Shown here piece by piece: positions 1 to 37,318 of a stretch of DNA of 37,318 nt. A program made the translations under genes and the position numbers. The notes below the pieces were generated by a model. That model was not told the origin of the DNA and made no database searches. It saw only the letters and a program-made list of their open reading frames with translations. Positions within the stretch are counted from its first letter, which is position 1, and each line of letters opens with the position of its first letter. The DNA comes from a virus, in the IMG/VR virus record IMGVR_UViG_3300025430_000054, positions 1-37,318 of that record. One strand, 5' to 3'.

Positions 1-1453
1 GAGTAATTGCACCCGACAGTACTTCCGGTGTGAATGCTACAGTTTTAGCACTAATTAATTTATTTTCGTCGCCAGTGGCTGCCGAACTTTGACTAGCAGC
101 AATTTGTCTATTATAAGTGTTAATTGCTGTGTAGTACGTAGTATCAAAATTAATTTTAAGATCAACAATGTCTGTATTTTTACCAGTGTACAAGTAATTG
201 TAATACTTAACTACCCACGGACGAGTATCTGGAATAGTGCCTTTCATTGAAGGATGAGAACCCTTCCATGATGTATATTGATGGACAACATAAGTGAATG
301 ACATTGGTCTGCGAGATTTAGTCTTATCGTACACACCCGATTGTATTGCTCCGCTATAGTCAACCCCTTCGTACAATGTTTTTACTACTGTCTTAAACAA
401 GTTAGTAGGGTCTGTTTGATTTCCATTATTATTGGCTTTTTCTAACCCAAGCTGTGTATTAATTAGCCAATCCGATTGCACTATTACTCTAGCAATTAAA
501 TCCATTACCGAAGTACCTTTTGGTATGCTCCAGGTTAGCTTATCCAATACTAAATTAGAATCCTTAGTGCTTGCCCATGTAAGTGGTGCTTCGTTTTTAT
601 TAACGATCGACGAAGAGGAAATAGCATCATCTATGTCAAAATAAACAGCGTCAGCATATTGATATCTACCAGTTAATACTTCTGTTGTATAGTATCTATT
701 CCACTGGTTTTTAAATTCTGTAAAAAATTCAGCTACTGTTCCAGCTGTTACAGTAAAATCAGCTGGAGTAGTTGTGTGTTCGTTGCGTTGCCCTATATGA
801 GTTGATGGCGCAAATTGTATTTTGTACTCTGCACCTTTGGCAGATACTGCCACTTTCATGCTTAGTATCGAAATAGGATAACGTTTTCTGTACAGAGCAG
901 TTTCACTGTCTGGTATTGGTTGACCGTTATCGTCAAATCCTTTAAAATCAATTTGTAATAAAAATGGTTGCTGAGTATAGTTAATATATTTCTTTTGCAC
1001 CGGATCCCAACTCGCATCAGCTAATGTATCAATAAATGTAACACCATATGGCTCAACTACAGTCATTGATCCTGTGGCGAGATTGGTGTGTTTACTAACT
1101 TGATTGAGGCCAATCAGCGTTGACAACTGCACTTCCTGCAATTGATAATTTAAGCCATACTGACTAGGTAGTCTACGATCAGTAAATCGACCTCCGTCTT
1201 CGGCTACTACATAACTTAGCGGCCCAAGTTGATATGCTTGTGCAGCATCAACATCGTCACATGCCATTAGATTGTTTTTGTCGCCAATATCAAGCCACCA
1301 TAAACTCCATGAGTAGGTCCAGGATGCATAATTGTGCATTGGGTTAGGAACCGCAGGGGTAGCTAGAGGAATTTTATTTCCCTTATCTTGACCAGTAGAT
1401 CCAACACCATTGATGTTTACTGGTCCAGGATCAATGGCTGTAGTGTTTGCCAT
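1..1453 (-). CDS. Large virion structural protein, probably baseplate hub-like (3' end beyond window)
   Basis: An open frame starts at the ATG complementary to 1451-1453 and stays open for 484 codons to the left edge, so the C-terminus is missing. GGAA lies nine bases before the start. The stop of the gp53 gene is only four bases upstream, so the two are co-transcribed. The protein begins MANTTAIDPGPVNINGVG, and residues around 130-190 read like phage baseplate hub proteins (SMTVVEPYGVTFIDTLAD, then QQPFLLQIDFKGFDDNGQP). A later segment, WVVKYYNYLYTGKNTDIVDL, is also typical of large structural proteins of T4-like cyanophages. No signal peptide or membrane segment is visible. The structural role is inferred from these motifs and the baseplate operon. 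The exact T4 counterpart is not clear; a gp27-like hub protein is the best guess. Confidence 0.7.
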   Translation of the reverse strand, partial: MANTTAIDPGPVNINGVGSTGQDKGNKIPLATPAVPNPMHNYASWTYSWSLWWLDIGDKNNLMACDDVDAAQAYQLGPLSYVVAEDGGRFTDRRLPSQYGLNYQLQEVQLSTLIGLNQVSKHTNLATGSMTVVEPYGVTFIDTLADASWDPVQKKYINYTQQPFLLQIDFKGFDDNGQPIPDSETALYRKRYPISILSMKVAVSAKGAEYKIQFAPSTHIGQRNEHTTTPADFTVTAGTVAEFFTEFKNQWNRYYTTEVLTGRYQYADAVYFDIDDAISSSSIVNKNEAPLTWASTKDSNLVLDKLTWSIPKGTSVMDLIARVIVQSDWLINTQLGLEKANNNGNQTDPTNLFKTVVKTLYEGVDYSGAIQSGVYDKTKSRRPMSFTYVVHQYTSWKGSHPSMKGTIPDTRPWVVKYYNYLYTGKNTDIVDLKINFDTTYYTAINTYNRQIAASQSSAATGDENKLISAKTVAFTPEVLSGAIT

Positions 1454-1457
1454 TTAG

Positions 1458-1760
1458 TTAAATTCCGATTGCTTGTTGAAGGGTAGCTTTAGTTGGTACA
1501 TATATAACAACACCAGGTCTGAAATTTAGCAACGGATCTTTTAGTGTGTCGGGATTTCTAACCGCAAATACCCACCATAAGTTACTGTCTTGATATAAAT
1601 CGTGTGCTAGCAAATCTGGACGTAAATTATATGCAGAGTCGATTTGATATATTGCATCTGTTACCGCTGCCGGTATTGTTTTGCCTGCCCATACATCAAG
1701 GTATTGGCCCCAGGTGCTAGTGCCATAATATGGACTTGATTTAGAATATGTAGCTGACAT
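1458..1760 (-). CDS. 53: Baseplate wedge subunit, gp53-like
   Basis: A 100-aa protein. The C-terminal half (WWVFAVRNPDTLKDPLLNFRPGVVIYVP) has the pattern of T4 gp53 and its LysM-like end: a WW..A..N.DT..DPL motif followed by a PG..IYVP strand. T4 gp53 has about 196 residues, so this is a short version of the kind seen in aquatic T4-like phages. In T4, gp53 joins the wedges around the hub during baseplate assembly. The start codon overlaps the stop of the upstream 331-aa gene by one base (TAATG on the minus strand), which implies translational coupling. The family call rests on the C-terminal motif and the baseplate context. Confidence 0.75.
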   Translation of the reverse strand: MSATYSKSSPYYGTSTWGQYLDVWAGKTIPAAVTDAIYQIDSAYNLRPDLLAHDLYQDSNLWWVFAVRNPDTLKDPLLNFRPGVVIYVPTKATLQQAIGI

Positions 1761-2755
1761 TATAGGAATCCGCCGTTAGTACGATTGGCGCTAACAACAT
1801 TCTTAGCGCCTTGTGTTGCTCCAAATACAGTATTTGGTCTGCCGCTTGCACCCGGGTTAATTAATGCCCCTGCTGCAAAGTCAGTGAGACTAAATCCTCG
1901 ACTTTGTGCATAACGACTGTATACCGGTTGTAGTGTTAATGTAATAGAACTTGTTGTTGGCAAGCGTGTACTGTTTAATCTATAGTTAGTAAACTGCGGA
2001 TTGTATCCTGTGTTAGTAGCACGTGGCTCTGGGATATCCATGTAGTCAACATCCGACGGCATAGTATGAGCAAAGCTAGTTACCAAGCAAGGAACGTTAG
2101 GGAAATAGTATTGTCCATAACCGTTTAAGTAAACCAACGGAGGAGGGTTGCCTGCTAACGGATCTTGTCCGTAAAACATTTTTGTAATCGATCTAAAGAA
2201 GTAAATTGTAGCCAATAAGTATTGACCTTCGTTAACACTTTGTACAGTAAAATCTGTAGTCAATTGGATTGCTTGTACTTCGGAGTTGTCGTAGTAATAT
2301 TGTGCATAGTTACTATGAGTTAATTTTTGTGGAGTATAGTTAGCCGTATGTTGTACAGTAATCTGCGGAGTATATGGAAATACTACACCAATACGTTGTG
2401 TGCCGCCACCAGCAAAGATATTAGAAATTGCGCCAGCTACTGCATTTACAGATCCTAACCCAGCTTCTCTAACCAATGGGCTTAATAATACGTTGCTAGG
2501 ATCGTTGTAGAAATAGTTGCTACCCGGGGCTAATCCAACACGCACACGCCAGTCTAGTGCAGCGTCTGGGAATATAAAACGTGGAGCAGGTCCTACTGTT
2601 TTATTGCTATATTGGAACATATCTGCTACGTTTTGTCTATTGCTAGCTGGGCTTAAGCCAACAGAACCTAATAGGCTAGACCCAATGGCAGAGCCAATTG
2701 AGTTATTACTGCCGCCTGCTGGGCCTGGTAATGATGCATTAGGTAAAACTGGCAT
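1760..2755 (-). CDS. Virion structural protein, probable baseplate/tail component
   Basis: A 331-aa protein, first gene of the minus-strand late operon. AGGA is placed seven bases before the ATG, and a late promoter octamer lies at 2777-2784. The N-terminal ~70 residues are Gly/Ser/Asn-rich. The core holds blocks typical of structural proteins in T4-like phages of aquatic bacteria: GVVFPYTPQITVQHTANY, then ANYTPQKLTHSNY, then FFRSITKMFYGQD, PPPLVYLNGYGQYYFPNVP and MPSDVDYMDIPEP. Residue Phe-Pro-Tyr-Thr-Pro in the first block and the DVDY motif are the most family-like features. No catalytic motif is seen. Its position directly before gp53 and a hub-like gene suggests a baseplate or tail-tube-cap role (gp48/gp54 position), but this is inference and no T4 symbol is assigned. 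Confidence 0.65.
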   Translation of the reverse strand: MPVLPNASLPGPAGGSNNSIGSAIGSSLLGSVGLSPASNRQNVADMFQYSNKTVGPAPRFIFPDAALDWRVRVGLAPGSNYFYNDPSNVLLSPLVREAGLGSVNAVAGAISNIFAGGGTQRIGVVFPYTPQITVQHTANYTPQKLTHSNYAQYYYDNSEVQAIQLTTDFTVQSVNEGQYLLATIYFFRSITKMFYGQDPLAGNPPPLVYLNGYGQYYFPNVPCLVTSFAHTMPSDVDYMDIPEPRATNTGYNPQFTNYRLNSTRLPTTSSITLTLQPVYSRYAQSRGFSLTDFAAGALINPGASGRPNTVFGATQGAKNVVSANRTNGGFL

Positions 2756-2776
2756 AATATGTCCTGTGTTATACTG

Positions 2777-2784
2777 TATTTATT
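2777..2784 (-). promoter_or_regulatory. Late promoter octamer AATAAATA (minus strand)
   Basis: On the minus strand the sequence reads TAATAAATA. This is one base from the T4 late consensus TATAAATA, which gp55-programmed RNA polymerase recognises at about -10. The predicted start near 2771 gives a leader of about 16 bases carrying AGGA before the ATG at 2755. The promoter would drive the three-gene baseplate operon. Confidence 0.7.
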
Positions 2785-2833
2785 ACCCGCAATTATAGGC
2801 TAATATAATGTTTGGACTATTTTCATAAAAAGG

Positions 2834-2863
2834 TTGACACAGCCAAATTAAATATGTTAGTAT
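2834..2863 (+). promoter_or_regulatory. Sigma70-like early promoter of gene 55
   Basis: A perfect -35 box TTGACA at 2834-2839 is followed after 18 bases by TAGTAT at 2858-2863 (4 of 6 matches to TATAAT). Transcription would start near 2870. The -10 box abuts the first in-frame GTG (2864), so that codon cannot be translated from this promoter. This moves the start of gene 55 to the GTG at 2888. Confidence 0.6.
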
Positions 2864-2887
2864 GTGCTAACTTTAAAGGAAACGCAG

Positions 2888-3775
2888 GTGCGCCATAACT
2901 ATCTTAATAATAAAGACATTCTAAAAGAAATCCACAAAAGCAAAACAACTTACTGTTGTTTTCCAAATCTAGAAGATGCTGCATATGACATGATCTTGCT
3001 AGATGTTAGTAAAATTAACAAAAAGAACATTTTACAAGCACGTAAAGATCGTGCAGAACGTTTGACTAAACTAGCACACGAGGCCGCTGTGGCCGCAGAT
3101 GGTGTTAAACGTAAAATGGACGAGTTTGAAGTCAAGCTCAAAGAAGTCAAAGATACCGATGTAGTATTCCGTGTAATGACGTGGGAACATATTCCAGTCG
3201 ACGATGTTAAAAGTCGCAAGGCCGCAGTTAAGGCAATGGAAGAAGATGGCCTGGTGCGCTCAGAATACGACGATGATGAGCTAGACATTGCAGGTAATAC
3301 AAAATACGTTAAATGTAACTTTCCTCCGTTTTTTCATTATAAAGTCAATGAAGAAGGTGAGCCGTATGTTGTGGGCAAGAGCCATTGGCAAGGTACACTT
3401 AAAAAGGGACACTTTAGTCGCGAACACGGCAAGATGACTCCTAAGCTAGCTCATATGTTTATTAAACTATGCGAACGCTATGCTACACGCTCTAACTGGA
3501 GAGGATATACTTACAATGACGAAATGCGATCACAGGCACTACTACAGCTATCTCAAATTGGACTTCAGTTTGATGAAGCGAAAAGTCAAAATCCGTTTGC
3601 CTATTATACTGCTGCTATCACCAATTCATTTACTCGGGTACTTAATATCGAAAAGCGTAATCAAAATTTGCGAGACGATATCCTCGAAATGAACAACTTA
3701 ACTCCATCCTATACACGCCAGGGTATGAAAATTTCTACTAGTTCTGGTGGTAGCGATGGCGGCTACGATGATTGA
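2888..3775 (+). CDS. 55: RNA polymerase sigma factor for late transcription, gp55-like
   Basis: A 295-aa protein from the GTG at 2888; the longer frame opens at GTG 2864 inside the promoter. AAAGGA at 2875-2880 sits seven bases before 2888, which decides the start. The C-terminal ~110 residues match T4 gp55: RGYTYNDEMRSQALLQLSQI corresponds to the sigma region 2 helix, followed by FDEAKSQNPFAYYTAAITNSF (T4 has a YKNPHAYITQACFNAF block) and a basic stretch. The N-terminal HNYLNNKDILKEI also matches the T4 start. Between these lies an insert of about 150 residues, with a charged helical part and a CNFPPFFHY...KSHWQGTLKKGHFSREHGK part, absent from 185-aa T4 gp55. It would direct host RNA polymerase to the NATAAATA promoters found in this window. 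Confidence 0.88.
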   Translation: MRHNYLNNKDILKEIHKSKTTYCCFPNLEDAAYDMILLDVSKINKKNILQARKDRAERLTKLAHEAAVAADGVKRKMDEFEVKLKEVKDTDVVFRVMTWEHIPVDDVKSRKAAVKAMEEDGLVRSEYDDDELDIAGNTKYVKCNFPPFFHYKVNEEGEPYVVGKSHWQGTLKKGHFSREHGKMTPKLAHMFIKLCERYATRSNWRGYTYNDEMRSQALLQLSQIGLQFDEAKSQNPFAYYTAAITNSFTRVLNIEKRNQNLRDDILEMNNLTPSYTRQGMKISTSSGGSDGGYDD

Positions 3776-3787
3776 ACGAATTAGTAT

Positions 3788-3816
3788 TTGATCTTTTCCT
3801 TTTAATAGTGTATAGT
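3788..3816 (+). promoter_or_regulatory. Sigma70-like promoter of gene 47, leaderless arrangement
   Basis: TTGATC at 3788-3793, a 17-base spacer, then TATAGT at 3811-3816. The expected transcription start (3822-3824) coincides with the ATG of gene 47 at 3824, and no Shine-Dalgarno sequence precedes that ATG. A transcript with almost no leader is therefore predicted. Confidence 0.55.
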
Positions 3817-3823
3817 CGTAGCT

Positions 3824-4840
3824 ATGACTAATCTATTTAAAAAGGCCGCGGTCTTTACCGATATACACTTTGGACTAAAATCAAACAGTCAACTACACAA
3901 CGATGACTGTTTGAACTTTGTTAAATGGGCTACCCAGAAAGCCAAAGAAGAAGGATGCGAGACTTGCATCTTTACTGGCGACTGGCACAATAATCGTGCT
4001 AGTATTAATATTCTCACACTTCAATACAGTCTACAAGCACTGGAGCATTTAAATGCCAACTTTGAAAACACTTACTTCATTCCGGGCAACCATGATTTGT
4101 ATTATCGCGATAAACGTGATGTACAATCTGTGGAGTGGGCCAAACACCTCAGTAACATTCACATTTGTAACGATTGGACTACTATGGGCGATGTTACTAT
4201 TGCTCCTTGGCTCGTGGGCGATGACCATAAGAAGCTTAAAAAGCTAAAAGGCAAATATATGTTCGGGCACTTCGAGTTGCCTGGATATATGATGAACGCT
4301 ATGGTTGCTATGCCCGATCACGGCGAGATGTCTGCAGATTCGTTACTAGGCTTTGAACATGTTTACTCAGGGCACTTCCATAAACGACAAACTAAAGGCA
4401 ATGTTACTTACTTAGGCAATTGCTTCCCGCATAACTACGCAGATGCAGGCGATGACGATCGTGGTCTAATGATTTTAGAATGGGACAAGCCGCCTGTATA
4501 TCACGCATGGCCGGATCAACCGTTATATCGTGTGTTTAACTTGTCGGACGTACTTAAACATACCGAAGTTATGCTTAAACCTAACATGCATGTACGTGTC
4601 AATTTAGACATTGATATTAGCTACGAAGAAGCTACGTTTATCAAAGAAACATTCATTGATACTTACAAACTTAGAGAGATTACAATTATCCCAGCTAAGG
4701 TTACAGACTTAACCGATTACGAAATACAAGGCAACATTGAATTTGAAAGCGTCGATCAAATTGTATTCGGGCAGTTAAGCACAATTGACAGCGAACAATT
4801 TAACAAAAATCTATTGTTAGACATTTACAGAAATCTATAG
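3824..4840 (+). CDS. 47: Recombination endonuclease subunit gp47 (SbcD/Mre11-type)
   Basis: A 338-aa calcineurin-like metallophosphoesterase, the size of T4 gp47 (339 aa). All metal-binding motifs are visible: D13-x-H15 (DIHFG), GDWHN with D53 and H55, GNHD with N89, H90 and D91, H149 in GHFE, and H184-x-H186 in SGHFHK. The C-terminal third corresponds to the domain that binds the gp46 coiled-coil base. With gp46 it resects DNA ends for recombination-dependent replication. In T4, genes 47 and 46 are near neighbours. Here they are separated by 2.4 kb holding two radical SAM genes. The stop codon overlaps the GTG of the next gene by one base. Confidence 0.93.
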   Translation: MTNLFKKAAVFTDIHFGLKSNSQLHNDDCLNFVKWATQKAKEEGCETCIFTGDWHNNRASINILTLQYSLQALEHLNANFENTYFIPGNHDLYYRDKRDVQSVEWAKHLSNIHICNDWTTMGDVTIAPWLVGDDHKKLKKLKGKYMFGHFELPGYMMNAMVAMPDHGEMSADSLLGFEHVYSGHFHKRQTKGNVTYLGNCFPHNYADAGDDDRGLMILEWDKPPVYHAWPDQPLYRVFNLSDVLKHTEVMLKPNMHVRVNLDIDISYEEATFIKETFIDTYKLREITIIPAKVTDLTDYEIQGNIEFESVDQIVFGQLSTIDSEQFNKNLLLDIYRNL

Positions 4841-5832
4841 TGTATAAACTTGAGGACATACGCAGATTAGAAATTGAGCCCACAAACACTTGCCAGGCTC
4901 GCTGTCCTCAATGTCTACGCACTCCCACAGATGGTAGCGTAAACAAGACATTAAACAACGAACTAACTTTAGATTTACTTAAAGAACGTATTCCTGCTAG
5001 CTTTTGGGCTAACTTAACCAGCATTAACTTTAATGGCAGCACCGGCGACTGCATGGCGCATAAAAGTATTCGTAACCTTGTAGAATACATGAAGCTACAC
5101 AGCACAGCGCCTATTGTAATGCACACCAATGGTGGACTAGGATCAACTAGCACATGGACTGATTTAGCTATGTTGCTAGGGCCAGAAGATAAAGTTATAT
5201 TTGGCATAGATGGCTTAGCTGATACTAGCCCACTATACAGAATTGGCGTCGACTTTGACCTAGCCGTTAAGAATGCACAAACATTTATACTTGCTGGCGG
5301 TTATGCAGAATGGCAATATATTGTTTTTAAACATAATCAACATCAAGTTGAAGAGGCTAGACAATTAAGCCGGGATCTAGGATTTGCACACTTTTGGTTG
5401 CGTAGCTCGGGCCGTTTTACCAATAGCGGATACCAAGACGTTTATGCCAACGGTGTAGTTACTCATCGCTTAGAGCCCGCAGATATTAAACTTAATTTTG
5501 TCGAAGCAGAACTAGAATATAAAAAGAATATTAGTACTACTGCTATTGACTGTGAAGCAATCAATACTAAATGGATATCTATCTATGCTGACGGAACTGT
5601 GTGGCCCTGTTGCCATTTAATGGGATGGCATCGTGCCCACGACTTTAGCATTTCCAATTTAGTTAATAAAAAATTAAATGATGTCATTGGCGACTATAAA
5701 AAAATTAATTTACACTACAACGACCTCAAAGATATCATCAACAGCGATGTTTTTCAAGTTAAGTATCCTGAAAACTTTGCTAGTAATCAACCCAACCCTA
5801 TTTGCGTAAGCAACTGTAGACGCTGTGAATAA
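4840..5832 (+). CDS. Radical SAM/SPASM enzyme 1 (unknown substrate)
   Basis: A 330-aa protein. The radical SAM cluster motif C18-x3-C22-x2-C25 (CQARCPQC) binds the 4Fe-4S cluster that cleaves S-adenosylmethionine. FNGSTGDC follows where many SPASM enzymes have N-G-x-x-G-D-P. The C-terminal domain carries C238, C257-C258 (WPCCHLM) and C322-x3-C326-x2-C329 at the very end, a SPASM-type auxiliary cluster layout. Known SPASM enzymes mostly modify ribosomally made peptides or enzyme active sites. No precursor peptide is seen here. GTG start, overlapping the gene 47 stop by one base, so expression depends on gene 47 translation. It resembles the protein at 9005-9985 along its length. Radical SAM class is certain from the motif; the substrate is unknown. 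Confidence 0.85.
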   Translation: MYKLEDIRRLEIEPTNTCQARCPQCLRTPTDGSVNKTLNNELTLDLLKERIPASFWANLTSINFNGSTGDCMAHKSIRNLVEYMKLHSTAPIVMHTNGGLGSTSTWTDLAMLLGPEDKVIFGIDGLADTSPLYRIGVDFDLAVKNAQTFILAGGYAEWQYIVFKHNQHQVEEARQLSRDLGFAHFWLRSSGRFTNSGYQDVYANGVVTHRLEPADIKLNFVEAELEYKKNISTTAIDCEAINTKWISIYADGTVWPCCHLMGWHRAHDFSISNLVNKKLNDVIGDYKKINLHYNDLKDIINSDVFQVKYPENFASNQPNPICVSNCRRCE

Positions 5833-7261
5833 AGAACAATTACGTGCCAATTTAGAACTAGACTACAAGTTAGTAGCTTTTGTTGACTTTGCTGACGTTA
5901 GCCACACACCAACAGCAGCCTATAAGCTACTAGAAAGTGTACGCAAAGATGTATTTGCTGACTATGAGCGTATTGTGTTTTATGGTAACTACCCGGACAT
6001 AGAATTAGTTAACCACGTTGCTCGTGCTAGAGAATTACTAGACATTGGCGAGTATTTTTGTATTTGGCAAAACGAGATAACAGATGCAGGTGTACCGGGA
6101 ACAGGATATCGCGTTAGCCAAGATACTTTTTGTCCGTTACTATGGAGCCATTTAGAAGTTAGACACACAGGCAACGTACACCCTTGTTGTGTTAGCGCAG
6201 ACTATTTAGGCAATGCTAACGAAAGCACCCTAACAGAAATATTCCACAGCGACGCTATCAATCAAGTAAGAACCCAACTACTCAACGGAGTACGTGCCAA
6301 AGGCTGTGAGCATTGTTGGCGCATAGAAGATCAGGGGCTAACCAGTAATCGTCAATGGCACGTAAGTAAAAATGCCGAAGAGTTTTATGCCACATGGTAC
6401 GATAGCCTAGCCATACGTAGCTTAGACTTAAAGCCTGGTAATGTATGTAACTTTAAATGTCGTACCTGTAATCCCACTAGCAGTAGTTTAGTAGCTGACG
6501 AGTATAGACAAATACAAATTAAGTCCGGTGTTATTGCCCCTGTTGTTGGCAATCGTTGGGATGGATATAATGAATATACTTGGGCAGAGTTAGATAAACT
6601 ATTGCCCACAATAGAAAACTTAGACTTTTACGGCGGCGAACCATTTTTACTCAAAGAGTTAAAAACGTTTTTGCGTAGTGCTGTTGAGAATGATCATGCC
6701 AAACACATAAGGATACACGTTAATACAAACGGTAGTATATATCCCGAAGATTTAATTGATACGTTGTTACAGTTTAAAGAAATTGATATTGCCGTAAGCA
6801 TTGATAACATTGGTGCACGGTTTGAATTAGAGCGCGGCGGTAGTTGGACTGAAGTCGAACGCAATATACTCAAATTTAAAGAGTTATCTAGTAATATCAA
6901 TTTGTGTGTTATGCCCACAGTTAATATACAAAATGTCTACTACCTAGATGAGTTAATTGCCTGGGCCAACCAAATTGGTGTTCGTTATGTATTAAACTTC
7001 CTAGATGAACCAAAGTATTTTAATATTGATCGTATGACTCCAGCAGCAAAGCAGTTAGTTGCCAACAAGTATGCCAACTCTCCAGTTAAGGAGTTACGCA
7101 ACATAGCCGAACAAGTAGCTAACTCTGAAGGTAGCGATGGGTCAGAGTTCGTAAGACGTGTACGTAGGTTTGATTCTATTAGGGATCAAGACTTCGGTAC
7201 AACCCATAAGGAAATTGCCCAAGCGATGGGATTTAATTTGATTTCTCAACAACAAGTATAG
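5825..7261 (+). CDS. Radical SAM enzyme 2 with N-terminal SPASM/twitch-like cysteine domain
   Basis: A 478-aa protein with GTG start, overlapping the previous gene by eight bases. The order of domains is unusual. Residues ~100-165 hold a SPASM/twitch-like cysteine set (C103, C121-C122 in HPCCV, C161-x2-C164) and come before the radical SAM core. The core has C208-x3-C212-x2-C215 (CNFKCRTC) and the SAM-binding G270-G271-E272-P273 (YGGEP), followed by HVNTNGSIYPEDLID and AVSIDNIG strands. Such proteins are known as twitch-domain radical SAM proteins in T4-like phages of cyanobacteria. The first ~100 residues have no recognised motif. The protein pairs with the preceding enzyme in the same way that 9967-11232 pairs with 9005-9985. 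Function unknown. Confidence 0.85.
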   Translation: MNKEQLRANLELDYKLVAFVDFADVSHTPTAAYKLLESVRKDVFADYERIVFYGNYPDIELVNHVARARELLDIGEYFCIWQNEITDAGVPGTGYRVSQDTFCPLLWSHLEVRHTGNVHPCCVSADYLGNANESTLTEIFHSDAINQVRTQLLNGVRAKGCEHCWRIEDQGLTSNRQWHVSKNAEEFYATWYDSLAIRSLDLKPGNVCNFKCRTCNPTSSSLVADEYRQIQIKSGVIAPVVGNRWDGYNEYTWAELDKLLPTIENLDFYGGEPFLLKELKTFLRSAVENDHAKHIRIHVNTNGSIYPEDLIDTLLQFKEIDIAVSIDNIGARFELERGGSWTEVERNILKFKELSSNINLCVMPTVNIQNVYYLDELIAWANQIGVRYVLNFLDEPKYFNIDRMTPAAKQLVANKYANSPVKELRNIAEQVANSEGSDGSEFVRRVRRFDSIRDQDFGTTHKEIAQAMGFNLISQQQV

Positions 7262-7267
7262 TATAAT
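7238..7267 (+). promoter_or_regulatory. Sigma70-like promoter of gene 46
   Basis: TTGATT at 7238-7243, an 18-base spacer and a perfect TATAAT at 7262-7267. It overlaps the last codons of the preceding radical SAM gene. The start is expected near 7273-7275, one to three bases before the ATG at 7276, so again little or no leader. It could let gene 46 and the second radical SAM pair be transcribed independently of gene 47. Confidence 0.6.
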
Positions 7268-7275
7268 AGCCAAAT

Positions 7276-9045
7276 ATGTTTAAAATAAAAGATCTAACCG
7301 TTAAGAATTTTATGAGTGTGGGTAATACTACACAAGCAGTCAACTTTGATCGCCAGGACTTAACATTAGTCTTAGGTGAAAACTTAGACTTAGGCGGAGA
7401 CGACTCCGGTGCACGTAACGGTACAGGTAAAACTACAATTATTAATGCACTAAGCTATGCCCTGTACGGTAACGCACTCACTAACATCAAGAAAGATAAC
7501 TTAATCAATAAGACTAACCAAAAGAACATGATGGTTTGTATTGATTTTGAAAAAGACGGACAAAGTTATCGCATCGAGCGTGGGCGTAAGCCAAACGTAA
7601 TGAAATTCTTTGTTGGCGATGCTGAACAAGAAATTACCGATGATGCACAAGGTGATAGCCGCGAAACACAAGCAGAAATAGAACGTATGCTTGGTATGAG
7701 CCACGATATGTTTAAGCATATCGTGGCACTGAACACCTACACAGAACCGTTCCTTGCACTCAAAGCAAACGATCAGCGTACTATCATTGAACAGTTGCTT
7801 GGTATTACATTGCTTAGTGAAAAGGCCGATAAGTTAAAAGAGCTTAATAAAGAAACCAAAGACGCTATTACAGCCGAAGAGTTTCGCATCAAGGCTGTTA
7901 CTGATGCTAACAAACGAATTGAAGAACAAATTGAAGCATTGAAACGCAGACAAACATTGTGGATAAACAAACATGCAGAAGAGACGCAAAAGCTACAGGT
8001 CGGAATTGAAGAGCTACAGAAAATCGACATCAAGGCCGAGATTCAGGCACACCAAGCGTTCAAGGTTTGGGATCAAACTCGAAAGGATCTCAATGAACTA
8101 TCATCGGCGATTAGCCGTACCAAATTGGACATTAATCGCGAAGAAAAGACTATTAGCAAGATATCAGCAGAAATCGTTTCGTTGGAAAATCATACGTGTC
8201 ATACCTGTGGACAGGACTTTCACGACGAAAAGCACCAATCTGTATTGGGATCAAAGCAGAGAGAACTATCGGCAGCTATACAGCTTAAGGAAGAACATGC
8301 TACCCTCCTGGCTGAACTACAGTCAACTCACGATGGGCTGGGCAAACTAGGACCCAAGCCCGAAACGTTCTACGATAAAGAATCAGATGCTATTCATCAT
8401 CAAGCTAGTGTAGACAACTTAATTAAACAGTTAGAAACTAAGCTCATTGAGCAAGACCCTTACGCAGAACAAATTGTAGAAATGACCGAGCAAGGCTTAG
8501 AAGAAGTCAGTTACGATACTATTAACGAGCTTACTAATATTAAAGATCACCAAGAGTTCTTGCTTAAACTATTAACAAACAAAGATTCATTTATTCGTAA
8601 ACGTATTATTGATCAGAATTTAAGTTATTTAAACGCCCGCTTGGGACAATACCTAGATCGTATTGGATTACCACACACAGTTAAGTTTAACAATGACTTA
8701 TCTGTATCCATTACTGAGCTAGGTAGAGATTTAGACTTTGACAACTTGTCTAGGGGTGAACGTAACAGACTTATTTTAAGTTTGTCGTGGAGCTTCCGTG
8801 ATGTTTGGGAAAGTCTATATCAACCCATTAACTTGTTATTCATTGATGAGTTAGTAGACAGCGGTATGGATAGTTCTGGAGTTGAAAATTCCTTGGCTAT
8901 CCTGAAAAAGATGAGTCGTGAAAGTAATAAGAGCATTTGGTTAGTTTCACACAAAGATGAATTAGCAGGTCGTGTAAACAATACACTCCACGTAGTTAAA
9001 GAAAATGGGTTCACAAGTTATAACACCGATATCGACATCGTTTAA
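7276..9045 (+). CDS. 46: Recombination endonuclease subunit gp46 (SbcC/Rad50-type ATPase)
   Basis: A 589-aa SMC-like ATPase, close to T4 gp46 (560 aa). Walker A is GARNGTGKTT (residues 45-54, K52). Long charged coiled-coil stretches flank a zinc-hook C308-H-T-C311. The ABC signature is LSRGERNRL from residue 491, and Walker B is LLFIDE at 520-525, followed by the D-loop SGMD and a SHKDE switch near the end. It dimerises through the hook and powers gp47 in DNA-end resection. The ATG has no clear Shine-Dalgarno, in keeping with the adjacent promoter. The last 41 bases overlap the next radical SAM gene in another frame. Confidence 0.93.
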   Translation: MFKIKDLTVKNFMSVGNTTQAVNFDRQDLTLVLGENLDLGGDDSGARNGTGKTTIINALSYALYGNALTNIKKDNLINKTNQKNMMVCIDFEKDGQSYRIERGRKPNVMKFFVGDAEQEITDDAQGDSRETQAEIERMLGMSHDMFKHIVALNTYTEPFLALKANDQRTIIEQLLGITLLSEKADKLKELNKETKDAITAEEFRIKAVTDANKRIEEQIEALKRRQTLWINKHAEETQKLQVGIEELQKIDIKAEIQAHQAFKVWDQTRKDLNELSSAISRTKLDINREEKTISKISAEIVSLENHTCHTCGQDFHDEKHQSVLGSKQRELSAAIQLKEEHATLLAELQSTHDGLGKLGPKPETFYDKESDAIHHQASVDNLIKQLETKLIEQDPYAEQIVEMTEQGLEEVSYDTINELTNIKDHQEFLLKLLTNKDSFIRKRIIDQNLSYLNARLGQYLDRIGLPHTVKFNNDLSVSITELGRDLDFDNLSRGERNRLILSLSWSFRDVWESLYQPINLLFIDELVDSGMDSSGVENSLAILKKMSRESNKSIWLVSHKDELAGRVNNTLHVVKENGFTSYNTDIDIV

Positions 9046-9985
9046 CTTAGACATAGTTCAAGTTGAATTAAGCTCAAAGTGTACACTAAAATGTCCACGT
9101 TGCCCTCGCACGGAGTTAAAGCTACCTTACTTGAATCAAGAGATTACATTAAAAGAGTTTGTTAAGATCTTTACTCCTGCGGTACTAAGTCAAATTAAGT
9201 ATTTGCTGTTCTGTGGGCACACAGGCGATCCTATATATGCAAAAGACTTCTTAGAAATTGTTGATTATGTTAAAACAAATTCAACAACACGCTTAGAAAT
9301 TGTTACCAATGGTAGTTATAAAGATGCCGAGTGGTGGAACTTATTAGGTTGCATGCTAGATGAAGATGACGGAGTAGTGTTTAGCATAGATGGCTGGGAC
9401 GATAAGTCTAACAACCGGTACAGAGTTAACAGCGATTGGGATAGTATACAGTTGGGAATTAAAACATTAGGCGAAGCTAGTCCTTGTTATATTAACTGGA
9501 GTACTATATACTTTAACTTTAATCAAGATAAGATTGAAACTATTGCAAAGTTAGCAGAACGAGCCGGATGCGATACATTCCAGCTTGTTAAGAGTGCTAA
9601 GTTTGATGGACGTTATCTAGTCAGAGGCATAGATCCACTAAAGCCTACAGAAGATTTTGTATCAGAAGATAATAACTACCGGCGTGAAAAGCAAGTATTT
9701 GGCAGGGACGATCCATTTACAATAGAACAGACTAAAACAGCACACCCTTACGCTAAATGCATGAACGGTGCTAAAGAATTAAACATAACTGTAGAAGGTT
9801 ATGTATATCCATGTGGTTGGTTTAACACGGGCTATCAAGAGAATGCGTTTGCTGAGAAATATAAAAATAAAATTAACGCAAAGACACGCAGTCTTAAAGA
9901 TATATTAGAAGATCCTGTATGGGATGAACTAACCAAAGAATTTAACTTAGAGATTTGTAATATAAAATGCCGCAACTGCAAGTAA
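9005..9985 (+). CDS. Radical SAM/SPASM enzyme 3 (paralogue of enzyme 1)
   Basis: A 326-aa protein. Cluster motif C26-x3-C30-x2-C33 (CTLKCPRC), then FCGHTGDP, the counterpart of NGSTGDC in enzyme 1, then IVTNGSY and VVFSIDGW strands of the TIM-barrel core. C-terminal cysteines are C252, C270 (YPCGW) and C318-x3-C322-x2-C325 at the end, the same SPASM spacing as enzyme 1. No other start codon lies between 9005 and the cluster motif, so the 41-base overlap with gene 46 appears real. The order of conserved blocks and the matching length indicate that enzymes 1 and 3 are paralogues, though diverged. Substrate unknown; probably co-translated with gp46. Confidence 0.85.
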   Translation: MGSQVITPISTSFNLDIVQVELSSKCTLKCPRCPRTELKLPYLNQEITLKEFVKIFTPAVLSQIKYLLFCGHTGDPIYAKDFLEIVDYVKTNSTTRLEIVTNGSYKDAEWWNLLGCMLDEDDGVVFSIDGWDDKSNNRYRVNSDWDSIQLGIKTLGEASPCYINWSTIYFNFNQDKIETIAKLAERAGCDTFQLVKSAKFDGRYLVRGIDPLKPTEDFVSEDNNYRREKQVFGRDDPFTIEQTKTAHPYAKCMNGAKELNITVEGYVYPCGWFNTGYQENAFAEKYKNKINAKTRSLKDILEDPVWDELTKEFNLEICNIKCRNCK

Positions 9986-11232
9986 AAGATGTATTCTGTA
10001 ACATTCCCTGGACCGAAGTCCATATTAATGCTGACGGTACATACCATACCTGCGGTAGTCAACCTAATCCGATGAGTTTAACTCTCAAAGGACAGATTTA
10101 TAATGTACACAATATGCCCATCAATGAATGGATTAAAAGCGATTATCAATGTGCGGCTAGAAAAAACAAAGTCAGAGGTATTAGCGAACCCTTATGCGGA
10201 CAATGCTATGCTGAAGATGCTATGGGTTCTAGTAGCAAGCGAGTTAAAGAAAATTTAAAAAGCGGTATTAGTCAGTTAAACTTTGTAGAAGATTACCAAA
10301 ATAGTTTCGATCGCAAGTATTTTGATTATTCAGATAGAAATCATGGCATGACTGATATGACTCCTTATAGTTTTCATATGAGTCTAGGCAATGAGTGCAA
10401 TTTAGCATGTAAGATGTGTGGGCCAACTGCTAGCAGTAGAATAGCAGTAAAAGAAATACAATCAGGAACATACCATGGCCCAGCACGTATGAACTGGACT
10501 ACCGATCAAGAAGCATGGGACGATGTAGTTGACTTTATTTGCAATACTCGAGTATTAAAGTTTGTGCATATCATTGGCGGTGAGCCATTAATGAATCCAA
10601 AATTTGAAGAATTAGTAGATCGTTTAATTGCAGCAGGTAAAACAGACATCTATTTTGGGTTTACAACAAACGGCACCACCGTTAACATTCCGCTATTAGA
10701 AAAATTACAAGCATTTCGTCACGTAGACATAGGTATTAGTATAGAGACTATTGGCGACCTTAACGACGCTATCCGTGACGGTTCTAGCACAGAAACTGTA
10801 CTGAATAACATCGATATCTACTTAAAATATAGGTCAGAGAGTCATGTTTATGTAACTGTACGTCCTGTACCTAGTGCGCTAAGTGTACACACATTAGATG
10901 AATTGTATCGATGGTGCATAAGCCGCAAAGTGGATGTACTAACCAACATGCTCACATTCCCCGAGTATCAACAAATTAAAAACCTACCAGAAGAAATTAA
11001 AGCCAAATTATTAGGACAATACTCTGCGTGGGAGTATAGTGAACCTATGCCCGGTACTAGTGATCCTAGAGACCCTAATAGATTTAAAGAACATATTGAC
11101 AGCGAAGTACGTGCTATTGTAAATTGTTTACAAGAGCCAGCAGATACAGCATTAACAAAAGAGTTATATAGTAAATTAACAACATGGGGGTGGTTGTCTA
11201 ATCCAAAGTTAAAGAAATATTTTGAAATTTAG
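9967..11232 (+). CDS. Radical SAM enzyme 4 with N-terminal SPASM/twitch-like domain (paralogue of enzyme 2)
   Basis: A 421-aa protein overlapping enzyme 3 by 19 bases. The N-terminal cysteine domain has C11 (FCNIPWTEVHINADG), C29, C62 and C77-x2-C80 (CGQC). The radical SAM core follows with C144-x3-C148-x2-C151 (CNLACKMC), G204-G205-E206-P207 (IIGGEP), FTTNGT and a VDIGISIET strand. This is the same domain order as the 478-aa enzyme at 5825-7261, without its ~90-residue N-terminal extension. It is the last gene of the gp47-gp46 block before the GIY-YIG nuclease. The double occurrence of a SPASM enzyme followed by an N-terminal-twitch enzyme suggests that the two types act together. The substrate is not evident. 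Confidence 0.85.
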   Translation: MPQLQVKDVFCNIPWTEVHINADGTYHTCGSQPNPMSLTLKGQIYNVHNMPINEWIKSDYQCAARKNKVRGISEPLCGQCYAEDAMGSSSKRVKENLKSGISQLNFVEDYQNSFDRKYFDYSDRNHGMTDMTPYSFHMSLGNECNLACKMCGPTASSRIAVKEIQSGTYHGPARMNWTTDQEAWDDVVDFICNTRVLKFVHIIGGEPLMNPKFEELVDRLIAAGKTDIYFGFTTNGTTVNIPLLEKLQAFRHVDIGISIETIGDLNDAIRDGSSTETVLNNIDIYLKYRSESHVYVTVRPVPSALSVHTLDELYRWCISRKVDVLTNMLTFPEYQQIKNLPEEIKAKLLGQYSAWEYSEPMPGTSDPRDPNRFKEHIDSEVRAIVNCLQEPADTALTKELYSKLTTWGWLSNPKLKKYFEI

Positions 11233-11254
11233 ACAAAGATGATAACTACTATGC

Positions 11255-11683
11255 ATGTCATGGATTTACGAAAATACTCAAGTAGAAACTTTACCCGAAG
11301 ATTGTGTCGGATTTGTTTATTTAATAACAAATAACTTATCTGGCAGGAAGTATATTGGCAAAAAACTTGCAAAATTTAGCAAAACAACGTATAAAGTAGT
11401 TAAGTTAAAGAACGGTAAGAAGAAGCGTAAGAAGATTAAGGGTAAGATTGATTCGGATTGGATGACTTATTATGGCTCCAGTCCAGATTTAACAAAAGAT
11501 GTAGTTGCACTTGGAGTAGAAAACTTTAGTAGAGAAATACTTTATTATTGTAAGAGTAAATCTGAGTGTAGTTATATCGAGGCGAGAGAACAATTTGCTC
11601 GCAGAGTTTTAGAAACTACAGATTATTATAACGGACACATACAAGTCCGTGTACATGGCTCACATATTATCAACAAGATTTAA
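11255..11683 (+). CDS. GIY-YIG family endonuclease
   Basis: A 142-aa protein. The GIY-YIG pattern is visible as F20-V21-Y22 (GFVYLI) and Y33-I34-G35, followed by a very basic loop (residues ~46-62, many Lys) and WMTYYGSSPDL. YIEAREQF supplies the likely metal-binding Glu, and the end reads YYNGHIQVRVHG. Small GIY-YIG proteins with this YGSS block and YYN ending are common in T4-like phages of aquatic bacteria, where they are fixed genes rather than obviously mobile ones. A role in cutting branched DNA or host DNA is possible but not shown. It lies 22 bases after the last radical SAM gene and is the last plus-strand gene before the convergent gp26 operon. Confidence 0.75.
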   Translation: MSWIYENTQVETLPEDCVGFVYLITNNLSGRKYIGKKLAKFSKTTYKVVKLKNGKKKRKKIKGKIDSDWMTYYGSSPDLTKDVVALGVENFSREILYYCKSKSECSYIEAREQFARRVLETTDYYNGHIQVRVHGSHIINKI

Positions 11684-12080
11684 TCCGTAGACACAAAGTC
11701 TAGTCGCAGTAACAATCACTTTTATTATGGTACAGCACTCTGTTTGGTCGAGGTAGCTCGACTCCCGTTGCGAATTGGTGGAATACCCAATTTAGATGTG
11801 CTCGGGTGTGCAAGGATAATGCTAACTTAAGGCAAAAAATGGTCGGGGCCATGTGAAAAAGATACAACCCCAGCTTATAGGACTTCGATTCGTTATGGGG
11901 TTACTAGGGTTCCGTTGATATGTGAAGCTAGAGTAAGGGGTACCGGTCAACCGCCTCTGTGTATGTAAATACAATCTCTTTATAATGAATGACTGTGCTA
12001 CTCAGATAATGCTCAATCATGTTCACCGTTTATACGGTGAATTATGACCAATTAATCTAGATAATACGAAACAACATCAA
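11684..12080 (+). ncRNA. Gene-free region, probable structured RNA of unknown class
   Basis: All plus-strand ATG frames here are 20 codons or shorter, which is exceptional in this compact genome. Perfect or near-perfect hairpins follow one another: GTCGAG/CTCGAC at 11747-11762; AATTGG/CCAATT at 11773-11792; AACCCCA/TGGGGTT at 11866-11872 with 11896-11902; TGTAT/ATACA closing a GTAA (GNRA) tetraloop at 11960-11973; and TTCACCGT/ACGGTGAA at 12022-12041. GC content is locally higher than in neighbouring coding DNA. TATTAT at 11723-11728 or TATAAT at 11981-11986 could be -10 boxes, but neither has a good -35. The plus strand is preferred because the opposing operon has a terminator at 12081-12135. 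No tRNA, tmRNA or group I intron signature could be made to fit. Bounds and strand are tentative. Confidence 0.45.
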
Positions 12081-12135
12081 AGAAGAAAAACATTGCTGAG
12101 CTTTAGCGAAAGCAATAGATTAGCTTCGCTAATCT
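12081..12135 (-). terminator. Terminator of the minus-strand gp26 operon (tandem hairpins)
   Basis: Read on the minus strand, AGATTAGC-GAA-GCTAATCT (8 bp, 12117-12135) is followed by a second stem ATTGCT...AGCAAT (12092-12116, with an inner GCTTT/AAAGC alternative). A T-rich tract TTTTTCTTCTTT (12079-12090) comes next. It lies nine bases beyond the stop of the 72-aa gene. The first hairpin could also act on plus-strand transcripts, but no U-tract follows on that side. Confidence 0.6.
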
Positions 12136-12143
12136 TGATACTG

Positions 12144-12362
12144 TTAAAAGAAAGGTAATCCAGATTCTTTAGTAGTTTCCATATGTTCTTTGATGATAGC
12201 ACCAATCATTTCTCTTTCAGTCTGACTTAGTAACATTGCTTCTTCGTAACTAACCCCACCTCTCATGTACCAGGTAAATTTTAGAGCTTCGCTTCTAATG
12301 GCTTTTGTCTCTTTGTCTAGTTCTTCAATGAACTCAACAACCTGCTCTCTATCGAGTTGCAA
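12144..12362 (-). CDS. Small conserved baseplate-assembly protein, gp51 position
   Basis: A 72-aa acidic helical protein. The core WYMRGGVSYEEAMLLSQTER and the ending TKESGLPFF resemble a small protein that follows gp26 in aquatic T4-like phages. T4 has the baseplate hub catalyst gp51 in its hub gene cluster, so a gp51-like assembly role is a reasonable guess from position, but no sequence match to T4 gp51 is claimed. The frame opens with TTG. AAGG, which overlaps the gp26 stop, is three bases before it, a short spacing, and no better in-frame start is present. It follows gp26 by five bases. Confidence 0.6.
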   Translation of the reverse strand: MQLDREQVVEFIEELDKETKAIRSEALKFTWYMRGGVSYEEAMLLSQTEREMIGAIIKEHMETTKESGLPFF

Positions 12363-12367
12363 AAGCC

Positions 12368-13204
12368 TTAGGCGAAAAAATTAGCGTAATCGAAATTTAA
12401 TGGAATATCATATTCATGACTACATGCTTTACATGCAACGTGAATAGGTTTGATTGCTGCTTGGGTATTGATATTTGCTAAACGTTCTTGTATTTGGCGC
12501 ATAACTTTATAGTCGGCCATATTGTAGTATTCTTTGATAAAATCAGAATCGGCAACTACAGTACCGTCTTCGGTGATAATTTCCTGGGTACTATTTGCAC
12601 ATACATTAATGTTTAAATCTATTAGACGTTGCAAGTACTCATCAGTTTTAGTTTTCTTTTCATCATCTGTTAACGTAGAGTCGTTGATAGTTCTTAGAAT
12701 TTGTTGTTCTGTAAATGTTAACTGATTAGTTTTATTGATTTCAAAGTATGGCTGTGGGCGTAAACGAATTTTGAGCCCATCAAACTCTAATAAAGTGCTA
12801 TAGTCTGGCATAGCGATTTGCCCTACTAGATTACTAATATCTAACGTAAAATTGCTCTCTTCCTTACATGCAGGGCAATTGGTATCAAAGTCCATATTAG
12901 CACCGTAGCTAGCAATGCGGATGTTTAATAATATAGCATCAACGTCAATACTAGGCATTAGCCATGCATTTTTAATGTTTGGACAACAGCTCTGGATAAT
13001 ATCTACAACTCCTTGCCCATTTAGTAGTGCGTCTGGTGTGCGTAGCGTAATTTCGTCGCGAGCAGTCATTGGATACACTGGAATTTCCCCTGTTACGGGT
13101 AATTCTAATGCGCCCTCAGGCCAATATTTCCCATTACTAGGTAATTTGATATAAATTGCAGGCTGTCTAAAGTGTTTAGCTAGCGGATTGTTTGATTGAA
13201 CCAT
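12368..13204 (-). CDS. 26: Baseplate hub protein gp26-like
   Basis: A 278-aa protein from the ATG at 13204 (MVQSNNPLAKHFRQ). The frame is open further upstream, but that part crosses a late promoter and has no ribosome binding site. Conserved blocks are YIKLPSNGKYWPEGALELP, MTARDEITLRTPDALLNG and a Cys pair C-x2-C (CPACKEE) near the middle. A second C-x2-C lies near the end (CKACSHEYDIPL), closed by FDYANFFA. The two Cys pairs suggest a zinc-binding lobe. This layout fits the T4 gp26 baseplate family, although T4 gp26 is shorter (208 aa). In T4 the protein takes part in hub assembly. Expression is from the minus-strand late promoter at 13239-13246, about 29 bases of leader. Confidence 0.8.
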   Translation of the reverse strand: MVQSNNPLAKHFRQPAIYIKLPSNGKYWPEGALELPVTGEIPVYPMTARDEITLRTPDALLNGQGVVDIIQSCCPNIKNAWLMPSIDVDAILLNIRIASYGANMDFDTNCPACKEESNFTLDISNLVGQIAMPDYSTLLEFDGLKIRLRPQPYFEINKTNQLTFTEQQILRTINDSTLTDDEKKTKTDEYLQRLIDLNINVCANSTQEIITEDGTVVADSDFIKEYYNMADYKVMRQIQERLANINTQAAIKPIHVACKACSHEYDIPLNFDYANFFA

Positions 13205-13214
13205 TTTTTTATCC

Positions 13215-13222
13215 CATAAATA
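13215..13222 (+). promoter_or_regulatory. Late promoter CATAAATA for the tape measure gene
   Basis: One mismatch to the T4 late consensus TATAAATA. Start predicted near 13228, giving a 28-base leader to the ATG at 13256. It sits 16 bases from an opposing late promoter. Confidence 0.7.
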
Positions 13223-13238
13223 TAGTTGAGTACCTGTA

Positions 13239-13246
13239 TATTTATT
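13239..13246 (-). promoter_or_regulatory. Late promoter AATAAATA for the gp26 operon (minus strand)
   Basis: Reads AATAAATA on the minus strand; start predicted near 13233, with a 29-base leader before the gp26 ATG at 13204. The two transcripts diverge across each other's promoter, so their 5' ends overlap by a few bases. Confidence 0.65.
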
Positions 13247-13255
13247 GGTAAAAAT

Positions 13256-15667
13256 ATGACCCCAGAAGAAAATGCACAACAAGAGTCGCTAAAGAAACAA
13301 ACAGACGGACAAGACGCGGCTGCTAAAATGACCAAGCGTTTAATGGACGCAATGGAAGACCTAGAGGATCCTGTTAAAAGACAGGCCCGACTTACTGCTG
13401 AAACAAACAAAGGATTCCTTGGATTAGACCGTGCTATTAAGTCTGGGCGTACACGCTGGATTGATGCAACTGATGATATTAGAAAACTAGCAGAGCAGAT
13501 TGAAGAAGTTACTGATGCTAGTAAAAAAGCAGAACTAGAAGAAAAACTACAAACTGCTCGTAGTAATGCAAAAGCCGCACAGCGCGATAAGTTCTTACTT
13601 GACAGTTTTGGTGAATTAGCCAAAGGTGTTTTCAATGCTGGCGTAGGTATTACTAAAAGCGTTGTAAACAGTTATCAAAGCGGTGCTAGTGCGTTCCAAA
13701 CATTTGGTGATGCAGGTATTGCAGCAATTAGTGCTAGTCAACAAACCGCTGCTGGCGTATCTGCTGCTGGAGCATCGTTTGCAGGTGCAATGGCGCTATT
13801 AGCGCCTGAGACAGCAGGACTATCGTTAGCATTTGGTGCATTAGTTGGAGTTGCTAATGCGTTGTACCAAGGTATGTCAGAGCTAACAAAAGCTGGTGTA
13901 CAAGTAGCAGTTAAGGAAATTGAGAATACCGCTAAAGCATATAATAGTGCTGCCAATGCTGGCGCAATATTTACAGACGGTATTATGAGCATTAGATCAG
14001 GGTCTATAGAAGCCGGACTTACTATGGCCCAGCTTAGTAAAGTTATTAACGAACAAAGTCAACAATTAGCTGATTTTGGTGGTAACGCAATGCGAGGAGT
14101 TGACGCATTTAAGAAAATTAGTAAACAATTAATGAGTAACGATGGTGTTGTTGCTGGGTTAATTGGGCTAGGTTATGGCGTTCAGGACATGGCCGATGGC
14201 ATGGCTAACTATATGGCCATTGTAGGATCTGTTAGTTCTAAACAGCGAGTAGATTATAATAATTTGGCATTGGAGTCAGCCAAATATTTGGAAAACTTAC
14301 GTTTAATATCTGCGTTCACAGGCAACGATGCTAAAAAGGCGCAACAAGCAGCTGAAGCATCTGCACGTGAAGCATCAGTAGATGCACGTATTCGCGAAGA
14401 AACTGCAAAAGGCAACGAACATATTGCAGCTAATTATAGGTTAATGATAGCATCGTTACCTACCCAGGCTGAGCGTGATGCCTATGCCGATTCGTTTGGT
14501 ATGTATGGGGCAATGACTGAGAAGAGCGCATTGTATATGAGCCAAACTGGTACGTCGTTGCAAGACATGCAGACTAATATTAACAATCTATTAGATCCAA
14601 CAAAAAAACAAGGCGACGCATTAAAAGCGCAACTAAACTTACAAAAAGAACATGCCGGTGTTATTCAGCAAGAAATACAATCAACCCAGGGCACAATAGG
14701 TATTGCCGGAAAATTTGATAGCACTCTCAGAGAGTTGGGAGTAAGTCAACAACAAGCAAATGAGTTTTATACAAAACTTGCAAAAGGCGATTCTCCTGAA
14801 AAAATCTTAGCAGAAATGGGCAAACTTAAAGAAGCCGCTGCTGACCAAACTACTGCAACTGGCAAATATGCTAAAACTATCCAAGAAGGCCAAGCATTAA
14901 ATTTAAAAGTTCAACAAGCACTTGATCCGGTTATTTTACAGTTTGAAAATTTTGCATCACTAACTAAAGATATTATAAAAAATATCAGAGACTCCCTTAA
15001 GGCAGCAGGATTTAAGTTAAATGCAGAACCACAACAACAAAAAGAAATTACACGCCCAGACGGTACAAAGTTTAAACCGTATGAGCAAACACAGCCACCC
15101 GGTGGCGGCCCTATATCCGGTAGCAACAAACCCGCTGTACAATTACCAAAAGGAACAGTTACTCCAGAGTTAACTGATTTGCTAACGAATCCAGTTTTTG
15201 CAAACTTAGTAAAAACTTCATTGAATGACAGTAATGCACACTCTGGTACATCAAAACATTACGAAGGTAAAGCAGCAGACTTTAGTGTTAAAGGACTAAC
15301 TGTAGACCAGGTTGTTTCAAAATTAACTGCAATTAAAGGCACTCCCGGCGTAGCAGATGTATGGGCTGAAGATACTAGCCCGGACACAGATTGGGCTAAA
15401 TCTATTACTGCTGCTGGTGGCAAAGTTGGCCCATACAAAGGTACAGCCCCGCATATACACATGCAAATGCTGGCTAAAGGTGGTATTACAGACGGTCCAA
15501 GTATTGCTGGCGAAGCAGGGCCAGAGGCAGTAGTTCCGCTACCAGACGGTCGCAACATACCTGTAAAAGTAGATATGGGCGACATGCTATCCAAATTGGA
15601 CCAAATGATTAAGATACTAGGTGATCAACATGACACTTCGGAAAAGATCTTACAGTCCTCGCTATAA
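13256..15667 (+). CDS. Tail tape measure protein with M15-like peptidase motif
   Basis: An 803-aa protein from the ATG at 13256; the frame is open upstream from a TTG, but that lies within the promoter. The N-terminal ~130 residues are charged and coiled-coil-like. Residues ~150-210 are Ala/Gly-rich and hydrophobic (ASFAGAMALLAPETAGLSLA), a typical tape-measure membrane-active segment. Further helices follow to ~620. Near the C-terminus, H668-x2-G-x-A-x-D675 (SKHYEGKAADF) and H733-x-H735 (PHIHMQ) reproduce the zinc-ligand pattern of M15 D-Ala-D-Ala-type peptidases. The end KGGITDGPSIAGEAGPEAVV is the ending seen in many tape measure proteins. It would set tail length (role of T4 gp29) and may cut peptidoglycan during DNA entry. 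Peptidase activity is inferred. Confidence 0.82.
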   Translation: MTPEENAQQESLKKQTDGQDAAAKMTKRLMDAMEDLEDPVKRQARLTAETNKGFLGLDRAIKSGRTRWIDATDDIRKLAEQIEEVTDASKKAELEEKLQTARSNAKAAQRDKFLLDSFGELAKGVFNAGVGITKSVVNSYQSGASAFQTFGDAGIAAISASQQTAAGVSAAGASFAGAMALLAPETAGLSLAFGALVGVANALYQGMSELTKAGVQVAVKEIENTAKAYNSAANAGAIFTDGIMSIRSGSIEAGLTMAQLSKVINEQSQQLADFGGNAMRGVDAFKKISKQLMSNDGVVAGLIGLGYGVQDMADGMANYMAIVGSVSSKQRVDYNNLALESAKYLENLRLISAFTGNDAKKAQQAAEASAREASVDARIREETAKGNEHIAANYRLMIASLPTQAERDAYADSFGMYGAMTEKSALYMSQTGTSLQDMQTNINNLLDPTKKQGDALKAQLNLQKEHAGVIQQEIQSTQGTIGIAGKFDSTLRELGVSQQQANEFYTKLAKGDSPEKILAEMGKLKEAAADQTTATGKYAKTIQEGQALNLKVQQALDPVILQFENFASLTKDIIKNIRDSLKAAGFKLNAEPQQQKEITRPDGTKFKPYEQTQPPGGGPISGSNKPAVQLPKGTVTPELTDLLTNPVFANLVKTSLNDSNAHSGTSKHYEGKAADFSVKGLTVDQVVSKLTAIKGTPGVADVWAEDTSPDTDWAKSITAAGGKVGPYKGTAPHIHMQMLAKGGITDGPSIAGEAGPEAVVPLPDGRNIPVKVDMGDMLSKLDQMIKILGDQHDTSEKILQSSL

Positions 15668-15672
15668 CATAT

Positions 15673-15680
15673 AATAAATA
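15673..15680 (+). promoter_or_regulatory. Late promoter AATAAATA upstream of gene 20
   Basis: TAATAAATA, one base from consensus within the octamer, five bases after the tape measure stop. Start near 15686 leaves a 15-base leader with GAGAGAA before the ATG at 15701. Confidence 0.7.
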
Positions 15681-15700
15681 TAGCATACGAGAGAACATAT

Positions 15701-17389
15701 ATGGCCGGTTGGAAAAAATATTTTAAAACAAGTAACTTACCTAGTAATGTAAGCCCATTGGGTGCTGGACGTGCTCCAGACCCTGGGTTCCGTAACTATC
15801 AAAGTCAATTACCCGAAGTTTACACAGGGCAACCAAACCGTGTTGAGCGTTATAACCAATACGAACAAATGGATATGGACTCTGAAGTTAACGCTGCATT
15901 GGATATTTTAGCCGAGTTCTGCTCACAAAAGAACGAAGAGAATCACACAGCATTTACTGTTAAATTTAAAGAACAACCATCAGATAACGAAGTTAAAATT
16001 ATTAAAGAGCAACTACAGCAATGGGTAGCTCTTAACGAATTTAACAAGCGTATCTTTAAGATTGTGCGTAATACATTTAAGTATGGCGATCAAGTATTCA
16101 TTCGTGACCCAGAAAATTTTAAACTATATTGGACAGAAATGTCTAAGGTTACTAAAGTTATTGTTAATGAAGGCGAAGGTAAAAAGCCTGAGCAGTATTT
16201 GATTAAAGACTTAAATCCTAACTTTCAAAACTTAACTGTTACCGCAGTTGCCACAACAGACACATATATGAATCACCCGCAAGTTGGTGGGCCATCTGGA
16301 TCGTACACACAACCGCAAAGCCCATTTGGCGGCGGCAGTCGCTTTAGTCATGCTAAAAACGAAGCTGCTATCAATGCAGAACACATTGTACACATTAGTT
16401 TGACAGAAGGCTTAGACGTATATTGGCCATTTGGTAACTCTGTATTAGAAAACATTTTTAAAGTGTTTAAGCAAAAAGAATTGCTTGAAGATAGTATCAT
16501 TATCTATCGTGTACAACGTGCTCCAGAGCGTCGCATCTTTAAAATCGACGTAGGTAACATGCCAAGTCATATGGCTATGGCATTCGTTGAGCGTATTAAA
16601 AACGAAATTCACCAGCGTCGTATTCCTACACAGAATGGGGCCGGAACGTCTAATATGATGGACGCTACATACAATCCATTATCAACGAACGAAGACTACT
16701 TCTTCCCAACTACAGCAGACGGACGTGGCTCTAGCGTAGACGTATTGCCAGGTGGTCAAAACCTAGGCGAAATTACAGACTTACGCTTCTTTACTAACAA
16801 ATTATATCGTGGTTTACGTATTCCTAGTAGCTATTTGCCAACTACAGCAGAAGATGGTAGTGCTAGTTATAACGATGGACGTGTTGGTACAGCACTTATC
16901 CAAGAATGGCGCTTTAACCAATATTGCTTACGATTGCAATCTATGTTAGCTGACAAGTTAGATACAGAGTTTAAGTTGTTTATGCGTTGGAGAGGCTTTA
17001 ACATTGATGGATCATTGTTTGATCTAGTGCTTAACGAGCCACAAAACTTTGCACAATACCGTCAGGCAGACATTGACTCTGCTCGTATTGCTACATTTAC
17101 ACAGCTAGAAGCTTTTCCGTATCTAAGTAAGCGTTGGCTAATGAAGCGTTATCTAGGTATGACAGAACAAGAAATTAGTGAAAACGAAATGTCTTGGGCT
17201 GAAGAGCGCGGTGATGCAGAAATTGCAACACCGGAATCTCCTAGCTTGCGTGGCGTAGGTGTAAGCCCGGGCGGTATTGACTCTGACTTAGAAGGACTAG
17301 GACCCGAGCCTGGTGCCAATGCAGGCGCACCCGGTATAGACACAACAGGCGGCCCTGCAGGTCCTGCTGGTACACCACCCCCACTTTAA
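15701..17389 (+). CDS. 20: Portal vertex protein gp20
   Basis: A 562-aa protein, slightly longer than T4 gp20 (524 aa). Conserved portal blocks are visible: MDMDSEVNAALDILAEF (~residues 55-72), IFKIVRNTFKYGDQVF (~116-131), YRVQRAPERRIFKIDVGN (~269-286), DYFFPTTADGRGSSVDVLPG (~331-350) and RIPSSYLP (~373). The final ~60 residues are Gly/Pro-rich and look disordered. Twelve copies form the unique head vertex where the prohead starts and DNA enters and exits. It heads a late gene series in the canonical T4 order: 20, small core genes, 67, 21, 22, 23. Confidence 0.93.
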   Translation: MAGWKKYFKTSNLPSNVSPLGAGRAPDPGFRNYQSQLPEVYTGQPNRVERYNQYEQMDMDSEVNAALDILAEFCSQKNEENHTAFTVKFKEQPSDNEVKIIKEQLQQWVALNEFNKRIFKIVRNTFKYGDQVFIRDPENFKLYWTEMSKVTKVIVNEGEGKKPEQYLIKDLNPNFQNLTVTAVATTDTYMNHPQVGGPSGSYTQPQSPFGGGSRFSHAKNEAAINAEHIVHISLTEGLDVYWPFGNSVLENIFKVFKQKELLEDSIIIYRVQRAPERRIFKIDVGNMPSHMAMAFVERIKNEIHQRRIPTQNGAGTSNMMDATYNPLSTNEDYFFPTTADGRGSSVDVLPGGQNLGEITDLRFFTNKLYRGLRIPSSYLPTTAEDGSASYNDGRVGTALIQEWRFNQYCLRLQSMLADKLDTEFKLFMRWRGFNIDGSLFDLVLNEPQNFAQYRQADIDSARIATFTQLEAFPYLSKRWLMKRYLGMTEQEISENEMSWAEERGDAEIATPESPSLRGVGVSPGGIDSDLEGLGPEPGANAGAPGIDTTGGPAGPAGTPPPL

Positions 17390-17398
17390 TAGTTAAAC

Positions 17399-17406
17399 GG
17401 TAAATA
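17399..17406 (+). promoter_or_regulatory. Possible weak late promoter GGTAAATA
   Basis: Six of eight bases match TATAAATA, ten bases after the gp20 stop. Its start would fall at 17412, right at the first ATG of the next gene (17413) or ten bases before the second ATG (17422). Possibly a chance match. Confidence 0.35.
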
Positions 17407-17412
17407 GTTATT

Positions 17413-17640
17413 ATGCATATCATGGAATTATTTGACCCAGCTCCGGCAGGTTACTACGATGAGAATAACGATCAAAGTGTAACTCAAAAGACTGACAGTC
17501 GTAAAACTCGTTTAACCTTAGCTCATTTAAACCAGCTAAGACAGTCACACGATGTGCGTAAAATTGAGCACGAAAAGAAGCTCGAGACAGTGGCAAAACA
17601 GTATGCACCAGTACCCGAAGCTGGCGCATTAGGTGTATGA
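17413..17640 (+). CDS. Small prohead-region protein between gp20 and gp67-like gene
   Basis: A 75-aa hydrophilic protein (72 aa if translation begins at the second ATG, 17422, giving MELFDPAPAGYYDEN). Neither ATG has a Shine-Dalgarno sequence, so the start is undecided. The middle is a basic helix (TDSRKTRLTLAHLNQLRQ, then VRKIEHEKKLETVAKQY). Small proteins with a FDPAPAGYYDEN-like opening occur at the same place, between portal and core genes, in aquatic T4-like phages. The position suggests a prohead core or assembly role (gp68-like by location), but no T4 homologue is recognised. Its stop overlaps the next start (ATGA). Confidence 0.65.
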   Translation: MHIMELFDPAPAGYYDENNDQSVTQKTDSRKTRLTLAHLNQLRQSHDVRKIEHEKKLETVAKQYAPVPEAGALGV

Positions 17641-17780
17641 GACAGTTTAGAGCAACAGTAAAAGCCAGCGGCTTATGGGTGCAAACTGTTATATTTGCCG
17701 AAAACAGCATGATGGCATTAAAGCTAGCACAAGCCCAATATGGTGCTAGTAATGTCATGGGAACACCAGTCCAGATATAA
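17637..17780 (+). CDS. 47-aa conserved small protein, translationally coupled
   Basis: ATG at 17637 overlaps the preceding stop in an ATGA arrangement and the frame ends with TAA at 17778-17780. The product starts MRQFRATVKASGLWVQTVIF, has a helical second half (NSMMALKLAQAQYGASNV) and ends GTPVQI. The pattern of two beta strands followed by a helix looks like a small folded domain, not a random frame. Small proteins of this style are found next to gp67 genes in related phages. Function unknown; likely in head morphogenesis from context. Confidence 0.6.
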   Translation: MRQFRATVKASGLWVQTVIFAENSMMALKLAQAQYGASNVMGTPVQI

Positions 17781-17855
17781 AATATCCAAAAGACTGTAGT
17801 TATTCTTCAATAATCCTTCAAAAACCCCCATTTAACCCTTAATATACGTAGTTTT

Positions 17856-17863
17856 GTTAAATA
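17856..17863 (+). promoter_or_regulatory. Late promoter variant GTTAAATA upstream of the gp67-like gene
   Basis: Six of eight bases match TATAAATA in a 118-base gap. Start near 17869 leaves a 30-base leader with AAAGGA seven bases before the ATG at 17899, a good geometry for a late gene. Confidence 0.5.
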
Positions 17864-17898
17864 ACTTTACAAAGCCATTTATATAAAGGAATCCTAGC

Positions 17899-18930
17899 AT
17901 GAGCAAATATGAAAAACTGATCGAATACATCATTAACGATGAAGATCAAAAAGCACGTGAATTATTTCACGATATCGTAGTAGAAAAATCCCGCGACATT
18001 TACGAATCTATCATGTCTGAAGAAGAGATGGAAGAAGCTGTACACGGTCAAGAAAACGTTGAAGATATGGTATCTGAGCTAGAAGGTGCAGAAGCTGTAG
18101 GTGAAGACGATCAAGAGGGTGAAGAATTTAGTTTTGACCAAGACGGTGAAGACGACGGAGAAGTTAGCGGCGAATTCGGCAACGAAGAGCCAGCAGGTGA
18201 TGAATTTGGCGGCGAAGAAGCTGGCGATGACAAGATCCTAAACATTGATGCTAAGTTAGACGAGCTATTAGCTAAGTTTGACGAAATCATGGGCGACGAA
18301 GGTCACAGCGATGAAGTTCCAGCTGAAGAGCCAGCAATGGACATGGGCCACGAACAAGAAGTTGGTGCTGAAGAAGAGCCAGCAATGTTTGAAGGCGAGC
18401 AACCAGAGTGGTTGAAAAAAGGATCTGGCAAATCAGGTTCTGCTAAAAGCGGCGTAAGCGGCAAATCAGGTTCTGCTGCATCTGGTAAATCAGGTAAAAG
18501 CGGTTCCGGTAAAATGGAATCTAAAGGCACAACAGAACTAATGCGTGAGTACGTTGATAAGATCAAAGATATGAACTTAACAGGTGCTAGCGAAGGTGAT
18601 ACAGTTGGTGCAGCTGGTAAAAAAGTTGCTGTAAACACAAAGTATACAGGTCAACAAACTGGTCCAGACTTTGGTGGTTCTGTAGTTAAAACAGATACTA
18701 AAGAGCAAAACCAAGACGGCACAAGCCCAACTAAAGCTAGTAACGAATATACAAAAGGCCAAGGCGAAATCAAATCTGGTAACCGTAACGTTCCAGGCGG
18801 TAAAGCCGACAACCTAGAAACAACTGGTAAAGAGTACAGCAAAGAACACGGTGCTGAAGGTCAAACTACTGATGGTAGCGTGCCTGTAGCTAAGAAGTCT
18901 GTGCAAGCTCAAAACACTGGTAAGAAGTAA
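17899..18930 (+). CDS. 67: Prohead core protein, gp67-like with long acidic and Lys-Ser-Gly extensions
   Basis: A 343-aa protein. The first ~40 residues (KLIEYIINDEDQKARELFHD) match the start of the 80-aa T4 prohead core protein gp67, which has a LIEAIKSND..AARKLF pattern, and are followed by an acidic tract as in T4. Here the acidic part runs to ~residue 172. A Lys-Ser-Gly tandem tract follows (~174-210, repeats of GKSGS and KSG) and then a ~130-residue hydrophilic Gly/Asn/Lys tail. Low-complexity composition throughout suggests disorder. AAAGGA precedes the ATG by seven bases. In T4, gp67 is part of the core and is destroyed by gp21 protease. The extended form is much larger, and what the extra parts do is unknown. 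Confidence 0.75.
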   Translation: MSKYEKLIEYIINDEDQKARELFHDIVVEKSRDIYESIMSEEEMEEAVHGQENVEDMVSELEGAEAVGEDDQEGEEFSFDQDGEDDGEVSGEFGNEEPAGDEFGGEEAGDDKILNIDAKLDELLAKFDEIMGDEGHSDEVPAEEPAMDMGHEQEVGAEEEPAMFEGEQPEWLKKGSGKSGSAKSGVSGKSGSAASGKSGKSGSGKMESKGTTELMREYVDKIKDMNLTGASEGDTVGAAGKKVAVNTKYTGQQTGPDFGGSVVKTDTKEQNQDGTSPTKASNEYTKGQGEIKSGNRNVPGGKADNLETTGKEYSKEHGAEGQTTDGSVPVAKKSVQAQNTGKK

Positions 18931-18963
18931 TTAGAAGTAACTGATAGAGATTAGGAACGCAAA

Positions 18964-19602
18964 ATGGCTTTGTACCTACGTGAGAACTTAACATTTGACC
19001 GTGCAGGAATCAAGATTGTACAGGAATCTGCAGACGGGAGTGACAACAAGTCTTACTATATGGAAGGGATATTCATCGAAGGAGGCGTCAAAAACGCTAA
19101 CGAACGTGTATATCCCGTTCACGAAATTGAAAGAGCCGTTTCTACTATCAATGACCAACTTAAAGGTGGCTACTCCGTTTTAGGCGAAGTAGATCATCCA
19201 GACGATTTAAAAATTAACTTGGACCGCGTAAGCCACATGATTACAAAAATGTGGATGGACGGCCCTTGTGGATTTGGCAAATTAAAAGTATTACCAACAC
19301 CAATGGGTAAACTAGTTGAAGCTATGATTACATCAGGCGTTAAACTAGGTGTTAGCTCACGTGGATCTGGTAATGTTAATGAAGGAAGTGGACACGTTAG
19401 TGATTTTGAAATCATTACCGTAGACATCGTAGCACAGCCTAGTGCTCCTAATGCATATCCTAAAGCCATTTATGAAGGCCTAATGAATATGTGTGGTGGC
19501 GAACAGGTATTTGGTCTAGCACGTGAAGCTAGTCAAGATCAAAAAGTACAGAAGTACCTGAAAGAAGCCGTTAAGGGCTTTATCAAAGATTTAAAACTAT
19601 AG
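18964..19602 (+). CDS. 21: Prohead core protease gp21
   Basis: A 212-aa protein, the length of T4 gp21 (212 aa), peptidase family S80. The catalytic His is H78 in GEVDHPDD and the nucleophile lies in S131-S132-R-G (GVSSRGSGNV). Further family signatures are GIFIEGGVKNANERVYP near residue 35 and DIVAQPSAPNA near 160. It cleaves prohead core and shell proteins after (L/I)-x-E during head maturation. AGGAA precedes the ATG. The gene lies between the gp67-like and gp22 genes in T4 order, 33 and 12 bases from its neighbours. Confidence 0.93.
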   Translation: MALYLRENLTFDRAGIKIVQESADGSDNKSYYMEGIFIEGGVKNANERVYPVHEIERAVSTINDQLKGGYSVLGEVDHPDDLKINLDRVSHMITKMWMDGPCGFGKLKVLPTPMGKLVEAMITSGVKLGVSSRGSGNVNEGSGHVSDFEIITVDIVAQPSAPNAYPKAIYEGLMNMCGGEQVFGLAREASQDQKVQKYLKEAVKGFIKDLKL

Positions 19603-19614
19603 GAGAAATATCCA

Positions 19615-20733
19615 ATGTTAGATGCTCTAAAACCATTGTTGGATAACGGAATCATTAATGAAGATACTAAGCAAGCCATCGGCGAAGCTTGGGAATCACG
19701 CATTACTGAAGCTAAAGAACAAGTTCGTGCAGAATTACGCGAAGAATTTGCTCAACGTTACCAGCATGACAAGCAAGTTATGGTTGAAGCTCTAGACAAG
19801 ATGGTTACCGAGTCTCTCACTGCAGAACTACAAGAGTTCGCAGACGAAAAACAACAATTAGCTGAAGACCGTGTTGCATTTAAAAAGCAAATGGTCGAAA
19901 GCGCAGGCAAGTTCAATAACTTCATGGTATCAAAACTAAGTGAAGAAATTAAAGAACTACGTGCTGATCGTAAAACGTACGAGAATGCTATTAGCAAACT
20001 TGAACAGTTTACAATCCGCGCCTTGGCAGAAGAAATTAAAGAATTTGAAGCAGACAAGAAAGCCGTAGTGGAAACTAAGGTTCGTCTAGTTGCTGAAGGT
20101 AAAGCTAAATTAGCTGAACTACAAGCCAAATTCGTTGCTCAATCTGCTACTGCTGTTAAAGAGGCCGTATCCAGTTCGTTAGAGTCAGAATTGACTCAAC
20201 TAAAAGAAGATATCCAAATTGCTCGCGAGAACATGTTTGGTCGTCGTCTATTCGAAGCATTTGCAAGCGAGTTTGCTGGTACTCATTTAAATGAGAACAA
20301 ACAAATCCGTCAGTTACAATCACAAGTTGAATTAGTAACTGGTAAATTGAGTGAAGCAGTTCACGCAATTGAAGATAAAAATGTTTTAGTTGAATCTAAA
20401 GAAAAAGAAATCAGAATTATCAGAGAATCAGCAGAACGCAAAGAAAAACTTGCAGAAATGTTGAAGCCTTTGAATAAAGAGAAGGCAGCAATTATGCGTG
20501 ATCTTCTTGAAAGTGTGTCTACTGCAAAATTGCAGTCTTCATACGAAAAATATCTACCAGCAGTATTGAACAACTCTGCTACTAAAGTAGTTGCTGAAAA
20601 GCAAACTGTTTTAACTGAGAGCCGTACAGTAGCGACTGGTGATAAAACTGCTAAAACTGCCGTTGAAACTTCAAACGCACCTGACGTAATGTCAAATGTA
20701 TTTGAAATGAAACGTTTAGCAGGGCTTAATTAA
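19615..20733 (+). CDS. 22: Prohead scaffold protein gp22
   Basis: A 372-aa, almost wholly helical, Glu/Lys/Ala-rich protein with several coiled-coil stretches (e.g. residues 30-165 and 245-290). It begins MLDALKPLLDNGIINEDTK and ends in a conserved scaffold-type tail, DVMSNVFEMKRLAGLN. T4 gp22 (269 aa) is the main internal scaffold on which gp23 assembles and is degraded by gp21. The length here fits the larger scaffolds of aquatic T4-like phages. AGGAG lies nine bases before the ATG. Assignment rests on composition, C-terminus and gene order. Confidence 0.88.
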   Translation: MLDALKPLLDNGIINEDTKQAIGEAWESRITEAKEQVRAELREEFAQRYQHDKQVMVEALDKMVTESLTAELQEFADEKQQLAEDRVAFKKQMVESAGKFNNFMVSKLSEEIKELRADRKTYENAISKLEQFTIRALAEEIKEFEADKKAVVETKVRLVAEGKAKLAELQAKFVAQSATAVKEAVSSSLESELTQLKEDIQIARENMFGRRLFEAFASEFAGTHLNENKQIRQLQSQVELVTGKLSEAVHAIEDKNVLVESKEKEIRIIRESAERKEKLAEMLKPLNKEKAAIMRDLLESVSTAKLQSSYEKYLPAVLNNSATKVVAEKQTVLTESRTVATGDKTAKTAVETSNAPDVMSNVFEMKRLAGLN

Positions 20734-20757
20734 ACCCTAAAAGGAAAGAGAAACAAA

Positions 20758-21936
20758 ATGACACAACAATTATTAGAAAGCCGTTGGGGCGAAACGAAGG
20801 ATGCCCTGCTAGAAGGTCTACAAGGTTCTAAAAGAACTACAATGGGCGTTATTCTAGAAAATACTCGTAAAATGTTAGCTGAAAATGCAACTGGTGGTTC
20901 AACACAAGCTGGTAACGTAGCTACACTTAACCGTGTAATTCTACCTGTTATCCGTCGTGTAATGCCAACAGTTATTGCAAACGAAATCGTTGGTGTACAA
21001 CCAATGACAGGCCCAGTAGCTCAAATCCACACATTACGTGTACGTTATGCTGATTCAGTAACTGATTCATCTGCATACGCTACATCTGCTAATGCTGGTG
21101 ATGAAGCATTGAGCCCATTCAAGATCGCTGTTGCTTACTCTGGTTCTAATACAACTGGCCAAGCTACTTCTACGTCAGCATTAGAAGGCGTAGCTGGTAA
21201 CCGTATCAACGTTCAAATCTTGAAACAAGTTGTTGAAGCTAAAACACGTAAGTTAAGTGCTCGCTGGACATTTGAAGCCGCTCAAGACGCACAGTCTATG
21301 CACGGTTTAGATGTTGAAGCTGAAATCATGGCTGCTTTAGCTCAAGAAATCACTGTTGAAATCGACCAAGAGATCCTAGGTTCTTTACGTGCCTTGGCTG
21401 CAACTGATTACACATTCGACCAAGCTGCTGTATCTGGTACAGCAACTTTCGTTGGTGACGAACACGCTGCTTTAGCTGTTCTAGTTAATCGTACAGCAAA
21501 CTTGATCGCTCAACGTACACGTCGTGGTGCTGGTAACTGGGCAGTTGTTTCCCCAGCTGCTTTAACAGTACTACAATCTGCTACAACTTCTGCTTTTGCT
21601 CGTACAACTGAAGGTACTTTTGAAGCTCCTACAAACACTAAGTTTGTTGGTACTTTAAACGGTGCAATGAAGATTTATGTTGACGGTTATGCAAATGACA
21701 GCCAGTCTGTATTAGTTGGATACAAAGGTTCTAGCGAAGCTGATGCAGCTGCGTTCTATTGCCCATACATTCCTCTAATGAGTTCTGGTGTTGTATTAGA
21801 TCCAAGTACATTCGAACCAGTAGTAAGTTTCATGACACGTTATGGATATGTTGAGTTAACAAACACAGCATCATCTCTAGGTAACGCTGGTGACTATGTA
21901 GGCGAGATAGCCGTTACGAATCTCTCATTTCAGTAA
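20758..21936 (+). CDS. 23: Major capsid protein gp23
   Basis: A 392-aa protein with an HK97-type capsid signature of the gp23 family: LNRVILPVIRRVMPTVIANE (~61-80), GVQPMTGPVAQIHTLRVRY (~82-100), RKLSARWTFEAAQD (~162-175) and EITVEIDQEILGSL near 195. The processing site for gp21 is probably L40-A41-E42, with N43 becoming the mature N-terminus; T4 removes 65 residues. It is shorter than T4 gp23 (521 aa), as in other aquatic T4-like phages. AAAGGAAAGAG precedes the ATG. Codon choice is restrained and Ala/Gly/Thr-rich, as expected for a highly expressed late gene. A terminator lies 69 bases after the stop. Confidence 0.95.
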   Translation: MTQQLLESRWGETKDALLEGLQGSKRTTMGVILENTRKMLAENATGGSTQAGNVATLNRVILPVIRRVMPTVIANEIVGVQPMTGPVAQIHTLRVRYADSVTDSSAYATSANAGDEALSPFKIAVAYSGSNTTGQATSTSALEGVAGNRINVQILKQVVEAKTRKLSARWTFEAAQDAQSMHGLDVEAEIMAALAQEITVEIDQEILGSLRALAATDYTFDQAAVSGTATFVGDEHAALAVLVNRTANLIAQRTRRGAGNWAVVSPAALTVLQSATTSAFARTTEGTFEAPTNTKFVGTLNGAMKIYVDGYANDSQSVLVGYKGSSEADAAAFYCPYIPLMSSGVVLDPSTFEPVVSFMTRYGYVELTNTASSLGNAGDYVGEIAVTNLSFQ

Positions 21937-22005
21937 ATCGAAACAGAGAAGCAACTGTAGTTTAACTACAATCAAAGTAACAATTCTCAGGGATGGGAAT
22001 ACATT

Positions 22006-22028
22006 AAACCACCGAAAGGTGGTTTTTT
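22006..22028 (+). terminator. Rho-independent terminator after gene 23
   Basis: AAACCACC (22006-22013), GAAA tetraloop, GGTGGTTT (22018-22025), with a T-run at 22023-22028. Upstream, the gp23 3' UTR has a further stem GAGAA/TTCTC (21946-21950 with 21984-21988) enclosing TGTAG/CTACA (21956-21970). This may protect the capsid mRNA. Confidence 0.85.
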
Positions 22029-22068
22029 GTTGAATATAATTATTTAAGTGGGAGAAATCGCACTCTAT

Positions 22069-22076
22069 CATAAATA
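22069..22076 (+). promoter_or_regulatory. Late promoter CATAAATA at the homing endonuclease start
   Basis: Octamer one base from consensus. The predicted start, six bases after the octamer, is the A of the ATG at 22082, so the transcript would be leaderless. Confidence 0.6.
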
Positions 22077-22081
22077 ACTAT

Positions 22082-22705
22082 ATGAAACCTTACACATATC
22101 TTATTAAACACAAACCTACCGGTAAAGTATATTATGGATTTCGATCTGCTAATACGCAAGAACCACATAAAGACTTATGGAATACATACTTTACAAGTAG
22201 TCCTAAAGTAAAACAACTCATTGAAGAAACTGGCAAAGAGAGTTTCGATGTAGAAATACGTAAAATATTTGAAACAAAAGAAGATGCTGTTAAATGGGAA
22301 ACACGAGTATTGCGTAGATGCAACGTGCTACATAATGACAAATGGATCAATCAAAATATTGCTGGATATGTAATACCAACGAATGAGTCAAATAAAAAAA
22401 TAAGTGAGTTTCACAGAGGCAAACCTAAAACAGAAGAACATAAAAGAAAATTAAGTTTATCTCAAAAAGGAAAACCAAAAATTAATTCTAAAAATCATAC
22501 CCCTGAGTATAAGGAATTAATGTCTAAACTCAAGTCTGGTGCCAATAATCCAATGTACGGAAAAGGATGCACTGAAGAACGTGCTCGTAAAATAGGTCAA
22601 GCTAACAAGGGGAAAGTACCAGTAAACAAAGGTAAGCCAATGAGTGAAGAACAAAAAGCAAAGATACGTGCTACTATAGCGGCAAAGAAAACGGCGCAAC
22701 CATAA
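22082..22705 (+). CDS. GIY-YIG homing endonuclease with NUMOD3 repeats (Seg-like)
   Basis: A 207-aa protein. GIY-YIG nuclease motifs are Y4-T-Y6 and Y17-Y18-G19, with R21 and catalytic-type E73 (KWETRVLRR). The C-terminal half holds NUMOD3-like DNA-binding repeats: EEHKRKLSLSQKGKPK (~118-133), SGANNPMYGKGCTEERARKI (~152-171) and MSEEQKAKIRATI near the end. The protein is very lysine-rich, and composition is more AT-rich than gp23 next to it. Free-standing Seg-type homing endonucleases of T4-like phages spread by cutting phages that lack them. It lies between gp23 and the following late gene, after the gp23 terminator, with its own late promoter and no ribosome binding site. Confidence 0.85.
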   Translation: MKPYTYLIKHKPTGKVYYGFRSANTQEPHKDLWNTYFTSSPKVKQLIEETGKESFDVEIRKIFETKEDAVKWETRVLRRCNVLHNDKWINQNIAGYVIPTNESNKKISEFHRGKPKTEEHKRKLSLSQKGKPKINSKNHTPEYKELMSKLKSGANNPMYGKGCTEERARKIGQANKGKVPVNKGKPMSEEQKAKIRATIAAKKTAQP

Positions 22706-22708
22706 ATA
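22701..22708 (+). promoter_or_regulatory. Late promoter CATAAATA overlapping the endonuclease stop codon
   Basis: The TAA stop of the homing endonuclease (22703-22705) lies inside this octamer. Start near 22714 gives a 67-base leader with a small ACTC/GAGT hairpin and AAAGGAG eight bases before the ATG at 22781. Confidence 0.65.
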
Positions 22709-22780
22709 CATTGTTCATAAGAACTCTCGGAGTCAAGCCACTTCGGGTAGCCTAGAACGCTATTTAAAGGAGAAAATAAA

Positions 22781-23221
22781 ATGGCAAAATTAAAAATCGC
22801 GGCAAAAGAATCAAACGGTACACTACACGATCAATATACTGGTCCATCTAAATTAGGTGGTACAGGTGGTGCTAGCCAGGCTATCACATCAACTAGCGTA
22901 AAAACTATCGCTATCGCTTACAATACTACAGCAAATGCTCAAATTGCCAACGGTTACATTGTAACACAAAAAGGTGCTCATAAGTTCCGTGTAGTTGATC
23001 AATCTGTAGCCAACGCTACTACAGTTACATTGGTTAATGCTACAGGTAATTTAAGAACAGCTAGCCAAGGTACTATTACTGGTTACAACACTAGTAACGT
23101 AGCATTTAACGCAAGCCGTATTACTAACAAATTTGTTTACGATTTTGCTGGTAACAAAATGCGTTATGTATTAAGCCCAACAGTAGCCGGCAACGGTTTT
23201 GCTAACGTGGCTTCGTACTAA
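22781..23221 (+). CDS. Small late structural protein, possible capsid accessory/decoration protein
   Basis: A 146-aa Ala/Thr/Asn/Gly-rich protein starting MAKLKIAAKESNGTLHDQYT, with a beta-strand pattern (TIAIAYNTTANAQIANGYIV, HKFRVVDQSV, TTVTLVN) and a C-terminus YVLSPTVAGNGFANVASY. Strong AAAGGAG, own late promoter and own terminator indicate a highly expressed monocistronic late gene. Position just after gp23 suggests a capsid-associated or decoration protein, but this is inference, and a tail or fibre role cannot be excluded. No family recognised. Confidence 0.6.
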   Translation: MAKLKIAAKESNGTLHDQYTGPSKLGGTGGASQAITSTSVKTIAIAYNTTANAQIANGYIVTQKGAHKFRVVDQSVANATTVTLVNATGNLRTASQGTITGYNTSNVAFNASRITNKFVYDFAGNKMRYVLSPTVAGNGFANVASY

Positions 23222-23241
23222 TCTAAATTAATTTAGATAAT

Positions 23242-23264
23242 AAAACCCGCTCCGGCGGGTTTTT
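23242..23264 (+). terminator. Rho-independent terminator
   Basis: AAAACCCGC (23242-23250), loop TCCG, GCGGGTTTT (23255-23263), T-run to 23264. A further AT-rich inverted repeat ATCTAAAT/ATTTAGAT (23221-23238) precedes it, directly at the stop codon. Confidence 0.88.
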
Positions 23265-23291
23265 GTTTGATTAAAGCAAAGATCTATAGAG

Positions 23292-23299
23292 CATAAATA
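23292..23299 (+). promoter_or_regulatory. Late promoter CATAAATA for the fibre cluster
   Basis: One base from consensus; start near 23305 gives a 16-base leader with AGGA (23310-23313) before the ATG at 23321. It probably drives the five closely spaced genes to 28906. Confidence 0.7.
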
Positions 23300-23320
23300 C
23301 ACTATAAACAGGATATTTAA

Positions 23321-23932
23321 ATGAGCACCACTAAAAGAATTAACGGCGATTATATCGTAACTAACAAAAGCACAATTGGTGCAAATGTTATAATTTCAAC
23401 GGGCACCTTGTTTATTGACGGAAATTTGCAAATTGGTGGTAATAGCCAAAGCATTAGTCATACTAATACTGATATCACAGATAACATTATTATTTTAAAC
23501 AAAGGCGAAACTAGTGCTGGTGTATCAAGTCCTTATGTATCTGGATTGCAAATTGATAGAGGATCGTTAACAAACGTATCATTGCGTTGGAACGACAGCC
23601 CAGGATATCAAAAATGGCAAATTACTACAGATGGTACAACATACTCTAATATTGCAGTAACTACCGCAACTGGTGGTGCAACGATTGCTGCCAACTTGGA
23701 TATGTTAAGCTACTCAATTTACAGCTCAACAAATGGCAATGTTTGCTTTAACGACAACGTTGCTATACAAAACACAACTGTTGCTCCTCCGGCACAAGCG
23801 GGATATAATATTTTATATACACAAACACCATCTGGTGGCGGATCTGGTCTTTATGTTACTAACACAACAACCACAGCACAAGAATTAGCCACAAAAGCAG
23901 CGGCAATTAAATACAGCATTATTTTTGGATAG
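23321..23932 (+). CDS. Tail-fibre-type structural protein
   Basis: A 203-aa protein. The N-terminal ~75 residues (GTLFIDGNLQIGGNSQSISH, then DITDNIIILNKGE) are the repetitive beta element and the ITDN.I.LN.GE motif seen at the start of many fibre proteins of T4-like aquatic phages. A similar ISDPLVVFNNGYSG motif is in the 1653-aa fibre at 29005. Then follows LRWNDSPGYQKWQITTDG, a common phage fibre motif. The rest is Thr/Ala-rich. It is probably an accessory fibre or fibre-adaptor subunit; the exact place in the virion cannot be told. Confidence 0.6.
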   Translation: MSTTKRINGDYIVTNKSTIGANVIISTGTLFIDGNLQIGGNSQSISHTNTDITDNIIILNKGETSAGVSSPYVSGLQIDRGSLTNVSLRWNDSPGYQKWQITTDGTTYSNIAVTTATGGATIAANLDMLSYSIYSSTNGNVCFNDNVAIQNTTVAPPAQAGYNILYTQTPSGGGSGLYVTNTTTTAQELATKAAAIKYSIIFG

Positions 23933-23944
23933 GATTAAATTAAA

Positions 23945-24256
23945 ATGGCAATACAGAATACAGTAGTTACAAACAGCACAGCATCAAGCATTTATACAAG
24001 CTCTGGTAGTAGTGCAATTACAACAATTCATTTATGTAATACTACGGGCGCCACTGTGACCGCTAACGTATATTTGGTGCAGTCGGGTAACATTGCAGGA
24101 TCAAACAATGCAATTTATACTCTGCTTAGTATCACTGCACAACAAACTTATATTGTCTACGCTGAAAAATTTATTTTATCAAATGGTGATTTTATTGCTG
24201 CTAACTGTTCCGCGGCAAATGCAATCACAGCCACAATAAGCTCAATTGGAATTTAA
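23945..24256 (+). CDS. Small beta-sandwich virion protein
   Basis: A 103-aa protein, twelve bases after the previous gene. Regular strands alternate with turns (ITTIHLCNTTGATVTANVYLV, then IYTLLSITAQQTYIVYAEKF and FILSNGDFIAANCSAANAIT), ending ATISSIGI. Proteins with the LCNT...L.NGD.I.A..SA pattern are common in the fibre region of cyanophage-like myoviruses and are annotated there as virion structural proteins. Likely fibre-associated or an attachment domain. No enzymatic motif. Confidence 0.6.
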   Translation: MAIQNTVVTNSTASSIYTSSGSSAITTIHLCNTTGATVTANVYLVQSGNIAGSNNAIYTLLSITAQQTYIVYAEKFILSNGDFIAANCSAANAITATISSIGI

Positions 24257-24258
24257 CA

Positions 24259-24717
24259 ATGGGAAAATATCTTAAAAACCCAGACCTATCGCCTGGAAGT
24301 TTAGCTGCACGAGTACCATTGGTACCAAGTTCAGCAATTAGCGATGCACCAGTTGACGGCTTGATTAGATTTAATCAATCTTCTAGTCGCATTGAGTTTT
24401 ATTATAACGGTAAATGGAATCAAGTTGCTAAAATCGGTACTGTACAAATCGTAGTAGATACAATCGTGCCAGATGGTTACTCTGCCTCTTGGTCTTCAAT
24501 GATACCAGCAGAAACAGATCCAACTGCTATTGCAGTTTTTATTGGTGGCGTTTATCAGTTACCAAACGTTAACTATACCTTAGGCGATTCAACACCGGGT
24601 ATTAAATCAGACCCTACTAGTACTATTGTGTTTTCATCTGTGCCTCCGGCTAACAACGGAGTAATGCCAAATACAATTACTATTATACATAATTTAAATA
24701 GCACCGATGCTGCCTAG
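24259..24717 (+). CDS. Fibre-module protein
   Basis: A 152-aa protein, two bases after the preceding stop. Residues ~31-55 (APVDGLIRFNQSSSRIEFYY plus NGKWNQVA) form the G-x-IRFN...IEFY.G.W module that recurs in the three large fibre proteins at 27320, 29005 and 34033. It is followed by a domain with FIGGVYQLPNVNYTL, equivalent to SINGTIQEPGTAYTV in the 528-aa protein and SINGVVQIPSLAYSV in the 1653-aa protein. The gene therefore looks like a stand-alone copy of a fibre domain pair. Function inferred as fibre component. Confidence 0.6.
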   Translation: MGKYLKNPDLSPGSLAARVPLVPSSAISDAPVDGLIRFNQSSSRIEFYYNGKWNQVAKIGTVQIVVDTIVPDGYSASWSSMIPAETDPTAIAVFIGGVYQLPNVNYTLGDSTPGIKSDPTSTIVFSSVPPANNGVMPNTITIIHNLNSTDAA

Positions 24718-24725
24718 GATCTAAA

Positions 24726-27320
24726 ATGGCAATTGGACGTATTACTGGACCAATGCTGTTTGACAACCTGGAACGCCAGGGTGTTAATCTTGCCTTTGAT
24801 GCTAACTTAGCCTACCTCGACGTTAGTAATCGTCGTGTTGGTATTAGCACAACAAATCCACAATACAGTCTTGACTCACCGGGCAACGTTCGTTTGGCCA
24901 ACATATTAATTCTTGGTAATACAATTAGCAGTAATGTTGGACAAGTTAATTTTGGCGCAGTATCTAATTTACGTTTAACTGGTGGCAATGCATTTGATAT
25001 TCTTTACACAGATGGCGCAGGTCATTTAGCATTTAGCAGTATCAGCACATTAGCCGGCTTAGAAGGATTTACTGGTAACAACATTATTGTTGGTACAACA
25101 AGTTACTCCAATGACGGTAATGGCACAAACGCATTAACAACAGGCATGACCATTGCCGATGCTATTAATCTATTAGACAATATTCTTGGTAACATTACAA
25201 ATAAGTCTGGTAACGTAGTTACTACTGGAAACTTATTTTACACAGGCGGTTCTGCAAATTATATTTTATCTACTAACGGCGCAGGAATTACCACCTGGAT
25301 AGATGCAAATACTAATCCAGCTATTGTTAGTATTAATTCTAATGCGGCAAGTACCAATGCCAACATATTTGCAGCAAATACACACATCCAAACACTTGAT
25401 GCTAATCTTGGTACAGCCACTACAAACATTACCACGTTGTTTTCCAATGCCGCTAGCCAAGCAATAAGCATTAACTCAATTAATGCTAACATTGGTGCAT
25501 ACGATACCTGGGCAAATGCAAACTTGTCCACTCAATCAACAAACATTACCACGTTGTTTGCTAATGCAGCAACTCAATCGACTGCTATAGATTTATTAAA
25601 TGCTAACGTAGCAACAGCCAACGCATTTATATCTAGCACCTCAACTTTACTAGCCAACGTAGCAGGTAACACTATTGTTTTGGGTGCTAACACTACACAA
25701 GCATTAGTTAGTAATGCTGTTACCTTAACACAAACAACCAAAGTGACCGACGCCATTGCACAATTAAATTATGTATTAGGAAAACTAGTACCACCTAGCC
25801 CGCCAAACTTTCCAAACAACACAACTATATCATTAAGCACAGCAACGACTACAGGCCTAATGACAACTGGTTGGTCACAAACTGACAATACAGGATGGGG
25901 CAATGCAAGTGTTACTGCTAGTACAAGCGTAAGTGCAGTTAGATCTGCTGTATTTACAACCAGTGCAGTAGCCAACGTTGGCCCAGGTAGTACTGGAACA
26001 GTAACAGCCTATGTTAATGGAATACCAAACGGTAACGTAACATTAACAGGCAGTAACAGTAATACTACCAACGGCAATTTATATGTTTACAACGTACAAG
26101 ATTATCATGCAGTAGTATCTTCAGTTACTGCTGGTTTCTGGACAGTATTTTCAACTTATGCTACTGCCACAGGCGGTATCCCGTCTGGTTGGAATCGTGC
26201 AAACATATACGATGCCGGAACAGGCACAGGAACAAATACTATAACCTGGTACTATGATGCAAGTAGTGCCGGCACCCCAACATTTAGTAATACAAGCGCA
26301 GCAGTAACAGGTAATAGTGTAACATACTCTAGTACAATACCACACTATAATAGTAGTGCAACATTTAGACTTAAAGGCAACGTTGCCAATTTAAGCGGCG
26401 ACCTATATTTGGCTAGCCCATTTAGTGTCAGTGCTGGCGGTGCATTTGCTACACCAACTACTCCAACGTACTCAAGTTTTGTTCCTACTATATCAACCCC
26501 GTTAACTCGCAATTACTCAACAAGTTCTTATTTTGAAACACCAGTTAACATTACTACAGGCTTTGGATCCAGCACTTCTGGACCTAGCATTACATTTAGT
26601 AATCCTTATGCATCTGCATCGTCTGGGGCAATTACTCCTACTGGTACTCCAACAGTATTATATAAAACTGGTACAACCACACAAATAGAAGAAACAGCGA
26701 TTACTAACTCGTACACCGGTGCAACTTCTGCCTATCGTATAGTAAACCCAGATGGCGGGGCTGGCAGTGATACTCCTGCATACACAGGGTCTGAAGCAAC
26801 ATTTAACAGCCAAACAAGCGTACTGTTAAACACTGATGCCACTGTAGTTGCTGCAAAATTACAGTATGATGTAACAAATTATTCTAGCGGCTCATATTGG
26901 CCGTACGGTCCTAACTTAAGTTCGGGTCGTAGTGCTACACAATACTTTACTTTTAAGTGGACCAAGGCAGCAGTTTCTAAATTTAATATTACCTACTCAG
27001 GAACCATTGCCGGACTATGGGTGGCATTACCTGGTAGCGTAATTGATACAACAGCCGCACCGACTAACGGATGGATTAACATGGCAACTGCGTATGCTGG
27101 ATCCGGTGTTCCTGGCACAGGCACAGGCGGTAACGGATCAAACGGTTGCTCCACTGGTGGCGCAGCAGTATTAAACAGTTTAGTCACCGGTGGAAGCTAT
27201 ACTTGCACTTTTGGTACAGCAAGCTCTACAAACTCAACAGGCAACGAAATTTATATTCGTGTTAAATTAACTAGCGGACAAAGTTTAACCGCATTAAGCA
27301 TAGCGAACCCAACTAACTAA
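24726..27320 (+). CDS. Large tail fibre/adhesin protein
   Basis: An 864-aa protein with AGGATC before the ATG. The N-terminus (MAIGRITGPMLFDNLERQGV, then NLAYLDVSNRRVGISTTNP) is the conserved opening of cyanophage-type fibre proteins. Residues ~190-320 are Asn/Ala/Thr-rich with heptad-like repeats (ITTLFSNAAS, ITTLFANAAT), probably a trimeric stalk. The central part is Thr/Ser/Gly beta-rich. The C-terminal ~110 residues (YFTFKWTKAAVSKFNITYSG, IAGLWVALPGS, STNSTGNEIYIRVKLTSGQS) are a recurrent tip domain in aquatic T4-like phages. Probably a host-recognition fibre. Its stop overlaps the next start (TAATG). Confidence 0.7.
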   Translation: MAIGRITGPMLFDNLERQGVNLAFDANLAYLDVSNRRVGISTTNPQYSLDSPGNVRLANILILGNTISSNVGQVNFGAVSNLRLTGGNAFDILYTDGAGHLAFSSISTLAGLEGFTGNNIIVGTTSYSNDGNGTNALTTGMTIADAINLLDNILGNITNKSGNVVTTGNLFYTGGSANYILSTNGAGITTWIDANTNPAIVSINSNAASTNANIFAANTHIQTLDANLGTATTNITTLFSNAASQAISINSINANIGAYDTWANANLSTQSTNITTLFANAATQSTAIDLLNANVATANAFISSTSTLLANVAGNTIVLGANTTQALVSNAVTLTQTTKVTDAIAQLNYVLGKLVPPSPPNFPNNTTISLSTATTTGLMTTGWSQTDNTGWGNASVTASTSVSAVRSAVFTTSAVANVGPGSTGTVTAYVNGIPNGNVTLTGSNSNTTNGNLYVYNVQDYHAVVSSVTAGFWTVFSTYATATGGIPSGWNRANIYDAGTGTGTNTITWYYDASSAGTPTFSNTSAAVTGNSVTYSSTIPHYNSSATFRLKGNVANLSGDLYLASPFSVSAGGAFATPTTPTYSSFVPTISTPLTRNYSTSSYFETPVNITTGFGSSTSGPSITFSNPYASASSGAITPTGTPTVLYKTGTTTQIEETAITNSYTGATSAYRIVNPDGGAGSDTPAYTGSEATFNSQTSVLLNTDATVVAAKLQYDVTNYSSGSYWPYGPNLSSGRSATQYFTFKWTKAAVSKFNITYSGTIAGLWVALPGSVIDTTAAPTNGWINMATAYAGSGVPGTGTGGNGSNGCSTGGAAVLNSLVTGGSYTCTFGTASSTNSTGNEIYIRVKLTSGQSLTALSIANPTN

Positions 27321-28906
27321 TGACAATATCTCAAACACAACTCGTCGACATATTGTATAAGAAACTTAGCGGGGTTTCTAAAACTGATACGTCTACGGCT
27401 AAGTCACCGGCTAACGAAGCTAATGCTAGTCCTCAGTTAAGCCCCGGCACAACCATATGGCAACAGGATTATTATATTCCTAGTGTTACTACATTACCTA
27501 CAAGCAATAGTAGCGTAGTTACGGTTTATAGAGATACACTAACATCGACAGTACAGGCCACAGCCTTAAGTGAAGGTATTGCACAAGAAACATGGGCAAC
27601 TAACTTAACTGACTGGATTCCTCCTCAATTTGGTGCAGGATATCAATTACAATTATTTGCTGGCCCGCCTGGGCGTAGCAATCCGCAGACATTTACCAAT
27701 TTGCCAGTTGGCGGATCCGGTAACAGCGATTCGTGGTACTTTGATTACTCTGCTGGTATTGTAAACTTTGCTGATACAAACGTACCAACTCCTGTAGCTA
27801 ACGTAGCCAACGTTGTTTATGTAGTTGGTGCTCGTTACACTGGTACCAAAGGTATTAATAATTTTGCTAACCTACAGGTAGCAAACATATCAATTAACGG
27901 TAATACAATTACAGGTAACACTGGCGTAACCGTTAATGGTAATCTTACCACAAATTACATTACCGGCAACCTGACCGGACCGCAAACATTAACTAGTCTA
28001 ACAGTATATGGTAACATTACTACAGGTAACGTATTAACTGGCGGGTTATTTTGGTCTAACGGAAATCCGGTACTATTTACTAACTATAGCGATAGCAATG
28101 TAGCACTATTATTATCTAACTTTGGTAGTAATACAATTTCTACAACTGGTAACATCAATGGAAATTTCATTGGTAACCTACACACTAACAGCATTACAAC
28201 TAATACGTCTGGCGTAGTAACATTTAATATGTCAACTGCGATAACGTTACCAGTAGGCGGAAATACTGCACGTCCAAGTTCTCCAACAGCAGGACAAATT
28301 CGTTGGAATTCAGATTTAGGGTCAATTGAGTATTATAGCGGCACAGGATGGGGCAGTTTAAGTAATAGTATTACTAGCCAAATTATTGTTGGCGATAATG
28401 TTAGTAAAACATTTACCTTAAATAGCGCCACTACAGCTGAAGCAATTTTAGTCAGTATTAACGGTACAATACAAGAACCTGGAACAGCATATACTGTAAC
28501 AGGAAACTCAATTACATTTACGGATAGTATTGCACCACTAAGTTCTGATGTAATCGATATTCGCTTTTTAGCAACAGCATCGGTTATAGATTTAAATTCT
28601 ACTATTGTTGATACATCTGCTATTGATATTACAACAAGTAATACTATCATTGACAGCTGGAATACCGGCATATATCGTAGTGCAAGATATACAGTTACAG
28701 GTACAACAAGCACCGATTCGTCTATGGCAGACGTGCATATCCTTCAAAATAACGGTGTAGTGATACTAAATGCGTTTGGAATACTAAATACTGGTAGCAA
28801 TTCAATTACTTACTACGCTAACATCAGCGGTGGAACAGTTAACTTACTAGCACAGGGCACCGTGTCTGGTAACGTCAGATTAAGCAAAACCTACTTCACT
28901 GCATAA
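27320..28906 (+). CDS. Tail fibre-type protein with shared C-terminal module
   Basis: A 528-aa protein coupled to the preceding gene by a TAATG junction. The N-terminal ~185 residues (ISQTQLVDILYKKLSGVSKT, WQQDYYIPSVTTLP, WYFDYSAGIVNFADTNVP) look like a baseplate- or fibre-attachment domain of aquatic T4-like phages. Beta-repeat elements follow (ITGNLTGPQTLTSLTVYGNI). Near residues 310-345 is the RPSSPTAGQIRWNSDLGSIE module, then the SINGTIQEPGTAYTV domain. The final ~95 residues (YRSARYTVTG, VRLSKTYFTA) match the end of the 1653-aa fibre (YRSAKYVVQV, VRIKKDYLAL). Likely part of the fibre assembly, sharing a tip or trimerisation domain with its larger neighbour. Confidence 0.68.
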   Translation: MTISQTQLVDILYKKLSGVSKTDTSTAKSPANEANASPQLSPGTTIWQQDYYIPSVTTLPTSNSSVVTVYRDTLTSTVQATALSEGIAQETWATNLTDWIPPQFGAGYQLQLFAGPPGRSNPQTFTNLPVGGSGNSDSWYFDYSAGIVNFADTNVPTPVANVANVVYVVGARYTGTKGINNFANLQVANISINGNTITGNTGVTVNGNLTTNYITGNLTGPQTLTSLTVYGNITTGNVLTGGLFWSNGNPVLFTNYSDSNVALLLSNFGSNTISTTGNINGNFIGNLHTNSITTNTSGVVTFNMSTAITLPVGGNTARPSSPTAGQIRWNSDLGSIEYYSGTGWGSLSNSITSQIIVGDNVSKTFTLNSATTAEAILVSINGTIQEPGTAYTVTGNSITFTDSIAPLSSDVIDIRFLATASVIDLNSTIVDTSAIDITTSNTIIDSWNTGIYRSARYTVTGTTSTDSSMADVHILQNNGVVILNAFGILNTGSNSITYYANISGGTVNLLAQGTVSGNVRLSKTYFTA

Positions 28907-28966
28907 AATTTTCCATTTGGAGTTTGACAGAAAAACACCCTGCAAACCCAAAATACCTACGGCCAG

Positions 28967-28974
28967 CATAAATA
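28967..28974 (+). promoter_or_regulatory. Late promoter CATAAATA for the giant fibre gene
   Basis: One base from consensus in the 98-base gap; start near 28980, 25-base leader with CCAGGAG ahead of the GTG at 29005. Confidence 0.7.
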
Positions 28975-29004
28975 CCATATAAGCAGATAACCAGGAGCTT
29001 TGAC

Positions 29005-32000
29005 GTGGCCAATATAACAAGAATTAAAAATAACCAGATTACCGATAGTACAATTACCTATGCAAAAATTGCGTCGGGTACACTAGTTGGTACAAACTTT
29101 AATGCAAATTTAACATTAAATTCTAACGTTACCATCCTTGGTAACTTAACAGTAGCGGGTACACCAACTACACTTAATTCCGTTAATACGTATATTAGCG
29201 ATCCGTTGGTTGTTTTTAATAACGGCTACTCAGGTACACCAAGCTATGACGTTGGTATGGTTATTAACCGCGCCTTGTATGCTACAGCACCATATGGTTC
29301 TGTAAACGCTGCGTTCGTTTGGAAAGAAGCAGACACAGCATTTGAAGCATTGATGACAACAGAAGTTGGATCAACAACTGGTGCTATTAATAATTCTGGT
29401 TATGCTAACGTTAAAATGGGTAACACTACTATTGTTACCGGCACAGTTTCAAATAGTTTAACAGTAGGCACCACGTTAGGTGTTACTGGTACATCAACAT
29501 TGGGTGTAGTAAACACATCCGGTGTATTAACATCAACTGCTAACGTAGTAGCTGCTTCTGGTACAACAAGTACAAGTACAACAACTGGTGCATTAACAGT
29601 AGTTGGTGGAGCAGGCGTAAGTGGCAACGTATATGTTGGACAAGCAGTAATTGCTACTGGCGGTACAGTATCGACTGGTACATTTGCTGGCGCATACAGT
29701 GATGGTATTATATTTGATTATGTAAACAACATGGGTCGTGTTAGCGTTGGTGCTGGCGACGGCTTAACAATTTATAATGGTGGTTTAGCTAATACAGCCT
29801 TATTGGCAATTACTAGTTTAGGCAACGTGACAGCAACTGGCAACTTAATTGCCACAACTGGTATTTACGGTGCATCGTTAAATTTAAGTGGTGCATTAGC
29901 GGCTGGTAGTATTGTTAACACACCAATTAGTGGGTCAACTGGCTACTTTACAACTGCACAGGCCACAAATTTTAGTTCTGGTAATATTTTAGTTACTGGT
30001 GGTTCATTAAGTGGAATAACAAACTTAAATGTAACAACAGAAACAGCTACAAACTTTGCATCAGGTAATGCTCAAATTACTGGTGGTAGTGTGACTGGCA
30101 TTACGGCCCTATCTGCCACAACAGCACAAGCAACTAACTTTAGTTCTGGTAACGCAGTTATTACAGGCGGTAGCGCAAATGGATTAACAACATTTAGCGG
30201 CACAACTGGCCAAGCCACAAACTTTAGTACAGGTAATATTTTAGTTACTGGCGGTTCACTAAGTGGCATAACAAACTTAAATGTAACAACAGAAACAGCT
30301 ACAAACTTTGCATCAGGTAATGCTCAAATTACCGGCGGAGCAATATCTGGCACACCAATTAGTGGTTCAACTGGTTACTTTACAACAGCACAAGCAACAA
30401 ACTTTAGTAGTGCAAACGCATTAATTACAACCGGCGCTGTTACAAACTTTGCAACAGGTAATGCTCAAATTACTGGCGGCTCACTAAGTGGCATAACAAA
30501 CTTAAACGCAACAACAGCACAAGCAACTAACTTTAGTTCTGGTAATATTTTAGTTACTGGTGGTTCATTAAGCGGCATTGCAAATTTCAATGTTACTACT
30601 GGCACTATTGCTAACTTTGCTTCTGGTAACGCAGTTATTACCGGCGGTAGTTTAAACGGTACGTCGGTTGGTGCAACTACAGCAAGTACTGGTGTGTTTA
30701 CTACTTTAATAGCAACTAGTACAGCAATTGCCAACGGAAATATTGTTGCTAACTCGGGCACAGCAAGCACAAATACAACAACTGGAGCTTTAGTTGTTAA
30801 AGGCGGTGTGGGCATTAGTGGCGCAGTAAACATTGGCGGCGATGCTAAAATTTCTGGAAACTTAGAAGTTGACGGCACTTTAACATATATCAATACTACA
30901 ACAGAAGTAGTATCGGGTGTTGAAGTCGTTGCTGGTAATTTAGTTGCTAACTCTGGTACAGCAAGCTCGTCAACAACAACTGGCGCATTAGTGGTTGCTG
31001 GCGGATTTGGTATCAGCGGTGCTATTAATTCCGGTGGTGCAGTTAATACATCCGGTGTAGTAAGTATTACAAATGCTACTGCAACTACAGGTTCTGGCAC
31101 AGGTGCATTACAAGTATCTGGCGGCGCCTATGTTGCTGGTAATATTAACGTTGGTGGCTCAATTAATGCACTAACAGGAACTACTGCAAGTACAAGTACT
31201 TCAACTGGTGTATTAGTATTAAGTGGTGGTTTAGGTGTTGCTGGTAACATCAACGGTGGCGGCTCAACAAACGTATTAACTGGTTCATTGAATGCTGGTA
31301 GTATTATTAATACACCAATTAGTGGTTCAACTGGTTACTTTACAACAGCACAAGCAACTAACTTTAGTTCTGGTAATATTTTGGTTACTGGCGGCACACT
31401 AAGTGGAATAACAAACTTAAATGCAACAACATTACAAGCAACAAACTTCAGTTCTGGTAATATTTTAATTACTGGCGGTACATTAAGCGGTATTACTGCA
31501 TTCAATGGTACAACTGCTACTATTGCAAACTTTGCATCCGGTAATGCAGTTATTACAGGCGGTAGTATAAATGCAACACCAATTGGTGCTTCATCTGCTA
31601 GCACTGGTGCATTTACAACATTAACAAATTCTGGTGTACATATTAGTAGCGGCAACATTGTTGCGGCCTCTGGTACACCAAGTACAAGTACAACAACTGG
31701 TGCATTGGTCATAGCTGGCACAGGCGGTTTAGCAGTTGGCGGCAACTTAAACGTTGGTGTGTATAACTCATCATATCATAAGATTTCTGGTAACTTGTTA
31801 CTAGGTCAGGGCGCAATTAACGCTACTACACTTGATACTATTTTAACCATTAACGAAAATACAGATACACCAATCGTATCTAATGCCACAGTACACTTAT
31901 CTGGTACAACTGGTAAGAGTGCAATTTACGGAGCAGACTCATTTGGTACAACAGTTGGTTCTATTTTCTACACTAGAAAAGCACGTGGTACAAGCGCAAG

Positions 32001-33966
32001 CCCAACTGCTGCACAACAAGGCGACGGATTAGGTTACTTCATTGGTCGTGGTTATGGTGCGACTGGTTACAACTTTGCTGCCACAGCACCACAAGCATCT
32101 GGTTTAGGAATTTATGCTAGTGAAAATTATACAGATACTGCCCAAGGCACATTCTTAACACTAAGCACAGTCAACAACGGCGCAACACTTGCAAACGTAG
32201 CAGTTAAAGTTGAGCAAAACGGTAACGTTGTTATTACAGCAGGTACACCAAGCACAACAACTAACACAGGCGCATTAGTAGTTCTTGGCGGTGTTGGTAT
32301 GATTGGTGCATTAAACGTTGCTGGTACAAGTACATTTGGTAGCACAACCTTACACAATGCTAACGTAGTTATTAACTCCGGTGCAGACAGCGTAAGTACA
32401 ACAACTGGCGCATTGGTTATTCCAAACGGCGGTGGTGCAGCAATTACTGGTAACGTATACGTTGGTAATAACTTGTACATTGGCGGAAGCGCATATAGTC
32501 AAACATTTGCTAACCCAACTATTATTGCTGTAGACTCTGGCATTAACTATGCACAGATGGCATTAAAAAATACTGCAGCGTCTGGATCTGCAGACTATGC
32601 GGCCTATGTCGACATTGGTACAGATGCCGGCGGTTGGGTTGACATGGGTATCGCTGGATCATCGTTTGCTGATGGTAACTATACTATTACTAAACCACAA
32701 GACGGTTATGTAATTATTCGCCCAACAAGCAACTCATACGGTGGTAACTTAGTACTTGGTACCAGTGAAGCAGGTAGCTATAATGATGTTACAATTTCTG
32801 TCGGTAGTTTCTTTGCTAACGCTGAAGTTGCTCGTTTCCATGGTAATACAAATACATCTGGTACATTAACAGTTAAACTACCTACAAACAACACAATGAC
32901 AGCCAACACAGGTGCATTGCAGTTATGGGGTGGTGCAAGTATTAGCGGTAACGTATACCACGGTGGCGCTGCATTATTTAACGGCTCACAAAGTTCTAAC
33001 TATGACGTACTAGTACGTGGTGTTAACGATACATCTTTAGTATGGGCACGTCCAAATACAACATACGATTCAGTAATTATTGGTGGTAGTGCATCACCAA
33101 GTACATTTGTACGCGGTGCTAAGTTAGCAATTAACTCAACTGACTCCTTGCTATTACCGGTTGGTACAACAGCACAACAACCTGGTAACTCAGGTGGTAC
33201 AAACGTACAAGGTATGTTACGTTTCAACTCTAGCTTACCTGGTATGGAAGTATATAACGGTACAGCATGGCAAGCGTTTACAACATCGTTTACTGTTATT
33301 GTTGACGCACAATTTACTGCAAGTGCTGCTCAAACTTCGTTTACATTGTCGACGATTTCAGCATTACAAACAACTGCAAGTTGTATTGTAAGTATCAACG
33401 GTGTGGTACAGATCCCATCTCTTGCTTATAGCGTAAACGGTTCAACTGCTGGTAGCCAAACTGTTGACTTTACTGAAGGTCTAGTTGCAGGCGACGTAGT
33501 TGATGTACGTTGCTTAACTACAACAGTAACAGTTGGTACTATTACTAGCACTAACGGTTATATGGCATTCCAAGTTGACAACTATGGTGCTAACATTACT
33601 ACAGGTAGTGCTAGCCAAGTTGTTACTACAAGCTGGAACCCAGCTGGAGCCCAGGTAAGTTTTGTTCCTAACGTAGCGGTAGCAAGTGCTAACACAGCAA
33701 CAACAATTGACACTATTGATAATACACAATATCGTAGTGCCAAGTATGTAGTACAAGTTACAAACGGTGCTAACTACCAAGTTCAAGAAGTATTAGTAAT
33801 CAGTAACGGTACAACAGCAACATCTGTAACATACGGTACACTACAAACTAACGGTAACTTAGGTGTAGTACAAGCAACACAAAGCGGTAGTAACACATTG
33901 ATTCAATTCGTTGCAGCTAACGCTACAAACAACGTAAGAATCAAGAAAGACTACTTAGCATTATAA
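29005..33966 (+). CDS. Giant repeat-containing tail fibre protein
   Basis: A 1653-aa protein with GTG start and CCAGGAG. Residues 1-45 (ITRIKNNQITDSTITYAKIA) and the ISDPLVVFNNGYSG motif are the usual fibre N-terminus. Two repeat types follow. The first is a 28-residue unit, ATNFSSGNILVTGGSLSGIT plus about eight residues, in blocks at ~320-550 and ~784-858. The second is a ~40-residue STSTTTGALVVxGGxGIxGN unit scattered about nine times. From ~880 to ~1390 the sequence is more varied, with globular parts. The C-terminal ~270 residues contain the GMLRFNSSLPGMEVYNG module, SINGVVQIPSLAYSV and a terminal domain shared with the 528-aa protein. It is the likely main long fibre (role of T4 gp34-37), but no T4 homology is visible. 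Confidence 0.72.
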   Translation: MANITRIKNNQITDSTITYAKIASGTLVGTNFNANLTLNSNVTILGNLTVAGTPTTLNSVNTYISDPLVVFNNGYSGTPSYDVGMVINRALYATAPYGSVNAAFVWKEADTAFEALMTTEVGSTTGAINNSGYANVKMGNTTIVTGTVSNSLTVGTTLGVTGTSTLGVVNTSGVLTSTANVVAASGTTSTSTTTGALTVVGGAGVSGNVYVGQAVIATGGTVSTGTFAGAYSDGIIFDYVNNMGRVSVGAGDGLTIYNGGLANTALLAITSLGNVTATGNLIATTGIYGASLNLSGALAAGSIVNTPISGSTGYFTTAQATNFSSGNILVTGGSLSGITNLNVTTETATNFASGNAQITGGSVTGITALSATTAQATNFSSGNAVITGGSANGLTTFSGTTGQATNFSTGNILVTGGSLSGITNLNVTTETATNFASGNAQITGGAISGTPISGSTGYFTTAQATNFSSANALITTGAVTNFATGNAQITGGSLSGITNLNATTAQATNFSSGNILVTGGSLSGIANFNVTTGTIANFASGNAVITGGSLNGTSVGATTASTGVFTTLIATSTAIANGNIVANSGTASTNTTTGALVVKGGVGISGAVNIGGDAKISGNLEVDGTLTYINTTTEVVSGVEVVAGNLVANSGTASSSTTTGALVVAGGFGISGAINSGGAVNTSGVVSITNATATTGSGTGALQVSGGAYVAGNINVGGSINALTGTTASTSTSTGVLVLSGGLGVAGNINGGGSTNVLTGSLNAGSIINTPISGSTGYFTTAQATNFSSGNILVTGGTLSGITNLNATTLQATNFSSGNILITGGTLSGITAFNGTTATIANFASGNAVITGGSINATPIGASSASTGAFTTLTNSGVHISSGNIVAASGTPSTSTTTGALVIAGTGGLAVGGNLNVGVYNSSYHKISGNLLLGQGAINATTLDTILTINENTDTPIVSNATVHLSGTTGKSAIYGADSFGTTVGSIFYTRKARGTSASPTAAQQGDGLGYFIGRGYGATGYNFAATAPQASGLGIYASENYTDTAQGTFLTLSTVNNGATLANVAVKVEQNGNVVITAGTPSTTTNTGALVVLGGVGMIGALNVAGTSTFGSTTLHNANVVINSGADSVSTTTGALVIPNGGGAAITGNVYVGNNLYIGGSAYSQTFANPTIIAVDSGINYAQMALKNTAASGSADYAAYVDIGTDAGGWVDMGIAGSSFADGNYTITKPQDGYVIIRPTSNSYGGNLVLGTSEAGSYNDVTISVGSFFANAEVARFHGNTNTSGTLTVKLPTNNTMTANTGALQLWGGASISGNVYHGGAALFNGSQSSNYDVLVRGVNDTSLVWARPNTTYDSVIIGGSASPSTFVRGAKLAINSTDSLLLPVGTTAQQPGNSGGTNVQGMLRFNSSLPGMEVYNGTAWQAFTTSFTVIVDAQFTASAAQTSFTLSTISALQTTASCIVSINGVVQIPSLAYSVNGSTAGSQTVDFTEGLVAGDVVDVRCLTTTVTVGTITSTNGYMAFQVDNYGANITTGSASQVVTTSWNPAGAQVSFVPNVAVASANTATTIDTIDNTQYRSAKYVVQVTNGANYQVQEVLVISNGTTATSVTYGTLQTNGNLGVVQATQSGSNTLIQFVAANATNNVRIKKDYLAL
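29962..30655 (+). repeat. 28-residue (84-bp) tandem repeats, block 1
   Basis: About eight units of ATNFxSGNxxITGGSxSGIT plus eight residues, in the fibre gene. Units 1 and 4 are nearly identical at DNA level over ~104 bases (29980 onward and 30232 onward, offset 252 = three units). Units 5 and 6 are altered in length. This is consistent with recent unequal recombination. Confidence 0.8.
31354..31575 (+). repeat. 28-residue tandem repeats, block 2
   Basis: Three further units of the same 28-residue repeat, separated from block 1 by ~700 bases of the other repeat type. The flanking segment SGSTGYFTTAQ also precedes the units in block 1, so block and flank were probably copied together. Confidence 0.78.
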
Positions 33967-33975
33967 TGTAATATA

Positions 33976-34003
33976 GATTAGCGTGGTCGGTTCCACGTTA
34001 ATC
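33976..34003 (+). promoter_or_regulatory. Intergenic hairpin between two fibre genes
   Basis: GATTAGCGTGG pairs with CCACGTTAATC (11 bp with one G-T pair) around loop TCGGTT, ten bases after the stop of the giant fibre gene. No clean T-run follows (ATTTAAGCTATTTT), so it may be a weak terminator, attenuator or mRNA-processing site. Confidence 0.5.
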
Positions 34004-34032
34004 ATTTAAGCTATTTTGGGGAACATGGAACC

Positions 34033-36195
34033 ATGGCAAACGGAAATTTTATAGTACAAAACGGTCTACAAATTGGACCATTAACAATTGATGCAGCATC
34101 AGGCGGTATCACTACAACAGGTAACATTACTACAACAGGTACAGTAACAACATTTATTAATGAAATTGTTACAGGTACTGAAGCAGTTTACGGACAACTA
34201 TCGGCTAACGCTGGCATTGGTAGTTTAAGTACTACAACTGGTACATTCTTAGTTACCGGTGGCACAGGTATAACAGGCGATGTTTTTGTTGGCGGCAACT
34301 TACACACAACAGGCACAGCCTATTTAAAAATTCCAGCTGGTACAACAGCACAACGTCCTGGCGCTGCAAACGTAGCACTGGGTATGATTCGCTATAACAG
34401 CTCTATTAGCTCATTTGAGGGCTATGGTGCCGGGTCGGCTTGGTCAAGTTTAGGTGGCGTTAAGTCAGTTGACGGTTATGCTACTATTACTGCTGAAGCA
34501 AGTGCCGGTGCAGGCGACGACGTATTACGTTTCTATTCTGGTTCTACTGGTTCACAGGTTCAAGTTGCATGGGCAAGTGCCAGCAACGTAAGTATTCTTC
34601 CAACAACAACATCTACTAGCTCTACCACTGGTGCACTACAAGTAGCAGGTGGTGTTGGTATTGCTGGCGCATTAAACGTTGGCGGAAATATGACCATTAC
34701 TGGTAATATTTTACCAACTGCTAACATTACATACAACCTTGGTAGTCCAACTCAACAGTTTAAATCTGTTTATGTTGGTCCGGGAACACTTTATGTTAAC
34801 GGTAAACCAGTTATTACAGATAATTCTGGTACAATTCAATTTACTACAACTCCTGGACAGAATTTATCTATCCTGACAGATGCAGGCGGTAATTTACAAT
34901 TTGGTGCCAACGGCGCCGGTGGTGTAATTCAAGTTCAAGCACCATTACAAATTGGTGCTGGCTATAATATTACTTCTAGCGACGGTAATGCAATCAAGAT
35001 TGCTAACCAAGTTGCTGTTGATAGTATTGTTTCTCGTAGTACTAACACAAACTTAACATTAGCTGCAAACGGCACAGGTAAAATTGCTATTAATAACAGC
35101 ATCACCGGTGGCGGCACAGTTAATATTGCTGACACAACTGCAAGTACATCAACTAGTACTGGTGCTTTAGTTGTTAGCGGTGGTATTGGTGTTAACGGCG
35201 ATTTACGTATTTCTGGAAACATTTACTCAAATGGTCTTTTAGCAGTACAAACACAACAGTTAGATGTACAAGCCCCGTTAGTATATCTGGCTGCAAGCCC
35301 AAGCTATCCGTATAGTTATGATATTGGTATGTATTCTCACTTTATTGGTGGTGCTGCTAACGCATACTCACATACTGGTGTGGTACGTAATCACGCAGAT
35401 GGTACTTGGAATTTCTTTAGTAACTGTACTAGTGAACCAACTACAACAGTTAACTTTTCTGATCCAAACTGGGTATGGGATAAAGTTAAATCGGGCGATC
35501 ATATTATTGCTAACGCAACAGCAAGTTCAAGTACAACAACTGGTGCTTTAGTAGTTACTGGTGGTGCTGGTATTGCTGGCGCAATTTATGCTGGTAGTTT
35601 AAATGCAGGTTCTGGCACAATTACTACATCGGGTACAGTTAGTGCCGGTACACTAACAGGTACATTAAGTACAGCCGCACAAACTAACGTAACAAGCGTT
35701 GGTACATTGACTGGCTTGACAGTTAGTGGTGCTATTGTACCAAATGCCAACGCAACCATCAACCTGGGCAGCTCAGGCGCTCAGTGGGCAACAATTTACG
35801 GTGTGGCAACTAAAGCACAATACGCTGACTTAGCAGAAAATTACCAAGCAGATAAGTCCTACCCTCCTGGTACTGTAGTTATGTTTGGTGGTACAGCAGA
35901 AGTTACTGTAGCTGATGCCGATACAACATCAGTAGCTGGTGTAGTTTCTACAAATCCAGCACACTTGATGAATGGTAGTTTAGTTGGCGCAACAGTAGTT
36001 CCGCTAGCACTACAAGGACGTGTTCCATGTAATGTTATTGGTCCAGTTACCAAAGGTGATATGATGGTATCTGCAGGATTTGGTTTTGCTAAATCAAGCG
36101 CAGATCCTAAAGTTGGTCAAGTAATTGGTAAAGCACTACAAGATGTTGCTTTTGCAGGTAAAGCAGTTATTGAAGTGGTTGTTGGCCGCGTATAA
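34033..36195 (+). CDS. Tail fibre protein with conserved C-terminal head domain
   Basis: A 720-aa protein with GGGGAAC before the start region. It has no obvious late promoter of its own, so it is probably read through from 29005. N-terminal NGNFIVQNGLQIGPLTIDAA is followed by fibre repeats of the STTTGALxVxGGxGIxG type (four copies) and the RPGAANVALGMIRYNSSISS module near residue 115. Residues ~418-480 contain LVYLAASPSYPYSYDIGMYS. The last ~125 residues (from Y597-ADLAENY, with GTVVMFGGTAEVTVAD, VAGVVSTNPAHLMN, LALQGRVPCNVIGPVTKGDM, VIGKALQD and IEVVVGRV) form a conserved domain found at the end of many phage fibre and structural proteins. It probably acts in trimer folding or tip formation. 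A strong terminator follows. Confidence 0.72.
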   Translation: MANGNFIVQNGLQIGPLTIDAASGGITTTGNITTTGTVTTFINEIVTGTEAVYGQLSANAGIGSLSTTTGTFLVTGGTGITGDVFVGGNLHTTGTAYLKIPAGTTAQRPGAANVALGMIRYNSSISSFEGYGAGSAWSSLGGVKSVDGYATITAEASAGAGDDVLRFYSGSTGSQVQVAWASASNVSILPTTTSTSSTTGALQVAGGVGIAGALNVGGNMTITGNILPTANITYNLGSPTQQFKSVYVGPGTLYVNGKPVITDNSGTIQFTTTPGQNLSILTDAGGNLQFGANGAGGVIQVQAPLQIGAGYNITSSDGNAIKIANQVAVDSIVSRSTNTNLTLAANGTGKIAINNSITGGGTVNIADTTASTSTSTGALVVSGGIGVNGDLRISGNIYSNGLLAVQTQQLDVQAPLVYLAASPSYPYSYDIGMYSHFIGGAANAYSHTGVVRNHADGTWNFFSNCTSEPTTTVNFSDPNWVWDKVKSGDHIIANATASSSTTTGALVVTGGAGIAGAIYAGSLNAGSGTITTSGTVSAGTLTGTLSTAAQTNVTSVGTLTGLTVSGAIVPNANATINLGSSGAQWATIYGVATKAQYADLAENYQADKSYPPGTVVMFGGTAEVTVADADTTSVAGVVSTNPAHLMNGSLVGATVVPLALQGRVPCNVIGPVTKGDMMVSAGFGFAKSSADPKVGQVIGKALQDVAFAGKAVIEVVVGRV

Positions 36196-36213
36196 ACTTT
36201 AAGTTTAAAGCAC

Positions 36214-36239
36214 AAAAGGGCGTTTAAGGCGCCCTTTTT
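36214..36239 (+). terminator. Rho-independent terminator
   Basis: AAAAGGGCG (36214-36222), loop of seven bases, CGCCCTTTT (36230-36238) and a T-run to 36239, 19 bases after the stop of the 720-aa fibre gene. Confidence 0.88.
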
Positions 36240-36246
36240 GTTTGGC

Positions 36247-36254
36247 GATAAATA
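36247..36254 (+). promoter_or_regulatory. Late promoter GATAAATA
   Basis: One base from consensus, right after the terminator; start near 36260 gives a 16-base leader with CGGAA before the ATG at 36276. Confidence 0.7.
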
Positions 36255-36275
36255 TACAATAACACGGAATTCAGA

Positions 36276-37318
36276 ATGGCACTAACTAGACCTAAGATTT
36301 GGGACATTGATACTAATATAGAGTATTTTGTGGACCCAATTACTGTCCTACACCAAGGGGCAACTTCAGCCAATGTTGATGTCGGATTTTTGTTTAATCG
36401 TGCCAATGGCCTAGTGTCAAATGTAGCATTATACTGGAATGAATCTACCAGTGCATTTGTGACAGCATTTACTAGTAATACAGGAATTACAAATTCAAAT
36501 ATTCTACCAACAACGTATGCTAACATAACAACAGGACATCACCTCCCTGGCGAAAACGTAACTTACAACTTAGGTAGCCCAACACAACGTTGGAATACAC
36601 TATACATCAGTGGTAACACCATTGATATGGCAGGGCACACAATCAGTACATCAACTGGCCAAATTACATTTAGTACTCCTCAGGGCGGATTGATTGCTGG
36701 TATATTTTCTACCTTAGCTGCTAACGCTAATACACCAAGCACAAGTATATCTACAGGTACAATGGTTATTACTGGTGGTGCTGGTATTAGTGGCAATTTA
36801 TATGTGGGTGGTAACCTTGATGTTGTTGGTACAACAATATTTAGAAATACAGAAGTTGTAACAAATACAGAATACGCAAGTACAATCAACGCCACTAACG
36901 TATACGCAACTACAATTGGTAACATTGGTGCCAACGTAATTGGTACAGGGACATACTTAACATCATTAACAGCAACCAATGTCCTAGGCACAGTAGCAAC
37001 TGCCAATATTTCATATTATGATAATATTAGTGCCACAACAACTAATGCTACTTACTACCCAGCAATCTTTTCGCAGGCCAGCGGTAACGTAGTAAACAAT
37101 ACCTCCACAGGATTAACATTTAATCCATCAACAAGTACTTTAAACACAGGTACAGTACTTGCAACAACTATTAATGCTAGCACCATTGGTAACACAGGCG
37201 CAGTATATACTGGCTCAACATTATCATTGAGTAGTTGGGCAAACATTGCCGGACCATTAGTAGTAACAAACAACACAGCAGTACAGGCCATACAGGTTGC
37301 CGGTACCTCTACTAAAGG
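36276..37318 (+). CDS. Tail fibre-type protein (3' end beyond window)
   Basis: An open frame from ATG 36276 continues 347 codons to the right edge without a stop. It starts MALTRPKIWDIDTNIEYFVD and has DVGFLFNRANGLVSNVALYW, comparable to the DVGMVINR block of the 1653-aa fibre. ENVTYNLGSPTQRWNTLYIS then parallels the NITYNLGSPTQQF block of the 720-aa fibre. One copy of the STSISTGTMVITGGAGISGN repeat follows near residues 150-175, then Asn/Thr-rich beta repeats (TYAST, TIGNIGANVIGTGTYLTSL). It is another member of the fibre family in its own transcription unit. The C-terminus and therefore the tip domain are not in the window. Confidence 0.7.
   Translation, partial: MALTRPKIWDIDTNIEYFVDPITVLHQGATSANVDVGFLFNRANGLVSNVALYWNESTSAFVTAFTSNTGITNSNILPTTYANITTGHHLPGENVTYNLGSPTQRWNTLYISGNTIDMAGHTISTSTGQITFSTPQGGLIAGIFSTLAANANTPSTSISTGTMVITGGAGISGNLYVGGNLDVVGTTIFRNTEVVTNTEYASTINATNVYATTIGNIGANVIGTGTYLTSLTATNVLGTVATANISYYDNISATTTNATYYPAIFSQASGNVVNNTSTGLTFNPSTSTLNTGTVLATTINASTIGNTGAVYTGSTLSLSSWANIAGPLVVTNNTAVQAIQVAGTSTK

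Follow-up and report, generated by a model that had tools for sequence, protein, structure and literature searches.

We found that the C-terminal end of one fibre open reading frame (ORF) and the N-terminal start of the next form a joint, made up of the domains C8578 and N9417, which has moved between fibre slots, and we infer that the two domains dock with each other. Taken as a whole, the observations are probably explained by a portable socket-plug joint that links fibre polypeptides.

Organization of the fibre locus

The window analysed here is a whole virus record of 37,318 bases, classed as a linear fragment. Its gp23-type capsid protein shares 71% identity with Vibrio phage 2.275.O and 67% with Pseudomonas phage PA5oct, and its capsid relatives in IMG/VR reach up to 96%. 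The source of the fibre genes is a giant bacterial virus. On the + strand, fibre genes extend from 23321 to the end of the record. We surveyed gene order by searching 138 merged records and the window and listing the records with marker genes. The order was largely kept in relatives: 23321, 23945, 24259 and then slots A, B, C and D. Within this fixed order, each of the slot genes A-D has its own distinct N-terminus. No Pfam match above the cut-offs was obtained among nine window proteins. The genes, with the protein modules treated below, are as follows.

23321..23932, + strand: small fibre-locus gene with an LNNG module at aa 52-99
23945..24256, + strand: small conserved locus gene
24259..24717, + strand: stand-alone RFN-ING gene (RFN 24325-24420, ING 24448-24690), in the same place in relatives
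24726..27320, + strand: ORF 24726, 864 aa, the first of the two halves of the split slot A fibre gene (A_N N-terminus, C8578 C-terminus, phrog_8578)
27320..28906, + strand: ORF 27320, 528 aa, the second of the two halves of the split slot A fibre gene (N9417-RFN-ING-YRSA)
28247..28351, + strand: RFN module of slot A (profile HMM)
28370..28570, + strand: ING module of slot A (profile HMM)
28634..28894, + strand: YRSA ending of slot A (profile HMM)
29005..33966, + strand: slot B fibre gene, unsplit in the window, with LNNG and 9 STTTGAL repeats (RFN 33154-33273, ING 33298-33516, YRSA 33691-33954)
34033..36195, + strand: slot C fibre gene with four STTTGAL repeats, two NLGS modules and a C-terminal ADLAE domain (RFN 34330-34446, LNNG 35266-35424)
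36276..37318, + strand: slot D fibre gene, truncated by the record end (LNNG 36333-36473, NLGS 36543-36626, STTTGAL 36738-36818)

The C8578-N9417 pair

The two halves of split slot A meet at the following features.

25704..27302, + strand: C8578, C-terminal half of the joint and proposed socket (aa 327-859 of ORF 24726)
27320..27856, + strand: N9417, N-terminal half of the joint and proposed plug (aa 1-179 of ORF 27320)
27318..27322, + strand: TAATG, with one base shared by the stop of ORF 24726 and the start of ORF 27320

The phrog_8578 profile matched aa 326-861 of ORF 24726 (E 2.2e-81), and the phrog_9417 profile matched aa 1-179 of ORF 27320 (E 6.7e-24). Pairing was counted in 197 merged records and the window, excluding 3 further C8578 ORFs that end at a record end. 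An N9417 ORF followed directly after the C8578 ORF in all 105 testable cases, which came from 103 records. C8578 ended 1-7 aa short of the stop of its ORF, and the start of N9417 lay -1 to +31 bp from it. An earlier record set had given pairing in 45 of 45 cases, with two more C8578 ORFs truncated where their records end. No N9417 ORF without C8578 was found in the 197 merged records and the window, a set biased against orphans in that many loci were fetched by a C8578 query; the count of orphans was likewise zero in the earlier set. With high confidence, the pair always consists of the C-end of one ORF followed by the N-start of the next.

The stop-start gap at the joint had a median of 1 bp, compared with 70-112 bp between slot genes. 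Of the 105 joints, 36 read TAATG and 2 read TGATG, so that 38 of 105 overlapped by one base. This closeness of stop and start suggests coupled synthesis. The N-terminal families located before C8578 formed clusters of 56, 18, 10, 7 and 3 records plus singletons, among which the 18-, 10- and 3-record clusters and the singletons represent further N-terminal families ahead of C8578 in other lineages.

The pair splits slot A or slot B

Some relatives had a single ORF as slot A, with an N-terminus like that of 24726 and an end like that of 27320, the difference being C8578 plus N9417. Slot A was split and B whole in 27 records (window included), A was whole and B split in 8, both were whole in 7, and both were split in none; these counts are not a prevalence, because the relatives are mostly metagenome fragments, many of them fetched via C8578, and some are near-copies. 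We are highly confident that the pair splits slot A or slot B according to lineage, and never both where both could be called.

Records L037 and L017 form a nearly reciprocal pair of split and whole slots. In the whole slot A of L017, aa 1-157 matched the first L037 ORF (71%) and aa 158-446 the second (61%), and the whole slot B of L037 aligned at 73% and 80% with the outer parts of L017's split slot B. Breakpoints were taken from BLAST with composition correction, as uncorrected alignments ran through unrelated S/T/G/N-rich stretches. The downstream border in L037/L017 was soft, a shortened query giving a different alignment, and about 28 residues were left unmatched between the window and L058; the split/whole comparisons are not all cleanly joined. 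A 15-record search for C8578 recovered all 3 records expected to carry it. In this search, C8578 was absent elsewhere from 9 of 9 records with an unsplit slot A searched whole, including the 374 kb L058, all of which may be fragments, and it was also absent from 3 other records.

The chance that the split arose from an assembly error or a programmed frameshift is negligible. Stop and start do lie very near each other, as such an origin would have it, but the 105 pairs come from 103 records, isolate genomes have pairs as well, the start residues of N9417 are conserved, and whole slots are without the C8578 and N9417 domains rather than carrying them fused.

The joint changed slot

On a C8578 tree of 64 rows, we counted 3 slot changes. 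Forcing the eight B copies into one clade made this tree 231.6 log units worse (p-AU 8e-7); L199, one of the eight, was labelled by hand, and its record ends inside the joint. Removing the long rows L167 and L092 left the number of changes at 3, with p 1.7e-4 for a single B clade, while the shorter N9417 tree gave 2 slot changes, not 3. Judging from these trees, the joint very probably changed slot about three times. On the C8578 tree, L171 (A) grouped with L010 and L236 (B), and one of the three changes could therefore be a return to A.

The direction of transfer was read from a motif at the upstream border of the joint.

25701..25781, + strand: motif SNAVTLT..T.VTDAIA.LN..LG (aa 326-352)

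This motif was present in 6/6 split B genes, 0/69 unsplit B genes (some of them partial ORFs), 9/21 whole A genes and 31/36 split A genes. GKLVP failed as a motif marking whole A genes too; the shared element is the longer motif upstream of GKLVP. Because the split B copies carry the A-gene motif, the transfer into slot B very likely came from A, with one return possible.

An ancestor split in both slots, with the joint later lost differently and without any movement, would accommodate the split and unsplit slots both found in related records, since losses are easy. However, none of the 42 records with both slots called had both split, and the B copies nest among A copies, with a single B clade rejected, whereas ancestral copies should form two old clades. 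The A-gene motif in all split B genes and in no unsplit B gene also argues against such an ancestor, and we consider it very unlikely.

To outline the moved unit, we used correlations across 26 genomes (28 had all segments, and 2 near-copies were dropped). The slot A flanks on both sides of the joint correlated with each other at r 0.49 and with backbone genes at 0.56 and 0.57. N9417 reached only r 0.19 with backbone genes, though its odd and even columns agreed at 0.74. Its correlation was 0.38 with the last 150 columns of C8578 and 0.12 with the first. Windows of C8578 correlated with the backbone at 0.34 (columns 1-90), 0.48-0.59 (columns 76-240) and 0.10-0.27 (past column 226). From this pattern, the exchanged unit therefore consists of about 300 residues at the end of one protein and about 180 at the start of the following one. 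These 26-genome correlations are moderate, and adjacency by itself raises correlations. Co-inheritance of the two halves was imperfect, as the window C8578 was nearest to that of L012 (82%) and the window N9417 to that of L139 (93%).

Shared modules and gene conversion

The original prediction had described the fibre proteins as assembled from a shared kit of modules, and profile HMMs bore this out. The G-x-(I/L)RFN module was found in four genes (24259, 27320, 29005 and 34033), the ING domain in three (27320, 29005 and 24259, where the motif reads FIGG, not ING), the YRSA ending in two (27320 and 29005) and the STTTGAL repeat in three (9 copies in 29005, 4 in 34033 and 1 in 36276). The stand-alone 152-aa gene 24259, which had been said to consist almost only of two modules, is covered by RFN and ING across 113/152 residues. 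Two modules had not been listed: LNNG ('D..I.LN.G...D.G') in 23321, 29005, 34033 and 36276, and NLGS ('NLGSP.Q.W..LY') in 34033 (twice) and 36276. Gene 23321 is thus a member of the module-sharing set too.

Because the first models were seeded with window copies, we also ran control HMMs trained on chosen genes of other records, with the window excluded and the best score of 2200 shuffled window proteins as the threshold. Cross-gene module matches scored above this threshold, with a few misses. The RFN model from the stand-alone gene gave 46 bits for 27320, 32 for 29005 and 25 for 34033, compared with a shuffled best of 5.4. The ING model from slot B matched 27320 and missed 24259, and the reverse model matched both. 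The LNNG model from the 23321 gene matched 29005 and 36276 weakly (14 and 13 bits vs 10.7) and did not find 34033 in this window-free control; the LNNG model from slot D matched 34033 and 29005 and missed 23321. These results confirmed that the shared modules are real, above chance and more numerous than earlier listed.

Sharing had further been attributed to gene conversion and shuffling within the locus. We compared 147 distinct RFN-ING copies from the 138 merged records and the window, of which 10 without a slot were dropped and 137 kept. The nearest copy was in the same slot of another genome for 134/137, in a different slot of another genome for 3/137 and in the own genome for 0/137, so that RFN-ING copies track gene slot across relatives. 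Mean identities within and between genomes are the fairer test, because other genomes far outnumber the own genome in nearest-copy counts. For RFN-ING, they were 0.450 within and 0.442 between genomes for slot A vs B, 0.329 and 0.324 for slot A vs the stand-alone gene, and 0.316 and 0.319 for slot B vs the stand-alone gene. Paralogues of one genome are thus barely more alike than paralogues of different genomes, which leaves gene conversion unsupported.

The other modules were compared in the same manner. The same slot elsewhere held the nearest copy for YRSA in 49/52, LNNG in 165/177, NLGS in 47/61 and STTTGAL in 187/271 cases, and the own genome held it in 0/52, 0/177, 1/61 and 24/271, respectively. 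Mean identity showed a slight within-genome excess for YRSA (0.304 vs 0.296), LNNG (0.258 vs 0.247) and STTTGAL (0.558 vs 0.555), and the largest excess for NLGS (0.440 vs 0.400 between genomes). STTTGAL was without slot signal, its identity being 0.54-0.60 across all classes, and individual within-genome pairs of LNNG reached up to 0.80. Gene conversion, tested on RFN-ING, YRSA, LNNG, NLGS and STTTGAL, was rejected for the longer modules. Since small within-genome excesses exist, there may be room for rare exchange or local duplication of short modules (NLGS and STTTGAL).

Conversion and shuffling of RFN, ING, YRSA and STTTGAL among the locus genes is therefore extremely unlikely as the explanation: modules are common to several genes, STTTGAL has its 24 own-genome cases and NLGS is slightly closer inside genomes, but the own genome was never nearest for RFN-ING, YRSA or LNNG, and within- and between-genome identities are near equal. 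Modules were essentially closer to the same gene in relatives than to their neighbours in this genome. They are old paralogues that have diverged slot by slot and mostly stayed put, and the 152-aa gene 24259 is a separate gene that relatives carry at the equivalent position, rather than recent debris. Of the original prediction, module sharing thus stands and conversion falls; shuffling also stands, its clear case being the pair formed by the end of 24726 and the start of 27320, which moved between slots across lineages.

Serial joints and spread among phages

In CcrColossus, CcrPW, Bajun, Marchewka and Phosso, three ORFs carry, in order, C8578; N9417 and C8578; and N9417. Magneto and a single MAG locus have one pair each, and the C8578 and N9417 counts were equal in all seven of these loci. 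Two pairs in series occur in cultured Caulobacter, Brevundimonas and Sinorhizobium phages. Among metagenome records, L211 has a two-pair chain as in CcrColossus, and L221 has two pairs. The C8578/N9417 families are common, and cultured Caulobacter and Brevundimonas phages carry them. In one scan, at least 544 environmental stretches encoded a confirmed C8578 relative, and a scan of genome contigs gave a single relative, which lies in a Saprospirales MAG and has one joint.

These arrangements bear on an alternative in which N9417 is a cap, an intermolecular chaperone or a separate anchor co-made with C8578, without a distal fibre, so that the cassette yields two separately placed fibres. The second ORF is almost bare N9417 in 5/105 pairs (186-211 aa; L215, L250, L254, L255 and L257), and N9417 therefore need not carry a distal fibre, which fits a cap or chaperone; the last ORF of the chain in Caulobacter-type phages, of only 228-232 aa, fits this alternative too. 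Against these roles, the chains run through middle proteins with an N9417 start and a C8578 end, and most pairs continue after N9417 into a long stretch of fibre with receptor-type modules. We regard this alternative as rather unlikely.

Structure predictions

AlphaFold models were made of single chains of C8578 and N9417. The C8578 model was beta-rich with a pLDDT of 81.6, and the N9417 model had a pLDDT of 76, with residues 1-39 mostly low. Foldseek against the PDB gave five matches at E 0.001 or better for C8578, all to bacterial surface adhesins at low TM-score, and none at that threshold for N9417. In a second fold comparison, the best row for C8578 was a phi812 baseplate chain (Z 7.2, rmsd 3.2, 116 residues) and that for N9417 a phage Chi neck chain (Z 5.6, rmsd 4.1, 96 residues), both with middling Z; for N9417, CBA120 TSP4 appeared only at Z 2.7 (rmsd 3.6, 69 residues). 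A PDB sequence search with C8578 and N9417 returned no meaningful match. We claim no fold family, and a missing match is no evidence for a new fold.

Proposed mechanism

The joint interrupts a fibre gene that is single in some relatives, with the result that two polypeptides are made. In the socket-plug reading, C8578 (socket) and N9417 (plug) would then bring the two halves together again on the virion to give an articulated fibre, and the tight stop-start coupling would keep their products in equal supply. A cassette placed in mid-gene would sever the distal fibre unless the ends rejoin, and the serial C8578/N9417 cases fit such rejoining. From gene logic, the docking step is fairly likely. 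More tentatively, C8578 and N9417 could be a general plug-and-socket code, a possibility that we rate at somewhat less than even: cut fibre halves would rejoin on the virion, two cassettes would give a three-piece chain, and giant myovirus and Caulobacter-type siphovirus lineages would thereby lengthen, articulate or re-equip their fibres with the baseplate anchor unchanged.

In polyketide synthases, C- and N-terminal docking domains of consecutive proteins pair and so order a chain. Those proteins and their function are unrelated to C8578/N9417, and the likeness is an analogy only.

Comparison with known fibres and significance

The T4 long tail fibre (gp34-gp35-gp36-gp37) consists of several polypeptides, with the proximal C-terminus meeting the distal part at the knee (PMC5537660). 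The fibre proposed here would resemble it in being built from several polypeptides. In T4 the hinge is a protein of its own, the monomeric gp35 (PMC5537660), whereas the two ORFs here have no gene between them: a gp35-type hinge gene between the halves was absent in 105/105 pairs at the joint, where the search was made, because N9417 starts -1 to +31 bp from the stop of the first ORF. C8578 and N9417 showed no sequence link to solved structures, and the available portion of PMC5537660 does not mention that the T4 joint passes from one fibre gene to another.

In the branched tailspikes of CBA120/RaK2, conserved domains link several receptor-binding proteins into a single network; as far as the accessible part of that source goes, those assembly domains are N-terminal, whereas here a C-terminal domain pairs with an N-terminal domain encoded by the following ORF (PMC10253068). 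Mosaicism of phage receptor-binding proteins, in which fibre domains recombine into new arrangements, is similar in that the same C8578 domain occurs in different gene contexts. It differs, in the part of the account available, in that the unit here straddles an ORF stop and the next ORF start and moves as two half-genes (PMC10684548). In searches of the open-licence PMC literature, no description turned up of a portable pair that joins the C-end of one ORF to the N-start of another.

In PHROG, families 8578 and 9417 are listed with unknown function, and no mention of head-to-tail pairing was found there. Through the joint, phrog_8578 and phrog_9417, families without known function, gain a concrete, testable role. 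If the domains dock, they would offer segmented fibres a natural and transferable connector, and they would show how phages swap the distal fibre part while leaving attachment undisturbed.

Joint and fibre domains among relatives

The joint, the pair made up of the C-terminal domain C8578 of ORF 24726 and the N-terminal domain N9417 of ORF 27320, was also found in fibre genes with a different N-terminus. These genes form N-terminal cluster 1 (L086, L095, L102 and 15 more records) and belong to capsid-related phages, which do not carry the 23321-23945-24259 block in the stretch in view. In L167 (merged L167+L178), slot A is apparently broken up into three ORFs at 10444-13519: one is the A ORF, another is 23945-like, and RFN-ING-YRSA stands in an ORF of its own. 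The joint of this record is in slot B. In L258, a C8578 ORF starts with an RFN module, resembling a lengthened gene of the stand-alone 24259 type.

The C-terminal domain of 34033, the slot C gene, was carried by both slots C and D of relatives, and was matched in PA5oct-like phages, Atu_ph07 and Phosso.

35818-36192, + strand: C-terminal domain of 34033

Homing endonuclease-like and radical SAM-like ORFs

Two ORFs in the window looked homing endonuclease-like by eye.

22082-22705: homing endonuclease-like ORF, directly adjoining the capsid protein gene gp23 downstream
11255-11683: homing endonuclease-like ORF

Relatives of the former lie downstream of gp23 in several more distant records; in the records nearest by gp23, the search for it gave weak matches at best.

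Four further ORFs resemble radical SAM enzymes by eye, from their cysteine-rich motifs, and gp47/gp46 recombination nuclease-like ORFs are interspersed among them.

4840-5832: radical SAM-like ORF
5825-7261: radical SAM-like ORF
9005-9985: radical SAM-like ORF
9967-11232: radical SAM-like ORF

Tandem repeat in slot B

29950-30338, + strand: 84-nt tandem repeat (~62% matches) inside the slot B gene

This repeat is a local expansion within the gene.
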